NCBI RefSeq assembly: GCF_900167535.1
Contig: NZ_FUYE01000012.1
Span: 95,947-159,946, forward strand
From: Prosthecobacter debontii
GTDB lineage: Bacteria > Verrucomicrobiota > Verrucomicrobiia > Verrucomicrobiales > Verrucomicrobiaceae
Direction: 5' to 3'
Length of the DNA: 64,000 nucleotides
The notes beneath the pieces were generated by a model that saw only the letters and a list, made by a program, of their open reading frames with translations, had not been told where the DNA came from and searched no databases. A program made the position numbers and the translations under genes. Position 1 is the first letter of the stretch. Every line of letters starts with the position of its first letter. This document shows positions 1-64,000 of this stretch, piece by piece.

Positions 1-1020
1 CTTGATGCGCCCGTTCCGCCGAAAGGCATTGGAGACTATGGTTGTTGGTTGCCTAACTTGACATTGAACTAAAGCTTGATGCGCCCGTTCCGCCGAAAGG
101 CAGACCCTGCAGGTGGCCGTCGATACGCACCTTGGCCGTTTCTTGATGCACACGTTCCGCCGAAAGGCATTGGTGACAGCACCAGAAGGGACAGCATGTA
201 GCCCAGAGCTACATGCTTGATGAGCACGTTCCGCCGAAAGGCATTGGAGACGAAACAGCAGAAGCGTTGTTCTGGAGTTGTGCAGGGTCTTGATGCGCAC
301 GTTCCGCCGAGAGGCATTGGTGACGAGATGGCTCGTCGCATCGCCGGACTGGCGAAGACGTGCTTGATGCGCAGGTTCCGCCGGGAGGCATTGGTGACAG
401 GGGCATTGCGGGCAGGAGTGCCCGCATCACTTTTCTTGATGCGCAGGTTCCGCCGAAAGGCATTGGTGACAGGGCCCAGGCTTTACCGCGATGATGGACG
501 CACGCGACTTGATGCGCCAGTTCCGCCGAAAGGCAGTGGAGACGCGGCTTCGATCGTGAGCATCGTCAGCGCCGTCTCTACTTGATGCGCACGGTCCGCC
601 GAAAGGTATTGGAGACCCTGCCGGTCGTAAGGCTGAGCCAGGAACAGCTCCGCTTGATGCGCACGTTTCGCCGAGAGGCATTGGTGACGGATCTGCAATG
701 AAGTCTGCGTAGTTCACGCAGTCGCCTTGATGCGCCCGTTCCGCCGAAAGGCATTGGAGACTAGCTTTTCAGGTTTCATAGCGTTATTCGTCTCGACTCT
801 TGAGGCACGTTCCGCCGAAAGGCATTGGAGACTTAAGAATTGAGGCATGAACGTTCTGGAGATCGTTGCTTGATGCGCCGTTCCGCCGAAAGGCATTGGA
901 GACCTCACGCTCCCGCTGTTCATGTTCAGCTTCCGCCCTTCTTGATGCGCACGTTCCGCCGAAAGGCATTGTGACTTAAGGCGCGCGTTTCTCGCTTGTT
1001 CCAGTAGGGACTTGATGAGT
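1..1020. CRISPR. Degenerate CRISPR-like array, 14 repeats plus a decayed terminal copy
   Basis: Fourteen copies of a roughly 36-bp repeat alternate with unrelated spacers of 35-38 bp. Repeats start at 1, 75, 142, 216, 289, 363, 435, 508, 581, 653, 726, 799, 869 and 941; a stub CTTGATGAGT at 1011 ends the array. The repeat begins CTTGATGCGC and ends GGCATTGG(A/T)GAC, with a small hairpin GCC-GAAA-GGC in between. Copies differ at many positions: bases 7-13, the GAAA loop (GAGA, GGGA) and A/T near the end. The copy at 75 has lost 5 bp, and those at 799, 869 and 941 have lost 1-2 bp each. Regular spacing and unique spacers support CRISPR; the decay toward the right suggests a leader and any cas genes beyond the left edge. 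No cas gene is in the window, so the type cannot be assigned. Confidence 0.85.
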
Positions 1021-1052
1021 ATGCAGGCAAACGTGCGGAGTGTTTGAATCAA

Positions 1053-1212
1053 GTCGCAGAGCGACGACAGAACCCGTGGCCGATCTCTGAAGTTTCTTCG
1101 GCAAACGATCGGTTCGGCCGTCGCTCTGCGACTCTTTTCCGAATCACCGAAACCCAAGGTTCGATACCCGGCCTTGAAAGGCCGGGCTAGGATACGTCCG
1201 TCGCTCTGCGAC
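1053..1212. repeat. Inverted/direct 14-bp repeats with a nested hairpin
   Basis: GTCGCAGAGCGACG at 1053-1066 is matched by its exact reverse complement at 1119-1132 and again at 1199-1212. Between the last two copies is a hairpin, CCCGGCC-N6-GGCCGGG (1167-1186). The first pair could fold into a long stem enclosing about 50 bases. Nothing coding was found between the array and the gene ending at 1442. The arrangement looks like a dispersed palindromic element (REP- or MITE-like), but no function can be read from it. Confidence 0.6.
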
Positions 1213-1441
1213 TTGGGGTCATGCCTGACGAGTGGCCTCAGACGGCTCGTTGTTTCCAGCCTTCACGGGTCCCTTTATTGGGCGAATGTCAGTCAAAGCG
1301 GAAACAGCACGATCCGGAATCCCGTTGGGGTTCGGTTTACCTTGGAGGTGAGTTTGAACCCGGAGGTTTGCGCTTCCTGGCCATCCATGATTTCGCGGGG
1401 CTTCGCCAGGGGGCGGGAGCTTTCGCATTCCCGACTTTGGC

Positions 1442-2116
1442 TTAAAGCTGGGTCGTCGTTGGATCTTGCTGGCTGATTTGATCGTCGCCGGTCCACATCT
1501 TTTTGTCGGGGCCTGCGGAGCGGACGGTCATTTCCCAAGCGCTCTCGGGATGGAAGCGGTAAGGGGTGCCGTAGCGGTCTAACAACTCGCCTTGCGGACT
1601 GATGGAGGGATGGCTTTTGGGGAGAACGGCAATGCCCAAGGGATTTTCACCCTGAAGGCGACGCACGATCTCGTCATTCAATTCGCCCGTGGGCATGGCC
1701 CCAAAAGCGCGGCGGAATTCGTCAAGGAGCGTGCTGACGGTCTGGACATCGTCATACACCGTTTCGTTCTTGGGGATTTCACTGGCCGCGCTGGTGATCA
1801 CGGTCGCCGTTTTCGAGGAGTCGGGAGGAGCTGGCAGAGCCTGGGTGATCTCCATGACAGGTAAGGGATGGACCACGCCTTTAGGTGTCGTGGCATAGAG
1901 ATGGATGCCATAGGGGCTATCCATGGGCGGCGGGGGGAGCGGGGCGCGCAGAGGGCCGCAAAAGGTGGACTCGACAGGGCCACGATCCCGGGGCAGGGCG
2001 TTGTCTTCACGGGGAGTCCCAGAGGTGTAGGGTTCGGTGTGGCCGGCCATCCACCAAGCCGTGCCCAATGTGGTCGCCAACAGAAAAGCGAAGCCGAGTT
2101 TGATGGGGGTATTCAT
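1442..2116 (-). CDS. Membrane-anchored protein of unknown function
   Basis: This 224-residue protein starts with a hydrophobic segment (residues 6-24) that should act as a signal anchor, followed by a Pro-rich linker. The C-terminal third has a stretch around RYGTPYRFHPESAWEMTV and then SAGPDKKMWTGDDQI, which resembles the calcium-binding C-terminal tail of type II secretion pseudopilins and related verrucomicrobial proteins (GPDxxxGTxDDI-like). It lacks the prepilin peptidase motif, so it is not a pseudopilin itself. It stands alone; a palindromic repeat separates it from the next gene on the same strand. Function unknown. Confidence 0.7.
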   Translation of the reverse strand: MNTPIKLGFAFLLATTLGTAWWMAGHTEPYTSGTPREDNALPRDRGPVESTFCGPLRAPLPPPPMDSPYGIHLYATTPKGVVHPLPVMEITQALPAPPDSSKTATVITSAASEIPKNETVYDDVQTVSTLLDEFRRAFGAMPTGELNDEIVRRLQGENPLGIAVLPKSHPSISPQGELLDRYGTPYRFHPESAWEMTVRSAGPDKKMWTGDDQISQQDPTTTQL

Positions 2117-2216
2117 AAGTGGAGGGGGAGCAAAGAGGCCCCCTGAACAACTGGGGATGGGTTCATGGAGGCCAAAGGGGATCGGTTCAACGGAGGGTCA
2201 GCTTGGAAATGGCCTT

Positions 2217-2340
2217 GCCGCCCCTCACCTAACCTCTCCCCAGGGGGGAGAGGGACGATCGTTGGGTCTTCGGGATGGAAGATCATAAGATGTCCTCCCT
2301 CTCCCCAGAAACTGGGGAGAGGGGTGGGGTGAGGGGCGGC
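2217..2340. repeat. Palindromic intergenic repeat (REP-like)
   Basis: Imperfect inverted arms at 2217-2243 and 2312-2340 carry the CCCTCACC and CTCTCCCC signature common in dispersed bacterial palindromes. An inner hairpin (TCCCTCTCCCCAG-AAA-CTGGGGAGAGGG, 2294-2323) lies in the right half. The element fills the space between two minus-strand genes and could also end transcription of the DUF1501 gene, but there is no clear T-run. Confidence 0.55.
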
Positions 2341-2388
2341 TGGCGTTTCATGATCGGATCAGATCTTGAGGTGCAGTCGCATTCAATG

Positions 2389-4023
2389 TTAGGCGGTGAA
2401 GTCCACGAAGCCGAGATTGCTGGGGATGGTGCCGATGTTTTGGAAGCGGCCCAGATTCGGGAAGATCGTGTTGATGTCGGTGCCGGTGACTCCGGAGACA
2501 TAGTTGGTGCCTTCACTCATGAACCACTTGGCTGCGACCGAGGCGTATTGATCCACCGCCGTGGTGGGAATCCAGCGTCCGCGGTTACTGTCCACATCTT
2601 GACCCGCAGCACGGGCCAGGTCGGGGAAGGTGCCATAGATGCGCTGACCGATCACAGGGCCACCCATGACGATCTGGTGACCGCCCCACCCGTGGTCTGT
2701 CCCAGAGCCGGTCTCGTTGCCATTGGGCTGGAGCGTGCGGGTGAAATCAGAGTGGGTGAAGAGCAGCACATCATCCCAGAGGGAGGGATCGACGGCGGCG
2801 ATGGCATCTTTAAAGCCTTTGAGAGACTTGTCGAGATTGCCCATGAGGTTGCCATGATCGGTGGGCTGGTTTTGATGAGTATCAAAGCCGTTCATGCTCA
2901 CAAAGAAGATCTGACGGTTGTTACCCAGCGAGGAACGTCCCTGAATGAGACGAGCGACCATTTTGAGTTGGTTGGCGACATCCGGCAGAGTGGTGACTCC
3001 GGGGAAGGCATTGGTGAAGGCGGTGTCAATGGAGGTGGTGGAGCCGCCCAGGGCGCTGCCAACGATGGCTTCGTTGTCTCGGGCGCGTTTCATCACTTCG
3101 TTGTAGCCTTCTTCCAGGTGGTGCTGGTAGTGGCTTTCGGTTTCACCTAACTGCATGCGTGTCAGCTTGGTGATGGTGTCCAGCGCTTTCAGGGTCTTCC
3201 CAGCATCGTTCGGTGAGTAGGCGACGGGTGACACATCGTAGTTAGCGGCGTGCCCATACGTGCCAGGACCGAAATAAGGACTGCTCGAGCTGTAGCCCGA
3301 GAGTCCCACCACACCGCTGGTGCTCACGGCGTATTGAACGACCGAGCTGCCCACCTGGAAGGAGTTTTGTCCGGAAATGGAAATGTTCATCGAGACATTG
3401 CTGGCCGGATTCACATTGGCTGCGGTGAGCAGATCGGCGGCGCGGCCACCCCAACCGTTTTGGAAGGGGCGATCCGGCAAGCTGCTCTGCCACTGAAGCT
3501 GCTGATCGCTGTGCGAAAAGAGCTGAGGTGGCACGGGCACGGAGCGAGGCACGGCGATGTATTGGGAGCGGGTGATGGGCTGGACCAAGGTGCCGACGTT
3601 GGCGACAAAGGCCAGGTCCCCGCTATTGAACATGCTTTGCACATTCCCCATGTTGGGGTGCACGCCGAACTGAGTCGCCGAGCTTTGACCAAAGCCTCCG
3701 GAGGGGGCGGTGAGAGGCAAAGCCGCGCCGGTCCCACTCACCGGAATGTGAATGGGGTGGCCGACGGGGCGTGCGCTTTCATAGTTGGTCCGTGCGGAGC
3801 CATCCAGAGGAACCAAGGTGTTGTTGGAGTCATTGCCCCCATAGAGGAAGAGGCAGATGATGGCCTTGTAATCCGAGGGAGCACTCTGGGCCATGGCGCT
3901 CTGGACGAGGCGTAGGTGAGCCAGGGTATTGACAATGCTGGTGACGCCGAGGGCGCCACAGGCGGAGCGGCAGAGGAAGTTCCGCCGAGTATCGAAGTGA
4001 TCCTTATGCTTGCTGTTTTTCAT
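2389..4023 (-). CDS. DUF1501 family secreted protein
   Basis: The 544-residue protein begins with a Tat-like leader (RRNFLCRSACGALGV) and an Ala/Gln-rich cleavage region. DUF1501 hallmarks follow: a core strand CLFLYGGNDSNNTLVPL and a C-terminal metal-site-like segment with HSDFTRTLQPNG and GTDHGWGG. The family shares the alkaline-phosphatase/sulfatase fold; its substrate is unknown. The ATG at 4023 was preferred over an in-frame TTG nine bases upstream. It lies 36 bp downstream of the DUF1800 gene on the same strand. These two families are regularly encoded together in Verrucomicrobiota and Planctomycetota, so co-transcription and joint export are likely. Confidence 0.9.
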   Translation of the reverse strand: MKNSKHKDHFDTRRNFLCRSACGALGVTSIVNTLAHLRLVQSAMAQSAPSDYKAIICLFLYGGNDSNNTLVPLDGSARTNYESARPVGHPIHIPVSGTGAALPLTAPSGGFGQSSATQFGVHPNMGNVQSMFNSGDLAFVANVGTLVQPITRSQYIAVPRSVPVPPQLFSHSDQQLQWQSSLPDRPFQNGWGGRAADLLTAANVNPASNVSMNISISGQNSFQVGSSVVQYAVSTSGVVGLSGYSSSSPYFGPGTYGHAANYDVSPVAYSPNDAGKTLKALDTITKLTRMQLGETESHYQHHLEEGYNEVMKRARDNEAIVGSALGGSTTSIDTAFTNAFPGVTTLPDVANQLKMVARLIQGRSSLGNNRQIFFVSMNGFDTHQNQPTDHGNLMGNLDKSLKGFKDAIAAVDPSLWDDVLLFTHSDFTRTLQPNGNETGSGTDHGWGGHQIVMGGPVIGQRIYGTFPDLARAAGQDVDSNRGRWIPTTAVDQYASVAAKWFMSEGTNYVSGVTGTDINTIFPNLGRFQNIGTIPSNLGFVDFTA

Positions 4024-4059
4024 AGAGGGCAAGTGGGTTGGTGTTTCTCTGGCGGTGAC

Positions 4060-7000
4060 TTATTTCAGAACGATGTATTCAGGACTGCTGGTGATGAGGT
4101 AGATGGCGGCGCGGACGCGGTTGCCAGCATTCCCCAGAGACACAGGTGGTGCGTCCACAGAGACGGTGGCGAGCTGGTCAATGATGATGCTGCGCGGGTC
4201 TGTGCCGCCGGTGGTGTAGGTGTATTTGGCCTTCAACGAGCCTGCGCACAGCAGGTCGTCCAGGCGATCCACGAGGTAGGTGGCTGCGGAGAGCTCCGTC
4301 GCACCTGCGGTTTCACGCACGGTTTTGTATTCCGCCACCAGGGGGCTGAGGTCGGCACGGATGTTGTCCAGCAGCCCGGTGGTTTCACCCAGGAGGTTGC
4401 TGCCACCTTGTCCACTCGGCAGGGTGGCTGCCGGATCGACGATGGAGGAATACTCCAGAGTGCGGTGGTAGTTGATGGCTCGGACCACGAGGTTTTCCGT
4501 CATGATCTGGAGCTCGGGAGCCACGAGGCCTGCAGCGGCGACACGGCCACCGGGGGTGTAGTCCGGCAGATACCAGTTGAAGACACTCGGCATGTTGTTA
4601 GGCGTCTGGCCCAGGTCATTGACAGTGCTGACATAACGCAGGCGGGTCGGTGACGAGCCGAGGTTATCCAACTGGGTGGAAGGATAACCGTAGCTGCTGA
4701 GATCAGACACGTTGAGCTGAGACTTGGAGCCAAAGGCACGCAGCACCTGGATGTAGCGCAGGATCGGCTCCTTCACCTTGCCATGGCTGACGTTCACGGA
4801 GGTGACGCTGTTGACCGTTTGGGGGTCCACGTTTTTCAGGGTGCGGGCCTCATAGTCCAGAAGGATGGCATTGACGACCGCCTTCAGGTTGCCACGAACG
4901 CCGGAGCCATCGTTCTCAAACTTCTGCACGACACGATAGACATAACCACGGCTTGGATTGCTGGTGACGAAGCGCTGAATGAGCAGGCGGCACAAGAAGG
5001 GCGCCATGTTCGGGTGATCGAACAAGGTGTCCATGGTGGCATCCAGCTCGGCCTCGGCATAGGCTTCACGCTCAGCGGTGGTCGGTGTGGTGTCGGTGTA
5101 GGCGGGCAGTGCAGCGGTGAGGAAGTTCTTCGCGCTTTCGTCATGATAGGCCACGAAGTTCTTCATGGGGTTCTCATAACCCGGGTGGAAGTATTCCGCG
5201 CCGGAACTTCCGAAGAAGCTGCCTTGGGTCAGGGTGGGCACATAGCCGTTGGCGGCGCTGTTTTGCACATAAGCAAAGCTGTAACCGGTGAAGACTTTGG
5301 ACAGTTCCTTGATGTCATCGTTATCATAAGTCGCGATGGGTTGGCCGTTGTTAGCCAGCTTCAAGGTGCCGTCTGGATGCAGTTCCAGGAGGCCGATGGA
5401 GAAGAGCTGCATGATCTCACGCGCATAGTTCTCATCCGGTGAGAGGATCTGGTTACCGCTGGTGTCATACTGAGCCTTCTGGTTCTGCAGATGGCTGAGG
5501 TAACGACCCATGATCGGGCTCTTGGTGACGTCTTCCAGAAGCTCACGCACCCGGAAGGCACTGCCATTGGCGGAGCTGTAGCTGCTGTTCGGGGGTTGGA
5601 GGCTACGCACGCCATCGGCGGCATCGGCCAGCATGTCGTAGTAGCGGCTGTGACCATAAGCCCGAGCGGCGATGGTGCCATCCCGGTCAGACACCACGAA
5701 GATCTGTTCCAGGGCAAAGGCGGTGCGCTGGCGCAATTGATCATGGGCATGATCGGCAATCATCCACCAGCCACGACGACGGTTTTGATTGTCCGGGTCA
5801 TAGCTTTCTTTGTTCAGGCCGACGGGCACAGCACGATAGCCGGATCCTCCCCAACGCTGCCAATCTGTCGGATTGTTCGGAGGCGGCAGGCCATCGGGAA
5901 GATTGGGTTGAGCCCCCCACAGCGCCCATTCTTGAGCATCGGCGGCACGGTTGTATTCGAGCAGGCTGGTTTGATCTCGGCCCCACTGCGTGTTCAGCCA
6001 CGAGGTGAAGGCGGCGATGCGATTGGAAGCCGTGGTTTTAGGGCTGGCGATGCTGTTGAACAGAGCCGTGATCTCAGCCTCGGTCGGGCCAAAGGTGGCC
6101 TGGGTGAGGAAGCGTGCGCATTCACGGCGCACTTCCGTATCATTGGCCAGGTTCTCCAGCGTCGGAGCTGCGGCGGGTGGGGTGAAGATCGGGCTGCCAG
6201 TTTGACGTGTCAGATCCGCACGGATTTCACCACTGGCGTAACGAGTGGTGTGAACGTTGATGTAGAGGTTCTCACCCGTGTTCTTGCGGAACAGTGCATC
6301 GATGATCTGCTGGCCCTTCAGACCTGCGGAGTCCACGATGGTCCAGGCGTAGTCCACCAGAGGGCCTGGAGGCAGGCCATCCGGATCACCATAAAGGATG
6401 GTGCCTGAAGAAACGGTGCCACCACCCACACTGTTGAAGTAGTGCACGTGGCTGCCATCGATCTCAGCCTGCGGTGTGGTCAGGCCGTGGAAGGTGGTGG
6501 AGATGCGAGCCTTGTTGTTAGGCCCGTTCAGAATCACGGTCGCGAAGCCGGAGGCGGAAGTCACTGCCGAGCCTTGGGCCATGAAAGGACCGACAAAGAG
6601 CTTCTCATTGGCGGGGATGTCTTGCGCATCATTGATGATGACCACGGCATTGGTGGGCGAGGCAATCGTGTAGGTGCTGCCATTGGCGGTGGCGGTCAGG
6701 CGCAGCCCTTCGGGATACTCATCCAGGCTATCCACCACAGGGCGGATATACACATCCACACTTTGAGCATTGGCCGGCAGGGCGATGCTGGTGGTCACCT
6801 GGGTGCCGCCGGTGGCGGCTGTCCAGGCCGAGTAGTCACCGCTGCTGGCAGGAGCCCGGGTGGTATCGGTGGAGGCCGTGCCCGCCAGGGTGAAGTTCAG
6901 CGTCAGAGGAGCGAAGCCGCCGTTACGATTCAACCGCAAGCGTGCATTGGTGGTGGCTGTGGGGCTGGCCGTGACGTCGTTCCGTTCGTAAGCGTTGGTG

Positions 7001-8949
7001 GTGACGGTGCTGACTGTGATGGTGCCGCCGGTGAAGGTGCTTGGGTTGGTGGAAGTGACCAAATCGATGCGGTTATGGAATTCCTGCTGGTTCGTCAGCA
7101 AGTCACCATCGGGATCGAGAGAGCCATCGGCACCGTTGTTGGGGTTAAGACCGACCGTGGTTTCCCAATCATCGGGCGCGCCGTCTTCATCGACATCCTC
7201 CGCACCTTGGATCACCAGGAAAGCGACGGTTTCAGCGCTGTGGGTGTTGTTAACGGTGCCTTCGCCAAACTGAGCCGGGTGGGCATCTTCCTGGGCGACG
7301 AGGTCCACACGATCGGCAAACAGGTAGCGCCAGCGGAGGGTGGCAGGGTCAGTGTCGTTCTTCGTCTGCATGGAGGCAAAGAGGTAAGGGTCCGCGTGCA
7401 TGCGACCGAAGGTGCGGGTGCGGAAGGAGCTGTCATGGTTGGTGCCATTGCCTGCCTGGAAGCGCATGCCGCTGCTGAAGAAGTTGCTGGTGCCCTGAGT
7501 CATGGCGATCCAGTGGACGGTCTCCGCAGCGTGGGCGGTGGTGTCGATTTCCGACTCGTCCAGCTCGACGGTGAAGCCGCTGGTGCTGATGCCACTGACA
7601 CGAGATTGCACGGCTTGGGTATCATTGGTGGTCACCACTTGAGAGAAGACCGCCGGGCTGTTGGGGAAGCCGGTCGCCAGGGTCTGAGTCGTGCCAGATT
7701 GTGTCACACCGGTGGTGACGCCCGCCTGCCAGCGTGTGCCGCCGACGGCGAAGCTGCCGGACTCCATGACAACGTAGCTGAGCTTTTCAGCGATGTTGTG
7801 GGTCTGCGTGCTGTGGTGGTCCCAGCGGTCCACTTGGAATTGGAAGCTGGTGGAGGTGACATTGCGCACGCGGATGGTGAGGGAGGTGCTGCTGCGGTAG
7901 GACAGCGGCCCCATGACGACGACGGGGGCGGTGTAGGTATTGCCCAGGGTGACGGTGGTCCACGTGGTCGCATTGGACTGAGTCACGGTGACATCGCCGA
8001 CTTCGATCTTCGCGGCGACTTCACCGTTCATATCTCCGAGCACGAGATAACCGAGGTCTTCCGCGGCATGGGTCGTTTCGGTATCAGCGGAGGCTTCTTC
8101 CTGGAAGCGGAGTTGCACGCTGGTGCTGCTCAGGGAGGCCATCTTGATTTCACCGGGGTCGGCTTCATTGGCGGATTGGGCCTGGGCGAGGAGCACCGGG
8201 TTCGTCCGAGTCGCCGGGAAGGTGATGGTGGCAAAGCTGCTGGTGACCGCCGTGCTGGTGCGGACGGCACTGAGGATCTTGCCATCCAGATAACCGGTGC
8301 CGGTGGAGACGGCGATGTAGCCGATGCCTTCATTCGACAGGGTGGTGGTATCGGCCTCTTGGGTTTCGATTTTCACCTGGAAGCCGGTGCTGGTCACACT
8401 GCTGATGCGGGGTTTGATGGCTTTGACTCCTTTGCCTGTGATGCCGGAGGCATTGGCCGTGGTCTCCACCTGACCGAGCACGACGGGAGCCGCTGTGAAG
8501 CCGCTGAGAGTGACGGATGTATTGGTGCGATTCACGGCACTGAGGCGGCCGACCTGCCAGCGCTGAGCTCCGAAGACATGGGTGCCTTCCGTGAGGGCAA
8601 AGAAGTGAACGGTTTCGGCGGGATGATAACCGTTGGTGTATTCCCACTCATCGATCTGATATTGAAATCCGGTGGTGGTGACATTGCGGACCCGGATGAC
8701 GGTGGGCTCGCCATTGGCTTGTGTGGCTGGACCCATGACCACGACGGGGGCGGTGGCAAAGGTGCGGGCGAAGGTGACTGAATTCCATTGATCACCGTTA
8801 TTTTGAACCGGCGTGGTGAGGGTGCCGGATTCAAAGTTAGCCGGTGCAGCATGAGCGGCACTGACCGAGAGTGCGACAGCCATGACGGCATGACGCAGCA
8901 ACGAAAGGGCGTTGCGCCCGGGTTTGGTTCTAGGTGGTTGAGTTCCCAT
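4060..8949 (-). CDS. Large secreted DUF1800 protein with lectin-like repeats and CHRD domain
   Basis: This 1629-residue exported protein has a signal peptide (cleavage near AHAAPA, about residue 36). Domains in order: about six related beta-sandwich repeats (residues about 38-560) with motifs such as APVVVMGP and TGFQYQIDEWEY, reminiscent of H-type lectin domains; a Ca-binding segment DVDEDGAPDDWE...DPDGDLLTNQQEF (about 585-625); a Calx-beta-like domain (about 640-775); a CHRD domain (about 785-930, with HVHYFN and GEIRADL); and a DUF1800 domain to the C-terminus (about 950-1629; ATFGPTEAEI, NYAREIMQLFSIGLLELHPDGT, SPEYIVLK). DUF1800 proteins have no established activity. The modular front end suggests binding to polysaccharide or the cell envelope (inference). 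It is the first gene of a pair with the DUF1501 gene. Confidence 0.9.
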   Translation of the reverse strand: MGTQPPRTKPGRNALSLLRHAVMAVALSVSAAHAAPANFESGTLTTPVQNNGDQWNSVTFARTFATAPVVVMGPATQANGEPTVIRVRNVTTTGFQYQIDEWEYTNGYHPAETVHFFALTEGTHVFGAQRWQVGRLSAVNRTNTSVTLSGFTAAPVVLGQVETTANASGITGKGVKAIKPRISSVTSTGFQVKIETQEADTTTLSNEGIGYIAVSTGTGYLDGKILSAVRTSTAVTSSFATITFPATRTNPVLLAQAQSANEADPGEIKMASLSSTSVQLRFQEEASADTETTHAAEDLGYLVLGDMNGEVAAKIEVGDVTVTQSNATTWTTVTLGNTYTAPVVVMGPLSYRSSTSLTIRVRNVTSTSFQFQVDRWDHHSTQTHNIAEKLSYVVMESGSFAVGGTRWQAGVTTGVTQSGTTQTLATGFPNSPAVFSQVVTTNDTQAVQSRVSGISTSGFTVELDESEIDTTAHAAETVHWIAMTQGTSNFFSSGMRFQAGNGTNHDSSFRTRTFGRMHADPYLFASMQTKNDTDPATLRWRYLFADRVDLVAQEDAHPAQFGEGTVNNTHSAETVAFLVIQGAEDVDEDGAPDDWETTVGLNPNNGADGSLDPDGDLLTNQQEFHNRIDLVTSTNPSTFTGGTITVSTVTTNAYERNDVTASPTATTNARLRLNRNGGFAPLTLNFTLAGTASTDTTRAPASSGDYSAWTAATGGTQVTTSIALPANAQSVDVYIRPVVDSLDEYPEGLRLTATANGSTYTIASPTNAVVIINDAQDIPANEKLFVGPFMAQGSAVTSASGFATVILNGPNNKARISTTFHGLTTPQAEIDGSHVHYFNSVGGGTVSSGTILYGDPDGLPPGPLVDYAWTIVDSAGLKGQQIIDALFRKNTGENLYINVHTTRYASGEIRADLTRQTGSPIFTPPAAAPTLENLANDTEVRRECARFLTQATFGPTEAEITALFNSIASPKTTASNRIAAFTSWLNTQWGRDQTSLLEYNRAADAQEWALWGAQPNLPDGLPPPNNPTDWQRWGGSGYRAVPVGLNKESYDPDNQNRRRGWWMIADHAHDQLRQRTAFALEQIFVVSDRDGTIAARAYGHSRYYDMLADAADGVRSLQPPNSSYSSANGSAFRVRELLEDVTKSPIMGRYLSHLQNQKAQYDTSGNQILSPDENYAREIMQLFSIGLLELHPDGTLKLANNGQPIATYDNDDIKELSKVFTGYSFAYVQNSAANGYVPTLTQGSFFGSSGAEYFHPGYENPMKNFVAYHDESAKNFLTAALPAYTDTTPTTAEREAYAEAELDATMDTLFDHPNMAPFLCRLLIQRFVTSNPSRGYVYRVVQKFENDGSGVRGNLKAVVNAILLDYEARTLKNVDPQTVNSVTSVNVSHGKVKEPILRYIQVLRAFGSKSQLNVSDLSSYGYPSTQLDNLGSSPTRLRYVSTVNDLGQTPNNMPSVFNWYLPDYTPGGRVAAAGLVAPELQIMTENLVVRAINYHRTLEYSSIVDPAATLPSGQGGSNLLGETTGLLDNIRADLSPLVAEYKTVRETAGATELSAATYLVDRLDDLLCAGSLKAKYTYTTGGTDPRSIIIDQLATVSVDAPPVSLGNAGNRVRAAIYLITSSPEYIVLK

Positions 8950-9048
8950 AGCGCCGCCATTTCAGCGGGCGCTTACTTTTTTGAGAAGGTGCTCAGTGTC
9001 ACCAATTTGGGTGACGTCCGTTCTTAGGGTGTGGAGCGATCAGTTGGC

Positions 9049-9687
9049 TCATGGACGTTTCAGAAGCCCGCGATCCAGCGCCACCATGACCGCTTGCACC
9101 CGATCCTCGGCATTCAGCTTATCGAGGATGCGTGCCACAAAGGTTTTGATGGTCTCCGTGGAGACGTTCATGTCCGCAGCGATTAATTTGTTAGGCCAGC
9201 CTTTCGCCATGCTTTGCAGCACTTCCAGCTCCCGGGTGGAGAGGGTGACGTGGTTGCGGCGCTCATTCAGCTTGCCCAGCACTTGCTGAGGAAAGAAGCG
9301 CTTGCCCGCAGCGACGGTGCGCACGGCATTGACCAGATCCGGCCGGGAGGAGCTCTTGGGCAGGTAACCGCGCACGCCGGCGGAGACGGCTCGGTGGATG
9401 TCTTCCTCGGTTTCTTCGACCGAGAAGATGAGGAGTCGGGCGAAATCGAAGCGCTTGACGATTTCACGCGCCACTTCGGTACCATGCATGTCCGGCAGAC
9501 TGCCATCCAGCACGGCCACATCCGGCTGATGCTGCACGAAGAGATCGATGGCATCTTGACCACAAGCTGCCTCAGCCACCACCCCCATATCCGCTTCCAG
9601 GTTCAGGGCCGCACTGACGCCCATGCGGGTAAAAAAATGATCATCCACGACCATGACGCGGATGGTGGGTTCAGGCACAAGCTTCAT
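9049..9687 (-). CDS. NarL/LuxR-type response regulator
   Basis: The 212-residue protein has a receiver domain (residues about 9-125) with the acidic pair VVDDH, phospho-acceptor Asp in VAVLDGSLPDM and conserved Lys in YLPKSS. A LuxR/GerE helix-turn-helix follows (about 148-205: LSTRELEVLQSMAKGWPNKLIAADMNVSTETIKTFVARILDKL). It should bind DNA as a dimer after phosphorylation. Its start overlaps the end of the upstream histidine kinase gene by 17 bp, so the two form a translationally coupled two-component system. No target can be deduced, although the DUF1800/DUF1501 pair lies directly downstream on the same strand. Confidence 0.95.
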   Translation of the reverse strand: MKLVPEPTIRVMVVDDHFFTRMGVSAALNLEADMGVVAEAACGQDAIDLFVQHQPDVAVLDGSLPDMHGTEVAREIVKRFDFARLLIFSVEETEEDIHRAVSAGVRGYLPKSSSRPDLVNAVRTVAAGKRFFPQQVLGKLNERRNHVTLSTRELEVLQSMAKGWPNKLIAADMNVSTETIKTFVARILDKLNAEDRVQAVMVALDRGLLKRP

Positions 9688-11770
9688 GTCTTAAAGAGAA
9701 AAGGGAATAGCGAACACACACCCGAGTTCCTTTTCCCGGGCGGCTGGTGATGTAGAGCGAGGCACCGATTTTAGACGCCCGTTCTTGAATGCCACTGAGG
9801 CCATAGTGCCCTGGCTTGGGCTGGCGGAGCAGGCGGTCTTCAAAGCCGCAACCATCATCTTCAATGACCAATTCCAACTGACTGTGAGAGGTGCGTAAGC
9901 TCACGCGGATGTGATGCGCTTCCGCATGAGTGAGGGCATTGGTCACCGCTTCCTGAGCGATGCGCATCAGTTGAAACGGGGATCCTTCAGGCAGATGCGG
10001 TTCAGGTCCTTCGGTGTAAAATTCGATGCGCGTCTGGGCGGGCGGCGGCACCCGGTTTTCCACCCAGTCTTTCAGCGCCGTGCGCAGGCTTTCACGCACG
10101 GTGGTCTCACTGCGCAGATCCCAGATGCAGTGGCGGGCCTCCATCTGGCAATGGCGCAGCATGGCGGTGGTGTCATCGATGAGGCGCGGCAGCATCTCCG
10201 GCGCGGCATCGAGAGCGCCCTTCAGCGTCTCCAGATGCAGGGCTGCACCCGTGAGCTGCTGCTGGAGCGAGTCATGAAACTCTCGTGCAATCCGCAGCCG
10301 CTCCTCCTCCGCAGCCGCCTTGCTTTCCATGGCGTGAATGTGGCGGGCCTGCCTCCAGACCTGCCAGCGGAAAACCAAAGCGCCGGGGACGGCGAGGCCT
10401 GTGATGCCGAGCAGCCACCACACCGCCAGCGTGAGGCGCTCTTGATTCCACCACGAGGGGCCGGCCAAGACGCGCAGATCTTCCGGGGTCCTGGGCAGGA
10501 TGCTGAGGCGCAAGCCGGTGCTATCCGTGCCGCCATGCTGGATGTGAAAGAGACCAGTGACCTGCACCTGACTGCCATCCTCCAGCGAGCTGACCTGCTC
10601 AGGCCGAAAGAACGGCTCCCAATGCAGGAGACAACTGACGCCACTGGGCAGTTCCAAACTCAGGCGAGGGATGCCGCCTGGGACGGAGTGATTCCGCAGG
10701 ATGCCCGAGATGCTCACCAATTCGCGCTGACGGCTGGGATGGAAAAAGCCTTGTTCCAGGTGCACAGGCTCGGGCGGCGGGCCCATCCCCAGGCTGCGGC
10801 AGACCCCGTCCAGCAGCATCATCCGTCCATCTTCGAGCTGCGGCCAACAGGCGACCGCAAGCTTTTGCCCGGGGACGAAATCACTCATCTGCCGGGTGGA
10901 GACTTCGATGCTGCCATCATCGGTGCGCAGGCAGACCCAGGCATTCGGTTTGGCGGCGATGACGGTGCCCACGATGTGCATGCGCTGCTTCACATTGGCG
11001 CGTTGGGTGGCCTGGATGGCACTGGCCGCCGTCACCGGCGGACGTTGAAAGACTTCATCCAGAGCTTTGTCCTGGAGACTCCAGTGGGAGCGTGAGGGCA
11101 CGAGCAGAAGCGCATCGGCATCCTCCGGGAGAAGGGGCGGCTCCGCCCGGCAGACCAGCACCGCCGTGAGCGAGACAGGCTCGTTGAGCCATTGCTGAAG
11201 GGTCTCGGGACTTTCACGCCAAGGCAGCCGGGCAATGGCATACCCACTCGGCGAGCTGATCTCCACCAGCATGGGGGAACCCTCGATAGGAGGCACGGAG
11301 ACACGCCGGATGACGCCGGTGACGCGCGAGAGCAGGCCATCGATGCGCATTTGGGCGGCGAGGTCGAGATCGAAGCGCATCGGGGTCGTCTTCTTCTTCT
11401 CTTGAGAGACGATGGTCACCTCGGGGGGGCCAAACTGGATGCGGTCATGCAGCACCATGGCCAGTCCCTGCCGCCGACACAGCATGCCTTCCACCTCCAC
11501 GGTTTGCCCCGGCTCCGGCAGCGGGTGAGACTGGATGCGTGGATCAAAGCCGATGCCGCCGGAGTCATCCTGCACATAGGCGAGGCCGAGGCGTTGATTG
11601 CTAAAGGTCACCACACCGCGCACGCGCACCGGGGTCTGCACTTCACGCCTGGCGAGGCGTGCCTTCGCTTCGGCAATGATCATGATGGGGCTGGCTCCAT
11701 GCAACGCAGACAGCGCGGCGAGAGTGGCCCAGATCAGCAAGAGACGGGTGGTGGCAGATGGGTGGTGCAT
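9671..11770 (-). CDS. NarX-like sensor histidine kinase with OB-fold-like sensor region
   Basis: This 699-residue protein has an N-terminal signal/TM segment, a periplasmic region of about 430 residues with repeated OB-fold-like units (RVRGVVTFSNQRLGLAYVQDDSGGIGF; similar units further on), a TM helix (LTLAVWWLLGITGLAVPGALVF, about 455-475) and a cytoplasmic HisKA_3 kinase core. The core shows EERLRIAREFHDSLQQQLTGAALHLE (phospho-acceptor His) and an HATPase with EAVTNALTHAEAHHI and DDGCGFE. OB-fold-like sensor regions of this type are frequent in Verrucomicrobiota kinases; the ligand is unknown. ATG 11770 was chosen over a TTG at 11791. It overlaps and pairs with the NarL-type regulator downstream. 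Confidence 0.9.
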   Translation of the reverse strand: MHHPSATTRLLLIWATLAALSALHGASPIMIIAEAKARLARREVQTPVRVRGVVTFSNQRLGLAYVQDDSGGIGFDPRIQSHPLPEPGQTVEVEGMLCRRQGLAMVLHDRIQFGPPEVTIVSQEKKKTTPMRFDLDLAAQMRIDGLLSRVTGVIRRVSVPPIEGSPMLVEISSPSGYAIARLPWRESPETLQQWLNEPVSLTAVLVCRAEPPLLPEDADALLLVPSRSHWSLQDKALDEVFQRPPVTAASAIQATQRANVKQRMHIVGTVIAAKPNAWVCLRTDDGSIEVSTRQMSDFVPGQKLAVACWPQLEDGRMMLLDGVCRSLGMGPPPEPVHLEQGFFHPSRQRELVSISGILRNHSVPGGIPRLSLELPSGVSCLLHWEPFFRPEQVSSLEDGSQVQVTGLFHIQHGGTDSTGLRLSILPRTPEDLRVLAGPSWWNQERLTLAVWWLLGITGLAVPGALVFRWQVWRQARHIHAMESKAAAEEERLRIAREFHDSLQQQLTGAALHLETLKGALDAAPEMLPRLIDDTTAMLRHCQMEARHCIWDLRSETTVRESLRTALKDWVENRVPPPAQTRIEFYTEGPEPHLPEGSPFQLMRIAQEAVTNALTHAEAHHIRVSLRTSHSQLELVIEDDGCGFEDRLLRQPKPGHYGLSGIQERASKIGASLYITSRPGKGTRVCVRYSLFSLRHEACA

Positions 11771-11971
11771 CTGAAGTGACAAGTTTGCCAAACTTCCGGG
11801 TTTGATGGCAAGACGGTTTTTAGTGGGCCGCGAAGTCTCTTGGCCGGATCGGGGCTATGGCTTGATGCGCGATGCTCGGGGCGATTCCTGCGCAAAGCCC
11901 TTTGGCAAACGGCCTGCTCGGGCCATGGTAGGCCCGTTTGGATGCTGATCTCCTTTCTCTAAAAGCCGCTC

Positions 11972-12415
11972 ATGTCCCAGCTTTCTTATCTTCTCGTGGA
12001 TGGTCATAGCGTCATGCACGCCTGGCCGGAACTGCGGCGTGACCAGCGCAGTGCCAGCCGTCGGCACCTCGCTCAACTCGCGCTGATGCAGCGACTGCGC
12101 ACTTATCAGGACATGAGTGGCAAGCAGGTGGTGCTGGTCTTTGACGGCACCCACACCCAGCGCAACGAGCAGCGCGAGCCGGGCGGCCTCCAAGTGATCT
12201 ATGCCGAGGCAACCACCACCGCCGATGCCATCCTGGAGCGTCTGGCCAACCGCTATGCCCGTGAGCATCCCATGCAGGTGGCCTCCGCCGATGGCATGGT
12301 GCGGGAGACCATCCTGGCCTGTGGCGCGGACTGGATCAGCCCAGAGATGCTGAAGTCTCTGTGCGAAGATGCAGAAAAACAGGTGCAAGAGTGGATCGGG
12401 AAACGACCTCGATAG
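11972..12415 (+). CDS. NYN-domain (YacP/Rae1-like) putative ribonuclease
   Basis: The 147-residue protein matches the YacP-type NYN fold. An early acidic motif LLVDGHSVMHAW is followed by VVLVFDGTHTQRNEQ, then YAEATTTADAILERLA and ASADGMVRETILACGADWISPEML. The conserved Asp residues in LVDGH, VFDGT, TADAIL and SADGM form the expected acidic metal site of PIN/NYN nucleases. Bacillus subtilis Rae1 in this family cleaves mRNA on the ribosome; that role is family knowledge, not shown here. The acetyltransferase gene starts 29 bp downstream, suggesting co-transcription. Confidence 0.85.
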   Translation: MSQLSYLLVDGHSVMHAWPELRRDQRSASRRHLAQLALMQRLRTYQDMSGKQVVLVFDGTHTQRNEQREPGGLQVIYAEATTTADAILERLANRYAREHPMQVASADGMVRETILACGADWISPEMLKSLCEDAEKQVQEWIGKRPR

Positions 12416-12444
12416 GACAACGGCGAAGGCCGACCCTGGACCCC

Positions 12445-13002
12445 ATGAAAACCGAAAAAGAAAAGATGCTGGCGGGTGAACTCTATGACCCGCTGGACCC
12501 ACAGCTCGCTCTCGAACGTCAACGCTGCCGTGATCTCTGTCAGCTCATCAATGCCTCCCGAGAAGATCAGCCGGAGGAACGCCGCCTGCTTTTGGAGGAA
12601 TTGTTCGGGCAGAAGACGGATGCCTGGATTCAGCCACCGTTTTACTGCGACTATGGAACGAACATTTCGTTAGGCAGAAAGGTGTTTTTCAATTTCAACT
12701 GCGTGGTCTTGGATGTGATGCCCGTGACGATTGGTGACTTCACTCTCTTTGGCCCTGCGGTGCAGATTTACACCGCCACCCATCCTCTGGATGCGGAGGA
12801 GCGTCGTCGGGGGCTTGAGGCCGCCAAGGCCATTCACATCGGGAGCGATGTGTGGGTCGGCGGTGGCGCGATCATCTGCCCCGGCGTGACCATTGGGGAT
12901 CGCAGCATCATCGGGGCCGGCAGTGTGGTGACCAAAGACATCCCGGCCGATGTCATCGCCGCCGGAAACCCGTGTCGGGTGATCCGGCCGGTGAAAGAGT
13001 GA
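12445..13002 (+). CDS. Maltose/galactoside O-acetyltransferase family protein
   Basis: This 185-residue protein is a left-handed beta-helix acyltransferase. It has the N-terminal Mac domain (EKMLAGELYDPLDPQLALERQRC) and hexapeptide repeats (NISLGRKVFFNFNCVVLDVMPVTIGDFTLFGP, IHIGSDVWVGGGAIICPGVTIGDRSIIGAGSVVTKDIPADVIAAGNPCRVIR). The catalytic His lies in YTATHPLD. Length fits Maa/LacA enzymes, which transfer acetyl from acetyl-CoA to sugar hydroxyls. The start at MKTEKEKML was chosen because the longer frame reads into the upstream NYN gene. The natural acceptor is unknown. Its 3' end overlaps a decayed toxin gene on the opposite strand. Confidence 0.9.
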   Translation: MKTEKEKMLAGELYDPLDPQLALERQRCRDLCQLINASREDQPEERRLLLEELFGQKTDAWIQPPFYCDYGTNISLGRKVFFNFNCVVLDVMPVTIGDFTLFGPAVQIYTATHPLDAEERRRGLEAAKAIHIGSDVWVGGGAIICPGVTIGDRSIIGAGSVVTKDIPADVIAAGNPCRVIRPVKE

Positions 13003-13218
13003 GTTCATCGGACACCTTGCCGCGCATCATCTGCATGGCATAAAGCTCGCCGCGTTTTTTGGCGGTGATGTAGAAGACCGTAGCCAGCCCATGCCAGGCC
13101 ACGAAAATTTCAAATCCGCGTTGGTCGCATTCGTCAAGAACGGCCTGGCTCGCGGTGTCGTGAGGCATCCGCTGCTCGATGATGTTCACAGGATGTTGGT
13201 ATCCAAAAAGACGCGCAT
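12953..13218 (-). pseudogene. Frameshifted and truncated PIN-domain (VapC-like) toxin
   Basis: From an ATG at 13218 the frame reads MRVFLDTNIL, the signature first strand of a PIN domain with its catalytic Asp, and hits a stop at once. In the next frame the sequence continues NIIEQRMPHDTASQAVLDECDQRGFEIFV...ITAKKRG, matching the following helices of a PIN toxin. One lost base near 13188 explains the break. The remainder runs into the 3' end of the acetyltransferase gene, so the C-terminal half with the other acidic residues is missing. It lies 11 bp after the antitoxin gene, the usual order of such pairs. Confidence 0.8.
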
Positions 13219-13229
13219 TCAGCCTCAGT

Positions 13230-13481
13230 TTAAACGCCGTCTTTGTTCTTGTAATGAGCCATGCGCACATCTTCCGTTGGCTCGGCTCCTTGCGCTGCTC
13301 CTACATACTTACGTGCCCAATCACCCGCCCGTCCCTTTTTGGGTTTTGCGGGTTGGGTGGCAGCCTTCACAATCTGAATCAACAGGGTGGACCCCATTTC
13401 TGCCACGACACGTAGGCTGTCCCCCTGATGCAAATCAAGGTTCCGCATCTGTTCAGAGGGAATCTCTTTGGTGATGGTCAT
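13230..13481 (-). CDS. Antitoxin-like protein (AbrB/MazE-like) of a decayed toxin-antitoxin pair
   Basis: The likely product from the ATG at 13481 is 83 residues: a short N-terminal swapped-hairpin-like region (MTITKEIPSEQMRNLDLHQGDSLRVVAEMGSTLLIQ) with the pattern of AbrB/SpoVT DNA-binding antitoxins, then a basic C-terminal tail (KPKKGRAGDWARKY). It precedes the broken PIN-toxin gene, so it was probably its antitoxin and autoregulator. Longer in-frame starts exist but run into the 120-bp repeats. The gene looks intact while its toxin is dead. Confidence 0.7.
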   Translation of the reverse strand: MTITKEIPSEQMRNLDLHQGDSLRVVAEMGSTLLIQIVKAATQPAKPKKGRAGDWARKYVGAAQGAEPTEDVRMAHYKNKDGV

Positions 13482-13566
13482 GACGTGGATTGTTTGACCG
13501 AACATACGTCCCTTTAGCAAGATTCCAACCGTCATTTCTCCGCTTCTGTTCCTACTTCCATACTGC

Positions 13567-13965
13567 GGCTCTATTCCGGAACGTGACTTGCCAAAGTCAG
13601 GGTTTGGGGAATGCCGCGTTCTTCCTGGACACCACATCCCACGGCACTTAGCAAGTGCCGCTCCTTGAGATTAGGCTGTCTGAAAAGTCCCACGCAAGGA
13701 GCGTGACTTGCCAAAGTCACGGTTTGGGGGATGCCGCGTTCTTCCTGGACACCACATCCCACGGCACTTGGCAAGTGCCGCTCCTTGAGATTAGGCTGTC
13801 TGAAAAGTCCCACGCAAGGAGCGTGACTTGCCAAAGTCACGGCTTGGGAAATGTCACGTTCTTCCTTTACACCGCGTCCCACGGCACTTGGCAAGTGCCG
13901 CTCCGACACCACATCCCACGGCACTTGGCAAGTGCCGCTCCTTGAGATTGGGCGTGCTGTTAGAC
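13567..13965. repeat. Tandem 120-bp repeat, about three copies
   Basis: The phrase GTGACTTGCCAAAGTCA recurs at 13583, 13703 and 13823, giving an exact 120-bp period. Each unit contains two short inverted repeats (GTGACTTGCCAAAGTCAC and CGGCACTTGGCAAGTGCCG) and the phrase AGGCTGTCTGAAAAGTCCCACGC. A partial fourth copy follows to about 13965. The third copy is slightly diverged. Frames through it give repetitive translations but no recognisable protein. It resembles intergenic satellite repeats seen in other large-genome bacteria. The bases from here to 14047 hold no other feature. Confidence 0.85.
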
Positions 13966-14047
13966 TTTTTTCAGACAGCCTCTGGAGGCAGCCCCGCCAA
14001 TGGAGCGGATCGAGTCCACCTATTTTAAACCCACCTCCAAGCCCTGA

Positions 14048-14911
14048 CTATTTCCGCCAGAGCCACTTCATGGCTTCGGGGAACAGGGACGCGCCATGCT
14101 TGCTGTTATGCTGGCCGTCTCCGAACTCGAAGTGATGATCATACTTCATGAAGGTGAGGGCCTTGTCCATTTGCTGGTTGGCGAGGGGCCAGTTGCCATA
14201 GGGATTGTCCAGGTCATTGGCACCATCTTGAAGGTAAATGCGCAGTGGTTTGCGCTCGGTGATGCGGATGAGGGAAGGATAGACATTTCCTCCGGCCAAG
14301 TCCACGTAGCTGCCGATGGTGGAGAAGACCTTGCGGAATTTGTCGGGTCGCTCCCAGGCCACGGTGAAGGCGCAGATGGCGCCACTGCTGGCTCCGGCGA
14401 TGGCCCATTGCTCGGGATTGTCAGAGAGCCGGTAGTCCTTCGTCACTTGCGGGATGATTTCCTCCAGCAGGAAGGTGGCGTAGGTGTTGCCTAACGTATT
14501 GTATTCCTTGCCTCGGTTGTTGTTTTTCCAGGCGCTGGCCGGTTTGGGGGCGGTGAGGGCATGCCCGGGATTGATGAAGATGGCGATGGTGGGCGGCATG
14601 TCCCCACTGGCGATGAGGTTATCAAAGACCGTGGGCACCCGCCAGGCTCCCTTCAGGCCGACATAGTCGTGACCGTCTTGGAAGACCATGAGGCTGGCGG
14701 GCTGCTCGGGCTGATACTGAGCCGGCACGTAGATCCACCAGTCACGCACGGTGCCGGGATAGATCTTGGACTCATGCGCCGACATCGCGATCACTTTGCC
14801 CTTGGGCACCTCGGGCTTCTCTTGGGAAAGCGGGCCGAGCTTGTAATCGTCAATCGCTTGAACGGAGGTGCCGATGAAAAGGACGAGAAGGGGAAGGAGC
14901 CGAGAGAGCAT
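14048..14911 (-). CDS. Secreted enterochelin-esterase-like alpha/beta hydrolase
   Basis: The 287-residue protein has a signal peptide (cleavage after SVQA, about residue 19) and an esterase D/Fes-type fold. The nucleophile elbow is GASSGAICA (Ser about 176), the acid is probably the Asp in LQDGANDLD, and the His is in GQHNSKHG near the C-terminus. The early motif WWIYVPAQYQPEQPASLMVFQDGHDY is typical of this group, which hydrolyses ester bonds in siderophores or acylated sugars. Export to the periplasm and the lack of siderophore genes nearby favour a carbohydrate esterase role, but the substrate is not certain. Confidence 0.85.
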   Translation of the reverse strand: MLSRLLPLLVLFIGTSVQAIDDYKLGPLSQEKPEVPKGKVIAMSAHESKIYPGTVRDWWIYVPAQYQPEQPASLMVFQDGHDYVGLKGAWRVPTVFDNLIASGDMPPTIAIFINPGHALTAPKPASAWKNNNRGKEYNTLGNTYATFLLEEIIPQVTKDYRLSDNPEQWAIAGASSGAICAFTVAWERPDKFRKVFSTIGSYVDLAGGNVYPSLIRITERKPLRIYLQDGANDLDNPYGNWPLANQQMDKALTFMKYDHHFEFGDGQHNSKHGASLFPEAMKWLWRK

Positions 14912-14968
14912 GAAGGCGCTGGAAAGTTGGAGAGCCTGATACGTTCCGCATCGCGGATAGTTTCACGC

Positions 14969-15598
14969 TCATGACTCGGCGGTGAACACTTTCGCTGCGA
15001 GTTGGAGGGTGTAGTCTCGGATATCCACGGGCCAATCCGCCAGGGCTTGTTCCAAAGCTGGGCGCTGGTGAGCGAAGAGGGCTCGGGATGCGGCTTCGAA
15101 GTGAGGCAGGTTCCCCCCCATCGCGGCCATGAAGCGGTAGGTGGCTTCCTCGGCTCGTCGCACCTGATCCCGAGTGTGTGAGGCCCGCTTGGCTTCTTCC
15201 ACCAGCTTACGCAGGGTCACGGAGGCCCCACCGGGCTGTTCATTCAGCCAAGCCCAGTGCCGGGGCAGGAGGGTGACTTCCCGAGCGGTGACCCCCAGCT
15301 TGGGGCGGCCAGGGCCAGTTGGTGCCGTGTTTTCGGGAACCTCTTCATCGTCTGGCAGTGCGGCGAGCACGGGCAGGTGCTGGAGCAGCTGGGGCAATGC
15401 GCCTCGCAGATCCACATCCACTTGCTCTCCGGTGGCGTCTCGAAAGATGAGGATCTCCATCTCGCCATCATTCGACTGCGTTTCCAGATGAGCTTTAGCG
15501 CTCCGAACCACTTCATCGAGAGGACCGGAAGTCAGTCGGCGGTGATTGGTGAAGGCGGTGCAGAGAAAGGAGGAGGCGGGCGGTGGCTTCGAGGGCAT
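14969..15598 (-). CDS. DUF2239 family protein
   Basis: This 209-residue cytoplasmic protein matches DUF2239 along its length: an N-terminal beta-rich part (CTAFTNHRRLTSGPLDEV, ILIFRDATGEQVDVDLRG) and a helical C-terminal part with the family block GRPKLGVTAREVTLLPRHWAWLNEQPGGASVTLRKLVEEA. It ends ADWPVDIRDYTLQLAAKVF. The helical part resembles DNA-associated metabolic regulators, but no activity is established. Two palindromes lie just before the start codon, the first only 8 bp upstream, so expression is probably repressed by a dimeric regulator or by the protein itself. Confidence 0.85.
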   Translation of the reverse strand: MPSKPPPASSFLCTAFTNHRRLTSGPLDEVVRSAKAHLETQSNDGEMEILIFRDATGEQVDVDLRGALPQLLQHLPVLAALPDDEEVPENTAPTGPGRPKLGVTAREVTLLPRHWAWLNEQPGGASVTLRKLVEEAKRASHTRDQVRRAEEATYRFMAAMGGNLPHFEAASRALFAHQRPALEQALADWPVDIRDYTLQLAAKVFTAES

Positions 15599-15605
15599 GG
15601 TCTTA

Positions 15606-15650
15606 TTTTACCCGGGTAAAAATGAAGTCAAATATTATCCGGGTAAAATA
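15606..15650. promoter_or_regulatory. Twin operator palindromes upstream of the DUF2239 gene
   Basis: TTTTACCCGGGTAAAA (15606-15621) is a perfect 16-bp palindrome. A second, imperfect copy TATTATCCGGGTAAAATA (15633-15650) is centred 27 bp away, close to two and a half helical turns. The first lies 8 bp before the DUF2239 start, where a bound protein would block initiation. The regulator is not identified. Confidence 0.75.
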
Positions 15651-15706
15651 GGGGAAGCCGATTCTGGAATTCCACCGAGTCTTCAGGGGGATTCCCCAAC
15701 GGCGAA

Positions 15707-16978
15707 CTACTCTTGAGCGATCTCCTCGATGTATTCGACGCGATAGAGAGCGCCTTCCTGGGAGAGGATCACGGGCTCGCCGTCCACGTCAGCGGTCACC
15801 AGCGTGGGGTTGAGTTTACTGCCTTCATCGCGGCGATGCAGCACGTGCCTGCGCACGGCGCGTTCACCCTGGGTATCCAGCTCCAATGCCCAAAGGGTGC
15901 CGTAGCCCCAATCCGCAAACAGATACATGCCTTGCAACGCGGGCATCTGCTCGCCTCGATACAGGTGACCGCCGACGATGCAAAGGCCCTCCCCCCGCAT
16001 GCGTGTGTAGGCATGCACCGGCTGGGTGGTGGCCGTATCGGGGATCAGCGGCGTGGGATGAAAAACGGCGGCGTCTGGGCCATCCCGATCACTCCAACCG
16101 TAGTTGGCCCCTTTTTTGACGAGGTTGATTTCTTCCCAGAGATCTTGCCCCACATCCGCCAGCCAGAGGTGGCCGGTCTGGGAGTCAAAGCTCAGGCCCC
16201 AGGGATTGCGAAAGCCGAGTGCATAGATTTCCGAGCGCACCATCTGGTCCTCGGCAAAAGGGTTATCCTTGGGGATGCCATAGGGCAGGTTCCCGGTGCG
16301 GGTATTCACATCCAGGCGCAGCACCTTGCCATGCAGCACCCAGGGGTTTTGGGCGAGGCGATAGGGGTCATTGCGCAGGCCACCATCTCCGAGGGCGAGG
16401 TAGAGGTAACCGTCGGGCCCGAAGAGGAGGTGGCCGCCCCAGTGATCCGCCAGAGGTTGGTGGATCTCCAGCAGGATGCGCTCCGTCTCCGGCAGGGCCA
16501 CCGGCTTATCCCCATCGCTGGCACGCATCTCACTGATGACGGTGCGGCGGGGATCGTTCTGCGTGTAGCTCAGGTAAAAAAGGCGATTCTTTTCAAACTC
16601 GGGATGGAAAGCGATGCCATGCACACCTTCCTCAAAGAGGTAGATGCCTTCCATGCGTTTACGGAAGTCGAGAAAGCTGCGCCACTCGCCACTGCCATCC
16701 AGCTTCACCGCGCAGAACTCGCCGCGTTGCATGGCGATGACCTGCTCTCCATTTCCCTGCGGGAGGGTGGCCAGCATGACGGGGGAGTCGAACTCCCGGT
16801 CAAAGCGGATCCGTTGGAGGCCCACGCCCCCCATGGGACTTTCGGGGATATCGGCCGCAGGCACCGCCGGGATGACGGGGATCTCCACCGTGGGCTGCAC
16901 TTCATCTGGCACCGCCAGAGCAGGACCGCAGAGGGAAAGAAGGCCAGCGATCACGGCCCGAGGCAGAGGTGAGTTCAT
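15707..16978 (-). CDS. PQQ-type aldose sugar dehydrogenase (GSDH/YliI-like)
   Basis: The 423-residue periplasmic protein has a signal peptide (residues 1-22, ALA-VP) and a six-bladed propeller of the soluble glucose dehydrogenase family. Diagnostic parts are EEGVHGIAFHPEFEKN (catalytic-type His), LADHWGGHLLFGPDGYLYLALGDGG (Ca/PQQ region), ALGFRNPWGLSFD, LWLADVGQDLWEEINLVKKGANYGW and GGHLYRG. Members oxidise aldoses using PQQ; no PQQ synthesis genes are in view, so cofactor use is family inference. It ends about 55 bp upstream of the twin-palindrome region on the same strand. Confidence 0.88.
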   Translation of the reverse strand: MNSPLPRAVIAGLLSLCGPALAVPDEVQPTVEIPVIPAVPAADIPESPMGGVGLQRIRFDREFDSPVMLATLPQGNGEQVIAMQRGEFCAVKLDGSGEWRSFLDFRKRMEGIYLFEEGVHGIAFHPEFEKNRLFYLSYTQNDPRRTVISEMRASDGDKPVALPETERILLEIHQPLADHWGGHLLFGPDGYLYLALGDGGLRNDPYRLAQNPWVLHGKVLRLDVNTRTGNLPYGIPKDNPFAEDQMVRSEIYALGFRNPWGLSFDSQTGHLWLADVGQDLWEEINLVKKGANYGWSDRDGPDAAVFHPTPLIPDTATTQPVHAYTRMRGEGLCIVGGHLYRGEQMPALQGMYLFADWGYGTLWALELDTQGERAVRRHVLHRRDEGSKLNPTLVTADVDGEPVILSQEGALYRVEYIEEIAQE

Positions 16979-17089
16979 GGAGAGATGGGCGGGGTTTCAC
17001 CCCCGAGCCCATGCACATGTCATGCCACCGCCTTCAGATGCGACAGAAAAATTAATTTATTTTGAAAGAAAATCGCTGCAATGGCGGGG

Positions 17090-18406
17090 CTAACGAAGCG
17101 GCTTGGTCAGCACCTTGGAGTTTCGCCCGCTTTGATTGTATTTCTCCCGGCGTGGGGTGGGCAGGGCGTCGGGAGTGGTGACCAGAAAGCCCATTTTTTC
17201 CTCAAAGAAACGAAAAGCCTGGGTGCTCAGAGCCACCAGCACCTCACAGTCGCGCTGCCGGGCCGTCTCCTCGGCAAAAGCCACCAGCTTCTGGCCATGG
17301 CCGCGATTCTTATGACTGCGCCGGACAAAGAGGCAGGCCAGCTCACCGGTCTTTTTCCCGCCCTCATCGTAATCATGCACCGCCACGCAGCCGATGGGGT
17401 TGCCATCGAGTTCGAGGACGAAGAAGTCATGGATCTTCGACTGGATCTGCTCCCGGGTCCGTGGCACCAGGGCGGCATCATCCATGGACTGCTGCATCAT
17501 GGACAGCAGGGCAGGGACATCGGAGGACTCCGCCGGGCGGATCTGCTGGTAGTCATCGGCATGGATCATGGTGCCGACCCCTTCATTGCTGAAGAGCTCA
17601 GACAGCAGCGCTTCATCCTGATTGCCATCCACGATGTGCACGCGCGGCACACCCTCCTGGCAGGCCAGGGCGGCATAACGCAGCTTGGAGAGCAGGTTGA
17701 TGTCGTAGCGCGGATCTTTCCGCCGATACATCTCCCGCGCATCCCCCACCGAGATCTGGGCCAGACGTTCCCCTTCCGAGTTGGTCAGGCCGGCTTCGGA
17801 GACGAAGATGACCTTGGCGGCCCGAAGCGCGATGGCCACCTCCACGGCGACGGCATCCGAGTTCAGTCGCAGCGTGGTGCCCCGGCTGTCATAGCCCATC
17901 GGCGGCACCACGGGGATGATGTCCGCTTTCATCAAGACATTGAGCGTCTCCGTATCCACACGCTCGATGCGGCCGGTGAATTCCTGGTCCACACCGTTGA
18001 TCACACCGGCGGGGTGCACGGCGAGGGCATTGGCCACGGCCACGGGCATCTCCAGGGCCGTGAGATCCGCCATCAGGGCACTCGTCTGCCGGGTGATGGC
18101 ATCGATCGCCACCTCCATCGTCGCCGCATCCGTTTGGCCCATGCCGTCGTCATTGCTCAGGGTCACGCCCCTTTTGCCGGCGAGGTAACGCACCTGCGCC
18201 CGGGCCCCGAAGATCAGCACCACCTCGATGTTCAGCGATTGCAAAACGGCCACATCCTGGAGCAGACCTGGGAACCCCGGCTGATGCATCAAGGCCCCAT
18301 CGATGGCGATCACAAAGACGCGCTGGCGAAACTGCGGTACATAGCGGAGCACGCCGCGAAGGTCTTCAAAGCGAGGGGCGGGTTTGGTGGGGTCGTTTTC
18401 TGGCAC
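17090..18406 (-). CDS. argA: Amino-acid N-acetyltransferase (N-acetylglutamate synthase)
   Basis: This 438-residue enzyme joins an N-terminal amino-acid-kinase domain (residues about 20-285: VFVIAIDGALM, VEVVLIFGARAQV, IIPVVPPMGYD) to a C-terminal GNAT domain (about 290-430: IRPAESSDVPALLSMM, ELACLFVRRSHKNRGHGQKLVAFAE). This is the classical ArgA layout: acetyl-CoA plus glutamate to N-acetylglutamate, the first step of arginine synthesis, with arginine feedback through the kinase-like domain. The start is a GTG with no strong ribosome-binding site; no in-frame ATG lies nearby. It is a stand-alone gene here. Confidence 0.93.
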   Translation of the reverse strand: MPENDPTKPAPRFEDLRGVLRYVPQFRQRVFVIAIDGALMHQPGFPGLLQDVAVLQSLNIEVVLIFGARAQVRYLAGKRGVTLSNDDGMGQTDAATMEVAIDAITRQTSALMADLTALEMPVAVANALAVHPAGVINGVDQEFTGRIERVDTETLNVLMKADIIPVVPPMGYDSRGTTLRLNSDAVAVEVAIALRAAKVIFVSEAGLTNSEGERLAQISVGDAREMYRRKDPRYDINLLSKLRYAALACQEGVPRVHIVDGNQDEALLSELFSNEGVGTMIHADDYQQIRPAESSDVPALLSMMQQSMDDAALVPRTREQIQSKIHDFFVLELDGNPIGCVAVHDYDEGGKKTGELACLFVRRSHKNRGHGQKLVAFAEETARQRDCEVLVALSTQAFRFFEEKMGFLVTTPDALPTPRREKYNQSGRNSKVLTKPLR

Positions 18407-18581
18407 CCGTTAGTTTCGCGCAAAGCGTCCAGTGTGCAAGAGGAGGGAGGAGTCAACGCAAGGGGGGGCAAAGCAGGGTCAAGGCAGGGTCAAGGCAGGG
18501 TCAAGGCAGGGCAGGGCAGGGCAGGGGCAAGGCAGGGGAGGGGAGGCCTTTTGAGTTTAGCCGTTGTCGTCTGGCGCTCGT

Positions 18582-18765
18582 GACCCTTTGACCCTTTGAC
18601 CCTTTGACCCTTTGACCCTTTGACCCTTTGACCCTTTGACCCTTTGACCCTTTGACCCTTTGACCCTTTGACCCTTTGACCCTTTGACCCCTTGACCCCT
18701 TGACCCCTTGACCCCTTGACCCCTTGACCCCTTGACCCCTTGACCCCTTGACCCCTTGACCCCTT
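18582..18765. repeat. 8-bp tandem repeat, 23 units in two homogeneous blocks
   Basis: Thirteen copies of GACCCTTT (18582-18685) are followed without a break by ten copies of GACCCCTT (18686-18765). The one-base shift at a single point shows that each block was homogenised separately. A purine-rich run of GGGTCAAGGCA and GGGCA units (about 18472-18540) lies just to the left. The tract sits between argA and lipA, which diverge, so it lies within their shared promoter space and could change promoter spacing by slippage. Confidence 0.95.
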
Positions 18766-18834
18766 CACCTCTACCCCCCTCCCTCAGCCCATCCTTGACT
18801 CAACCCCCGCCTGACTGCATTCGTAAGTCTGATC

Positions 18835-19737
18835 ATGGCCTGTAAAATTGACCCCGCGCTGCACACGGAAAAAAAACCCGACTGGATTCGTGTGAAGTTG
18901 CCCCGTGACCCGGTTTTCTGGAGCACGAAATCCCTGATTTCCGACCTGAAACTGCACACGGTCTGTGAGGAAGCTCAGTGCCCGAACCGCTGGGAGTGCT
19001 GGAGCCAGGGCACCGCCACCTTCATGATCGCCGGGGACCGCTGCACCCGTGCCTGCGGCTTCTGCGCGGTGAAGACGGCCAAACCCTTCGCGCTGGAGGC
19101 CGATGAGCCTGAGCGTGTGGCGGCGGCTACCAAACGTCTCGGTTTGAACCATGTCGTCATCACCGCAGTGGCGCGTGACGATGTGAAAGATGGGGGTGCC
19201 GAGCACTTTGCCCGCACCATCGAGGCCGTGCGTGAGGCCGTGCCCCACATCACCATTGAGATCCTGGTGCCCGATTTCAATGAGAAGACCGAATCTCTGG
19301 CCGTGGTCATGCAGGCCCGCCCGCACATCTTCAATCACAATCTGGAAACCGTGGAGCGCCTGACGCCTCTGGTGCGCAGCCGTGCTCAATACCACCGCAG
19401 CCTGAAAGTGCTGAAGCAAGCCAAGCAGCTTTCCGTGGAGATGGGCTTCAAGTGCGCCACCAAGAGCGGCCTCATGCTCGGCCTCGGTGAAACGGAGCCC
19501 GAACTCTTTCAGGCCATGGACGATCTGCTGGAGCACGACGTCACCGTGCTGACTCTGGGGCAGTATCTGCGGCCTTCCGCTCAGCACCTGCCAGTGATCG
19601 AATACATCCACCCGGATACCTTTGAGAACTACAAGGAGATCGCCCGTAAAAAAGGCTTCCGCCATGTGGCCAGTGCACCGCTCGTGCGCAGCTCCTATCA
19701 CGCAGCGGATTTCAAACCCGAGCTGGATGTGCAGTAA
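18835..19737 (+). CDS. lipA: Lipoyl synthase
   Basis: The 300-residue radical-SAM enzyme inserts two sulfurs into protein-bound octanoyl groups to make lipoate. Both cluster motifs are present: the auxiliary cluster C-x4-C-x5-C in CEEAQCPNRWEC (residues about 44-55) and the radical-SAM motif CTRACGFC (about 70-77). Other LipA blocks are WSQGTATFMIAGDRCTRACGFC, NHNLETVERL, KSGLMLGLGE, LTLGQYLRPS and VASAPLVRSSYHA at the C-terminus. It is transcribed alone and followed by a clear terminator. Confidence 0.97.
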   Translation: MACKIDPALHTEKKPDWIRVKLPRDPVFWSTKSLISDLKLHTVCEEAQCPNRWECWSQGTATFMIAGDRCTRACGFCAVKTAKPFALEADEPERVAAATKRLGLNHVVITAVARDDVKDGGAEHFARTIEAVREAVPHITIEILVPDFNEKTESLAVVMQARPHIFNHNLETVERLTPLVRSRAQYHRSLKVLKQAKQLSVEMGFKCATKSGLMLGLGETEPELFQAMDDLLEHDVTVLTLGQYLRPSAQHLPVIEYIHPDTFENYKEIARKKGFRHVASAPLVRSSYHAADFKPELDVQ

Positions 19738-19770
19738 CAGCATCCTTCAGAACCGACCCTGAATTTAGAC

Positions 19771-19799
19771 GGCCCTTGTTTCAGCAAGGGCCGTTTTGT
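19771..19799 (+). terminator. Rho-independent terminator of lipA
   Basis: GGCCCTTG-N6-CAAGGGCC (19771-19792) forms an 8-bp stem followed by GTTTTGTT, 33 bp after the lipA stop codon. Near-copies of the hairpin recur at about 19971 and 20170 inside the 198-bp repeats. Confidence 0.85.
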
Positions 19800-20224
19800 T
19801 GGAGGGATCCGCACACTTCGATCGGATGGGAGATCGGACGAGGGCGAGAGGAGCGCGGACACTTTGTCCGCCGTCTTTAAAGCGCGGCGAAGCTGCGAAG
19901 AAAAGGGTTGGGGCAGGAGGGAGGGCCCAGGCTCCTGCCGATACGCTCTCTTGATGGCTACCCAATCATTGCCTTGTTTCAGCAAGGGCCGTTTGGTTGG
20001 AGGGATCCGCACACTTCGATCGGATGGGGGGATCGGACGAGGGCGAGAGGAGCGCGGACACTTTGTCCGCCGTCTTTAAAGGGCGGCGAAGCTGCGAAGA
20101 AAAGGGTGAGGGCAGGAGGGAGGGCCCAGGCTCCTCTCGATACGCTCTCTTGATGGCTGCCCAATCATTGCCTTGTTTCAGCAAGGGCCGTTTGGTTGGA
20201 GGGATCCGCACGAGGGCGAGAGGA
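19774..20224. repeat. 198-bp tandem duplication spanning the lipA terminator
   Basis: The phrase CCTTGTTTCAGCAAGGGCCG occurs at 19774, 19972 and 20171. Two full units of 198-199 bp and a third partial one (to about 20224) share GGAGGGATCCGCAC, GGGCGAGAGGAGCGCGGACA and TTGATGGCTGCCCAATCATT. Units differ by only a few bases, so the duplication is recent. No open frame in it looks like a protein. The 230 bp between the last unit and the gene ending at 20451 carry several GTTGCA/TGCAAC words and no gene. Confidence 0.85.
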
Positions 20225-20450
20225 GCGCGGACACTCTTGTTATAAGGCTGTGCGTTGCAGCCTGTTGCAGCCTGCTGCAACAACTTGCTTATCAAGCGTT
20301 TGCAACGGCTGCGCATTTGCGGCCAGTTGCAACTTGTGGGGCTGATTTGCCTGTTTTTGGAGCCGCCTTGTATAAACACTTGTATAATTTTGGGCGGATT
20401 TCCGGGCGCGGCTATTGCTCAGTAAGCCTGTTACGGCTCACAGATTGCCG

Positions 20451-20729
20451 CTATTCTTTGGCCTTTGCCCAGCGCTTTCTCTGAGCTTCGGCGATCTTTT
20501 CGCGGGCCTCAGCTGACATGGTGCGCTTTTTCTTTTTCCGACCAGTGGCTGCGCTTTCACTTACCTCGTCATCACCAGCATCATTGGTTTTTGTTCCGGG
20601 CTTACGGCCTCTTCTGGCTCCTCCACCTCCAAGGATTGAATTAAGCTCTGCCTGAAGTCTTTCGATCTGCTCGCGGATCTTTACCGCCTGCTTAAGTTGC
20701 TCGAGTGAAGGAGTTGTGTTGATTGCCAT
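20451..20729 (-). CDS. Small basic coiled protein, possibly DNA-binding
   Basis: The 92-residue product has an N-terminal helix/coiled coil (SLEQLKQAVKIREQIERLQAELNSIL), a flexible GGGGARRGRKPGTK linker with an AT-hook-like RGRKPG core, and a Lys-rich tail (GRKKKKRTMSAEAREKIAEAQRKRWAKAKE). The tail resembles NUMOD/DNA-binding motifs (SxEAREKIAxAQRKRWA). Small proteins of this make-up are frequent in Verrucomicrobiota and are thought to bind DNA; the exact role is unknown. Confidence 0.7.
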   Translation of the reverse strand: MAINTTPSLEQLKQAVKIREQIERLQAELNSILGGGGARRGRKPGTKTNDAGDDEVSESAATGRKKKKRTMSAEAREKIAEAQRKRWAKAKE

Positions 20730-20945
20730 AGTTCGGGATAGAATCTAATTTATAGAGGAACCTGGATGCCTTTGCCGCAAAAGTTTTCTTTTTGCGGCCC
20801 CAGAGCCACCAAGGCTGCCGGAGTAAACCGGAGTTTCCACGGGATACCGTGCAAGCGCCAAGCGTGACCAAATCAAGGGCGGGCCGGGCGGGCCTTCTAG
20901 CACTGAGCAAAGCGGGCGGAGCTAGCGGAGCGTCCAGGAATTGAA

Positions 20946-20975
20946 AACCGCCCCCGCTCAAGTGCGGGGGCGGTT
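20946..20975 (-). terminator. Terminator of the ardC operon
   Basis: AACCGCCCCCGC-N6-GCGGGGGCGGTT is a perfect 12-bp stem. On the minus strand it is followed by TTCAATTCC. It lies about 80 bp downstream of the micro-ORF that follows ardC and closes that transcription unit. Confidence 0.8.
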
Positions 20976-21055
20976 CGCAAAGGCTTCACGGTAAGCGTCT
21001 GGAGATTATGCCGCGCACAATGGCCGCAACAGCTTCAAGGGGCTGGCGCATATGG

Positions 21056-21184
21056 TCACCATTCCTGCCAAGGCTTGGCTGCACGTACCAAAAGCTCACT
21101 TTCCGGCTCTTCAAGTTCAAGGCCCGTCAGTCTGGCGGACTCAAGCATTTCTACATCTGTTCCAGTTGAGGCTGCCGCGTTCAT
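21056..21184 (-). CDS. 42-residue micro-ORF coupled to ardC
   Basis: The start codon overlaps the ardC stop (ATGA at 21181-21184), which implies translational coupling. The predicted protein begins MNAAASTGTDVEMLESARLT and ends with an acidic stretch LELEEPESELL followed by RAAKPWQEW. Its small size and acidic nature recall DNA-mimic anti-restriction or immunity proteins, but this is only a resemblance. A further 21-codon frame (20986-21051) lies downstream and is too short to judge. Confidence 0.5.
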   Translation of the reverse strand: MNAAASTGTDVEMLESARLTGLELEEPESELLVRAAKPWQEW

Positions 21185-22086
21185 GCCTGCACCTCCGGTT
21201 GAATGTTCAAGATGTAGTTGGCTGCCTTCTGAGCCTGGGATGCAGCGCGGATGATCCAGGTTCTGGCATCCTTGGATTTGAGGGCATTGATCCAGCTTTG
21301 CAGGTAGGCGGCTGAGTTGGCCGCGTCTTCTTCAATGCCTGCATGGGCGCTGAGGAATGCCGCTCCCATTTCTGCAACAAGTTCTTCCTCCGCGTAAACC
21401 TGACGGGCGGTGTCTCCATCAGCATTGATACCCTTGTTCTCAATCAAGGACTTGCGGGAAAGTCTGGAGGCGTGGCCAGTGCTGTGGGCCAGCTCATGAA
21501 ACAGGGTGGAATAGTAAACCGTTTCATTGTCAAAATACCGGCCTTCCGGCATGTTCACGCTATCTGTGCCGGGGCGGTAGCAAGGAACGGCGCTGCCTTC
21601 CCTGAAGGCTGGCGGGTTCGGCATGCCTGCAATGATCTCACGGGCGCGAGCGGTCTTTTCCGTCAGGGAAAGCTCCGGCAGGTTTTCAGGCGTTGGGAAT
21701 TCGATCCCTTCGATCTGCGAGGCGTGAAACACGGTGTAGCCTTTGAGGTAACCGCGCCTTTCCGCCTCTTCCTCACTGCCTGCTGCCGCGCCTGCGTCCT
21801 CCTCGTGCTTGGTGTAGGTGCCATATTTGACCACCAAAGAACCTCGTTCTCCTTTGCGGACGTGGCCACCAAGCTCTTTGGCTTGAATGAAGGTCAGAAA
21901 ATAAGGCGAAGTGAAGCGGCGGCTGGCAAGCAGAAAGACGTTGATCCCCTGATAAGCCTTGCCGCTGGAGAAGTTGCGGGGAAAGCCGACCTTTGAAAAG
22001 TAGGGTGATTTCCAGGGGACAATCCCCTGCTCAAGCTGGCTAATAATATTGGTTGTTACCTGTTCATAGATGTCTGTTGTCTTCAT
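21181..22086 (-). CDS. ardC: ArdC-family antirestriction protein
   Basis: The 301-residue protein has the ArdC layout: an N-terminal ssDNA-binding domain (MKTTDIYEQVTTNIISQLEQGIVPWKSPY, GKAYQGINVFLL, KELGGHVRKGERGSLVVKYG) and a C-terminal zincin-like peptidase domain with YYSTLFHELAHSTGHASRL as metal site, then EELVAEMGAAFLSAHAGI. ArdC proteins protect incoming plasmid DNA from host restriction. The start at 22086 is set by an AGGAGGAAT site eight bases upstream; the longer frame lacks one. Its presence marks this stretch as mobile-element DNA, although no integrase or transfer gene is adjacent. Confidence 0.92.
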   Translation of the reverse strand: MKTTDIYEQVTTNIISQLEQGIVPWKSPYFSKVGFPRNFSSGKAYQGINVFLLASRRFTSPYFLTFIQAKELGGHVRKGERGSLVVKYGTYTKHEEDAGAAAGSEEEAERRGYLKGYTVFHASQIEGIEFPTPENLPELSLTEKTARAREIIAGMPNPPAFREGSAVPCYRPGTDSVNMPEGRYFDNETVYYSTLFHELAHSTGHASRLSRKSLIENKGINADGDTARQVYAEEELVAEMGAAFLSAHAGIEEDAANSAAYLQSWINALKSKDARTWIIRAASQAQKAANYILNIQPEVQA

Positions 22087-23037
22087 TGTTATTCCTCCTG
22101 TTTCGGTTTTGCGAAAAGCACGCACGCGCGCGCAAAACCTGCTGACCAACCGCCGGAGGTGAGGACGGGCAGTCATAGGAGGGTTCAAAGGAGGGTGCCC
22201 TTGAGGGACAGCCTTTGGATGCCTTGACGGCCAGGCCGCCCGTAGGCATCAAAGCCGCCAAGTGAAGGTATAAATGGGCGGCGGCTTAAACTGCCCTTTG
22301 GGCAGGAAGATAAACACGGAGGACCTGACAGCGAATCGAAGGCTTGGTGGAGTGCCGCAGTCGGGAGTTTTCTGTGTTGGTATTGGGCAGGAATGGCGTG
22401 GGCTGCATTCCTCGCGGTAGCAGCCTTGGAATGGCTGCCTACGTCATGGGGCGGGAGAGGGCGTTACGGGACCCCTCCCGTTCGAAGGGGTAGTGCCGCA
22501 CATAGTAGGCACGAGGGGAAGCCTTCCCCGCCGCAATTCACATATATCTACACACGAAAGCTCCTTGGTTTTCTGGTAAGCTAAAAACTTCTCTTCGCAT
22601 CTTACCTGATCAGTTGGGTATTCATTCAAAATTGATATGCCGACACCAGAAGAGTTGAAGATGTATCACAAGGAATTTTCCAAAACGCTCAGGATCAATG
22701 TTTTATAGTTGATTGGAGTTGCAAAGCGTCGCAGTTCAACGCTTCGCAGCACAAACTTTTTTGCAGAGTGTTGCGCCAAATAGTGTGGATTTACGTCTTT
22801 TTTAGGCTGACCGTATAACGCTCTATAAGAAAAATCGCCCAATTGATAAGGTCAAAGAAGACTCGAAGTTCAGCGGAGGCAAAAAACTCATGAACGTGGA
22901 GCCCGCTACTCCGGTTAGGTCATAGGCCTCTGCAAATCTCCAGCCACGAAAGGCACAATACACTTCTGCGTTAGCCTTGTGGTGGGACGGCCAGTCTTCC
23001 TTGGTCTACTTATCGCTTGATATCCGAATCCAGTTTC
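22087..23037. other. 950-bp stretch without a recognised gene
   Basis: This interval separates ardC from the respiratory module. Both strands were read: only short frames with no recognisable motif are present, plus a small hairpin CTGCCC-TTT-GGGCAG near 22290. The composition falls to lower GC after about 22550, unlike the flanks, suggesting the edge of a decayed mobile element. Confidence 0.6.
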
Positions 23038-23358
23038 CTATGCGCCTGGAATGCGAATTATAAAAAGGCTGCGGATGTCATACATTTTGGCTTCTTCGCC
23101 GAGGGATTTGACGGCGGCTTCACGAGTGAGGTTGGGAGAGGTGGAGATGAGCTTGATCCGTGGCAGGGAGCCTTCTTTCCCGAGGGCGATCTTCACTTCA
23201 CGGACGCCTTCCAGCTTGCTCAGCGCGGCTTTGACGTGGCTAGAACATGCACTGCAGACCACGCCTGCAACTTCACCTTCGTAATGGTAGGTTGGTTGAG
23301 GTTCACCAGCTCGCAAGGATGCTGTCATGAGGGCCACGATAGTGATGAGGTGTTTCAT
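23038..23358 (-). CDS. Periplasmic heavy-metal-associated (HMA-like) domain protein
   Basis: The 106-residue protein has a signal peptide (MKHLITIVALMTASLRAG) and one HMA-like ferredoxin fold. The metal site is VVCSACSSHVKAAL with the C-x2-C pair (residues about 35-38), followed by LEGVREVKIAL. Such domains bind Cu(I) or Zn(II). Its start overlaps the stop of the upstream SCO-like gene by 4 bp (ATGA), and both follow a cytochrome c gene, so a role in metal delivery to a respiratory enzyme is likely. Confidence 0.85.
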   Translation of the reverse strand: MKHLITIVALMTASLRAGEPQPTYHYEGEVAGVVCSACSSHVKAALSKLEGVREVKIALGKEGSLPRIKLISTSPNLTREAAVKSLGEEAKMYDIRSLFIIRIPGA

Positions 23359-24014
23359 GGTGTCGTTGTGATGGGTTCGTCGAGGAGGGTGAGAGTGTCG
23401 GAGTGCAGGCGCTCGCGCATAAGGTTGGCGATCTCCTGCTGAGGATGAAAGACAGCGTAGTAACCGCGCACCCTCTGCTGGCGATCAACAAGGACGATGC
23501 GCAGGTCATGCTCGTAAACTTCCAGAGGGTTGAAGCGCTCGTCCGGCGGAATGGCCTTCGCGGCTTCGAGTTTGAGCACCCCGGTCATGAAAGCTTCCAT
23601 GGCAGGGCGTTCCGCGCGGAGGAACCACCAGGGGTCGGTCGGCTTCACACCAATGGCCTCGGCATAGTTGCGAAAGAACTCCGGCTGATCGCGTTCCGGC
23701 AAGACAGAGACAGAAACGAGCTGAAAATCCGGGCGGCTGCCATGGGTTTCTTTAAGTCGGGACATCTCTCCGACGACGGCGGCGCATCCATGGGGGCAGA
23801 CGGTATAGAGGTAGGCAAAGGCGCAGACGCTCCCTCGCAGAGAGGCGATGTGCACGGTCTGTCCGCTACGTTCCACGGCGATAAAGTCCTCCTCAATGGT
23901 AGTGAAAATGGGCAGAGATCGCTTCGGTACAGAACTGCTGAACCACAGGTTGACCAAGAAGGTGGAGCAAACGGCAACTGTGCCGATGAGCGAAATAAAC
24001 GGCCAGGGACGCAT
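23355..24014 (-). CDS. SCO1/SenC-like copper chaperone / thioredoxin-fold protein
   Basis: The 219-residue protein has one N-terminal TM anchor (residues 5-25) and a thioredoxin-like SCO domain. The metal/redox motif is YLYTVCPHGCAAV (C-x3-C, as in SCO proteins) with the expected downstream His in YEHDLRIVLVDRQQRVRGYY. SCO proteins deliver copper or maintain thiols during oxidase assembly. It is the middle gene of a tight minus-strand operon: 3 bp after the cytochrome c gene and overlapping the HMA-like gene. The nearby oxidase is bd-like and has no copper centre, so its client is uncertain. Confidence 0.88.
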   Translation of the reverse strand: MRPWPFISLIGTVAVCSTFLVNLWFSSSVPKRSLPIFTTIEEDFIAVERSGQTVHIASLRGSVCAFAYLYTVCPHGCAAVVGEMSRLKETHGSRPDFQLVSVSVLPERDQPEFFRNYAEAIGVKPTDPWWFLRAERPAMEAFMTGVLKLEAAKAIPPDERFNPLEVYEHDLRIVLVDRQQRVRGYYAVFHPQQEIANLMRERLHSDTLTLLDEPITTTP

Positions 24015-24017
24015 GGC

Positions 24018-24473
24018 TTATGGTTTGGCGGCAACTCCTGTGGTGGCTTGCTTTTCCAGGTCGGTCCGCTTTTGCATGGGTTTACCATTGTATTTTTCAC
24101 GCCAGGCCTTGACCTGGCTGACGGTGACGGGTGAGGCGGTGTTTCCGAAGTTGCTCCGCACATAGGTGAGCATGTCGGCGAGATCCTCATCCTTCATCAC
24201 GGCACCAAGCGGCGCCATCATACCGAGAAACTTGGCATCTTCTTTGGCTATACCGGTGAAGACAATGGAGGCAAATAGTTCACCATCACCAGAAGCGACT
24301 AGTTTGGACCCGCCGAGTGCTGGTGCCATGGGCACAGGAGTGCCGGCACCGATACCCTTGCCATCTGGCCCATGGCACGCCGCACAGAGGGCGTAGGATG
24401 CGGCAGGCACCTGAGCGATGAGCGAGGGGGCGATGAATCCCATGATGATAGCGGAGAGAAATGCGGTCTTCAT
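24018..24473 (-). CDS. Periplasmic monohaem cytochrome c
   Basis: The 151-residue protein has a signal peptide (cleavage after LIAQ, about residue 20) and a class I cytochrome c fold. The haem site is ALCAACHGPDGKGIG (CAACH); the distal Met is probably in KFLGMMAPLG. The C-terminal extension (QVKAWREKYNGKPMQKRTDLEKQ) is Lys-rich. The start at 24473 precedes a signal peptide; the longer frame does not. It heads the operon with the SCO and HMA genes and diverges from the RegB-like kinase. A palindrome lies 43 bp upstream. Confidence 0.9.
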   Translation of the reverse strand: MKTAFLSAIIMGFIAPSLIAQVPAASYALCAACHGPDGKGIGAGTPVPMAPALGGSKLVASGDGELFASIVFTGIAKEDAKFLGMMAPLGAVMKDEDLADMLTYVRSNFGNTASPVTVSQVKAWREKYNGKPMQKRTDLEKQATTGVAAKP

Positions 24474-24515
24474 ATTGTGCGGGATTATATGAAGATGTCG
24501 GCATGCCTTAGTCAC

Positions 24516-24532
24516 TGCGGCAAATCGCCGCA
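24516..24532. promoter_or_regulatory. Palindromic operator between cytochrome c and regB-like genes
   Basis: TGCGGC-N5-GCCGCA is a perfect 6+6 palindrome in the divergent promoter region. The half-site matches the GCGNC core known for RegA/PrrA binding. A near-identical site with the same 5-bp gap stands before the oxidase genes (26426-26442), which argues that the adjacent RegA-like protein binds both. Confidence 0.65.
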
Positions 24533-24571
24533 CTTGTTGGACAGTAGGGCGTGCTGGAGCACAGTGCAGAC

Positions 24572-25873
24572 ATGATTCACCGAGTCACACATTCAGTCCT
24601 GCCACCCCAGCCACGGTGGCAGCGCTGGCTGGGGCTCAGCGAGGTATGGGTAGGTGGGGCGCTTTCGGCGCGTGTGTTAATGCTGCTGCGCTGGCTGGCA
24701 GCAACTGGTCAAACCATCACTGTACTCTTCGTTTGGTGGATTGGTGTGGAAGTGCCATGGATTCAGTGTGGCATCGCTGTAGCGCTCACTTTGGTGGTCA
24801 ATGTGCTGCTGGAGTGGTGGCTGCGTCAGATCCAGTGGGAGTTGCGAGAAGGTTTCTTTCACATCCTGCTATGGGATGTACTTACGCTGACATTTCTGTT
24901 GCACTGGACGGGTGGCCTACAAAATCCCTTCGCGTTGTTCTATTTGGTGCAGATCACCTTGGCAGCTGTGGCTCTGAGGAACTCGGCCGTGATTGGGTTG
25001 GGAGTGCTTGTGACGGTCGCGTTCTTATGGTTATGGCATCATGCGGTGCCGCTACGTTTGGCTAATGGCTCGCAGTTGCCAGACGAAATGCTTATCCAGG
25101 GCTTCCTCGTGGCGCTGGTCCTCGCCGGTGCTTTTGTGCTGACGCTGCTGCTGTCGCTGCGTCGACGTTCACATCGACTACAAATGGAGCGCGAACGGTT
25201 GCGCTCGGAACTCGAAGCTCGGGAGCGGTTCCTTTCCCTGGCGGTTTTGGCTACGGGCTTTGCGCATGAGCTGGGCACCCCGCTCGGCACCATCACACTC
25301 GCTGCTGCGGAGATGCATGCGCATCCTGACGCGGAGACTGCGGCTATCATCGTTCGAGAGGCGGAGCGCTGTCAGAAAGTGCTACAACGCCTTCGTGAAC
25401 TGGGCCAGGAGGCAACTGGAAGCTCAGCGCAGCCTTTTGCTGTCGCAGGCATTGTGAACGAGGCTCTTGCGGAACTTCCTGAAATGCAACGGACGCGTGT
25501 GATGGTTGATTTGAAAGCGTGCTCGGCAGTTGTGGCCTGCGCGGGGCTGCGTGAGGCCTTGCTCGTCCTGTTGCGCAATGCGCTGATGGCCTCTGTGGAT
25601 CAGTCGATCGTGCAGTTCCGCGTTCATGAGCAGGGTGGCTCTCTGCGCTTTGTGATCGAGGATCGAGGAGCGGGATTCGACGATGAGATACTACGTCATT
25701 GGGGCGAACCTTTCCGCACCACGCGTGACCCAGTCAACGGTATGGGGTTGGGGCTATTTTTCGTGCGTCGGCTTGCTGCTTCGATGAACGGTAGCGTGGA
25801 AGTCGAAAATCGGGCCGGAGGCGGTGCGCGAGTATCGCTCATCTTGCCTCAACACAACTCCGCTAAGACATGA
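24572..25873 (+). CDS. RegB/PrrB-type redox-sensing histidine kinase
   Basis: The 433-residue kinase has six TM helices (residues about 40-210) and a cytoplasmic kinase core. Three RegB signatures are visible: the quinone-binding heptapeptide GGLQNPF (pattern GGxxNPF) between TM segments, the H-box GFAHELGTPLGT, and the redox-box cysteine in EAERCQKVLQRL. The HATPase part shows LLRNALMAS, DRGAGFDDEIL and GMGLGLFFVRRL. In Rhodobacter, RegB senses the quinone pool and oxygen and phosphorylates RegA. Here the regulator gene overlaps it by 4 bp (ATGA). ATG 24572 was chosen over GTG 24551. Confidence 0.92.
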   Translation: MIHRVTHSVLPPQPRWQRWLGLSEVWVGGALSARVLMLLRWLAATGQTITVLFVWWIGVEVPWIQCGIAVALTLVVNVLLEWWLRQIQWELREGFFHILLWDVLTLTFLLHWTGGLQNPFALFYLVQITLAAVALRNSAVIGLGVLVTVAFLWLWHHAVPLRLANGSQLPDEMLIQGFLVALVLAGAFVLTLLLSLRRRSHRLQMERERLRSELEARERFLSLAVLATGFAHELGTPLGTITLAAAEMHAHPDAETAAIIVREAERCQKVLQRLRELGQEATGSSAQPFAVAGIVNEALAELPEMQRTRVMVDLKACSAVVACAGLREALLVLLRNALMASVDQSIVQFRVHEQGGSLRFVIEDRGAGFDDEILRHWGEPFRTTRDPVNGMGLGLFFVRRLAASMNGSVEVENRAGGGARVSLILPQHNSAKT

Positions 25874-26394
25874 ATGTGCTCCTCATTGAAGATGATGAAG
25901 GCTTTCGTGCCACGCTAGCCCTCGCATTAAGGCGTCGCGGCTGTGATGTGTTGCAAGCCGCTGGCAAATATGAGGCACTAAGCCTTGTGGAAGCCGCAGA
26001 CATCAATGGCATCGTGTTGGATATGCGGCTGGGAGGCGTGGATGGTATGAGCTTGATCTCTGCGCTGCGCCAAAGGCAACCAAGAGCACGTCTGATCGTT
26101 CTCACGGGATACGGCAGTATTCCTGGCGCTCTCAAAGCAGTCCGACTTGGTGCGGACGACTACTTGCTGAAGCCTGCGAGCGCCGATCAAGTGCTCGCCG
26201 CTCTGCAAGGTAGGGCTGCAACCTCGCCTCGTCCCGCTGCCAATGATACGCCAAGTCTGGCCCGTCTTGAGTGGGAGCACATCCAGCGCGTGCTACACGA
26301 TTGCAGAGGAAACATCTCCCACGCTGCAGAGGCGCTGGGCATCGACCGCCGCACCCTCCAACGCAAGCTCGGGAAGATGCCACCTGTGGGGTGA
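25870..26394 (+). CDS. RegA/PrrA-type response regulator
   Basis: The 174-residue protein has a receiver domain (LLIEDDEGF, phospho-Asp in GIVLDMRLGG, Lys in YLLKPAS) and a short Fis-type helix-turn-helix: LEWEHIQRVLHDCRGNISHAAEALGIDRRTLQRKLGKMPP, closely following the RegA pattern. It lacks the AAA+ domain of NtrC proteins, as RegA does. Coupled by ATGA overlap to the RegB-like kinase, it should control respiratory genes with redox state; the palindromes at 24516 and 26426 are the obvious candidate targets. Confidence 0.92.
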   Translation: MNVLLIEDDEGFRATLALALRRRGCDVLQAAGKYEALSLVEAADINGIVLDMRLGGVDGMSLISALRQRQPRARLIVLTGYGSIPGALKAVRLGADDYLLKPASADQVLAALQGRAATSPRPAANDTPSLARLEWEHIQRVLHDCRGNISHAAEALGIDRRTLQRKLGKMPPVG

Positions 26395-26425
26395 GCGCGC
26401 TCTGATTGACAGACGAAGTAACTGG

Positions 26426-26442
26426 TGCGGCACTCTGCCACA
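26426..26442 (+). promoter_or_regulatory. Second copy of the RegA-like operator, upstream of the oxidase genes
   Basis: TGCGGC-N5-GCCACA differs by one base from the perfect palindrome at 24516-24532 and keeps the same gap. It ends 37 bp before the start of the oxidase subunit I gene, within its probable promoter. Confidence 0.6.
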
Positions 26443-26479
26443 TTCCCAAACCCCCACGATATGCGAAGTCTTTTACGTC

Positions 26480-27907
26480 ATGGACTTCCCCACGTTTTAC
26501 ATGGATCATCTCGCTGGTGGACGACTCATCATCGGTCTCATCGCAAGCGTACATGTGCTCATTAATCATCCGCTGGCCGTCGGCGCGTATCCGCTATTGG
26601 CGTGGATGGAATGGTGGGCACACAAGCACAACCGGCCAGACGTGGACCATCTGGCCTACCGCATTACCTTCATTGTCTTCATTGTGACGACCACCGTAGG
26701 CGCAATGACGGGTGTGGGCATCTGGCTTTCCACTTCGCTATTTGCGCCGTTTGCTATCGGCTCGCTGCTGCGTGTTTTCTTCTGGGGCTGGTTCATGGAG
26801 TGGCTGGTTTTCATCTCGGAAGTCGCGCTCATCATGTGGTGGTTCCTCACCTGGAAAAAAGCAGACACGCCTGAGAAGAAGCGCAAGCATATCAAAGTTG
26901 GTGTCGCGCTCAGCATCATGTCGTGGATCACAATGGCCCTCATCGTGGCCGTCCTGGGCTTCATGATGAAGCCGGGTGAGTGGAATCAGACACGAGCTTT
27001 TTGGGACGCCATGACGAACCCGCTCTATGCGCCACAACTCGGCTTCCGAACCTGCTTCGCATTCATGACAGGCGCGGTGTTCTTGTGGTTTGCGTCCTTC
27101 TTTTTTACCCGAAACAAAGGCCCCCATTGGGGGGAAGGCACGCGCCTGCGACATTGGATCGTCTATCGCCTGTCACATGTTGTGTTGGTGAGCCTGCTGG
27201 GCACTTTTCTCTTTGGCACTTGGTATTGGAACGCCGTCCCGGATACCATGAAGGCCAATAGCTCAGTGGCGCTGCTGACACAAGAGTTCATGAACTGGCA
27301 TGGGCAGTTCCAGAGTTTGCTTGGATGGACTATCATCGCCTTCCTCGTGGTGGGTATTGGCGGCCTGGGCAATAGCTTCATGGTGCCGCGTTGGGCACTG
27401 CTCATCCCTAGTTTCCTGGGCATCTGGCTGCTCGGACACTTTGAGCGGGCGCGTGAGTTCATGCGCAAGCCGTGGGTGATCGGTGAATATATGTATTCCA
27501 ACGGTGTTCACAAAGACGAGTTGGCTTTCCTGCAAAGCGAGGGCCTCCTCAAACACGCCACCTATGTGAGACATCATGACGTGACCGACGCGAATAAAGT
27601 CGAGGCAGGGCAGGACATCTTTATGCTAGCTTGCTCACGCTGCCACAGTACCACGGGGCTGAATGGCATGATCGAAAAGTTCACCGCCATGTATGGCGCG
27701 GGCAAGCCGTGGGACACCGCTGGCATGGTCCTCTTCATCAAAGGCATGCACCAAACTCGCACCTTCATGCCACCGTTCCCCGGCAACGACAGGGAGGCAG
27801 AAGCGCTCGTCGCCTACATCCAGCAACTGAAAGAGAATCCCGAGAGTCTCCAAGGTGCGCAAAGCGCCGGGATCGTCGTCGCTCCCACTGCTGGAGACCA
27901 GCAATGA
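26480..27907 (+). CDS. Cytochrome bd-superfamily (OR-C-like) oxidase subunit I with C-terminal haem c
   Basis: The 475-residue membrane protein has about nine TM helices. The N-terminal part resembles CydA: MDHLAGGRLIIGLIASVHVLINHP with candidate haem-ligand His residues, then HLAYRITFIVF and FFWGWFMEWLVFISEVALIMWWF. After the last TM the chain continues into a cytochrome c domain with CSRCHS (residues about 378-383) and Met in RTFMPPFPG. It lacks an evident CydA Q-loop. This layout fits the OR-C branch of the bd superfamily, in which haem c domains replace quinol chemistry. Electron donor and whether O2 is the real substrate are unknown. The second subunit starts 6 bp downstream. Confidence 0.8.
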   Translation: MDFPTFYMDHLAGGRLIIGLIASVHVLINHPLAVGAYPLLAWMEWWAHKHNRPDVDHLAYRITFIVFIVTTTVGAMTGVGIWLSTSLFAPFAIGSLLRVFFWGWFMEWLVFISEVALIMWWFLTWKKADTPEKKRKHIKVGVALSIMSWITMALIVAVLGFMMKPGEWNQTRAFWDAMTNPLYAPQLGFRTCFAFMTGAVFLWFASFFFTRNKGPHWGEGTRLRHWIVYRLSHVVLVSLLGTFLFGTWYWNAVPDTMKANSSVALLTQEFMNWHGQFQSLLGWTIIAFLVVGIGGLGNSFMVPRWALLIPSFLGIWLLGHFERAREFMRKPWVIGEYMYSNGVHKDELAFLQSEGLLKHATYVRHHDVTDANKVEAGQDIFMLACSRCHSTTGLNGMIEKFTAMYGAGKPWDTAGMVLFIKGMHQTRTFMPPFPGNDREAEALVAYIQQLKENPESLQGAQSAGIVVAPTAGDQQ

Positions 27908-27913
27908 CTGCCA

Positions 27914-29260
27914 ATGCCAACTCCACCCCCTGATTTGCCTGCTATGCCTACCTTTCTCGCCGCTACACCTATCCCGCGTGATCTCCCTCTGCCGCTGCCC
28001 GTGCCGGAGTGGGTGTTAGTGGCTTGCCTCGTGATCTTTTTTCTCGTTCATATCCTGTTTGTGAACCTCATGGTTGGCGGTTCGCTAATCGTGGTGGTGC
28101 TCGAGTGGCTGGGACTCAAAGACAAACGTTGGGATGCCCTCGCACATGAGATCGCTCAGACGATCACCGTGAACAAAAGCCTCGCCATCGTGATGGGTAT
28201 CGGCCCGCTTCTATGCATCAATTTGCTTTACACTATGCAGTGGTATTCGGCGAATGCTCTCACTGGCCATGCCTGGCTGCTCATCGTACCTCTAGTCACT
28301 ATCGCCTTTCTGCTCACCTACCTGCATAAATACAAGTGGGAGGCGTGGTCGGCGAACGGTTGGAAGATGCTACATCAGTTCACAGGTCTGGGCGCGGCCT
28401 TGCTGTTCCTTTTCATCCCGCTAATCTTTTTGGCGAATGTGAACCTCATGCTCTTCCCCAGCGAGTGGGACAAGGTGAGAGGCTTTTTCTCTAGTTTAAG
28501 CATCGGCAACGTATTGCCGCGTTACCTGCACTTCATGGCTGCGAGCCTTGCCATGACGGGCTTGTTCCTAGCGGGATGGTTCGGGCGAAAAAATGCTGAT
28601 CTCACACACCTGTATGGCTTTACACGTCCCGAGCTGCGTCGCTTCTTTTATAAGCTGTGCGCCAGCGTCACACTCACTCAGTTCGTACTCGGGCCGCTGC
28701 TGCTCTTCACCTTGCCTTCTGTTGGCATCACGACTCAACTCTATGTCATCATTTTCAGTGGGGCCGCAATGGGTTTATTCACCCTGCTGCTGCTCTTTGC
28801 CGAGTTGAGACGCGATGATGCAAGCATCGGCTGCCATTACTGGCTCATCGGGGTGCTTTTTTCCATTGTCGTACTCGGTATGGGCAGTGGGCGACATGTG
28901 TATCGTGAGGCCGCGCTAGCGGGACACAAAGCGGACATCAAAGAGCGTACTGAGACCTACCATGCTGCGCTAGCAGCGTTCAATAAGACGCAAGCCACAA
29001 TACCAAAATCTGTGGAGCCGAATGCAGAGCAGCTCTTCATGAACTGCGCCGCCTGCCATGCTCCGGACATCAAGCTCGTTGGCCCGCCGCTTACCGAGAT
29101 CGCCCAAATCTATGCGGGTAACCCCGATGGCATCGTCACCTGGGCTAAATCTCCCGGCAAAAAACGTCCTGAATTACCACAGATGCCGCCCTTTGCTCAC
29201 CTTGGAGACAACAGCCTGCGGAAGATCGCCGAGTTGATGCTGGAGAAAGGCAGGCGATAA
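27914..29260 (+). CDS. Second OR-C-like membrane subunit with C-terminal haem c
   Basis: This 448-residue protein has about eight TM helices beginning PEWVLVACLVIFFLVHILFVNLMVGGSLIVVVLEWLG. Topology and placement match the partner gene, and it may be a distant relative of it. The extracytoplasmic C-terminus carries a haem c motif, MNCAACHAPDIKLVGPPL (CAACH, residues about 377-381), with candidate distal Met in QMPPF. Thus both subunits end in a cytochrome c domain, which could accept electrons from the soluble cytochrome encoded at 24018-24473. It closes the regulated module. Confidence 0.78.
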   Translation: MPTPPPDLPAMPTFLAATPIPRDLPLPLPVPEWVLVACLVIFFLVHILFVNLMVGGSLIVVVLEWLGLKDKRWDALAHEIAQTITVNKSLAIVMGIGPLLCINLLYTMQWYSANALTGHAWLLIVPLVTIAFLLTYLHKYKWEAWSANGWKMLHQFTGLGAALLFLFIPLIFLANVNLMLFPSEWDKVRGFFSSLSIGNVLPRYLHFMAASLAMTGLFLAGWFGRKNADLTHLYGFTRPELRRFFYKLCASVTLTQFVLGPLLLFTLPSVGITTQLYVIIFSGAAMGLFTLLLLFAELRRDDASIGCHYWLIGVLFSIVVLGMGSGRHVYREAALAGHKADIKERTETYHAALAAFNKTQATIPKSVEPNAEQLFMNCAACHAPDIKLVGPPLTEIAQIYAGNPDGIVTWAKSPGKKRPELPQMPPFAHLGDNSLRKIAELMLEKGRR

Positions 29261-29356
29261 GGCAAACCCAGACGAGATTACTGTATCAAGAGGGTGATGA
29301 AGTTGCTTCAGATATTGTGCCATTAATGCAGATATGGCCAAATTTACGATAGGTGA

Positions 29357-29381
29357 ATTTTTCTGTAATCGCGTGCCTGGA
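29357..29381 (+). promoter_or_regulatory. Conserved upstream motif, copy 1
   Basis: ATTTTTCTGTAATCGCG (29357-29373) recurs base-for-base at 30293-30309 upstream of the next secreted gene. It is followed by TGCCTGGA (29374-29381), which also occurs behind GTAAT upstream of the Ser/Thr kinase (32107-32121). It may be a promoter element for the alternative sigma factor encoded at 31328-32080. Confidence 0.55.
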
Positions 29382-29415
29382 CTTCCTTATTTCCTTCGAC
29401 GCCTTGACGTTAAAC

Positions 29416-30132
29416 ATGAAAGACACTCGTTTAGCCATCCCTCAAGCCTCCATGAAAAATGGCGGTGATGTCGTTCGCTCAGGCAAAAGCCTCATGACAA
29501 TCTCCGTTGTTTGGTTCTTTCTCGGGCTGGCGTTTTTGCTCTCTGCGGCGGATGAAGAGTTGATTCAATTACGGCAGCGTTATCAGGATGCTGTGGAGAG
29601 GGCCACGAAACCGCTGGAAGCAACTTACACTGCGGAGCTTCGTAAGCTTCTCGACAAGCAGACGAAGGCAGGAAAACTGGACGAGGCTGTGGCGGTCAGA
29701 AAAGAACTGGAGACGCTTAATGTCTCTGTTGTTGAGCCGAAGTCATCTCCATTCCAAGGTGAAAATGCAGCCAAGGCCTTCACTCCAGGTGAGCCCGGAG
29801 GCAGGTTAAGCCGAGCACAACTTAAGATCATCGAATCGCGGATCATTGATCGCTATTGGACTTACAAGCAAGACAGGCAGGACGGTTATTACTTTTTCAA
29901 AGATGGCCTCGGCATCCGTTACCTGCCTGATAGTGAACGCCCCAGAGTCACCTGGAAAGTGTTGGTGAACGGTGAGGTTTTTATCCAGGGCTCAGGGACT
30001 GACAAGTGGATGGTGCCCACTTCAGACATTGAGGGATACATCATCGGCAATGCCATCACCCGAAATAAAGCCCCCATCATTACCGCCCTACCACCCGAGC
30101 CACCTGACCTCCACGATAAAGGAAAGAAGTGA
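29416..30132 (+). CDS. Exported protein of unknown function with coiled-coil
   Basis: The 238-residue product from ATG 29416 has a hydrophobic segment MTISVVWFFLGLAFLLSAADEE that should be a signal peptide; a start at 29494 is equally possible. A coiled coil follows (LIQLRQRYQDAVERATKPLEATYTAELRKLLDKQTKAGKLDEAVAVRKELE), a motif shared by many paralogous exported proteins in Verrucomicrobiota and Planctomycetota. The C-terminal part (YWTYKQDRQDGYYFFKDGLGIRYL, VTWKVLVNGEVFIQG) resembles a small beta domain. No function is known. Confidence 0.75.
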   Translation: MKDTRLAIPQASMKNGGDVVRSGKSLMTISVVWFFLGLAFLLSAADEELIQLRQRYQDAVERATKPLEATYTAELRKLLDKQTKAGKLDEAVAVRKELETLNVSVVEPKSSPFQGENAAKAFTPGEPGGRLSRAQLKIIESRIIDRYWTYKQDRQDGYYFFKDGLGIRYLPDSERPRVTWKVLVNGEVFIQGSGTDKWMVPTSDIEGYIIGNAITRNKAPIITALPPEPPDLHDKGKK

Positions 30133-30292
30133 GTTCACTTCACCTACTGTGAGAACAGCATCAACCGTCAAGCGACATGGTCGCAATGACCCGCATACGT
30201 CTTTTGCATAGCTGAGTTAAGAACGCCCAGCCCCCAAAGAACGGCAAGGCAGGCTAGACATCGACAAATTGCCGAAAAGTTCGAGGCAATGC

Positions 30293-30309
30293 ATTTTTCT
30301 GTAATCGCG
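30293..30309 (+). promoter_or_regulatory. Conserved upstream motif, copy 2
   Basis: The 17-bp sequence ATTTTTCTGTAATCGCG is identical to 29357-29373 and stands 50 bp before the start of the next exported protein. In both places a GACGC word follows about 25 bp later. The spacing from the start codon is similar in the two genes. Confidence 0.55.
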
Positions 30310-30359
30310 CTCTCCAATTTCCCTAGTCCCGTCTGACGCTCTCATGACGTCAGACAAAA

Positions 30360-31100
30360 ATGAACTTCCTAGCCCCTCTCATCATACTCTTCATTGGATA
30401 TTCATCAGCACTCTATGCTGCTGACGAACCCCGAAATGTGCCTGCGGTCACACAAGGAAAGAAGGCAACTCCCACTGAGAAATCTCAACTTAGGAAGACG
30501 ATCAGCCGGACCTTGTGGGAAGTGAAAGGTGCTCGGGAGTTTTGGCAGTTTGATGCTGGTGGAAGGGGAACGCGGCAAAGTTCTCAAGGTCTCACCACCT
30601 TCGGCTGGGAAGTCAACGAACAGGGAAAAATTGCCACCAAGGGTGGCGGAGACCCTCGTCTCATCACCCTTCATAGCGAGACAGCAGGAGAAATGCTCAT
30701 CCTCCAAACCGTGGGTGGCCATCGGAAGACCGAGATCACTCTTGTTCCAGACGGCAAGGTGCCCTCAGAAGCGCAAAACAGAATGGTGACCCCCGCCGAG
30801 AAATCTCAAATCAGGAAGACCATCACCCGGGCATTGTGGGAGGTAAAAGGTGGTAGTAATGGCAGTAGGGATGTTTGGTGGTTTGACGCTGGTGGAAAAG
30901 GGACGCGGCAATGCTGGAACGGTATCGTTACCTTCGATTGGGAGGTTAACGACCAAGGGGAAATTGCCACTAAAGGTGGTGGGGATCCTCGTCTCATTAT
31001 CCTGCGTAGCGAGACAACAGCAGAAATACTGAGCCTGTCTCCAGGAGGTGCAGGAAAGGCTGCATTCACTTTCGTTCCAGATGGCAAGAAGCCCAGGTAA
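30360..31100 (+). CDS. Exported protein with two tandem repeats
   Basis: The 246-residue protein has a signal peptide (cleavage after LYAADE) and two near-identical units of about 90 residues. Unit 1 reads EKSQLRKTISRTLWEVKG...FWQFDAGGRGTRQ...TTFGWEVNEQGKIATKGGGDPRL; unit 2 reads EKSQIRKTITRALWEVKG...VWWFDAGGKGTRQ...VTFDWEVNDQGEIATKGGGDPRL. Each is probably a small beta-sheet domain similar to the C-terminal part of the preceding protein. High identity between units, also at DNA level, points to recent internal duplication. Function unknown. Confidence 0.8.
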   Translation: MNFLAPLIILFIGYSSALYAADEPRNVPAVTQGKKATPTEKSQLRKTISRTLWEVKGAREFWQFDAGGRGTRQSSQGLTTFGWEVNEQGKIATKGGGDPRLITLHSETAGEMLILQTVGGHRKTEITLVPDGKVPSEAQNRMVTPAEKSQIRKTITRALWEVKGGSNGSRDVWWFDAGGKGTRQCWNGIVTFDWEVNDQGEIATKGGGDPRLIILRSETTAEILSLSPGGAGKAAFTFVPDGKKPR

Positions 31101-31327
31101 CTCATTGTGTATTTTTGTCCCAAAGCAGTTGGTCGGATTGGCTGCAGTGAGACCTTCGGATTTGACCACCGAGTTGCTTGTGAGCTAACGGACGGGGCAA
31201 TGGTTTCAAGAGATCTGGCCCTATCTAAAATTTACAAGATAAGGCATCGGATGGATTAACTAGATGTATTAAAATCCTTAGTGGCCCATGTCGTTTCTGA
31301 GGAGCTGTCATGATTTTCCCGCCCTCT

Positions 31328-32080
31328 TCAATCACCCAGCTCCCTGTGGGACTGACTCAGGGCTCCGCGCAAGTGCTTCATCTCTGCTCGCACATCTTCC
31401 TCAGTGTCCACAGTCTCTCGAACTTGGCTTTCCAGCGCTTTCCGGAAGCTATTGCGCAACCGGTGCAGCGCCACCTTAAGTGCTCCGGAAGACATTCCGA
31501 GGTCGCGACTCCACTCTTGGTAAATCTCTTCTGTGGGAATCTCAGTGAGCCCTCGTTGCAGCACGTTGAAGAGAGCGGCTTTCCCTTGCTCCAGAAAATT
31601 ACCCGCAAGTTCATTGCGGGCATGTCGCACCATCTCCAAAGCCCATTCTCGGTCGAAGTAAGCGTCAGCGTTACTGTCGGCCAAATCGCAGGTATCCAGC
31701 CTCGACTCAACTTCGGACGTATCCATTGGCACAAAGAATACCTTCGCTCCCCGTTTTGCAGCATCGGCTTTCCCCCGCTCATTGGAAAGAAAGAACTTGA
31801 GATCATGAAGGAGGAATGCCCGGAAGCGGCCCTTTGTCGGGTTCGCGTGTCCCAAATATCGACGCTCAAAAAAACCTTCGAAATAAGCTTGTGTCAGATC
31901 CTCTGCGTCATGCAGACAATATCCGCGGCTGCGTACGAAGGTATAGATGGGGCGCCAGTATTTGCGGCCCAATTCGTTCAGTGCCACTTGTCCTGTAGTG
32001 CCGTCCCTACACGCCCGAACCACATGGCTCCACCTCGTCGTAGGGAAAAAATCGGCGTGTTCGGCATTAACCAAGCTCAT
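31328..32080 (-). CDS. ECF-type RNA polymerase sigma factor
   Basis: The 250-residue protein shows sigma region 2 (TTRWSHVVRACRDG, LNELGRKYWRPIYTFVRSRGYCLHDAEDLTQAYFEGFF) and region 4 (ALFNVLQRGLTEIPTEEIYQEWSRDLGMSSGALKVALHRLRNSFRKAL). It is longer than a usual ECF factor owing to a linker of about 60 residues. It diverges from a Ser/Thr kinase gene. Such sigma/kinase pairs are frequent in Planctomycetota and Verrucomicrobiota and suggest control by phosphorylation rather than a classical anti-sigma factor (family knowledge plus inference). The shared motif upstream of the two preceding exported genes may be its promoter. Confidence 0.9.
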   Translation of the reverse strand: MSLVNAEHADFFPTTRWSHVVRACRDGTTGQVALNELGRKYWRPIYTFVRSRGYCLHDAEDLTQAYFEGFFERRYLGHANPTKGRFRAFLLHDLKFFLSNERGKADAAKRGAKVFFVPMDTSEVESRLDTCDLADSNADAYFDREWALEMVRHARNELAGNFLEQGKAALFNVLQRGLTEIPTEEIYQEWSRDLGMSSGALKVALHRLRNSFRKALESQVRETVDTEEDVRAEMKHLRGALSQSHRELGD

Positions 32081-32106
32081 CGTTTCTTTTTAGTCTAGAG
32101 TCCTTT

Positions 32107-32121
32107 GTAATACTGCCTGGA
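32107..32121 (+). promoter_or_regulatory. GTAAT/TGCCTGGA element before the Ser/Thr kinase
   Basis: GTAAT (32107-32111) followed two bases later by TGCCTGGA (32114-32121) repeats the word order of the motif at 29365-29381. It lies in the 81-bp space between the divergent sigma-factor and kinase genes, 40 bp before the kinase start. Confidence 0.4.
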
Positions 32122-32161
32122 ATAACGGCCAATTAAAAAAACGATCAACTCTCCCGCTCCC

Positions 32162-35155
32162 ATGCCTGAAACATCATCCACTTTCGGTGAAAGTAATGAC
32201 GAAAATCTCAGTGCCTTGGGACGTGCCTTCTTTGACAGCGACTCCGGATCTCACCCGACTGAACCAGTTGCCCAGCCTCCTAGCGCTGGGTGGGAGACGC
32301 CCTCTGTTGAGGAATTGCAAAAGCTCTTGCCGCAGTATGAGGTTACCCTGTTGTTAGGCCGCGGCGGCATGGGAGCCGTTTATATGGGCCGACAGATCAG
32401 CCTCGACCGGCTAGTGGCCATCAAGATTCTCTCGGCAGATCTTGGAGATACGGACCAAGGGTTCATCGAACGATTCAAGAATGAGGCCCGCTCCATGGCT
32501 AAGTTAAACCATCCTGGCATCGTCAATGTCTATGACTTTGGCGAAACCACCTCAGGGTTGCTCTACATCGTGATGGAATTCGTCGAGGGCACAGATGTGC
32601 AGAAGATGATTTCAGCCAGCAAACGGTTGCATACGGATCATGCTATGGCCATCACCTGTCATGTTTGTGATGCTCTGGCCTATGCTCACAACCGGGGGAT
32701 CATCCACCGCGACATCAAGCCTGCCAACATCATGGTCGGTTATGATGGTAGTGTGAAGGTGGCTGACTTCGGCTTGGCAAAGATGACAAAGGGGGCACAG
32801 ACCGGACTCACCCAGAGCGGCATGGCCATGGGAACACTGCATTATATGGCACCCGAGGCTCTGGTGTTAGGCGTGGCGCTGGACCACCGGGTAGACATCT
32901 ATGCAGTGGGAGTGATGCTTTACCAGATGCTTACCGGAAAGCTGCCTCAGGGTATGTTTGAAATGCCCAGCCTACAGGTGTCTGGCTTAGACCCGAGGTA
33001 TGACGATATCATTGCGCAGGCGTTACGGAATGATCGTAACCAGCGATACCAGCAAATGTCAGACCTGAGGCATGAGTTGGATCACATCGTCACACAGCCA
33101 GTGGTGAAAGCGGAGGTGCTACAGCCGGGAGCCCAGCCGTCTGCGGCAGCCTTGTTGCCCTCAGAGGCACGTCCGAAGCGGTCCGAATTCAGCCGCCAAC
33201 AACCTCCACGGCAAGCACAGCCCCAGGTAGTGGCGCGGAAGGAAAGGCTCTGGCTATCGGGGGTGGCGGTGATGCTGCTTATAGCAGGTTTGGGGGGGGC
33301 GGCATGGTATGTCAAACCGTTCGACCAAGCTGCGAATGTAACATCTGTACCTGCTGTCAAAGGCCAGTGGAGGAAGGTTTATCCCACCCCTGAAGACATC
33401 CCTGACGGACGCTTGAGACCTGATGGTTGGATGAGCCCTAAAGCAGCAGGTTCGAATAATTCCAAAGGAGGTGATCCGCTTTTCCCGTCATCGGTGAAAA
33501 TTCGCAACGGCGGAGTCCGCGCGCGCTTCAAAAGCGAAGCTGCTGTCTTGGAACCATTTGCCTCTGTTTGTGTCAACACTTTCAATGCGGAGCAACTGAC
33601 TTACTCACTGAAGAAAAACCCCGATCAGAGTGTCGCTATACTTCTCAAAAGCAGCCGCCTTGCGAATGGTGAAAGCAGATCCTACAACATTGCACCCACG
33701 GAACGCGACACCCAGCCTTTAAGGGGTGAATTCGTCCTAGAACTCATTGTCGTCGGCAAGCGACTCATTGGCAAAATCAATGGCCAAATCACCTACATCG
33801 CCACCGATGATGAGTACACGCCTGGCAGCAGGAGCATTTTCAGCAGTCTTCCTTTTCGGGATGTTGAATTCCTCGATCTCGACGGCCTGCCAGAGGATGA
33901 GGCTTTGCGAATTGTTGGTTTGCCTGTTACAGCAGCCGCAGTTCCTGAACCACAAGAGAAGGCTACCGGCGCGGGTGTGATATCTGCCGTCAAAGGCCAG
34001 TGGCGGAAGGTTTTCCCCACCCCTGAAGACATCCCTGACGGACGCTTGAGGCCCGATGGTTGGATCAACCCAAAGACAGCTTCCGGTAATACTAATTTTC
34101 ACCCGCTGTGGACCCATATCCGCAACGGCGGATTTCGTGTACGCTTCAAAACGGAAGCCGCCCAGGGAGAGTATGCTTCCATTCGCATCCGTTCTTCCGA
34201 TGAAGTTAGTTATACCCTGAAGAAGGATCCCGGTCAGAGCTTTGCCAAACTTCTGAAAAACCGCCTTTCCGGAGATGTAAACAGTTCCAAACTCCTTTCA
34301 CCGGAAAACCAACCCTACCGTCTAAAGGGTGACTTTACGCTCGAAGTCATCGCCGTCGGCAACCGCCTAATTGGCAGAGTCAACGGTGAGGTCCTATGCA
34401 CCGCCACAGATGATGAATTCACGTCCGGCATCATGTCCATCTACAGCAACATGCCCTTCCGCGACATTGAAGTCCTGGAACTCGACGGTTTGCCAGAGGA
34501 TGAGGCTGCGCGGATCGCCGGTTTGCCGCCTGCCACTGCCAAACAGCTTCCCCAGACTGCGAGTGCGAATAGCACACCTGTCATCAAAGGCCAATGGCGG
34601 CAAGTTTACCCTAACTCTGAAGACATTCCTGACGGACGCTTGCGCCCAGACGGATGGATCAGCCCGAGAAAAGCAGCTTCGGGTGATCCCAAGATGACGG
34701 ACATCCTTTATCCATCATGGGCCAAGATTCGCAACGGCGGCATCCGTGCGCGCTTCAAAACCGAACCCGATCTGGAACAGTTTGCCTCCGTTCGCATCCG
34801 TTCTTCCGACGTGAGTTATGCCCTGAAGAAAGACCCGGGTCAGAATTTTGCCAAACTTCTAAAAACGAGCTCTCCCAATGGCATGCCCAGCGCCAAAGCC
34901 CTTTTGCCAGAAAACCGGACCCAACGTCTAGGTGATGACTTCACCCTCGAACTCGTCGCTGTCGGCAATCATCTCATCGGCAGAGTCAACGGAGAAGCCA
35001 TCTATATCGCTACAGATGATGAATACACGTCCGGTGTGATGACCATCCACAGCAGTATTCCATTCCGCGACATTGAAGTCCTGGAACTTGATGGCTTGCC
35101 AGAGGATGAGGCTGTGCGGATCGCCGGTTTCCCACCTTTAGCAAAGGCCCGCTAA
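32162..35155 (+). CDS. Transmembrane Ser/Thr protein kinase with three extracytoplasmic repeats
   Basis: This 997-residue protein has a PknB-type kinase domain (residues about 55-305): Gly-rich loop LGRGGMGAVYMG, Lys in VAIKIL, catalytic loop HRDIKPANIM, DFG in VADFGLAKM, and APEAL. One TM helix follows (LWLSGVAVMLLIAGLGGAAWYV, about 363-384). The remaining part is three repeats of about 190 residues, each beginning VKGQWRKVYPTPEDIPDGRLRPDGW (or a close variant) and ending FRDIEVLELDGLPEDEA. The repeats look like carbohydrate-binding or LamG/DUF1080-like sensor domains. Related kinases often carry a C-terminal FGE-sulfatase domain; its remnant lies directly downstream. Confidence 0.92.
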   Translation: MPETSSTFGESNDENLSALGRAFFDSDSGSHPTEPVAQPPSAGWETPSVEELQKLLPQYEVTLLLGRGGMGAVYMGRQISLDRLVAIKILSADLGDTDQGFIERFKNEARSMAKLNHPGIVNVYDFGETTSGLLYIVMEFVEGTDVQKMISASKRLHTDHAMAITCHVCDALAYAHNRGIIHRDIKPANIMVGYDGSVKVADFGLAKMTKGAQTGLTQSGMAMGTLHYMAPEALVLGVALDHRVDIYAVGVMLYQMLTGKLPQGMFEMPSLQVSGLDPRYDDIIAQALRNDRNQRYQQMSDLRHELDHIVTQPVVKAEVLQPGAQPSAAALLPSEARPKRSEFSRQQPPRQAQPQVVARKERLWLSGVAVMLLIAGLGGAAWYVKPFDQAANVTSVPAVKGQWRKVYPTPEDIPDGRLRPDGWMSPKAAGSNNSKGGDPLFPSSVKIRNGGVRARFKSEAAVLEPFASVCVNTFNAEQLTYSLKKNPDQSVAILLKSSRLANGESRSYNIAPTERDTQPLRGEFVLELIVVGKRLIGKINGQITYIATDDEYTPGSRSIFSSLPFRDVEFLDLDGLPEDEALRIVGLPVTAAAVPEPQEKATGAGVISAVKGQWRKVFPTPEDIPDGRLRPDGWINPKTASGNTNFHPLWTHIRNGGFRVRFKTEAAQGEYASIRIRSSDEVSYTLKKDPGQSFAKLLKNRLSGDVNSSKLLSPENQPYRLKGDFTLEVIAVGNRLIGRVNGEVLCTATDDEFTSGIMSIYSNMPFRDIEVLELDGLPEDEAARIAGLPPATAKQLPQTASANSTPVIKGQWRQVYPNSEDIPDGRLRPDGWISPRKAASGDPKMTDILYPSWAKIRNGGIRARFKTEPDLEQFASVRIRSSDVSYALKKDPGQNFAKLLKTSSPNGMPSAKALLPENRTQRLGDDFTLELVAVGNHLIGRVNGEAIYIATDDEYTSGVMTIHSSIPFRDIEVLELDGLPEDEAVRIAGFPPLAKAR

Positions 35156-35179
35156 GGCCACCAAGGATTGTCCTCTCGA

Positions 35180-35660
35180 CTAACAGCCTCGGTTATGAAG
35201 TTCATCTCGATAAAGGAGCAGACGTGTTGTTCTGCATTCATGAGACAGGATTTGAAGATTATGCGATATTTGTTCAAGCAACCAACAAGGCGCAAGGGAA
35301 AGGGCAAAATCAGCTTCATCATGACTATACTATTACACAGTGCCCCCAGGACTATCCCGTGGTCCGAGTGAGGGGAGATGATGCCCGGGCTTTTTGCGGC
35401 TGGCTAAGCCAGAAAGAAGGAAAAGCCAAAGATCCACATCTTGTGCCGATACGGACTATATCAATAGCTACGATGATGGATAGCCGACCACAGCGCTAGT
35501 CGTGAGCTTTCAGCCCAATCGGTTTGGCTCTATGATGTGGAGCGTAAGGCAAGGGAATGAATACAGGACTGGTTCAATCAAAAACCATCAAACAAGGAGA
35601 CTAGGGGTGGCATTTGGCGCTACGAAGCAGAGTTCATTTTCACGGGATGTAGTCCCTTTA
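35180..35660 (+). pseudogene. Remnant of an FGE-sulfatase (SUMF1-like) domain
   Basis: In broken frames the sequence reads TNSLGYEVHLDKGADVLFCIHETGFEDYAIFVQATN, then DYPVVRVRGDDARAFCGWLSQKEGKAK, and further on SFQPNRFG..YD and GGIWRYEAE. These follow, in order, the standard FGE-sulfatase motifs (NSLGMKFVPV, YPVV.VSW.DA.AFC.WLS..EG, F.PN.FGLYDM, RGGSW). Stops and frameshifts interrupt it several times. It probably was the C-terminal domain of the kinase just upstream or of a neighbouring gene. The following 290 bp to 35947 hold no recognised gene. Confidence 0.8.
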
Positions 35661-35947
35661 TGATGGCCGAGGCACCGTCGACGGTTTCCGTACCGTTCTA
35701 GTTATCTCCGTCCCTGCGCCTAAAACTGCTACTGGGAGCTCTACCTTGCCCTTAGTGAAGCCCTCGCCATCTTCTTCCACGGCTGAATATATTTAATGGT
35801 GTTGCACGCGGATGGATATTTGAAAAGAAATGCTTTACGCTGTTCACAGAGTTTATTTGAGAGCCACTCCGCCCATGGAACGGAGTGTAGCCCAATAATC
35901 GGACCAAGTGATGGCCTTTGTTATACGTCCAAGTTCGTTGCAGTTTC

Positions 35948-37186
35948 TCATTGGTGCCCGAGAAGGTATTCTGGCAAGGCCGTTCCACTGTCGTTAAAAC
36001 GTAGCAGAAGATAATCGTGATGATCGAGATCCAAATGAGAATCCACTTTCCATAGGGCGGGTTCATCTGATTGGATGAGTTCCAACGCCGACTGCATGGA
36101 AAGCAGCAGATGTGCCCCTGGATGCTTATGCATAAAGTCCACAAGCTCCTTTTGATTGGAAGCTTGTAGCGTGTCCTGTCGGTCTGCCAATCTTTGATGA
36201 ATCACTGAATCGCCAATCACAAAAATATCGGTCCCCTTTTGATGCGCATCTAGCCAAGCGGTCAAAGACTGTATGTGACTGTCATCTCCTCGATGACCTG
36301 ATAAAAACATAAAAATCGCCGCTATTGCGGCTACGCTCGCCAAACCAAGTCCAACCCAGAGACCACGCCAATGCGGATCTTGTGACGACAGTCGATCCGT
36401 TTGGCTTGCCCAAGCTGGAGTGCGACGTGCCTGAATATAGACCTCAGATCCTAGTGAAGGCAAAAGGGCTCCCCAAATTTGGTTGAGCCTCAACCACCAG
36501 CGATAATTTTCCAGCTTACTGCCAGTGTAACGGACAAGGTGGCTTCCTGTAATGAATTCGGGAGTCAGCCCAGCGTCTGAGGCCAAGTTTTTCCACCGCT
36601 GTGGAGATAGAACGGTAATGTGCCCACCAAACGCAACCAATCCACGGCTAAGTCTGTTCCTGAAATATTTTTCACGCAATCCGGCAAGCCAGCCGGGCAT
36701 GGTAGGTGAGCCTCCAAGAAAAATGCCTCCGGGGCCAAGCAATCTGCTTATCTCTACAATCGTCGCTCCAGGACGAGGTAGATGTTCAAATACGTGCAAA
36801 CAAACGACAGCGTCAGCGACTGCTGAAGGCAGCGGCAATGGCATATCAAAATTGGCATGGTGAACTTCATCATACATGGCCAAGGCAATCAGCTCCTGCC
36901 GTGGGTTCCAATCCAGACCTATCCAGCGATCAACGACTCCTTCCGGAGTGAAATGTTTCAACCAACCTCGTTCGCATCCGACATCCACCACTGTAAGCGG
37001 GCGACCCAAACGGCGAGATTCCTTGGCCAAGGCTTGGCCAGCCCACCAATACCTCACAAGGCGAATTGAATAGGTAGCATTTTTGAGGTGCTGCCGAAGC
37101 CGGGTACCCGATTCCGGTGGGAGCTTAGCTAAAACTTCGGTAAACGAGTGAAGCGGAAAGGTGAGGAAAGGAAATCGGGAGAACAT
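35948..37186 (-). CDS. SAM-dependent methyltransferase with C-terminal membrane domain
   Basis: The 412-residue protein starts with a class I methyltransferase domain (residues about 60-190): motif I VVDVGCERGWLKHF, acidic loop GLDWNPRQE, and VADAVVCLHVFEHLPRPGATIVEISRLLGPGG. After residue 280 comes one TM helix (WVGLGLASVAAIAAIFMFLSG) and an extracytoplasmic domain of about 110 residues (SLTAWLDAHQKGTDIFVIGDSVIHQRLADR). The tail resembles domains attached to PMT-type glycosyltransferases, suggesting the gene fuses two envelope-glycan functions (inference). It has no close operon partner. Confidence 0.8.
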   Translation of the reverse strand: MFSRFPFLTFPLHSFTEVLAKLPPESGTRLRQHLKNATYSIRLVRYWWAGQALAKESRRLGRPLTVVDVGCERGWLKHFTPEGVVDRWIGLDWNPRQELIALAMYDEVHHANFDMPLPLPSAVADAVVCLHVFEHLPRPGATIVEISRLLGPGGIFLGGSPTMPGWLAGLREKYFRNRLSRGLVAFGGHITVLSPQRWKNLASDAGLTPEFITGSHLVRYTGSKLENYRWWLRLNQIWGALLPSLGSEVYIQARRTPAWASQTDRLSSQDPHWRGLWVGLGLASVAAIAAIFMFLSGHRGDDSHIQSLTAWLDAHQKGTDIFVIGDSVIHQRLADRQDTLQASNQKELVDFMHKHPGAHLLLSMQSALELIQSDEPALWKVDSHLDLDHHDYLLLRFNDSGTALPEYLLGHQ

Positions 37187-37483
37187 GAACCTGGGGTTTA
37201 ATGGGTGATCGACATCTCGGGGAGGGGGAAATGCCAGCCCTCAGTGGCTTCTCGGCGAGTTGTGTTCAATATTAGCAAAAAAAACCGCAATGCTTATTGG
37301 AGCTGCCAACGAACAGATGTTTTTGATTTATTTACCTTCTTGTTAGGCATATCACATGGTGTTATATGCTGTGCTATTGAACGATGCCTCACTGAACATG
37401 TGCAGCTTGCAGCCGAGCGCTTCCCGCCGCCGTCATTAAATTACGCCAGTCACTCTTCTGCTTTAGTGTCGGGACGGTCTTTG

Positions 37484-37948
37484 CTATGAATCTTGTTCGT
37501 CTTTCCTCTGAGCAGAGCAATCGCCATGGCGATTTTTGAAACGGGTCCATGCGGGTAGATGATGCGCCGCCAGAAGGCTGAAAATGATCAAGGCTCCCAA
37601 AGTCCCAAGGGTGTACATGCCATAGGAAATGGCTAGGCCTACCGAAGCCGTGGCCCATAATGTGGCAGCGGTAGTAAGGCCATGGATGCGCCCTTGATCA
37701 CGCAAAATGACCCCAGCGCCGAGAAATCCCACGCCTGTGACGACCTGTGCAGCGATGCGGCCAGGGTCTCCGGTTGTACTGGCATGAGAAGAGATGAGTC
37801 CAAAGATGCATGCGCCCAATGAAACGGCAGCATAGGTACGTATGCCTGCCTCGCGGCCATGACGTTCCCGCTCCCATCCGACAAAACCGCCTAAAACTGC
37901 CGCCATAATGGCCCGGAAAGCCAGCAATAATTCAAATTTCCAGTCCAT
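37484..37948 (-). CDS. MgtC/SapB family membrane protein
   Basis: The 154-residue protein has four TM helices and family motifs AAVLGGFVGWERERHGREAGIRTYAAVSLGACIFGLIS, then GVGFLGAGVILRDQGRIHGLTTAATLWATASVGLAIS. The acidic/Arg residues in GWERERHGREAGIRT are family-conserved. MgtC proteins are linked to magnesium limitation and acid or host stress; the YhiD-like short forms without a C-terminal ACT domain have no defined role. It lies alone, with a 297-bp gene-free stretch downstream. Confidence 0.9.
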   Translation of the reverse strand: MDWKFELLLAFRAIMAAVLGGFVGWERERHGREAGIRTYAAVSLGACIFGLISSHASTTGDPGRIAAQVVTGVGFLGAGVILRDQGRIHGLTTAATLWATASVGLAISYGMYTLGTLGALIIFSLLAAHHLPAWTRFKNRHGDCSAQRKDEQDS

Positions 37949-38538
37949 AGCGGGAGATGGGGATCAAAAGACAACAAAGCAATATGTTTTGAAATCTTTT
38001 CTCACGCAACATCTACAGTGAAATGATGCGAAGCATCTTTTGGGCCGGATGGAGGTCACACTCCTCGCTATCCGAAAGCCAGCGAAAGTCGCCATGTCGC
38101 AGAAAAGGCGACGGGCGAACTGAATAGTAATATCCGATGCACATCAAATCGATCAGCCCGGTCATGCATGAAGTGATCTTGCATCTGTTACCGCATGTTC
38201 GTAACCCTTGTTGGTATAAGAACTTTTACATTCCTTTGCTTTCATCACCACATTTGCCCAGCTCACCAGCCTGTTAATCTATCAAGAACAACGCCTCATG
38301 CTGGCATGCCTGCCTTGGCATGACTGCAGGACCGCAACATCAAAGAAACATTGCCGTGCGCATGCTACGGTCAAATGAATGGTCGTCCTCTGGCCTGGAG
38401 GAGACATCTTATGCAGTCACGTTTCACCGGCCCAAAGACATGTCCGATGGCTATGGTATTTTGGTGATAGATCCACCTCATTCAAATTGCTGAAAAATTT
38501 GTTTGAACAATTCCCTTCATTAGGAATCAGTAGCACAC
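37949..38538. other. 590-bp gene-free region before the metal-resistance block
   Basis: No frame with recognisable motifs occurs here. A 43-codon frame beginning at 38362 (LEETSYAVTFHRPKDMSDGY) has no ribosome-binding site and is not called. The region must contain the promoter of the metal-resistance genes, but no clear operator palindrome was found. Confidence 0.5.
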
Positions 38539-38991
38539 ATGCAGTCCTTTGCGCGTAGCACCCTTCTCACGCTTGCCTTTTTGGCAGTCGCGTGCGCTCA
38601 GGTGTTCGGGACGCAGCGAGGCTATCTCTGTGACCACGGGAAGGTAGCCCTTGAGACAGTGGTGGATCACTGCCATAAGGCATCTTCTGACGAAGGTTCT
38701 GAGGCTGTTCCTTGTGAGGAAAGCGACTCTGTCGCCTGTGAATCGAAAGGTGAGAAGAAGACCCACCAGCCATTGCAGGTGGACCTTCAAGTGACTCCCG
38801 CGACATTGGTCTCGGTGACAGTACCCGCTTTCGTCGCAGTGCTGATGGATGACTTCTTCAGCTTTGACCGAGCTCTTTCGGTCGTGTTGGTCGAAGAACA
38901 ACGGATAAGCGGACTGTCGTTCGAGGATGAACGACCGTATTTGCCTAGCGCTGCCGTAGAGGTAGCGAGTTGCATAGTTATTTTGGTTTGA
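38539..38991 (+). CDS. Small exported protein leading the metal-efflux block
   Basis: The 150-residue protein has a signal peptide (MQSFARSTLLTLAFLAVACAQVFG) and Cys/His-rich segments (GYLCDHGKVALETVVDHCHKASSDE, VPCEESDSVACESKGEKK). A hydrophobic stretch near residues 85-105 follows. The spacing of Cys and His suggests metal binding. Its position before the TolC-like gene suggests a periplasmic sensor or chaperone for the pump (inference). No family name is recognised. Confidence 0.7.
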   Translation: MQSFARSTLLTLAFLAVACAQVFGTQRGYLCDHGKVALETVVDHCHKASSDEGSEAVPCEESDSVACESKGEKKTHQPLQVDLQVTPATLVSVTVPAFVAVLMDDFFSFDRALSVVLVEEQRISGLSFEDERPYLPSAAVEVASCIVILV

Positions 38992-39097
38992 GGATGCTCT
39001 GATGCGCATTCGCCCACGAATGGCGATTTAGACGCGCATCTCTGCTTTGCACACAGGTTTGGCATGTCCACGCCTGCAACCTCAACCCATTCATTTC

Positions 39098-40366
39098 ATG
39101 TTCCGTTTCACACTCATTTTTGCTGCTGTTTTCAGCCTCTCCCTAACTCAGGCGTCAGCTCTCAATATCACCTTGAGAGACATTGCCAACCGTGTTCGCA
39201 ATAACCATCCTGCTCTTAAGGCAGCCCGTCTTACCATAGACGAGGCCCGGGGCCGTCGCCTTGGAGCAGGACGGCTGTCAAACCCTACTTTTGGTTATGA
39301 ATTCCAGAACCAAAGTAACGTTAGTCCCCAGTCTAATGTCTTCTCAATTGATCAAGCCTTCCCGATCACTCGGCGTTTGAGCTTGGAGAAAAAGCTCACC
39401 ACTCAACTTATTGGTGCTGCCGAATTGGAGATCAGAGATGCAGAACGAAAGCTGATCGCCGAAGCTCAGCAGCAGGTCGTGCAGCTGCTGACTTTAGCCC
39501 AGCAACGGGAACTGAGACAGCGGCAGACCGACCTTGCCTCAAATCTGGCACAATTCGCCGAAGGCAGGGCCAAGGCAGGAGAGGTGTCCCCTCTGGATGC
39601 CAAGCAGGTGGATCTGGACGCCCAGCGTCTGCGGGTGGAAGCTAGGCTACTCGAAGCGCAAAGCGTGAGCCTGCTAGGCCAGCTCAAGCCCATGCTGGGA
39701 CTTCGGGCCGAGGATTCACTGACAGTGTCTGGCAATCTCCCAGACATGTCAGTTCCTGGTGCTTCATCTTGGGCACAGCGGCCTGACTACCAATTGGCTC
39801 AGACAAAAATCCAGGCAGCCAGAACGGACCAAGACCTAGCCAGGGCCAAGCGCTTTGAAGACATTAGTGCTGGAATTTTCGCGGGCCGGGAGATGCAGGA
39901 TGTCACTCCTAGTCAGCGCGAACGCACAGGCTTCATCGGCTTCCGCATCTCCATACCACTTCCTCTATGGAATAGGAATCAGGGTGAAATTGCTGAAAAA
40001 GCGGCGTCCGCTGAGCGCGCACGTCTGGAGAGTGAAGCGCTGGCTGTTCAGATCAACGGAGAGGCAGGAACCGCTCGGCGGGAAATGGAAACAAACGCCT
40101 CCATCGTTCGCGAGACTCGTGAGAAGTTGCTGCCGTTGGCCAACGAACAAATGGAAGCCATGCAGAAAGCTTACGAATCTGGGCAGGCGGATCTTCTGGC
40201 CGTTCTGCGAGCCCGCGATCAGCGGCTGCAACTTGAAGCTGCTGTTCTGGACGCAGCCCGAGACTTCCATCTGGCACGCATCCGTTATGAAGCGGCCACA
40301 GGCAAGTACGCGCCTGCGCCTGTCTCAGTCCCCACCGTAACTCGGTCCGCCAAATCCCCGCAGTAA
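39098..40366 (+). CDS. czcC: TolC/CzcC-family outer-membrane efflux protein
   Basis: The 422-residue protein has a signal peptide (MFRFTLIFAAVFSLSLTQASA) and two OEP repeats of long helices (LRDIANRVRNNHPALKAARLTIDEARGRRLGAGRLSNPTFGYE; QTKIQAARTDQDLARAKRFEDISAGIFAGRE). The family segment IGFRISIPLPLWNRNQGEI is present. It should form the outer-membrane channel of the tripartite pump with the next two genes. The ATG at 39098 was chosen because it begins the signal peptide. The adaptor gene starts 15 bp downstream. Confidence 0.9.
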   Translation: MFRFTLIFAAVFSLSLTQASALNITLRDIANRVRNNHPALKAARLTIDEARGRRLGAGRLSNPTFGYEFQNQSNVSPQSNVFSIDQAFPITRRLSLEKKLTTQLIGAAELEIRDAERKLIAEAQQQVVQLLTLAQQRELRQRQTDLASNLAQFAEGRAKAGEVSPLDAKQVDLDAQRLRVEARLLEAQSVSLLGQLKPMLGLRAEDSLTVSGNLPDMSVPGASSWAQRPDYQLAQTKIQAARTDQDLARAKRFEDISAGIFAGREMQDVTPSQRERTGFIGFRISIPLPLWNRNQGEIAEKAASAERARLESEALAVQINGEAGTARREMETNASIVRETREKLLPLANEQMEAMQKAYESGQADLLAVLRARDQRLQLEAAVLDAARDFHLARIRYEAATGKYAPAPVSVPTVTRSAKSPQ

Positions 40367-40381
40367 ACTTCAACGCTTGTC

Positions 40382-41557
40382 ATGAATCGTCATTTAGTTC
40401 CCTTGTTTATATCCACTTTAACCTTTGCCAGCCTGAGTAACGCTGCGGAGGATAACAAAAGATCATCCAGTACCATTGTGCTGGATGAAAATGGAGTGAA
40501 GAACCTTCGGATTGAAACCACCGAGGTTGAAGAAACTGATTTCGAATCCACCATCTTTTCCCTGGGTCGGATTCAAGCCATTCCCAACAATGTCGGTGCG
40601 GTAAGCAGCCGAATCTCTGGACGTATCGTCGAGCTGAAAGTGGCTCCTGGCGATGTGGTGCAAAAGGGTGATGTGGTGGTCAGCGTGGAAAGCCGTCAAC
40701 CAGGAGATCCTCCACCAGTCATACCTCTGACCGCACCACTGAGCGGTCTTGTAACGCGGGTGGAGCTACGCCTTGGAGATCCGATTGAACCTGACCGACC
40801 TGTGCTGGAAATCACCGACCTCAGTGAAGTCTATGCGGTCGCTCGGGTTCCCGAACATCAGGCCGGATTAATGAAACCTGGAACCATTGCCCACATCAAA
40901 GTAGCCGCATTGCCTGATGAAAAGTTTGATGGAGAGTTGCTGCGTTTCGGCACCAGCGCTGACAAGCAAAGCGGAACTCTGGACGCCATCTTTCGCCTTC
41001 CTAATACAGGCGGTAAACTGCGTGCGGATATGCGGGCTCAGTTCAGCATCGTGATGAGCAAGCGCGAAGGCATTGTTGCAGTTCCCAGAGCGGCCCTTCA
41101 GGGCGAGGGCGGCAATCGATTTGTCTATGTGAAGGACTTCGACTTGGCCAATGCCTTTGTCAAAACCCCGGTCACCGTGGGTGAAATCAATGACCGTTTT
41201 GTTGAAATTCTGACGGGGCTTCTTCCTGCGGACGAGGTAGTTACGCGTGGAGCCTACTCGCTCTCATTTGCCGGAGCCAGCTCCGTTTCCCTGAAAGAGG
41301 CGTTGGATGCTGCCCATGGACATGAGCATGCGGCAGACGGGGGTGAATTGACTCCTGAAAAAAAGGCCGAGATGGTCGCTGCTAAAAATGGAGCGGCTAG
41401 TGGATCAGTTGGAAGTGGCAAAGGTGGAAGCCCAATCTGGATGTACGTGAGCGGAGTTCTTTTTGTGCTGCTGCTGATTTCACTCCTTACCAAAAAACGC
41501 GGTCCGGTGGAAGACGAGTCCGTTCCTACAAAATCCCACGACAAGGAGGTTGCGTAA
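40382..41557 (+). CDS. czcB: CzcB-family periplasmic adaptor of an RND efflux pump
   Basis: The 391-residue membrane-fusion protein has a signal peptide (cleavage after LSNAAE), a lipoyl/biotinyl-like half motif SRISGRIVELKVAPGDVVQKGDVVVSVES, a beta-barrel part (VPEHQAGLMKPGTIAHIKVAAL) and a membrane-proximal domain (RAALQGEGGNRFVYVKDFD). The C-terminus is unusual: a His-rich patch (DAAHGHEHAADGGE) and a TM helix (SPIWMYVSGVLFVLLLISLL). The His patch may bind metal. It ends 3 bp before the RND transporter gene. Confidence 0.9.
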   Translation: MNRHLVPLFISTLTFASLSNAAEDNKRSSSTIVLDENGVKNLRIETTEVEETDFESTIFSLGRIQAIPNNVGAVSSRISGRIVELKVAPGDVVQKGDVVVSVESRQPGDPPPVIPLTAPLSGLVTRVELRLGDPIEPDRPVLEITDLSEVYAVARVPEHQAGLMKPGTIAHIKVAALPDEKFDGELLRFGTSADKQSGTLDAIFRLPNTGGKLRADMRAQFSIVMSKREGIVAVPRAALQGEGGNRFVYVKDFDLANAFVKTPVTVGEINDRFVEILTGLLPADEVVTRGAYSLSFAGASSVSLKEALDAAHGHEHAADGGELTPEKKAEMVAAKNGAASGSVGSGKGGSPIWMYVSGVLFVLLLISLLTKKRGPVEDESVPTKSHDKEVA

Positions 41558-41560
41558 GCC

Positions 41561-44500
41561 ATGCTCAATAAAATGATCCAATGGGCGCTGCATAACCGCG
41601 CCTTCATCATCGGTGCCTCGCTCATCCTGATGATTATGGGTCTGAAGACCGCCACTGAACTGCCAGTGGAAGTGCTTCCAGACCTTACCAAGCCTACAGT
41701 CATCGTCTTAACAGAGTCTCCAGGGCTCGCACCTGAAGAAGTGGAAATGCGTGTGACACAGCCGATCGAAAGCGCTCTGATGGGTGTGGCAGGTTTGACT
41801 CGCCTACGCTCTAACTCTGACGTGTCTCTTTCTCTGGTCTATGCCGAGTTCGGATGGGACACAGACATCTACAGAGCGCGTATGCTGGTGCAGGAACGAC
41901 TGCAAGGGGCGCGAGGCAGTCTGCCTGAAGGCGCAGAACCTTTCATGACGCCTGTAGCGTCACTGATGGGAGAGATTCTTCTGGTCGGTGTCCGTAGTAC
42001 GATCAAAGAGGGAGAGGAGGGATACATCCCACCGCGTGAAGTCAGATCCCTTGCAGACTGGACTGTCAAAAGACGATTACAGAGCGTGTCCGGCATCGCC
42101 GAGATCCTGAACATGGGCGGAGGTGTTAAACAGATCGAGATCCAACCCGATCCCTTCAAGATGCTGGCCAACGAGGTGACCTATGACGAACTAGAGAAAG
42201 CCGTCACGGAAGCAGCTAACACCACGACAGGAGGCTTCATCAACAGCGGTCCAACCGAAATCATGGTTCGCAATTTGGCCATGACGGTTGAGCTGAATGA
42301 CATCGCGAAGACGATTATCAAGAAGGTGAATGACAGACCAATCGCTATTAGTGACGTCGCCAAAGTCGAATGGGGTGTAGAACCCATGCGTGGTGATGCC
42401 ACCGTGAGCCAGTCTCCAGAAAAATCTCCAACTTATGGAGTGATCATGAGTGTGACCAAGGCCCCCGGCTTTGATACGCGCAAACTCACAGAAGAAATCA
42501 AGACTGCGCTGACTGAGTTGAAATCTACTTTCCCTCCAGGTGTGGAAACGACACTTCTTTTCCAGCAGAAAGACTTCATTGATAATGCCATTGGCAATCT
42601 CAACAATGCCATCATTGAGGGCGCAGTGATGGTGACTGTGGTGCTGTTCCTTTTCCTCCTGAACTTCCGTACCACCTTTATCACATTGATGGCGATGCCA
42701 TTGTCCTTCGGGATTACCATGCTGGTATTCCTGTGGCTAGGAATCAGTGTGAACAGCATGACTCTTGGTGGTCTGGCTGTGGCCATCGGGATGGTCGTTG
42801 ACGATGCGATTGTCGATGTGGAGAACGTCTTCCGAAGGCTGCGTGAGAATGCGGAGACTGAGCAGCCCAAACCGCGACTTCAGGTTATCGCTCAGGCCTC
42901 TGGTGAAGTTCGAAACTCGATCCTTTATGCCACAGTCCTGATCATTCTGGTATTCATGCCATTGCTTGGTTTGAGCGGGGTGGAAGGCAAGCTGTTTGCA
43001 CCTATTGCCATTGCTACGATCATTTCCATGATCGCTTCCTTTGTCGTGTCTCTGACGGCAATTCCGGTGCTGTGCTCCCTGCTGTTGAGGCCCAAGGAAG
43101 GCCATGAACACAATGACGGTCTGATCACCCGTCTGATGAAGGGTCTCTTGAGAAAGACTTTGCTCCGCCTTGCTCTCAGCCAGCCTGCGCTGGTGCTGGC
43201 AGTAGCTGCTGCCTTGCTGGTGGCGTCGTTCTCCCTGTATCCCCTAATGAACAAAGACTTCCTGCCGAAGTTCCAGGAGGAAACTGCTCTGGTCGCCGCA
43301 ACTGCCGCTCCTGGCACCTCTCTGGAGGAGATGAACAAGATCTCTGATGTCCTTGAGCAGCAGATTCTCAGCGTGCCCGAAGTGCGCAAGGTAGGGCGTC
43401 GTCTGGGACGTGCAGAGAGAGGGGACCACGTCGTTCCGGTAAGCACGGCTGAGTTTGATGTGGATTTTCGTAATCCAGAAGAAGAGGCGAACGGCAATGC
43501 GGGCGAAAGTCGAACTCGCAAAGAAGTCCTGGCAGACCTCAATGCAAAAATCAAAAGCGTTCCGGGGGTGTTTGCTGTTATCAGCGGCCCTCTCTCAGAC
43601 CGCATCGGTCACATGATGAGCGGCGTGGCAGCGCCAGTCGCAGTTAAAGTATTCGGACCAGACCTTGAAAAGCTGCGGGAGATCGGAGTTGAGATCCAAA
43701 AAATTTCCAAAGCCATCCCAGGCTTCGAGGACACCAAATTGGACCAGACTTCCAGTATTCCCCAGCTCCGCATTGAAGCAGACCGGGACCGTGCCAAGGC
43801 TTATGGTATTGCCCCTGGCAGGCTTAATGAAATGCTTTCCGCACTCATTGGCGGAAAAGAGCTCGCGGAGCTGCGTGAAGGGCAACGTGCGGTGAACTTG
43901 GTGCTCCGCCTGCCTTTGGAATGGCGCGACTCTCCTGACAAGATAGCCACCCTGCCCATTGAGACGGAAGAAGGACAGCGTATACCATTGGACCAGATTG
44001 CGGACGTAAGAGAGGCTAAAGGGCCTAACGTCATCTTCAGGGAAGCCAGTCAGCGCCGCTTTGCCCTGGCCATTAAACCTACCGTGCCGGACGTAACCAA
44101 CCTGGTAGAACGCCTTCGGAAGGAAGTGACGGAGAAGGTCAAGCTACCTGAGGGATACTTCATCACCTTTGAAGGGGAGTTTCAGGCGCAGAAAGAGGCG
44201 ACTCAACGAATCGCTTTGTTCTCTGCGGTGGTGTTCCTAGCCGTGTTCTTGATGCTTTACGGCTACTTCCGTAGCGCATCGCTTGCGCTTCAGGTTTTGG
44301 TAAACATCCCGCTTGCCTTGATGGGGGGGCTTGCCTTTACCTATCTCAAGCTGAATAACATCAGCATCGCCACATTGGTTGGCTTCATTGCCGTCGGTGG
44401 CGTGGCTGCCAGAAACGGCATCATGATGATCAGCCATTATCTGCATCTCATGAGGCATGAGGGTGAAGGGTTCACACGCCAGATGATTGAGCGTGGAACC

Positions 44501-44740
44501 TTAGAGCGTCTTGTTCCCGTCCTTATGACGGCCCTCGCGGCTGGAATCGGCCTGATTCCTCTCGTTCTGGCAGCTGATGAGCCTGGCAAAGAGATCCTGC
44601 ATCCGGTGGCGGTCGTCATAGTAGGCGGCCTCGTCTCTTCCACCTTTCTCGATATGGCCGTCACCCCAGCCATGTTCTGGCTCCTGGGGCGCAAGGCCGC
44701 GCGGCAGGCAATCGAACAAGATGCCGCCGCATCCCATTAA
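41561..44740 (+). CDS. czcA: CzcA/CusA-family heavy-metal RND transporter
   Basis: The 1059-residue inner-membrane pump belongs to the HME-RND family with 12 TM helices and two large periplasmic loops. Typical blocks are TELPVEVLPDLTKPTVIV, SVNSMTLGGLAVAIGMVVDDAIVDVENVFRRLREN (TM4, with the acidic pair used in proton transfer) and VAARNGIMMISHYLHLMRHEGEG. The TM4 signature VVDDAIVDVEN differs from those of well-studied Zn/Co/Cd and Cu/Ag pumps, so metal specificity is open. It forms one operon with the upstream adaptor and channel genes. Confidence 0.93.
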   Translation: MLNKMIQWALHNRAFIIGASLILMIMGLKTATELPVEVLPDLTKPTVIVLTESPGLAPEEVEMRVTQPIESALMGVAGLTRLRSNSDVSLSLVYAEFGWDTDIYRARMLVQERLQGARGSLPEGAEPFMTPVASLMGEILLVGVRSTIKEGEEGYIPPREVRSLADWTVKRRLQSVSGIAEILNMGGGVKQIEIQPDPFKMLANEVTYDELEKAVTEAANTTTGGFINSGPTEIMVRNLAMTVELNDIAKTIIKKVNDRPIAISDVAKVEWGVEPMRGDATVSQSPEKSPTYGVIMSVTKAPGFDTRKLTEEIKTALTELKSTFPPGVETTLLFQQKDFIDNAIGNLNNAIIEGAVMVTVVLFLFLLNFRTTFITLMAMPLSFGITMLVFLWLGISVNSMTLGGLAVAIGMVVDDAIVDVENVFRRLRENAETEQPKPRLQVIAQASGEVRNSILYATVLIILVFMPLLGLSGVEGKLFAPIAIATIISMIASFVVSLTAIPVLCSLLLRPKEGHEHNDGLITRLMKGLLRKTLLRLALSQPALVLAVAAALLVASFSLYPLMNKDFLPKFQEETALVAATAAPGTSLEEMNKISDVLEQQILSVPEVRKVGRRLGRAERGDHVVPVSTAEFDVDFRNPEEEANGNAGESRTRKEVLADLNAKIKSVPGVFAVISGPLSDRIGHMMSGVAAPVAVKVFGPDLEKLREIGVEIQKISKAIPGFEDTKLDQTSSIPQLRIEADRDRAKAYGIAPGRLNEMLSALIGGKELAELREGQRAVNLVLRLPLEWRDSPDKIATLPIETEEGQRIPLDQIADVREAKGPNVIFREASQRRFALAIKPTVPDVTNLVERLRKEVTEKVKLPEGYFITFEGEFQAQKEATQRIALFSAVVFLAVFLMLYGYFRSASLALQVLVNIPLALMGGLAFTYLKLNNISIATLVGFIAVGGVAARNGIMMISHYLHLMRHEGEGFTRQMIERGTLERLVPVLMTALAAGIGLIPLVLAADEPGKEILHPVAVVIVGGLVSSTFLDMAVTPAMFWLLGRKAARQAIEQDAAASH

Positions 44741-44818
44741 CCCAATTTCCGTTGTGGTTAGGCTTCGCCTTCGCAACGGCAAAACACACTAACACAAACC
44801 AACGAACCCAAGCATACC

Positions 44819-45277
44819 ATGAAATCCAAACTCTTCACCGCCCTCTTGACTTTGGCTTTGGCCTTCTCAGTCAATGCAGCCGACAAGCACGATCACAAAA
44901 ACGAGGCCAAGGCTGGTCCTAATGGCGGCAAGCTCATCACCGAAGTCGAGCCACATGTCGAATTCTTCGTCAATGCCGACAAGAAAATCGAAATCCGTTT
45001 TGTGGATGACGACAACAAGGTGGTAGCACCAGCCGAGCAGGTCATTGCCGTCACCTTGGGCGACCGCAGCGCCCCCACCAAGCTAGCGTTCACCAAAGAC
45101 GGTGACAAGCTGGTCAGTGACAAGACCATCCCCGAAGGCTCGGACATTCCAACTGTGGTTCAGATCCGAGCCAAAGAAGGAGCCAAGGCTGTCACTGAGA
45201 AATTCAACCTCAACCTTGCCCAGTGTCCTACCTGCAAAAACAAGGAGTATGCCTGCACTTGTGCCCACGGTGAATAA
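44819..45277 (+). CDS. Small periplasmic His/Cys-containing protein
   Basis: The 152-residue protein has a signal peptide (MKSKLFTALLTLALAFSVNA), a His-rich N-terminus (ADKHDHKNEAKAGPNGGKL) and a C-terminal Cys cluster (LAQCPTCKNKEYACTCAHGE) with C-x2-C and C-x-C pairs. The middle is a beta domain. The two metal-binding-like ends and its place behind the RND pump suggest a periplasmic metal carrier (inference). Confidence 0.75.
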   Translation: MKSKLFTALLTLALAFSVNAADKHDHKNEAKAGPNGGKLITEVEPHVEFFVNADKKIEIRFVDDDNKVVAPAEQVIAVTLGDRSAPTKLAFTKDGDKLVSDKTIPEGSDIPTVVQIRAKEGAKAVTEKFNLNLAQCPTCKNKEYACTCAHGE

Positions 45278-45302
45278 GCCAGAGCTGATCTAATCCCACA
45301 CC

Positions 45303-45343
45303 TGCCAGCAGCGTCGTCCATCTTTTAGACGGCGCTGTTGGCA
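45303..45343 (+). promoter_or_regulatory. Long RNA hairpin ending at a ribosome-binding site
   Basis: TGCCAGCAGCGTCGTC and GACGGCGCTGTTGGCA (45303-45318 and 45328-45343) can pair over 16 positions with two G-U wobbles and a 9-base loop. The 3' arm runs directly into AAGGA, the ribosome-binding site of the gene starting at 45359. No T-run follows, so attenuation of translation or protection of the mRNA is as likely as termination. Confidence 0.55.
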
Positions 45344-45358
45344 AGGACTCTAACTACC

Positions 45359-45700
45359 ATGAATGCCCGCATCAAAATCCTTATTGCAGCGGTATCCACC
45401 CTTTTTCTAGGACCATCTGTAGCGAATGCCAAGAGACCTTCAGGTACACCGATGAACGGAGTAGTCCAGAGTGTGGACCACTCAACTCGCCAGATCGTCT
45501 TTCTTCAGGATGACGGTTCTCAGCACCGCTTCAGCTACCCCCGGTGGGCAACGATGACCTATCGCAACACCGAGGTTTCACCTGCTGCTATCAAGGCTGG
45601 TATGCGCCTCCGACTCAACCTTCGTCACCCGCTTTTCGGTGACGAATTCGCGACCCGCATCCTCTGCATTTCAGAAGACCGACAGCCCCAAAACCCATGA
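45359..45700 (+). CDS. Small exported protein of unknown function
   Basis: The 113-residue protein has a signal peptide (ARIKILIAAVSTLFLGPSVANA) followed by a short beta domain (MNGVVQSVDHSTRQIVFLQDDGSQHRFSYPRWATMTYRNTEVSPAAIKAGMRLRLNLRHPLFG). The pattern resembles DUF5666/OB-like periplasmic domains (GxVxSVD...F...W...T). Start ATG 45359 follows AAGGA at the foot of the hairpin. The next gene overlaps it by 4 bp (ATGA). Confidence 0.7.
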   Translation: MNARIKILIAAVSTLFLGPSVANAKRPSGTPMNGVVQSVDHSTRQIVFLQDDGSQHRFSYPRWATMTYRNTEVSPAAIKAGMRLRLNLRHPLFGDEFATRILCISEDRQPQNP

Positions 45701-46233
45701 TTCATTTGATTACCTGCACATCCAAACCTTTGCGTCTCATGGCCAAGATCGTCTTCCTGCTCTGTATCACAGCGGGTACAGGACTGGCGGATAACACTGT
45801 GAAGCTTCAAGTCGCAGCAAAAAGCGACCACGACGATCCCAAAGACACAACTGTCCCCACGGAAGTCCAAAAGCGCTGGCTGGAGATTTCCGCTAACGCT
45901 TTTCATCTAGAAAAGCCCTCCGCAGTTCGCCTGGAATGGACACTCTTTGGTGACAGCCTGGATGCCGATAAAGTAGTAAAGCAGGATAGCGGCGAAACGG
46001 TGTTTGATATGAAGCAGGGTGCCGTTGTGGATACTCGGACCAAACAGGTCACCTTCACTTTTTCACGCCGTCATTCAGTGCCGGAAGGAAGTGGCAAGCG
46101 TCATCGTTACAAAGTCGTGGAAGCGACAGGAGTGCGTTACCACGGCTGGAGTGTTCGGGCCTACATTGATGGCAAAATCGCCGGTGAAACTTACAGTTCA
46201 CCTAACCTGAAAAAACATCTGAATAATCCATGA
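45697..46233 (+). CDS. Exported protein of unknown function
   Basis: The 178-residue protein has a signal peptide (LMAKIVFLLCITAGTGLA; a start at the internal Met is possible). The mature part is a predicted beta-sandwich: VPTEVQKRWLEISANAFHLEKPSAVRLEWTLFGD, then KQVTFTFSRRHSVPEGSGKRHRYKVVEATGVRYHGWSVRAYIDGKIAGETYSSP. The final motif resembles verrucomicrobial proteins that precede heavy-metal pumps. ATGA overlap with the gene upstream indicates coupling. Confidence 0.7.
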   Translation: MIHLITCTSKPLRLMAKIVFLLCITAGTGLADNTVKLQVAAKSDHDDPKDTTVPTEVQKRWLEISANAFHLEKPSAVRLEWTLFGDSLDADKVVKQDSGETVFDMKQGAVVDTRTKQVTFTFSRRHSVPEGSGKRHRYKVVEATGVRYHGWSVRAYIDGKIAGETYSSPNLKKHLNNP

Positions 46234-46302
46234 GTACTCAGCGGGCTCTCAGACAAAGCCCCTCTTCTGGAGCCCGCTTCTTCTGCACCCTCCAACAACC
46301 TC

Positions 46303-46626
46303 TCAATGACGCTCACGACCTCCAAAATCCATGTGGAATCCAGGGGTGCTAATGTGCCCCCCCTGACCCGATCCATGTCCGCGACTATTACTACGGCGAC
46401 CGTCAGAACGGCAATGGTGACTGAGTGTGCGGTAACCATAAACTGGATGCCCATGACGATCATATCCAGTGATCGCACGCTCACGATACACAGCGGAACC
46501 GCAGAATCGGCAGGAATGAGAAACGCTGCGAGCGGCAGAGTGATGATTGTCTCGGGCCTGAGACATAGTTGGAGTCAGGACTGTAAAAGCAGTCGTGACA
46601 GCAATCAGGAAAAACAATTTTTTCAT
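46303..46626 (-). CDS. Small exported His-rich protein
   Basis: The 107-residue protein has a signal peptide (MKKLFFLIAVTTAFTVLTPTMSQA) and a mature part rich in His, Arg and Gly, with a C-x2-C (SCRFCGS) and the segments DNHHSAARSVSHS and HHCRSDGRRSNSRGHGSGQGGH. This suggests metal binding. It is convergent with the gene ending at 46233 and stands opposite to the rest of the metal block. Confidence 0.65.
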   Translation of the reverse strand: MKKLFFLIAVTTAFTVLTPTMSQARDNHHSAARSVSHSCRFCGSAVYRERAITGYDRHGHPVYGYRTLSHHCRSDGRRSNSRGHGSGQGGHISTPGFHMDFGGRERH

Positions 46627-46810
46627 AATCAGGAATTTAAGTTTTGAAGGTCTTAGCGGCTGCAATGAACAGCACAGTCATGAGACGAAAGCCCGCTTCC
46701 GTTATTCAGAGTGACCGAACATTTTCATTCGAGTGCATGGAGCTTCGAATCGGCTTCTCACTCTTTTCCCTGAAACGATAGCAAGCATCGTTTCACATAA
46801 GCCTAACAAT

Positions 46811-48754
46811 ATGAACAACAACGAACAGGATCATGATCACGAAAAAGAATCCGGCTCTTGTGAGCACGGTCACGACAACACTTCGCTGCCACGCAACGCC
46901 CTTGTTATCATATCCGGGCTCGCTCTCGGCGTGGGCATGCTGGTAAACAATCCTCAGGCGAAAGACATCTTCTTTGCTGTTTCCTCTATCTCTGGAGGCT
47001 TGTTAGTGATCCCTGCGGCTTGGTCTGCGATTACCAAGAGACGCCTGGATATGAATGTCCTCATGACTGTCGCCGTCACAGGGGCATGGCTTATCGGTGA
47101 AGGTAATGAAGCTGCGGCGGTCGTCTTTTTGTTTGCCTTGTCTGAACTACTGGAGTCTTGGAGCGTCGGCAGGGCACGGCGTGCCATCGCCTCTCTGCTC
47201 AAGCTCGCCCCTGAGACCGCTCTAGTTCGTGATGCGGATGGAGACTATGAAGAAGTTCCGGTTTCTGAAGTGACCGTGGGTTCAGAAATCAGTATCCGTA
47301 GCGGAGCCCGCATTCCACTAGACGGCAAGGTCTCCAGCGGAAATTCGAGCGTCAACCAGGCTCCTATTACGGGTGAATCCATCCCCGTGGAGAAAGCAGC
47401 AGGTGACCCGGTTTTTGCAGGGACTATCAATGGTGAAGGTTCTTTGGTCGTCGAGGTAACCAAGGGGGCAAGCGATTCCAAACTGGCCCGCATCATCAAA
47501 CTGGTGGAAGAAGCTGAATCTCAGAAAGCGCCAACTCAGCGCTTCGTGGATAAGTTTGCCAGTATTTACACACCTGTGGTGTTTGTTGTTGCCATCTTGG
47601 TCGCCATCCTGCCCCCACTTCTTTCGGGGGCTGTCTGGTCTGAGTGGACCTATCGGGCTCTTGTTCTCTTAGTCATTGCCTGTCCATGTGCCCTCGTTAT
47701 TGCCACCCCTGTTTCCATCGTTTCTGGACTTACCGCTCTCGCTCGAAACGGCGTCTTAATCAAAGGTGGAGCTTATCTTGAGGCTGTTGGCAAACTCCGA
47801 GCTTTGGCCGTGGATAAAACCGGCACGATCACTCAGGGAAAACCTCAAGTTAGTGAAGTCATCACGATGACCTGGCTTGCAGAAGAAGAGATTCTTCGAC
47901 GCGCTGCATCTATCGATGCACATTCCACACACCCGCTTGCAAAGGCCGTCGTGGATACGGCTAAAAAACAGGAGATCGAATGGCAAACTTCATCAGACTA
48001 TAAATCGATCACGGGTCGTGGTGCTACGGCTAAAATTGATGGGCATCCTTATTTTATTGGGAATCACAAGCTAGCTCATGAATATGGGGTTTGCTCACCT
48101 GAGGTTGAATCCAAATTGGCTGAAGTGGAAGCCAGAGGGGAATCTGTGGCAATTGTCGGTCATCTTCCGCACAACTCCAACTCATGCCCTGGTGAAATTT
48201 TGGGAATCATTGGCATTGGCGATTCTCTTCGCTCTGAGGCGAAAGAAGCTCTCCGACTTCTTCATGACGCCGGAATCCAAAAGGTGGTTATGCTCAGTGG
48301 TGATAATCAAAGAACGGTGGATGCTATTGCTAAAAAAGCGGGGATAGATGAGGCGCTTGGGGACCTCATGCCGGAGCAAAAGATTGAGCATTTGCGTCGT
48401 CTGATGGATGAACACCGGTTTGTTGGCATGATCGGCGATGGAGTTAATGATGCTCCGGCCTTGGCCCTCGCCAGTGTTGGTATTGCAATGGGCGCTATTG
48501 GTAGCGATACTGCTATCGAAACCGCCGATATGGCGCTTATGCAGGATGATCTAACCAAGGTTGCTCAAGCAATCATTTTGGGCCGGAGGACATTACGAAT
48601 CATTCAATTCAACGTCACTTTTGCATTAGCGGTTAAAGCCGTGTTTTTAATTCTTGCCTTTACGGGCCATACCAGCCTTTGGCTCGCCATTCTTGCAGAC
48701 ACTGGAGCTACGCTTCTTGTTATTCTCAACGCGTTACGACTGCTGCGGCACTGA
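46811..48754 (+). CDS. P1B-type Zn/Cd/Pb-exporting ATPase
   Basis: The 647-residue pump has an N-terminal His/Asp/Glu-rich tail (NEQDHDHEKESGSCEHGHDN) in place of an HMA domain. P-type motifs are complete: TGES (PITGESIPVE), CPC in TM6 (IACPCALVIATP), DKTGT (AVDKTGTITQG), an HP motif (STHPLAKAV) and GDGVNDAPALA. TM7/8 carry Lys (ALAVKAVFLIL) and Asp in LADTGATLLVILNAL, the P1B-2 pattern for Zn(II)/Cd(II)/Pb(II). The ATG at 46811 was chosen over a GTG at 46733. The next gene follows after 14 bp. Confidence 0.93.
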   Translation: MNNNEQDHDHEKESGSCEHGHDNTSLPRNALVIISGLALGVGMLVNNPQAKDIFFAVSSISGGLLVIPAAWSAITKRRLDMNVLMTVAVTGAWLIGEGNEAAAVVFLFALSELLESWSVGRARRAIASLLKLAPETALVRDADGDYEEVPVSEVTVGSEISIRSGARIPLDGKVSSGNSSVNQAPITGESIPVEKAAGDPVFAGTINGEGSLVVEVTKGASDSKLARIIKLVEEAESQKAPTQRFVDKFASIYTPVVFVVAILVAILPPLLSGAVWSEWTYRALVLLVIACPCALVIATPVSIVSGLTALARNGVLIKGGAYLEAVGKLRALAVDKTGTITQGKPQVSEVITMTWLAEEEILRRAASIDAHSTHPLAKAVVDTAKKQEIEWQTSSDYKSITGRGATAKIDGHPYFIGNHKLAHEYGVCSPEVESKLAEVEARGESVAIVGHLPHNSNSCPGEILGIIGIGDSLRSEAKEALRLLHDAGIQKVVMLSGDNQRTVDAIAKKAGIDEALGDLMPEQKIEHLRRLMDEHRFVGMIGDGVNDAPALALASVGIAMGAIGSDTAIETADMALMQDDLTKVAQAIILGRRTLRIIQFNVTFALAVKAVFLILAFTGHTSLWLAILADTGATLLVILNALRLLRH

Positions 48755-48768
48755 TAATTTCTGCGGCT

Positions 48769-49170
48769 ATGAAGAAAAAACGTCCATTTAAATCTGGAGC
48801 CGACCCTAAGGTGGAGACCAAGAGTTTTGCATTTACATGGCGGGAGAGGTTGCTGATCGTCGGCTTGATCCTGGCTGGCTTTGTCGTGCCCGCCTACTGG
48901 ATGCATTCCAGATATATCAGTCTGCAAGCAAAATCTATCCAGAAGACCGTGCAGGAATGGCAACATCTCTACAATCTCAACGAGATCCAGGTGAAGTATA
49001 TTCAGGATATCGAACTTCAGTTTCACGGTAGTGGTAGCCCATTCTCAGGCCGTCCCTATCGAACACCCTCAGACATTGATCTTCATTATCAAGAGATCGC
49101 CGAGCTCATGACAGCAGAGAATGGGCAACGGTTTATGCAAGCGATGTCCGGAAATAACGGACATCATTAA
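48769..49170 (+). CDS. Single-span membrane protein downstream of the metal ATPase
   Basis: The 133-residue protein has a short basic N-terminus, one TM helix (LLIVGLILAGFVVPAYWM) and a helical extracytoplasmic part (QAKSIQKTVQEWQHLYNLNEIQVKYIQDIELQFHGSG), ending in NGHH. It lies 14 bp after the P1B ATPase and is probably co-transcribed. The helical part recalls small CnrY/CzcE-like or periplasmic metal-response proteins, but no family match is claimed. It is the last gene before the integrative element. Confidence 0.65.
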   Translation: MKKKRPFKSGADPKVETKSFAFTWRERLLIVGLILAGFVVPAYWMHSRYISLQAKSIQKTVQEWQHLYNLNEIQVKYIQDIELQFHGSGSPFSGRPYRTPSDIDLHYQEIAELMTAENGQRFMQAMSGNNGHH

Positions 49171-49243
49171 TGCTGTTTGTGTAGCAACGTTAATAGAACA
49201 GAATAAATTGCTAACGCAAAGCCCAGAGAGCTTCTCAACAGGT

Positions 49244-49475
49244 GGGGGTGTTTTTGGGGGTGCTAGGCAAAAACCAAAGCTATATTAGCTTTTATATTCT
49301 GTTTGTTAGGCGGAATCTTCGAGCCCTGCTCGCGGAGCCATTTACCCCATTTCACCGAGTCCCACGAGACTTGAAATTTCCCCTCAAACCCGCTATATTA
49401 GCTAAAGACAGCATCTCAGTCTGCCTTGGCAAGTCTTACCCAAGCCGGACCATTCTGGGGGTGTTGATGGGGGTG
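49244..49475. repeat. Candidate attachment region with integrase-type repeats
   Basis: Two kinds of paired repeat flank each other upstream of the integrase. GGGGGTG-N5-GGGGGTG occurs at 49244-49262 and 49457-49475. AGCTA-TAT-TAGCT (49278-49290) and its near-copy GCTATATTAGCT (49392-49403) lie inside. Double heptamers with a fixed gap are typical of arm-type integrase sites, and the inner palindromes suit core or excisionase sites. The core sequence that marks the insertion point cannot be fixed without the other end. Confidence 0.55.
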
Positions 49476-49494
49476 TCAACAGTGGTGAGGGACA

Positions 49495-50697
49495 ATGGCA
49501 TTAACGGAAAAAGAAATTCAGGCGGCACAGCCGCGAAGCAAAGCCTATAAATTGTACGATGGAAATGGTTTGCTGCTTCGGATAAAGCCGAACGGATCAA
49601 AGATTTGGGAATTCAAGTATAGAGCGTTCAAGGATGGCAAGAAAGTTGAGAAGATGCTTTCTCTGGGCGTTTGGGGTGAGGTCAGCCTAAAAGAAGCAAG
49701 AGCAAAAAGCGCGGAGGCCAAGAAGGTCGTTGCTGAGAGTAAAGACCCCGGCGCTTTAAAAAAGCAGCAAAAAATTTTAGCCAGAGTCAACTCAGACAAC
49801 TCCTTCGAAGCGGTCGCCCGTGACTGGCACAAACTCAATATTGCCAAATGGACTCCACGGCATGCCGTGAAGTTGCTGAGAAGGCTAGAACTTCATATCT
49901 TCCCATGGATTGGAACCAAGCCAGTAGCAGACATTACCGCTCTTGAAGTTGTCGATCTACTTCGCCGACTGGAGAAGGATGAGAAGACCGAGACTACTCA
50001 CAAGCTGTTGCAGGATTGCAGAGCAGTTTTCCAACATGCCTTTCTCCATCAGAAGATTCAGTTCAACCCGCTCAGTGATATGCGCGGATTGTTGAAGCCA
50101 CATTTGACCACAAACCATCCCACATTATCCGCCAATCAAATTCCAGACTTTTTGATCAGATTAGAAGCGGTTCAGACAACTCAACTGAACAGAATTGCGG
50201 TCAAGCTCTTGATGCACACGTTTGTTCGGCAGGGGGAGCTGCGCAAAGCAAAGTGGGCTAGCGTGGATTGGAAACAAGCAGAATGGCGTATCCCGCCTGA
50301 GAACATGAAAATGAAGCAAGAGCACGTTGTTCCGCTTTCAACTCAGGCGCTTGGAATACTCAGCGATCTGCAAAAGGTTTCAGGTGATAGCCTTTATCTA
50401 TTCCCGTCACAAAATCGCCAGAAAAATCCTTTCATGAGCGAGAACACAATCAACAAGGTCATTCATGAGATGGGATACAAGGGCCAACTAGTGGGCCATG
50501 GCTTTCGGGCGATGGCATCAACGATCCTGAATGAGAATGGCTTCGCTCCTGATGTCATTGAAAGGCAGTTGGCACACGCGCCCCGCAACAAAGTTCGGGC
50601 TGCATACAACCGCGCTCAATACCTCGAAGAACGAAGAAAGCTGATGCAATGGTGGAGCGACTACCTAGAGCGGGCCTGGAGAAAGGGCGCGGCCTAG
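49495..50697 (+). CDS. P4-type tyrosine recombinase (integrase)
   Basis: The 400-residue integrase has an N-terminal DUF4102-type arm-binding domain (MALTEKEIQAAQPRSKAYKLYDGNGLLLRI...GVWGEVSLKEARAKS), a SAM-like core-binding domain (residues about 100-190) and a catalytic domain with Arg in MHTFVRQGELRKAKW, H-x2-R in VGHGFRAMAS, His in QLAHAP and Tyr in AAYNRAQYL. All catalytic residues are present, so the element may still be mobile. GAGGGACA serves as ribosome-binding site. The cargo to the right is read mostly on the opposite strand. Confidence 0.95.
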   Translation: MALTEKEIQAAQPRSKAYKLYDGNGLLLRIKPNGSKIWEFKYRAFKDGKKVEKMLSLGVWGEVSLKEARAKSAEAKKVVAESKDPGALKKQQKILARVNSDNSFEAVARDWHKLNIAKWTPRHAVKLLRRLELHIFPWIGTKPVADITALEVVDLLRRLEKDEKTETTHKLLQDCRAVFQHAFLHQKIQFNPLSDMRGLLKPHLTTNHPTLSANQIPDFLIRLEAVQTTQLNRIAVKLLMHTFVRQGELRKAKWASVDWKQAEWRIPPENMKMKQEHVVPLSTQALGILSDLQKVSGDSLYLFPSQNRQKNPFMSENTINKVIHEMGYKGQLVGHGFRAMASTILNENGFAPDVIERQLAHAPRNKVRAAYNRAQYLEERRKLMQWWSDYLERAWRKGAA

Positions 50698-50957
50698 AGC
50701 TTCAGGTAACCTGAGAATACTGTTGTAATAATTAACGATAGCGTCAGGGCGTTTAGTCGGAGATGGCCTCCACATTGCAGCTGCAAACTGGCTTTGACCT
50801 TGTGTGTTGCTGCGCCCCATATACTCGATACCCCTTATGATATCCCATAGTGATGTGCGTTATTTTGGATTCTTGTGGCCTTTAAGAGACATAGCATAAC
50901 ACTGCAAAGACGGTACCGAATATGAAGTAGCTTATGGCGGAAAGTAAAAAATTTCGA

Positions 50958-51821
50958 CTAAATTAGATAAAAGTTTCCGTTGCAAAACCATTGGCTTTGA
51001 GATGCACCTCTATACATGGCACCTGTCCAGGAATTCGTAAATGCTTTCTCCCAGCTAATTGCCGCCTCGAGTAAATGTGCAGTAACTGCTGACGCTCCAT
51101 GTCCATCATATAACTTTTTTAGTTCATGACGAATACCACTGAGTTCGTTTGCTGCATTATTGCCATAGTGAAACTTTAGGTTGAAAGCTTCCATATGAGC
51201 CTCTAATCGTTGCCCATATAATGGAGGCCAATGTGCAGGTGGATTAATGTAGTATTCAAATGTTGGTGGGGTCGTTTGAATCACTCTTGCGCACAACCAC
51301 GTTTCAGATTCGAAGAACGAATCAAAGTAAGGATGCAGCGTTTGCTGATCTTGTGTAGCAGCTGTATCGGCCCGTTTCTCCATCTGACATGGCCAGCAAG
51401 AAGGGACTAGGTTATTTGGGGTGACCGATAGTACAGTATGTGCTGACTTAGGTAGGTAATGATCAAGGGTCCCAACCGATCCATTGTCACACAATGGACA
51501 GCGTCCCAACTTGGGAGCTGCGAGAATCTTATCATAGATCCTACGAGCTGGGTGCTTAATTTTTGAAAGGCGTTCAGAATAAATTGATTTCAATTCTTTT
51601 CCTGTAACATTTCCAACTTGGTCAGAGCGTGGTGTCGCATATAAATTTGCCGCATTGCCAGCAATATTATATAAATTCGCAGCATTAACTATATCAGGAC
51701 GGATTGCCTCTAACCTTTGTACCAGATCTGCATCAGATATAGAACTAATGCAAAGATCAAAAACATCACCAGCCGCATATTGGTTTCCAGTTTCGTCAGT
51801 TGGTATAGGGAGTGATTTCAT
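50958..51821 (-). CDS. ptuB: Septu-like HNH endonuclease (PtuB)
   Basis: The 287-residue protein has an HNH nuclease core with a zinc site: CPLCDNGSVGTLDHYLPKS and TPNNLVPSCWPCQMEKR (C-x2-C at residues about 108 and 142, catalytic DH about 120). The N-terminal half is helical and the C-terminal part unlike known domains. The ATG at 51821 lies one base after the stop of the ATPase gene. An HNH protein coupled to this type of ATPase is the Septu arrangement, in which PtuB is the effector nuclease controlled by PtuA. The internal start was chosen over an overlapping TTG. Confidence 0.85.
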   Translation of the reverse strand: MKSLPIPTDETGNQYAAGDVFDLCISSISDADLVQRLEAIRPDIVNAANLYNIAGNAANLYATPRSDQVGNVTGKELKSIYSERLSKIKHPARRIYDKILAAPKLGRCPLCDNGSVGTLDHYLPKSAHTVLSVTPNNLVPSCWPCQMEKRADTAATQDQQTLHPYFDSFFESETWLCARVIQTTPPTFEYYINPPAHWPPLYGQRLEAHMEAFNLKFHYGNNAANELSGIRHELKKLYDGHGASAVTAHLLEAAISWEKAFTNSWTGAMYRGASQSQWFCNGNFYLI

Positions 51822-51822
51822 A

Positions 51823-53436
51823 TTACTGACCTTGCAAATCAAGATAAATGGATCGTAAGATTACTCGAGCTTCGGTACCCAACTGATTGTTGAGGCCGGC
51901 TATGGCCTGATCATATGAAGGATATTTTGATGCGATATCCTTGAGAATTTGCATGTAACCAGACTGCTTGACATCTAAACCGAAAACTTCTCGTGTCAGG
52001 CTGCCGACGTTTTCTCCAAAGGTTTCTATGCCTGGTTTCTCAGCTCGCATTTCATGCCTCACTCGCCTTAAAACCCACACACAGCTCCTTGGCACTTCTT
52101 GCAACACAACAGGAGAGTGGGTGGCCACTATAGCGACACCATTTCTATCCACCAAGAGTTCAGACAGAGCCCGAACAAAAGCGGACAGCAAAGGCGGATG
52201 GAGGTAGGACTCAGGTTCATCCATCAATACTAGAGTCTGTTCTTCCACGGTTTGCACTAACCGTGTAAGAGTCAAAAGAATGATCTTGTGGCCTGAACTC
52301 AAAAGGTCAAATATCTTTAATACTCTCTCGCGGGTGTCTTCCGACGAAAGGTTCGTATCTATTAAATTTGTTATTCCTGCTGTATTGGCAACGAGATCAT
52401 ATTCAAGATGCTTCATTGCATTTTTCCAACGAGTCAGTTTACTGCCTACTTGGCATTCTTTCAGGCTGCGCACAAATTCGTCGGCAAGTTCATCATTTGT
52501 TTTAGGTGCTCCTAACGGAGATGGCTGTAGCGGATTTGTTGTGGTGCCATGTTGGGTGTCTTGACGTAATCCCACATAGGAATAACTTATCCTACTTTGA
52601 TCCAATTCATCTCGTGAAACTAGATCCGATGAATCGAAGGCACTAAAAGATACCAAAACAACATTAGAAAAACGCCCAACTTCTCTCGACAATGAAGGGC
52701 CCATCACGGTGTGATCCCATGTGAACTCACCAAACTGTTCTCTTTCCGCTTCAGTCCCTAAAACAGCTTTTGTCATATTAGACAATAAGCGTGTTTTACC
52801 AACTCCATTTCGGCCTATGATAACCTGGACATTCGTCGGTGGAACTGAATCAGGTATCACCGAAAAGCTCAGTGAATCGCTGGTTCCTTCTACATCTAGA
52901 GGTGGGGCGTACGAAAAATGGTAAGGCGTAAGATTTACCCCACCATGAGCAATTCTGCGATATTGACCTTCCACCATCGTTGTGGATACAGATCGGAGAA
53001 GAGATTCTCCCATAACATCTTCATGTTTGGCCCACTCGAAACGTGCAGCATCGAATGCTACGTCTCGCAAGTTGCCTAAAACCCATTTTCGAACATCGGG
53101 GCCCAACTCTCTGAGATTTGCATAATATTCATTTTCTTGTCCTAGGGAAAAGAACTGCTCGTCAAGAGCATGAAAAGCTTCAGGTATGTCGGGTCTACGA
53201 TAGCCTGGTTGAAGGTCGGCCCCGCCTCCAGATGGCAATAATCCTCTCTGGCCAATTTTAAGGTTTCCAATGCTATGTTTGGTGCCTGCTGGATCTACCA
53301 GAGTAAGGTAAAACTGAGTGCAATATTTTCCCCAGTCATCCCATCGGTCTTTGTTCAAGTAAGCTAACCAGCTCCCTGTGATCGATGGTACGCTTTCATT
53401 CTGTCTGATTACACGAAATGGAGGCGGGTTTGGCAT
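51823..53436 (-). CDS. ptuA: Septu-like ABC/SMC-type ATPase (PtuA)
   Basis: This 537-residue protein has an N-terminal region of about 190 residues before the Walker A (IIGRNGVGKTRLL, residues 206-218), then a long middle part, and Walker B with following loops (TLVLMDEPESYLHPPLL, GVAIVATHSPVVLQE). The ATPase belongs to the AAA_15/OLD-like group used by defence systems. It is followed after one base by the HNH gene, matching PtuA-PtuB. Retron Ec78 also uses such a pair, but no reverse transcriptase or msr/msd is nearby, so the stand-alone Septu form is favoured. The N-terminal region is longer than in typical PtuA. Confidence 0.85.
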   Translation of the reverse strand: MPNPPPFRVIRQNESVPSITGSWLAYLNKDRWDDWGKYCTQFYLTLVDPAGTKHSIGNLKIGQRGLLPSGGGADLQPGYRRPDIPEAFHALDEQFFSLGQENEYYANLRELGPDVRKWVLGNLRDVAFDAARFEWAKHEDVMGESLLRSVSTTMVEGQYRRIAHGGVNLTPYHFSYAPPLDVEGTSDSLSFSVIPDSVPPTNVQVIIGRNGVGKTRLLSNMTKAVLGTEAEREQFGEFTWDHTVMGPSLSREVGRFSNVVLVSFSAFDSSDLVSRDELDQSRISYSYVGLRQDTQHGTTTNPLQPSPLGAPKTNDELADEFVRSLKECQVGSKLTRWKNAMKHLEYDLVANTAGITNLIDTNLSSEDTRERVLKIFDLLSSGHKIILLTLTRLVQTVEEQTLVLMDEPESYLHPPLLSAFVRALSELLVDRNGVAIVATHSPVVLQEVPRSCVWVLRRVRHEMRAEKPGIETFGENVGSLTREVFGLDVKQSGYMQILKDIASKYPSYDQAIAGLNNQLGTEARVILRSIYLDLQGQ

Positions 53437-53559
53437 AGGTGAAAAATATTGGTTGTGAAGATATGTACGAGCTTATTTCTTCATCAGATCTGATGGCACA
53501 ATAATCTGTTGTAGTAAATATATTGCAACGTAATTTGCGCGGTTGATATTATATGGATC

Positions 53560-56500
53560 TTATATCAGATGTCGATAATCATATGAGCTCGAGGGCATTC
53601 CCGAAAGATAGTCTCCGTACCGCGCTATTGAGTTTGCTGAATCGATGGTGGAAGGAAGACGTGAATAATAATCAAAAGAATTCCAGTTCATTTTTGTTAA
53701 TCCAAGTATTTCAGTAGCGACTTGTGTAACATCAGAATGACCTCGGTAGCGTCTGATAAGGAGAGGCGCTGGGATTCTTCGTTTGCCTTGGTAATACTTG
53801 AACCTCGGGTTCTGGGTGTTTGGCGTCACTCCATGCACCCATAGGAGTGCAGTGTTTTTATCGAGTGAAACCAACGCGCCGCGTGGAATTGGAAAAGTAT
53901 CAATCTGTAATTGCCCATTATTAACTTTCGATGCCAAATATCGAATGGACTCTGAGACACAGATTTCAATAAGTTCCACGTTCGCAACGCCTTCTAACCC
54001 CTGCAATAGCCCCTGCTGTTCCTCTTCCGTGAATTGCGTACGCTTGTGTATCACCACGCGTGACGGGAGTTTCATTTTCGCATCATAGAACAGCTGCCGG
54101 ATGGTTTCTCCCATTCTTCTTGAATCATCTAAAGACATGAATGGATTGCCCTTTCGGAAAACTGGGTTTTCAATCCTCCCGAGGCGAAATTGCAGGCCTT
54201 CACCGCGAGCATTGTAGAGATGGCTACAGCCTAGGAGAATGTGGTTTCCAAGTGATGCTGCTGAATCTACACTATATCCAAGCCCCACGAATGCAGTTTC
54301 ATCATCAAGGCAATCGAGCCGCCATGGTGTTCGTTGCGCCTTGGCGTATAAAGCGAGCGACAGCCACCATCGGGTCCGGCAAGCTTGGCTCCCTAAAGTA
54401 GTTTTTTCTCTGATGAATTGCGTGCTCTGACCGTGTCGGGCTGCATAGGCTTTGACGAAGTTGTGTAGATCAAATCTTTCGCCGTCTGAGTCTATTCTTT
54501 CGTATGGTTCCCATCTGAACGGAACAAATATGGCGACAACGGCGGCAGGCCTCAGCGACCTGATAACGTCAAGCGAACGGCAGATTCTTTGTGCCAAATC
54601 TTTGGCTGCATTAATGGGCTCTCCAATCAGGTTGTCATCAAGCCCAAGCCAAAGCTCGTCTCCTGGTACAGGCGACTTCAGCGGCAATGCGAATGCAGAT
54701 GTGAACCCAGGAAAGTCTCTCAGATAGTCAGACTCTTTGCTGTCGGCTTTTGATGTCTCATGGAATTGATTGAGAAACCGTCGGAGCTTATGGGCATCGC
54801 TTTGAGGGCAGATTGCACCCATTTCCACTTCTGGGCATAGTGCTGAAGAGGTCAGCTTGTAGTCCCATGGTTTGTTCAGAACAAGACCTCTCAATGGATT
54901 GCTATCCTTGACTTCAGACTTGCCATTGGAAGATGTAAAAACAAGTGGAGCATCTGGTATGATCCAACCCTTTTGGTGAGCAAAGCGAAGGACTTCTCGG
55001 GGAAGCGGTGCTTGGCCTGCCTGGATTAGCCCTGCGCAGGATGGTGATGCAGGAATTTTAAAGTAAGCGCCGGATGGATCTAGAATTTCTTTGCCGCAAA
55101 TCTTGGCGGTCCAATTTTTGATCTCAGTATCAAAGACGGCGTTGTACTGACTGGCGTATACTTTTGATCTGACAATTTTTGTTATGTCTTTCTCGGCTAG
55201 CTCCCCAGATGGTGTAAACACCATGATCTCAGGCATGAGTGTAACAAATAGCTTTCCACCCACTGGTTCTATCCTCAACGCCAGTGCTTTGTGTAGGTTA
55301 TAATTGATACCGTTAAAGAAGTGGGTGTCATAACTGACCGGTTCCCAGATCCTCCTGCTCATATCTGACTTTAACCTCAGCTTATTAGCCAAGTTTGTAA
55401 CTAACGCACGTCGGTATAACGATAGTATTCTGCCGTCATTCAATACATCGGCCTGAGAAACGGCAGTAGCGACGGGACTGTTTACTAATTCTGAACCAAA
55501 TGCTTCCATTAGCGTCTGGCCATCAGCTAATGCCAAGACGCCGCCATCAACTGAAACAATAGTTCCGGGTCTAGCCCCCCATTTGTCATTCAGCCAATGC
55601 CGGGGCTTAATTCCTGGTGGGATTGTAAGGGTGCCCTTTAGGGCAGTGTGCGGGATAATCAGCGGGTAAGCATTACTTTTTATCAGAGAAGTTGGTGTCT
55701 GCTCCGGGCTCAAGAATGGCGCGGGGCCAGAGATGCCAGAGCTGAAGTCGCTCATCATTTGTTGGACTTCCTTCAGGGAGCTGCTGTCCATCAATCTGAG
55801 GGCAAATCTGGAGATCACATCGTCAAAGCCTTCAGTGGGGACGTAAAACGCTTCGCGTCCTGCGCTTCCGGCTTTATTCAACAACTGCTCAACTTCGGAA
55901 GGAATGGAACTGCCAAAGCCGCACCAAAAAAGTCGGCAATCTCCGGCTTTTGAATAAGTCTCTTCCAGGAGGCTCATGACAGAAGCGTCTCGTCCGCTGT
56001 AGCCAAGTACGATAAGATCGTAATCCTGTAATTCGTGGAGAAACTCATCGCGCAACAGGCCTTCCTGCTCCTGCAACTCCGAGGCGGTGTTTTTGAGTTT
56101 ATCGTATCGATAGTCGCCATGTAGTGAGACCACTCTTAGCTCCCCGGCTTTTGCAGGCCTGTTAGCACGGAAAGCGGTATCGATGCCGACCTCAATGCAG
56201 GTCACATCGAATTTAGCTGCTGCGTTACAAGCTAGACCATCAAAATTGGTCGTCCAGATTGTTTGAATGACCCCAATTTTTGCCAGTTTGGCAATGAGTC
56301 GGTACCCAATGTGCGGTTGGGCTTTGGAGACATAAGACTGAAAGAACGCTCTCCTGTCCTGGCTGGTAGGATAGCACTTTGCCGCGTAAAAAGAATATTC
56401 TTCCGGGTCGTCCAAAGGTGGATACTCAGCCCGTTGATCGAGCCATTGCTGAATCCTTTGTCGAGTGCCAGGAAGGGACAGCTCGCTCACCGATTCTCTC

Positions 56501-56691
56501 AAGAGAGGGTTGTTCGTAATGAATATATCCTGTTTCCATTCCCAGATACATCTCTGTCCCGATGGCATACCGGAAGATATTGATGCACCGGCCCCGAGAA
56601 AGAGACAAATAGGACGGTCGCGGTTGACTGCAACGGATCTAACCAGCTCATCAATTTGAAGAATTTTCGTAATTTCTTTCAGCGGCATCAT
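53560..56691 (-). CDS. Single-chain SIR2-APAZ-PIWI short Argonaute (fused SPARSA)
   Basis: The 1043-residue protein joins three parts. Residues about 25-290 are a SIR2-type NADase: CLFLGAGASISSG (31-41), WTTNFDGL (146-153), SLHGDYRYD with His191, and IVLGYSGRD (227-235). The middle (about 330-580) fits the APAZ region. The C-terminal half matches a short Argonaute MID-PIWI: FVGLGYSVDS, HILLGCSHLYNARGEGLQ, PSRVVIHKRTQF, and FDYYSRLPSTIDSANSIARYGDYL. The PIWI Asp of active slicers is absent (GLGYSVDS), as in other short Argonautes. Two-gene and fused forms are known to deplete NAD+ when a guide finds invading DNA. The Septu pair lies 123 bp downstream on the same strand. Confidence 0.88.
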   Translation of the reverse strand: MMPLKEITKILQIDELVRSVAVNRDRPICLFLGAGASISSGMPSGQRCIWEWKQDIFITNNPLLRESVSELSLPGTRQRIQQWLDQRAEYPPLDDPEEYSFYAAKCYPTSQDRRAFFQSYVSKAQPHIGYRLIAKLAKIGVIQTIWTTNFDGLACNAAAKFDVTCIEVGIDTAFRANRPAKAGELRVVSLHGDYRYDKLKNTASELQEQEGLLRDEFLHELQDYDLIVLGYSGRDASVMSLLEETYSKAGDCRLFWCGFGSSIPSEVEQLLNKAGSAGREAFYVPTEGFDDVISRFALRLMDSSSLKEVQQMMSDFSSGISGPAPFLSPEQTPTSLIKSNAYPLIIPHTALKGTLTIPPGIKPRHWLNDKWGARPGTIVSVDGGVLALADGQTLMEAFGSELVNSPVATAVSQADVLNDGRILSLYRRALVTNLANKLRLKSDMSRRIWEPVSYDTHFFNGINYNLHKALALRIEPVGGKLFVTLMPEIMVFTPSGELAEKDITKIVRSKVYASQYNAVFDTEIKNWTAKICGKEILDPSGAYFKIPASPSCAGLIQAGQAPLPREVLRFAHQKGWIIPDAPLVFTSSNGKSEVKDSNPLRGLVLNKPWDYKLTSSALCPEVEMGAICPQSDAHKLRRFLNQFHETSKADSKESDYLRDFPGFTSAFALPLKSPVPGDELWLGLDDNLIGEPINAAKDLAQRICRSLDVIRSLRPAAVVAIFVPFRWEPYERIDSDGERFDLHNFVKAYAARHGQSTQFIREKTTLGSQACRTRWWLSLALYAKAQRTPWRLDCLDDETAFVGLGYSVDSAASLGNHILLGCSHLYNARGEGLQFRLGRIENPVFRKGNPFMSLDDSRRMGETIRQLFYDAKMKLPSRVVIHKRTQFTEEEQQGLLQGLEGVANVELIEICVSESIRYLASKVNNGQLQIDTFPIPRGALVSLDKNTALLWVHGVTPNTQNPRFKYYQGKRRIPAPLLIRRYRGHSDVTQVATEILGLTKMNWNSFDYYSRLPSTIDSANSIARYGDYLSGMPSSSYDYRHLI

Positions 56692-56916
56692 CCAGCATTA
56701 CCAGCCTTGAAATTCTATGTCAAATGACTGATCAGTATGTCCCACAATGCCTGGAAGATGTTGGGATTATTCGGATTATTCGGATTATTAATGTGATTTT
56801 TATCGGTCTGAGAATGCCCAGTCACAGCCAATCTGAGCTCTTAATTTAACAACCAGTGGTTGTGGTGGTATGATGTCTTCAAGCGCATACAGTGTGCGTG
56901 ACTTGGAGATAAGAAA

Positions 56917-57111
56917 ATGTGGAAGAAAGAAACATTGCCTAGTGAGGGCTTTGTGAGGTTGCCGTTAATTTTAAAACTGATTCCAGTGGGGCGTTCGACT
57001 TGGTGGGCCGGAGTCAAAAGCGGACGGTTTCCTAAGGGTATCAAGCTTGGCAAAAACACGACTGCCTGGAGGGCGGAAGACATCAGACGGTTGATGGAGA
57101 GTTTTCAATGA
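56917..57111 (+). CDS. AlpA-like excisionase/transcription regulator
   Basis: The 64-residue protein has the MerR/AlpA winged-helix pattern: GFVRLPLILKLIPVGRSTWWAGVKSGRFPKGIKLGKNTTAWRAEDIRRLMESFQ. In P4-like elements AlpA proteins switch on integrase or serve as excisionase. GGAG stands 12 bases before the start codon. It diverges from the SIR2-Argonaute gene; the space between holds three copies of ATTCGGATT near 56765-56790. Confidence 0.85.
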   Translation: MWKKETLPSEGFVRLPLILKLIPVGRSTWWAGVKSGRFPKGIKLGKNTTAWRAEDIRRLMESFQ

Positions 57112-57119
57112 TGCGCCAT

Positions 57120-57791
57120 TCACCATACTCGTTGCCGTTTAACTTTGGCTTTGCGGATGGGAGCGGGGAGGTCGGCTTGCGATGTGTTGCCAGAGCCAAA
57201 TCCTTCTTCGGCATCGTTCATTGCGTCGCGGTAGCGTTTGCGTTGACGAATCTGCAGCCAGTAGTTGATCCCTTCTTTGAGGAACATGGCAAAGGCTGTG
57301 TAAATCAGCCATGATGAGAGGTTGTTCACTGCCTGACCGCCCAAACGCAGTATCAGGGCCGCTGAGAGAACGAGGGCGGGTTCAACCACCATCACCACCA
57401 AGTTGCGAAGCTCAGATGTCGTTTCCGTTTTTAACCAACTCAGAAGGCGGAGAATGTGCGGGGTGCCGGAATCATTGTCATGCGTGGCGGTGTCGCGTAC
57501 TTCGGTCACGTAAACGCTGATGAGATGAAACATGTAAAGGGTGGCAGAGGTGCAGCCAAACAAGCATAACCCTTTGTTGGTTCGCCAGACGGCTGGCTCG
57601 TTCCAGGCATAAATGCTAAAAAGAATAAATGCCCACGAGCCAGCCAGAAAAATGCTTTTGGGTCGAAGAAACGCATATCCAAAGCTGCTTCGAAGGAACA
57701 CAAGGACGGTCATGGACATGCAGTGCAGAATCGCGCTGAGCAGTGGGATGCGCTGCTGAGCATGAGTTTGTTCGACCTGCCTGTCTTTCAT
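57120..57791 (-). CDS. Membrane protein coupled to the transfer ATPase
   Basis: The 223-residue protein has about five predicted TM helices (MSMTVLVFLRSSFGYAFL, IFLAGSWAFILFSIYAW, GLCLFGCTSATLYMFHLISVYV, LVVMVVEPALVLSAALILRL, WLIYTAFAMFLKEGINYWL) and a basic C-terminus (RKAKVKRQRVW). Its ATG overlaps the stop of the TraD-like gene by 3 bases (ATGA at 57788-57791). It may anchor the coupling ATPase, which itself lacks TM helices (inference). The longer frame upstream lies within the ATPase gene and was rejected. Confidence 0.75.
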   Translation of the reverse strand: MKDRQVEQTHAQQRIPLLSAILHCMSMTVLVFLRSSFGYAFLRPKSIFLAGSWAFILFSIYAWNEPAVWRTNKGLCLFGCTSATLYMFHLISVYVTEVRDTATHDNDSGTPHILRLLSWLKTETTSELRNLVVMVVEPALVLSAALILRLGGQAVNNLSSWLIYTAFAMFLKEGINYWLQIRQRKRYRDAMNDAEEGFGSGNTSQADLPAPIRKAKVKRQRVW

Positions 57792-59314
57792 CCGTAGATC
57801 TGGTTGAAGCTGTGACGGATGTAGTTTTGGGCGACTGGCTTTTTGCTGTTTGAGCCGAGCCATCGCCTGCCTCCCTGGAAGATGATTGAGTCTACCAGAA
57901 AGCCTGATTCCCGTCCCCCTGTACGAAGGGTGGTGAATTCCTGCGGTTGGACAAGGTATTCAAAAACCTGGCTGCCGCTGGCGCTCTGGTTGAGATTGCC
58001 CGGTTGACCTTTGCCATTCACGGCTTCCGAAAGTCCGCCTGACAGGCGTATTTGTTTGGTTCTTCCAAGCGTGTTTGCTGCCCAGTTGTTGGTCGTGGAA
58101 TCACCGTTCGCATGGAAGATCTTGGTCTGGAGGTTTCCGAGGAAGGCGTCAACTTCGGAACGGGCATTGTGACCACTGAAGGCGGCATGGTAGCTGGGCA
58201 GGTTTTGGGTCAAGTAAACCGTGCAGGCGCGGGAACTTCGCGCCGTGCTCTGGAACATAGCATCATAGGAGCTGGCAAAAAATTGGGATTCGTCCGCCCA
58301 TAAGAACACCGGGCGGATGGTTTGCTCGGCTTTCTCCCTTGAGGTTCCTGGCGGGATGCGCCGTTCAACGGCCCTTTGCCAGACAAACTTGAAGAGCACT
58401 TGGGCAAACTGGCCCAGCTCGTTGTATTCTTTCACAGGCAGGTTCAGGATGATGATCTTGCCGCTAAAACTATCTTCCGGGCTGAAGTTCAGATCGGTGC
58501 AGAAGAGCTTGCGGAGCATCCCGCGCAAGAAACAATCCGCCATACTGGTAAAGCTGGAAACAATCACCGAGCGGGTTTCGGGAGCGAGCGCGGGAAATTC
58601 CAGCAGCCAATAGTTCCGGGTAAGTTCCCAATCGGTTTCCTTGCCTGCGTCTATGGCAGGCTGACGGGCATGTTCGATGAGGGTATGGCAGACAGAGGTG
58701 CTTTGCCATTTTCCATCATCTGCTTCGGTGGGAGATCGAGGAGCGGAAGTGATGATACGATAGAGGCCGGGGAGATCCACGTCATTGGTAGCGAGAACCG
58801 CCAGATCAATGGCACTGCGCAGGAGTTGTTTTAGAGTGCGCTGCCAGTAGCTATCTTGAGCACCTGAACCTCCCTGGCGTTTTTCCGCGGATTCCATCAC
58901 CGCGCAGAAGAGATTGACCAGATTCTCGGTGTGGCCTGCGCCAACTCCAGGGCGTTGCAACTCGTAGCGCAGGAAGTTGAACCGATGGGCGGAGTTTTCC
59001 TCCACAATCAGCAGGTCGGGTTCGCGGCCAGTCTCTTTAGCATAGGTTTTCCAATTCAAGACCTCATCCGGTTTGGCCGTCAACACCAGCCCACCCAGAT
59101 TGGCTTCGAGCATTGCCCTGGCGACAGCGTGCCCGCTTCCGGAGGATTTGCCTGACCCGGTGCCGCCAAAAATCTGCAAGCCTTCAAATGCATCTCCCAG
59201 GCTCCAGTAATTCTCAGCGAGACGTTTGGGACCAAAAGCCAGAAGTTCCTCATCGTTGTCCGGCCAATCCTTGACGGTAGTCGTCTCGCGCGATTCTGGG
59301 GATGGGCCATTCAT
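57788..59314 (-). CDS. TraD/VirD4-like type IV coupling ATPase
   Basis: The 508-residue ATPase has Walker A in LQIFGGTGSGKSSGSGHAV (residues about 46-64), a central domain, and Walker B plus TraM-recognition region VFLWADESQFFASSYDAMFQSTARSSRACTVYLTQNLPSYHAA. Coupling proteins bring relaxase-bound DNA to a type IV secretion channel. N-terminal TM helices usual in VirD4 are absent; the coupled membrane protein downstream may supply them. No relaxase or secretion genes lie in view, so this is either part of a larger ICE reaching beyond the window or a mobilisable remnant. Confidence 0.88.
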   Translation of the reverse strand: MNGPSPESRETTTVKDWPDNDEELLAFGPKRLAENYWSLGDAFEGLQIFGGTGSGKSSGSGHAVARAMLEANLGGLVLTAKPDEVLNWKTYAKETGREPDLLIVEENSAHRFNFLRYELQRPGVGAGHTENLVNLFCAVMESAEKRQGGSGAQDSYWQRTLKQLLRSAIDLAVLATNDVDLPGLYRIITSAPRSPTEADDGKWQSTSVCHTLIEHARQPAIDAGKETDWELTRNYWLLEFPALAPETRSVIVSSFTSMADCFLRGMLRKLFCTDLNFSPEDSFSGKIIILNLPVKEYNELGQFAQVLFKFVWQRAVERRIPPGTSREKAEQTIRPVFLWADESQFFASSYDAMFQSTARSSRACTVYLTQNLPSYHAAFSGHNARSEVDAFLGNLQTKIFHANGDSTTNNWAANTLGRTKQIRLSGGLSEAVNGKGQPGNLNQSASGSQVFEYLVQPQEFTTLRTGGRESGFLVDSIIFQGGRRWLGSNSKKPVAQNYIRHSFNQIYG

Positions 59315-59841
59315 ACAGGGTTATGCGGAAGCCGAACGTCCAATACGAAACATGCATTAAACGATCAACAAAATTTCTACGCATCCTTAACCTACAGACA
59401 AAATTAACGCTTGTTCGCATCCCATAAAATCTAACACCTGATGTTAATTTTTCACGGTCTTGGCGGAAAGTGGAACGGCAGCACCAGCGGAGCGGGATGC
59501 GGCTGGGATTTGCCCCCCTTAGCTGTGCTAAGGAGAGATGTCTGAAAGAAAAACTTCAACTTTAATATGTTCATGTGAACTCGTTAATTACGGACGGGCG
59601 GTAACGGCATTTTAGGATCAGACGCGGAGTGGTATCATGGTCACAAGTGCATAAAATTGAGACCTCGATAGTTCACGGCAAAAAGCCTCTCGCTTGACCA
59701 AGATGACACGGTGCTCTTACGAACACCTATGCGGGATGTGCAAATATTGTGATGCTTAAGTAAGTGAAATGGTCTAGTTTTGCAAAATACCTGCTACCGG
59801 TTGATCAGGTATCCTTCACGAAACCTTTTTCTTACGCTCCC
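59315..59841. other. Gene-free interval in the element
   Basis: About 530 bp without a credible frame separate the transfer ATPase from the next plus-strand genes. Composition is mixed, with AT-rich parts around 59400 and 59560. A promoter for the divergent genes must lie here; no palindrome or origin-like repeat could be defined. Confidence 0.5.
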
Positions 59842-60540
59842 ATGGACTCCCTTGAAATGACGGCGGTCGTTCTGACAACGATTACAGCATTTGCACAGCT
59901 GGTGGTGACATTCTCAGCGCAAAAAACTGCGAAAAGGGGCAATCAGCCAAACGCAGCGATGGTTACCTCGCTTGTCGCCCGGGTCAAAACCCTGTTGAAA
60001 ATTGCAACATTTTCGATGCTCGTGAATTTGGCGGCTTGTGTAGTTCTTATTTATCAAGCACATGAGTCAGAGAGGGCTAAAGAAGCAGCCGACCTTACGC
60101 TGAAAAAAGTTCAGACGGAGCTAAAGGAGGCGGAAGGTAAGCTAAAGCGCTCGTCGGAGGATGTGGTTCAGCGGGTCGTTAAAAAACTCAAGGCAGATTT
60201 TCACCGCTGCCTTTTGACTTGTGAGGAAGAGATCACAAAGGACAAGATGTGGGCTCCGAACTCAGGTGCGAAAAAGGAGGCAATTTTAGGGCAAGTCGAA
60301 AATATCCGCGCGAATATGGAGACCTCTTTAGATCGCTGCGAGGCAGACACTTTCGCGTTAATCTCGGTCTTTCCCGAAGGAGAACCGGAATTTCAACCGC
60401 TTCAAGAACTCCAGCGAGCAGCACGACAAGACATTGTTCAGGAAATGCAGGAGGCGACGATTGGCGAACAATCCCTAGATCAGCTGCGCACTCAGATCCT
60501 TAATCGCATTGCGTCAGCTCGGAAACAGCTTGTAAAATAG
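59842..60540 (+). CDS. Membrane protein with coiled coil, unknown function
   Basis: The 232-residue protein (ATG 59842; GTG 59764 also possible) has two N-terminal TM helices (MTAVVLTTITAFAQLVVTFSA and IATFSMLVNLAACVVLIYQA) and then a long coiled coil (ERAKEAADLTLKKVQTELKEAEGKLKRSSEDVVQRVVKKLK). The C-terminal part is helical. It precedes a small exported protein by 10 bp. No homologue is recognised. Confidence 0.65.
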   Translation: MDSLEMTAVVLTTITAFAQLVVTFSAQKTAKRGNQPNAAMVTSLVARVKTLLKIATFSMLVNLAACVVLIYQAHESERAKEAADLTLKKVQTELKEAEGKLKRSSEDVVQRVVKKLKADFHRCLLTCEEEITKDKMWAPNSGAKKEAILGQVENIRANMETSLDRCEADTFALISVFPEGEPEFQPLQELQRAARQDIVQEMQEATIGEQSLDQLRTQILNRIASARKQLVK

Positions 60541-60550
60541 TCCGTATATC

Positions 60551-61078
60551 ATGAAGTATAAAGACATGTTCGACCTAGGAAAAAAATCAAACTTATGCAA
60601 GTTTACTGCCTTTGCGCTGTGGCTTTCTTCAACGCCTGCTTTCAGTGTTGATGGGCATGCTTTGAATTCGTCGAGTCTTCGGATTTTCGACAAGGGGCTA
60701 CGGCAGGCCTGTGCGCAGTTCGACAGCGCGATTGCCCGATACAGATCTGCTGCTTTTCATGGGGAAAATGAACTTCTAGAAGTTGTTAAAGGTTCACAGA
60801 GCGTTTTTGTCCAGAGCGTCTGTTTCAGGCAATCATACGGTGACGAAGCTTGGTCTCGCGCAAGAGGGGTGGTGGACAGCTTGTATGAGGAATGTAGCAA
60901 AGTTGTCCAAAGCACAGAGTTTCAAGGTGTAGGGAAAGAGATTGTTGAGAATTGCGAGCAAATGATCAACACCCACATGAAAGGGCTTCAGGTGCAGCAT
61001 GTCATTCTGAACCTGACCGCAAGCGCCCCGAGCGTTTATCGGGTGCGTGAAGAGCCTGTTCTAAGTGCGTCGCGGTAA
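60551..61078 (+). CDS. Exported helical protein, paralogue of the convergent gene
   Basis: The 175-residue protein has a signal peptide (FTAFALWLSSTPAFSV). Its mature part can be aligned with the protein encoded at 61036-61464: LRIFDKGLRQA with LEIFDRPLRNA, and QSVFVQSVCFRQSYGDEAW with QSLYMQASRYKQAYGTRGW, then helices VVDSLYEECSKVV and IVEELLESSLRSL. The genes face each other and overlap by 43 bp at their 3' ends. No family is recognised. Several Cys are present only in this copy. Confidence 0.65.
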   Translation: MKYKDMFDLGKKSNLCKFTAFALWLSSTPAFSVDGHALNSSSLRIFDKGLRQACAQFDSAIARYRSAAFHGENELLEVVKGSQSVFVQSVCFRQSYGDEAWSRARGVVDSLYEECSKVVQSTEFQGVGKEIVENCEQMINTHMKGLQVQHVILNLTASAPSVYRVREEPVLSASR

Positions 61079-61464
61079 CGCTTCACTGTTTCCAGGGAGT
61101 CCGCAGAAGCTTGTTTGTTTTCTAGACTCCGGAGAGAAGATTCGAGCAATTCTTCCACGATTTCCCCCCCGCGTTCTTGCCATCCTCGAGTGCCGTAAGC
61201 TTGTTTGTAACGGGAAGCCTGCATGTAAAGGGATTGGCTTCTTAAAACAGCTTCTTGTTCAAAGCTTATATTCCCTTGTTTTGTGGAAATCAGCTCAAGG
61301 AGCGAAAGACTGGCGTTACGAAGTGGCCGGTCGAAGATTTCGAGCTGAATGCGTTGAGCTGTGGCGGGAGATGGTTCAACTGCCGTGGTGAATTGCGCAT
61401 AAGAAACGGCCAGTGGTGCAATGACCATGGCCCTGAAGCCAGCTATTTTCTTTGTGTATTCCAT
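61036..61464 (-). CDS. Exported helical protein, convergent paralogue
   Basis: The 142-residue protein has a hydrophobic N-terminus (GFRAMVIAPLAVSYAQFTTAV) fitting a signal peptide and a helical mature part similar to the 60551-61078 product. It has no Cys, in contrast to its paralogue. The last 43 bp overlap the other gene on the opposite strand. Tail-to-tail paralogues of this sort arise by inverted duplication. Function unknown. Confidence 0.6.
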   Translation of the reverse strand: MEYTKKIAGFRAMVIAPLAVSYAQFTTAVEPSPATAQRIQLEIFDRPLRNASLSLLELISTKQGNISFEQEAVLRSQSLYMQASRYKQAYGTRGWQERGGEIVEELLESSLRSLENKQASADSLETVKRYRDALRTGSSRTR

Positions 61465-61853
61465 AATAATTATAATAGTTCATAAATTTTTAATTTTGTC
61501 AATATTTCTGGTATTCATAACCATTGGTATGGCTAACAGCCGATTTTTCGGGGTGGCAAGCGAGAGAGTGGTGGTTCTCGAAGCCTCATATGGGGATACG
61601 TCTCGCAACAGGAGACACCAAAATCTCATAGTTGGAAGGACTCTTGGCATTTGGGGGATCATTCGGAGAATGGGGCACGTAACATTGCTACTGAGAGTCG
61701 GAAGGAGTGTTGTGAAGAGAATCTGTAAGAGTCACCAGTCTCACAGGTTGATCGATATCACTCCAGAGGCTGTATGCCTTGCTCATTGCTGCGCGGTCAT
61801 TGCCCTTTTAACCGGGATCATGCAATAGGAACGCAAGAGATGAGTTGTAGCGT
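61465..61853. other. AT-rich interval without a supported gene
   Basis: A frame of 135 codons (61421-61828) crosses this interval, but it starts inside the upstream gene on the other strand, has no ribosome-binding site and shows no motif beyond a hydrophobic patch from the AT-rich segment. Nothing else was seen. Confidence 0.5.
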
Positions 61854-62145
61854 TTGATTGAGCAGGGGATTGACGCATGTGCAAAATTCACCCTAATGGT
61901 GAATCTGCCCATTGAGTATTCCGACAAGCCGGTGACGCCTTTTGGTGGCATGGCCTTGATGAAACGCTTCATCGACCAGACCGGCATTCGTGAGCATTGG
62001 CCACCTTGGACCTCCCGGAAGGGGGCTCCAACCGCGCTTATGATCCGGTGAACATCATCGAGAGCTTCTGGCTCGGGATCTGGAGCAATGGAATGGCTGA
62101 AGCGGGACTGTTAATCGTCAAAATGTGGTGAGGAGGAACGCTACC
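61854..62145 (+). pseudogene. Transposase remnant (IS1380-like)
   Basis: The first frame reads NLPIEYSDKPVTPFGGMALMKRFIDQTGIREHWPPW, and after a frameshift the next reads LDLPEGGSNRAYDPVNIIESFWLGIW. Together these match the N-terminal part of a transposase of IS1380-like type. The catalytic middle is missing; a further stretch to about 62330 (LGQQGRSAANDYCLSVWL, VVKLAIERSGAMPEEVKWARHLAKQRS) may belong to other element debris. No terminal inverted repeats could be identified. Confidence 0.65.
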
Positions 62146-62404
62146 GAAACTCGAACCGTTCAATTCTAAAGGCACGCCTCGGGCAGCAAGGAAGAAGCGC
62201 AGCGAATGACTATTGCCTGAGCGTCTGGTTAGAGGGGGTGGTGGTCAAGCTGGCCATTGAACGCAGTGGAGCGATGCCGGAGGAGGTTAAGTGGGCGAGG
62301 CATCTGGCAAAGCAGCGGTCATAGGCGGGCTTGAAATGGACGGCAGGCGCAGAGCCCACGGGTGGGCCGGGCGGGCACTTTTCTTTTGACTAGGATTTCA
62401 GTCG

Positions 62405-62704
62405 TTAGAGCAGGCAGCCCTGCCGCTGGCTGGTAAGGTAAGTCTGCCACTCAGGTGAATGGGCGGCTGTGTCCAGGATGATGCGGACGGCTTCCACTGG
62501 GCCGCCAGCCTCGGCTACCGTTCCGGCAGGGAGATAATGGGAGAGGTAGCCTGTTTCGGAGATGGGCAGCGGGGTCTTGAAGGGACAGACCGACCGAATT
62601 CCAAGATGGTCGAAGATGTACAGGTTGGGAGTGTAAGCGATCTCAATGTCGATTGCCAGATGGCCTGAAATCCATGTGAAGTGATAGCGCTGTGCTGGTC
62701 TCAT
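62405..62704 (-). CDS. Hypothetical mobile-element protein
   Basis: The 99-residue protein starts MRPAQRYHFTWISGHLAIDIEIAYTPNLY and contains PVEAVRIILDTAAHSPEWQTYL. It has no signal or TM segment. AGGAACAAACT precedes the ATG. It lies downstream of the methyltransferase gene across a strong hairpin. No function is recognised. Confidence 0.6.
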   Translation of the reverse strand: MRPAQRYHFTWISGHLAIDIEIAYTPNLYIFDHLGIRSVCPFKTPLPISETGYLSHYLPAGTVAEAGGPVEAVRIILDTAAHSPEWQTYLTSQRQGCLL

Positions 62705-62731
62705 AGTTTGTTCCTATTGAGGTTTGATAAA

Positions 62732-62761
62732 CCTCCCAGGCCAGTGCGTGGGCCTGGGAGG
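62732..62761 (-). terminator. Hairpin between the methyltransferase gene and its neighbour
   Basis: CCTCCCAGGCC-N8-GGCCTGGGAGG is a perfect 11-bp stem; on the minus strand it is followed by TTTATC. It starts 10 bp after the methyltransferase stop and probably ends or attenuates transcription before the last small gene. Another hairpin (GGCGGG/CCCGCC) lies between the two genes at about 63781-63801. Confidence 0.65.
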
Positions 62762-62771
62762 CGCCTGCTCG

Positions 62772-63524
62772 TCAGTTGCCAGCTTTCTCAAAGACCATAC
62801 AGACATCGTGGAGTCCGGGAATGAAGCTGCTTCTATACACCTTGCGGCTGCTGGATGCTCCATGGCTGAACCTTATGATGTCGGTGCAGCATTGCCGGAG
62901 TCCTGCCTCGAAGGCGAGGCGCTTGGTGTAGTAGGTGAGGCTCACAAAACCCTCGGCACGGTCATTATAGTCACCCATAAGGATGGCAAATTTCCCGCCA
63001 TCGGTCAGCAGGGCGGCGCAGTTCTTGATGAACCTGCCATAGGATTCCAGGAATTCAGCCAGACTGTCTGTGCGAGACATGTCGCCGGGCATCATGGTGT
63101 AGAGCTTTTGTCTCCAGTAGGGTGGATGGGCCCAGATGAAGTCGAAGCGCTTGGAATTCAGTGATTCAAAACTGGCTGGGTTGGAGGCATCAAAACCTTC
63201 GCGGATGTCTTTGGATAGACATGGGATTTCCAGTTCCCGGCAGACATCGGCACAAGTGCCACTGCCAGTCATGGGATCAAACACGTTCCGGGGTTGGAAA
63301 TAGAGCAGCAGATCTCTGATGATGTTACCTCCGCAGTTACCTGGGTAGCTGCGCTTTCCGTAGTAACCGGGCCTGCTGAAGTGATAGAGGCTGGTCAGGT
63401 GAGGGACCGGACTGGCATTGATGGGAGCCAGTGGCAGTAGAGCGGATTGCTTTCGCGAACGGACTTCTGAATTGATTGGGGGAACAGATTTCCAAGTTGA
63501 TTCATAAAAGGGGTTTATTCGCAT
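62772..63524 (-). CDS. Orphan DNA methyltransferase
   Basis: The 250-residue protein has the SAM-binding motif VFDPMTGSGTCADVCRELEIP and a catalytic-type motif IWAHPPYWRQKLY (HPPY in place of the usual S/D/N-PPY). The order places it among amino-methyltransferases of beta/gamma type (N4-cytosine or N6-adenine). No restriction gene is adjacent, so it likely serves the element's own protection. It overlaps the upstream small gene by 10 bp. The His at the first motif position is unusual and may affect activity. Confidence 0.82.
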   Translation of the reverse strand: MRINPFYESTWKSVPPINSEVRSRKQSALLPLAPINASPVPHLTSLYHFSRPGYYGKRSYPGNCGGNIIRDLLLYFQPRNVFDPMTGSGTCADVCRELEIPCLSKDIREGFDASNPASFESLNSKRFDFIWAHPPYWRQKLYTMMPGDMSRTDSLAEFLESYGRFIKNCAALLTDGGKFAILMGDYNDRAEGFVSLTYYTKRLAFEAGLRQCCTDIIRFSHGASSSRKVYRSSFIPGLHDVCMVFEKAGN

Positions 63525-63754
63525 GTGCCCTCCACAGGTTTGAATCGATGCAATGCCAATGTGGCTCGATAGAGAGCAGCGACCTGTTCGAGCATATCTT
63601 CCAATGGGATGATGGTTCCGATAGCAGCGTTTTGTTGGTTCCGGTCGATGTAGCCGGATGCTTCTGAAGCCTGTTTAGCGGCAGTGATCAGTATTTGATG
63701 CAGAGCCTTGAGGCTTGCCCGAATACCGTCGTGGATAGTCGTATCATGTTTCAT
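63515..63754 (-). CDS. Small helical mobile-element protein
   Basis: The 79-residue protein is predicted to be helical: HDGIRASLKALHQILITAAKQASEASGY, then IPLEDMLEQVAALYRATLALHRF. AAGGAA before the ATG is a good ribosome-binding site. It overlaps the methyltransferase gene by 10 bp and should be co-expressed with it. No family is recognised. Confidence 0.65.
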   Translation of the reverse strand: MKHDTTIHDGIRASLKALHQILITAAKQASEASGYIDRNQQNAAIGTIIPLEDMLEQVAALYRATLALHRFKPVEGTCE

Positions 63755-63809
63755 ATAGATTCCTTTTTGTTAGGGTTAGTGGCGGGCCATGAAGACCCGC
63801 CGAACTTTG

Positions 63810-64000
63810 TTAGTCGTTTTCAGATGGCATCCGTAGGGTGATGCGTCCGTCCAGCGGGGCGACATGGAGCTGGATGTTGAAGCCTTTGCCGTCGTTATGC
63901 GCCCAGGCGCTTCCAACTCGGGTCCAGATGGCTTCTTTTCCTTCTCTTTCGAGGACATGGAAAGCGTGATGGGTTGGACGTTTGGATGATTTATTGATGT
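63810..64000 (-). CDS. Partial small mobile-element protein (start beyond the window)
   Basis: An open frame enters from the right edge and ends at 63810: THHAFHVLEREGKEAIWTRVGSAWAHNDGKGFNIQLHVAPLDGRITLR then MPSEND. The pattern (AFHV.E..GK..WTR.G.AWAH.DGKGF..QL...PLDGRI.LR) is a known small protein of integrative and conjugative elements, with no assigned role. It leads the operon of the two genes downstream, with a GGCGGG hairpin after its stop. Confidence 0.7.
   Translation of the reverse strand, partial: INKSSKRPTHHAFHVLEREGKEAIWTRVGSAWAHNDGKGFNIQLHVAPLDGRITLRMPSEND

What the first reader, a model, noticed from the sequence alone, without database searches (positions are those of the whole stretch)
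53560..56691. Single-chain SIR2-APAZ-Argonaute immune protein
NADase, APAZ and catalytically inactive PIWI parts are fused in one 1043-residue chain, while most known systems are two genes. Fused forms are rarely studied, and this one comes from a lineage far from the characterised examples. The expected action is guide-triggered NAD+ loss and growth arrest upon plasmid or phage entry.
Basis: partly seen in the sequence, partly recalled or inferred. Interest (0 to 1): 0.75.

Follow-up and report, generated by a model that had tools for sequence, protein, structure and literature searches.

The report
Single-chain SIR2-Argonaute defence protein (S1A)
This gene encodes an intact bacterial immune protein that probably destroys the cell's NAD+ when it recognises invading DNA; it is real, but it belongs to an already named, widespread class of fused SIR2-APAZ-Argonaute proteins.

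Summary
In detail: window 53560-56691, minus strand, is one intact 1043-residue ORF reading SIR2 (about 10-310), APAZ (about 330-553) and MID-PIWI (about 569-1043). The Asn-His pair essential for NADase activity in GsSPARSA is kept (N149, H191), the MID 5'-phosphate residues are kept, and the PIWI slicer residues are lost. An AlphaFold2 model matches both SPARSA subunits in the PDB (Z 36.2 and 28.2). Guide-RNA/target-DNA-triggered NAD+ depletion is the best mechanism; no activity was shown here. The novelty claim does not hold: SIR2-APAZ-pAgo fusions were reported in 2009, surveyed in 2018, form named subclade S1A, and have a full-length PADLOC model. In a genome scan 26 of 29 related loci are intact one-chain relatives; all 28 one-chain rows on my tree form one clade apart from five split systems, and the nearest rows come from three phyla. 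Less ordinary is the context: the same genome (probably Prosthecobacter) also has a two-gene SPARSA, whereas no second SPARSA-type Argonaute was found in 28 other genomes with this gene; and the gene lies near an integrase, a coupling-protein-like ATPase and a TrwC relaxase, beside a Septu-like pair. New member of a known kind; interest low.

The parts
53560..56691 (-). Single-chain SIR2-APAZ-MID-PIWI protein, 1043 aa (S1A short pAgo)
55762..56664 (-). SIR2 NADase domain, about residues 10-310; N149 and H191 align with GsSir2 N142 and H186
   Evidence: boundaries approximate
55033..55704 (-). APAZ (N-L1-L2-like) region, about residues 330-553
   Evidence: structural match of residues 11-553 to SPARSA SIR2-APAZ chain 8y80_E, Z 28.2, rmsd 5.7, 502 aligned; boundaries approximate
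53563..54987 (-). MID-PIWI region, about residues 569-1043; 5'-phosphate residues H743, K747, Q758; slicer positions S807, R884, N1020
   Evidence: 8jkz_B Z 36.2, rmsd 2.6, 457 aligned
51823..53436 (-). Neighbour, not taken as part of the system: AAA ATPase, PtuA/PDC-M01A-like
   Evidence: PADLOC PDC-M01A 629 bits, PtuA 563 bits; NCBIfam PtuA only 44 bits against a cut-off of 500
50958..51842 (-). Neighbour, not taken as part of the system: HNH-like protein, PDC-M01B (PtuB-like)
   Evidence: PADLOC PDC-M01B 315 bits; Pfam HNH only E 0.24, below its cut-off
49495..50697 (+). Tyrosine integrase at the left of the low-GC stretch
   Evidence: Pfam Phage_integrase 1.3e-24, Phage_int_M, Arm-DNA-bind_3
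57788..59314 (-). Conjugative coupling-protein-like ATPase
   Evidence: T4SS-DNA_transf 24.4 bits (cut-off 20.1) and TraG-D_C 24 bits (cut-off 22)

Best explanation
A single-chain SPARSA protein of the S1A subclade. Inferred mechanism, by homology: the MID pocket loads a 5'-phosphorylated small RNA; the APAZ and MID-PIWI lobes form one Argonaute-like channel in which the guide pairs with invading DNA; the dead PIWI works as a sensor of pairing; a conformational change, possibly with oligomerisation, opens the SIR2 pocket, which hydrolyses NAD+ and stops the cell before a plasmid or phage can spread. Shown here: intact ORF, domain order, folds, kept SIR2 and 5'-phosphate residues, lost slicer residues, and clade. 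Inferred: RNA guide, DNA target, NADase activity, oligomerisation, protection.
For: Sequence match of both halves to GsSPARSA. Model matches SPARSA Ago at Z 36.2 (residues 569-1043) and SPARSA SIR2-APAZ at Z 28.2 (residues 11-553) (Foldseek). N149 and H191 align with GsSir2 N142 and H186, whose alanine mutants lost NADase activity (PMC10781750, passages); both are invariant in 28 of 28 one-chain rows and 5 of 5 split rows. H743 and Q758 align with GsAgo H166 and Q181, named as 5'-phosphate contacts; with K747 they are invariant in the same 28 and 5 rows. Against TtAgo (L068), D478 falls on S807, D546 on R884, D660 on N1020, and E512 in a gap (catalytic numbering of TtAgo recalled). All 28 one-chain rows are one side of a branch with support 100/100, and so are the 5 split rows with 98/94.
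Against: No activity, guide or phenotype was tested. Residues 192-200, just after H191, are modelled with pLDDT under 50, so the active-site loop is uncertain. N184, R190 and N195 of GsAgo, which contact the first guide bases, fall by the alignment on R761, G767 and R772, so guide preference may differ. The two source papers disagree on whether target binding makes SPARSA oligomerise: no in PMC10474274, yes in PMC12205087 (citing a paper not held).
Confidence: 0.9

Rival explanations
1. The protein is a SPARSA relative whose SIR2 domain is triggered by something other than guide:target pairing, for example a phage protein as in DSR2, the Argonaute part being only a scaffold.
For: Guide-base contacts of GsSPARSA are not kept; SIR2 NADases triggered by phage proteins exist (abstracts of DSR2 papers in the listing).
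Against: 5'-phosphate residues H743, K747 and Q758 are invariant in 28 of 28 one-chain rows, which is hard to explain if no guide is bound.
Confidence: 0.05
2. The fused Ago and the adjacent Septu-like ATPase/HNH pair form one three-gene system.
For: Same strand, 123 nt apart in the window; a similar pair also lies beside the fused Ago in Dyella, L037 (ORFs).
Against: In the other 28 genomes examined, a PDC-M01B match lies beside the Ago in 1 of 28 (Dyella, G461); 12 of 28 have some match, the other 11 on other contigs or about 64 kb away. The order differs (Ago-A-B here, A-B-Ago in Dyella). The nearest relatives L011 and L014 have DNA methyltransferase genes beside the Ago instead.
Confidence: 0.04
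3. The gene is intact but no longer functional (decaying cargo of a mobile element).
For: Low GC against the left flank, 0.483 for the gene against 0.564 for window 1-46000; no clear promoter-like site for it (where the scan found fewer sites than shuffles).
Against: No stop or frameshift over 1043 codons; all catalytic and binding positions examined are kept.
Confidence: 0.03

Closest known systems
S1A short pAgos (SIR2-APAZ-pAgo fusions; PMC12205087 passages; group Ia of PMC6299218, passages; PADLOC PDLC02384)
   Same: Domain order, one chain, about 1040-1070 aa, inactive PIWI, full-length profile match of 1324 bits
   Different: Nothing structural found; host phylum and genomic neighbours only
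GsSPARSA, Geobacter sulfurreducens (PDB 8in8, 8jkz, 8y7z, 8y80; S1B, two genes)
   Same: SIR2 Asn-His pair, APAZ and MID-PIWI folds, 5'-phosphate residues
   Different: One chain here, two there; guide-base residues N184, R190, N195 are not kept (alignment)
Two-gene SPARSA of the same genome (G000:C7; L042:9244-10974 and 7805-9247, minus strand)
   Same: SIR2-APAZ and MID-PIWI with the same key residues
   Different: Split, with genes overlapping by 4 nt; other clade; MID-PIWI about 32-33% identical
SPARTA (TIR-APAZ/pAgo)
   Same: MID-PIWI fold and general logic
   Different: Effector is SIR2, not TIR; no TIR match in Pfam at E<=1

Membership tests
SPARSA, subclade S1A | SIR2, APAZ and MID-PIWI in one chain | tested here: met
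SPARSA, subclade S1A | SIR2 Asn-His pair | tested here: met
   N149 and H191
SPARSA, subclade S1A | PIWI without the DEDX tetrad | tested here: met
   S807, gap, R884, N1020 against TtAgo, (hhalign probability 77.6; TtAgo catalytic numbering recalled)
SPARSA, subclade S1A | Groups with published S1A sequences on a tree | tested here: inconclusive
   All 28 one-chain rows form one clade (100/100) apart from 5 split rows, but no row was a sequence labelled S1A in print
SPARSA, subclade S1A | RNA-guided, target-DNA-triggered NADase | not testable with these tools
   needs purified protein
SPARSA, subclade S1A | Protection against plasmid or phage with NAD+ loss | not testable with these tools
   needs an in vivo assay
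SPARSA, subclade S1B (two genes) | SIR2-APAZ and pAgo as separate genes | tested here: not met
   one open frame
SPARTA | TIR effector domain | tested here: not met
   Only SIR2_2 found in Pfam at E<=1; SIR2 part aligns with a SPARSA SIR2-APAZ chain
Long-A slicing pAgo | DEDX catalytic tetrad | tested here: not met
Septu / PDC-M01 as one system with the Ago | Constant co-occurrence of the pair and the Ago | tested here: not met
   beside the Ago in the window and in 1 of 28 other genomes

The most novel reading that the evidence does not exclude
The cell runs two parallel SPARSA sensors of different ages and different guide rules: a chromosomally separate split S1B system and a single-chain S1A system carried as cargo of an integrative mobilisable element, which uses it to shut out rival elements. 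The loss of the GsSPARSA guide-base residues would give the two systems different guide pools and so prevent cross-activation.
Probability: 0.12. Interest if true: 0.45.

Novelty: new member of a known kind. Interest (0 to 1): 0.2.

Why it matters
It extends a named immune protein class to a host that is probably a Prosthecobacter and gives an intact single-chain example. A one-chain SPARSA is convenient for biochemistry because stoichiometry is fixed. The co-residence of fused and split SPARSA in one genome would allow a direct comparison of the two in the same cytoplasm. It does not change what is known of the mechanism.

Tried and rejected
Tried without result: naming the host by 16S against the plasmid collection gave at best 77.7% identity over the full length (Burkholderia); 11 records had 95-99% identity, but none of them is among the 20 listed rows, which are ordered by coverage times identity, so they are probably short pieces. 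Attachment-site search: no exact shared 16-mer between window 48701-49520 and the contig from 50701 to its end, either strand. tRNA genes in the window: 0. Rfam matches in 48000-64000: 0 at gathering score. Promoter and terminator scans were at or near shuffle level: 7 sites against a mean of 10.5, and 8 against 6.9. Paper searches with 'Caballeronia cryophila' plus Argonaute, 'Paraburkholderia graminis' plus Argonaute, and Verrucomicrobi plus Argonaute, SIR2 and 'defense systems' gave 0 papers each.

Rejected: an open frame by chance; a TIR effector; an active slicer; a fixed Ago-Septu system; phage-borne origin (4 of 50,697 phage records matched, none over 80% of the query). Among plasmids 123 records matched and 1 covered 80% or more of the query; that record and the next three by rank are two-gene systems; I looked at 4 of the 123.

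Limits of the tree: the pattern scan started from the fused protein, so it favours near relatives; the 5 split rows and 10 other Agos were picked by hand from hits; the program warned of long branches that meet and of odd letter make-up in 4 rows; the root is a midpoint. Rows dropped: L029 (925 aa, cut by the contig end) and L039 (128-aa frame, C-terminal fragment). L030 (interrupted) was kept as a row without a group and fell inside the fused clade.

Full report
Observation. The ORF at 53560-56691 lies on the minus strand, starts with ATG and runs 1043 codons without a stop. Pfam sees only SIR2_2 (residues 144-262, E 2.3e-9); NCBIfam gives only weak CobB-type matches far below cut-off. PADLOC sees the whole chain: PDLC02384 'pAgo', residues 9-1043 of the protein on 3-1030 of 1030, 1324 bits, and PDLC02420 Aga_SIR2-PNTD1-PNTD2, 636 bits. 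By sequence the PDB gives GsSPARSA Ago for residues 593-1041 (E 3.4e-46) and GsSIR2-APAZ for residues 26-361 (E 8e-30).

Structure. An alignment of 27 one-chain proteins gave an AlphaFold2 model with mean pLDDT 81.1 and pTM 0.65; stretches under 50 include 192-200, next to the active-site histidine, and 1004-1016. The four best Foldseek matches in the PDB are SPARSA Ago chains. VIA-align gives 8jkz_B Z 36.2 (rmsd 2.6, 457 aligned, residues 569-1043) and the SIR2-APAZ chain 8y80_E Z 28.2 (rmsd 5.7, 502 aligned, residues 11-553). Eukaryotic PIWI proteins align over residues 325-1043 at Z 25-26, so APAZ plus MID-PIWI together have the outline of a long Argonaute.

Residues. N149 and H191 align with N142 and H186 of GsSir2, the pair whose mutants lost NADase activity (PMC10781750, passages). 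Both are invariant in 28 of 28 one-chain rows and in 5 of 5 split rows. H743 and Q758 align with GsAgo H166 and Q181, contacts of the guide 5'-phosphate; K747 aligns with Gs K170, where the paper's text as held prints K70, so I do not claim that identity. All three are invariant in the same rows. The base-contacting GsAgo residues N184, R190 and N195 align without gaps with R761, G767 and R772, so the 5'-AU preference of GsSPARSA need not apply. Against TtAgo, three of the four slicer positions fall on S807, R884 and N1020 and the fourth in a gap (numbering of the TtAgo residues recalled). PIWI is therefore expected to be inactive.

Relatives. A scan of genome contigs found 29 loci. In 26 of 29 one open frame covers the whole match; L029 is cut by its contig end, L039 is a 128-residue frame, and L030 (Caldilineaceae) is interrupted near the APAZ-MID junction. 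With the window and L045 that makes 28 one-chain rows. On a MID-PIWI tree of 44 rows these 28 are one side of a branch (100/100), the 5 split rows another (98/94), and 10 other short Agos a third (100/100) (caveats under Tried and rejected). The window protein sits in a supported set of five rows (100/100) with a Verrucomicrobiia MAG (L011, 61% identity), Acidithiobacillus ferrivorans (L014, 62%), Dyella silvatica (L037, 53%) and Bryocella elongata (L012, 53%): three phyla, which suggests horizontal transfer (identities). In its own phylum the full-length one-chain form was found in 2 of 387 genomes, own included, and any match in 18 of 387. Among 56 near relatives, own included, 8 match, and apart from the own genome only in part.

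Two systems in one cell. The own genome also has a two-gene SPARSA on contig C7: SIR2-APAZ of 576 aa and pAgo of 480 aa, overlapping by 4 nt (L042). In 28 other genomes with the family the same model found no second MID-PIWI match at E<=0.001; 27 of the 28 have the full-length form and one the interrupted form; the three extra matches cover only the SIR2 part.

Context. To the left lies a tyrosine integrase; between it and the Ago a PtuA/PtuB-like pair on the Ago's strand; to the right a coupling-protein-like ATPase. Just outside the window, on the same contig, is a TrwC relaxase (L040:18343-19998, 242 bits) and further on two tyrosine recombinases. GC is 0.489 for 49200-63600 against 0.564 for 1-46000. 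This looks like an integrative mobilisable element, but no attachment repeat was found, and I did not search for mating-pair genes. The Septu-like pair is beside the Ago here and in Dyella only (1 of 28 other genomes), in another order; the NCBIfam PtuA model scores far below its cut-off. In L011 and L014 the Ago follows a DNA methyltransferase gene with 3 and 12 nt between them, in L011 with an endonuclease-domain gene further upstream. The neighbours vary while the Ago stays whole, so I take the Ago as a complete module.

Host. Four Tubulin_C matches over cut-off in two tandem pairs on contig C9, with none in 14 control genomes, point to Prosthecobacter, of which bacterial tubulins are a hallmark (recalled). 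No tool named the host.

What is known. Makarova 2009 reports SIR2-PIWI fusions (PMC2743648, passages). [quoted passage not shown] PMC12205087 gives the names S1A for fusions and S1B for operons (passages). PMC10810196 notes that NADase-APAZ proteins are sometimes fused to the pAgo (passages). PMC10954474 says some short pAgos form single functional polypeptides and assumes no major functional difference between one and two chains (passages). Papers disagree on SPARSA oligomerisation (PMC10474274, passages and section 12; PMC12205087, passages). Zaremba 2022, Garb 2022, Koopal 2022 and Cui 2024 were not held; nothing of them was read.

Verdict. The observation and the mechanism stand as a well-supported inference; the claim of rarity does not. 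New member of a known kind, interest 0.2.

Noticed in passing
G000:C7:65813-68940 (L042:7805-10974, minus strand): A second, two-gene SPARSA (SIR2-APAZ 576 aa, pAgo 480 aa, 4-nt overlap) in the same genome; GC 0.449 against 0.543 for the 19-kb stretch.
   Followed up: partly
window 50958-53436, minus strand: PtuA/PtuB-like (PDC-M01A/B) defence pair next to the Ago; a promoter-like site (11 of 12) at 53575-53548 could serve it separately, though the scan is at chance level.
   Followed up: partly
window 49495-50697 and 57788-59314; L040:18343-19998; L041:8795-9361 and 10783-11880: Integrase, coupling-protein-like ATPase, TrwC relaxase and two more tyrosine recombinases: probable integrative mobilisable element.
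   Followed up: partly
G000:C9:14014-15914 and 234832-236648: Four Tubulin_C matches in two tandem pairs, as expected of bacterial tubulins BtubA/B; none in 14 control genomes.
   Followed up: no
L030:1463-4704 (Caldilineaceae MAG): Close relative broken near the APAZ-MID junction: two frames overlapping by a few bases, no clear start codon for the second before the conserved part; frameshift, error or split unknown.
   Followed up: no
L011:3157-5982 and L014:2944-5925: N6_N4 DNA methyltransferase genes end 3 and 12 nt before the fused Ago in two of the closest relatives.
   Followed up: no
window 56763-56789, minus strand: Three tandem copies of AATAATCC[G/C], about 70-100 nt upstream of the Ago start; possible operator (read by eye).
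   Followed up: no
window 41561-44740 and 46733-48754, plus strand: CusA/CzcA-type efflux pump and heavy-metal P-type ATPase left of the integrase.
   Followed up: no
phage record MT837260.1, 5461-7287: A 7.3-kb 'Bacteriophage sp.' record from human faeces carries a match to residues 11-609, 29% identity, running to near the record's end.
   Followed up: no
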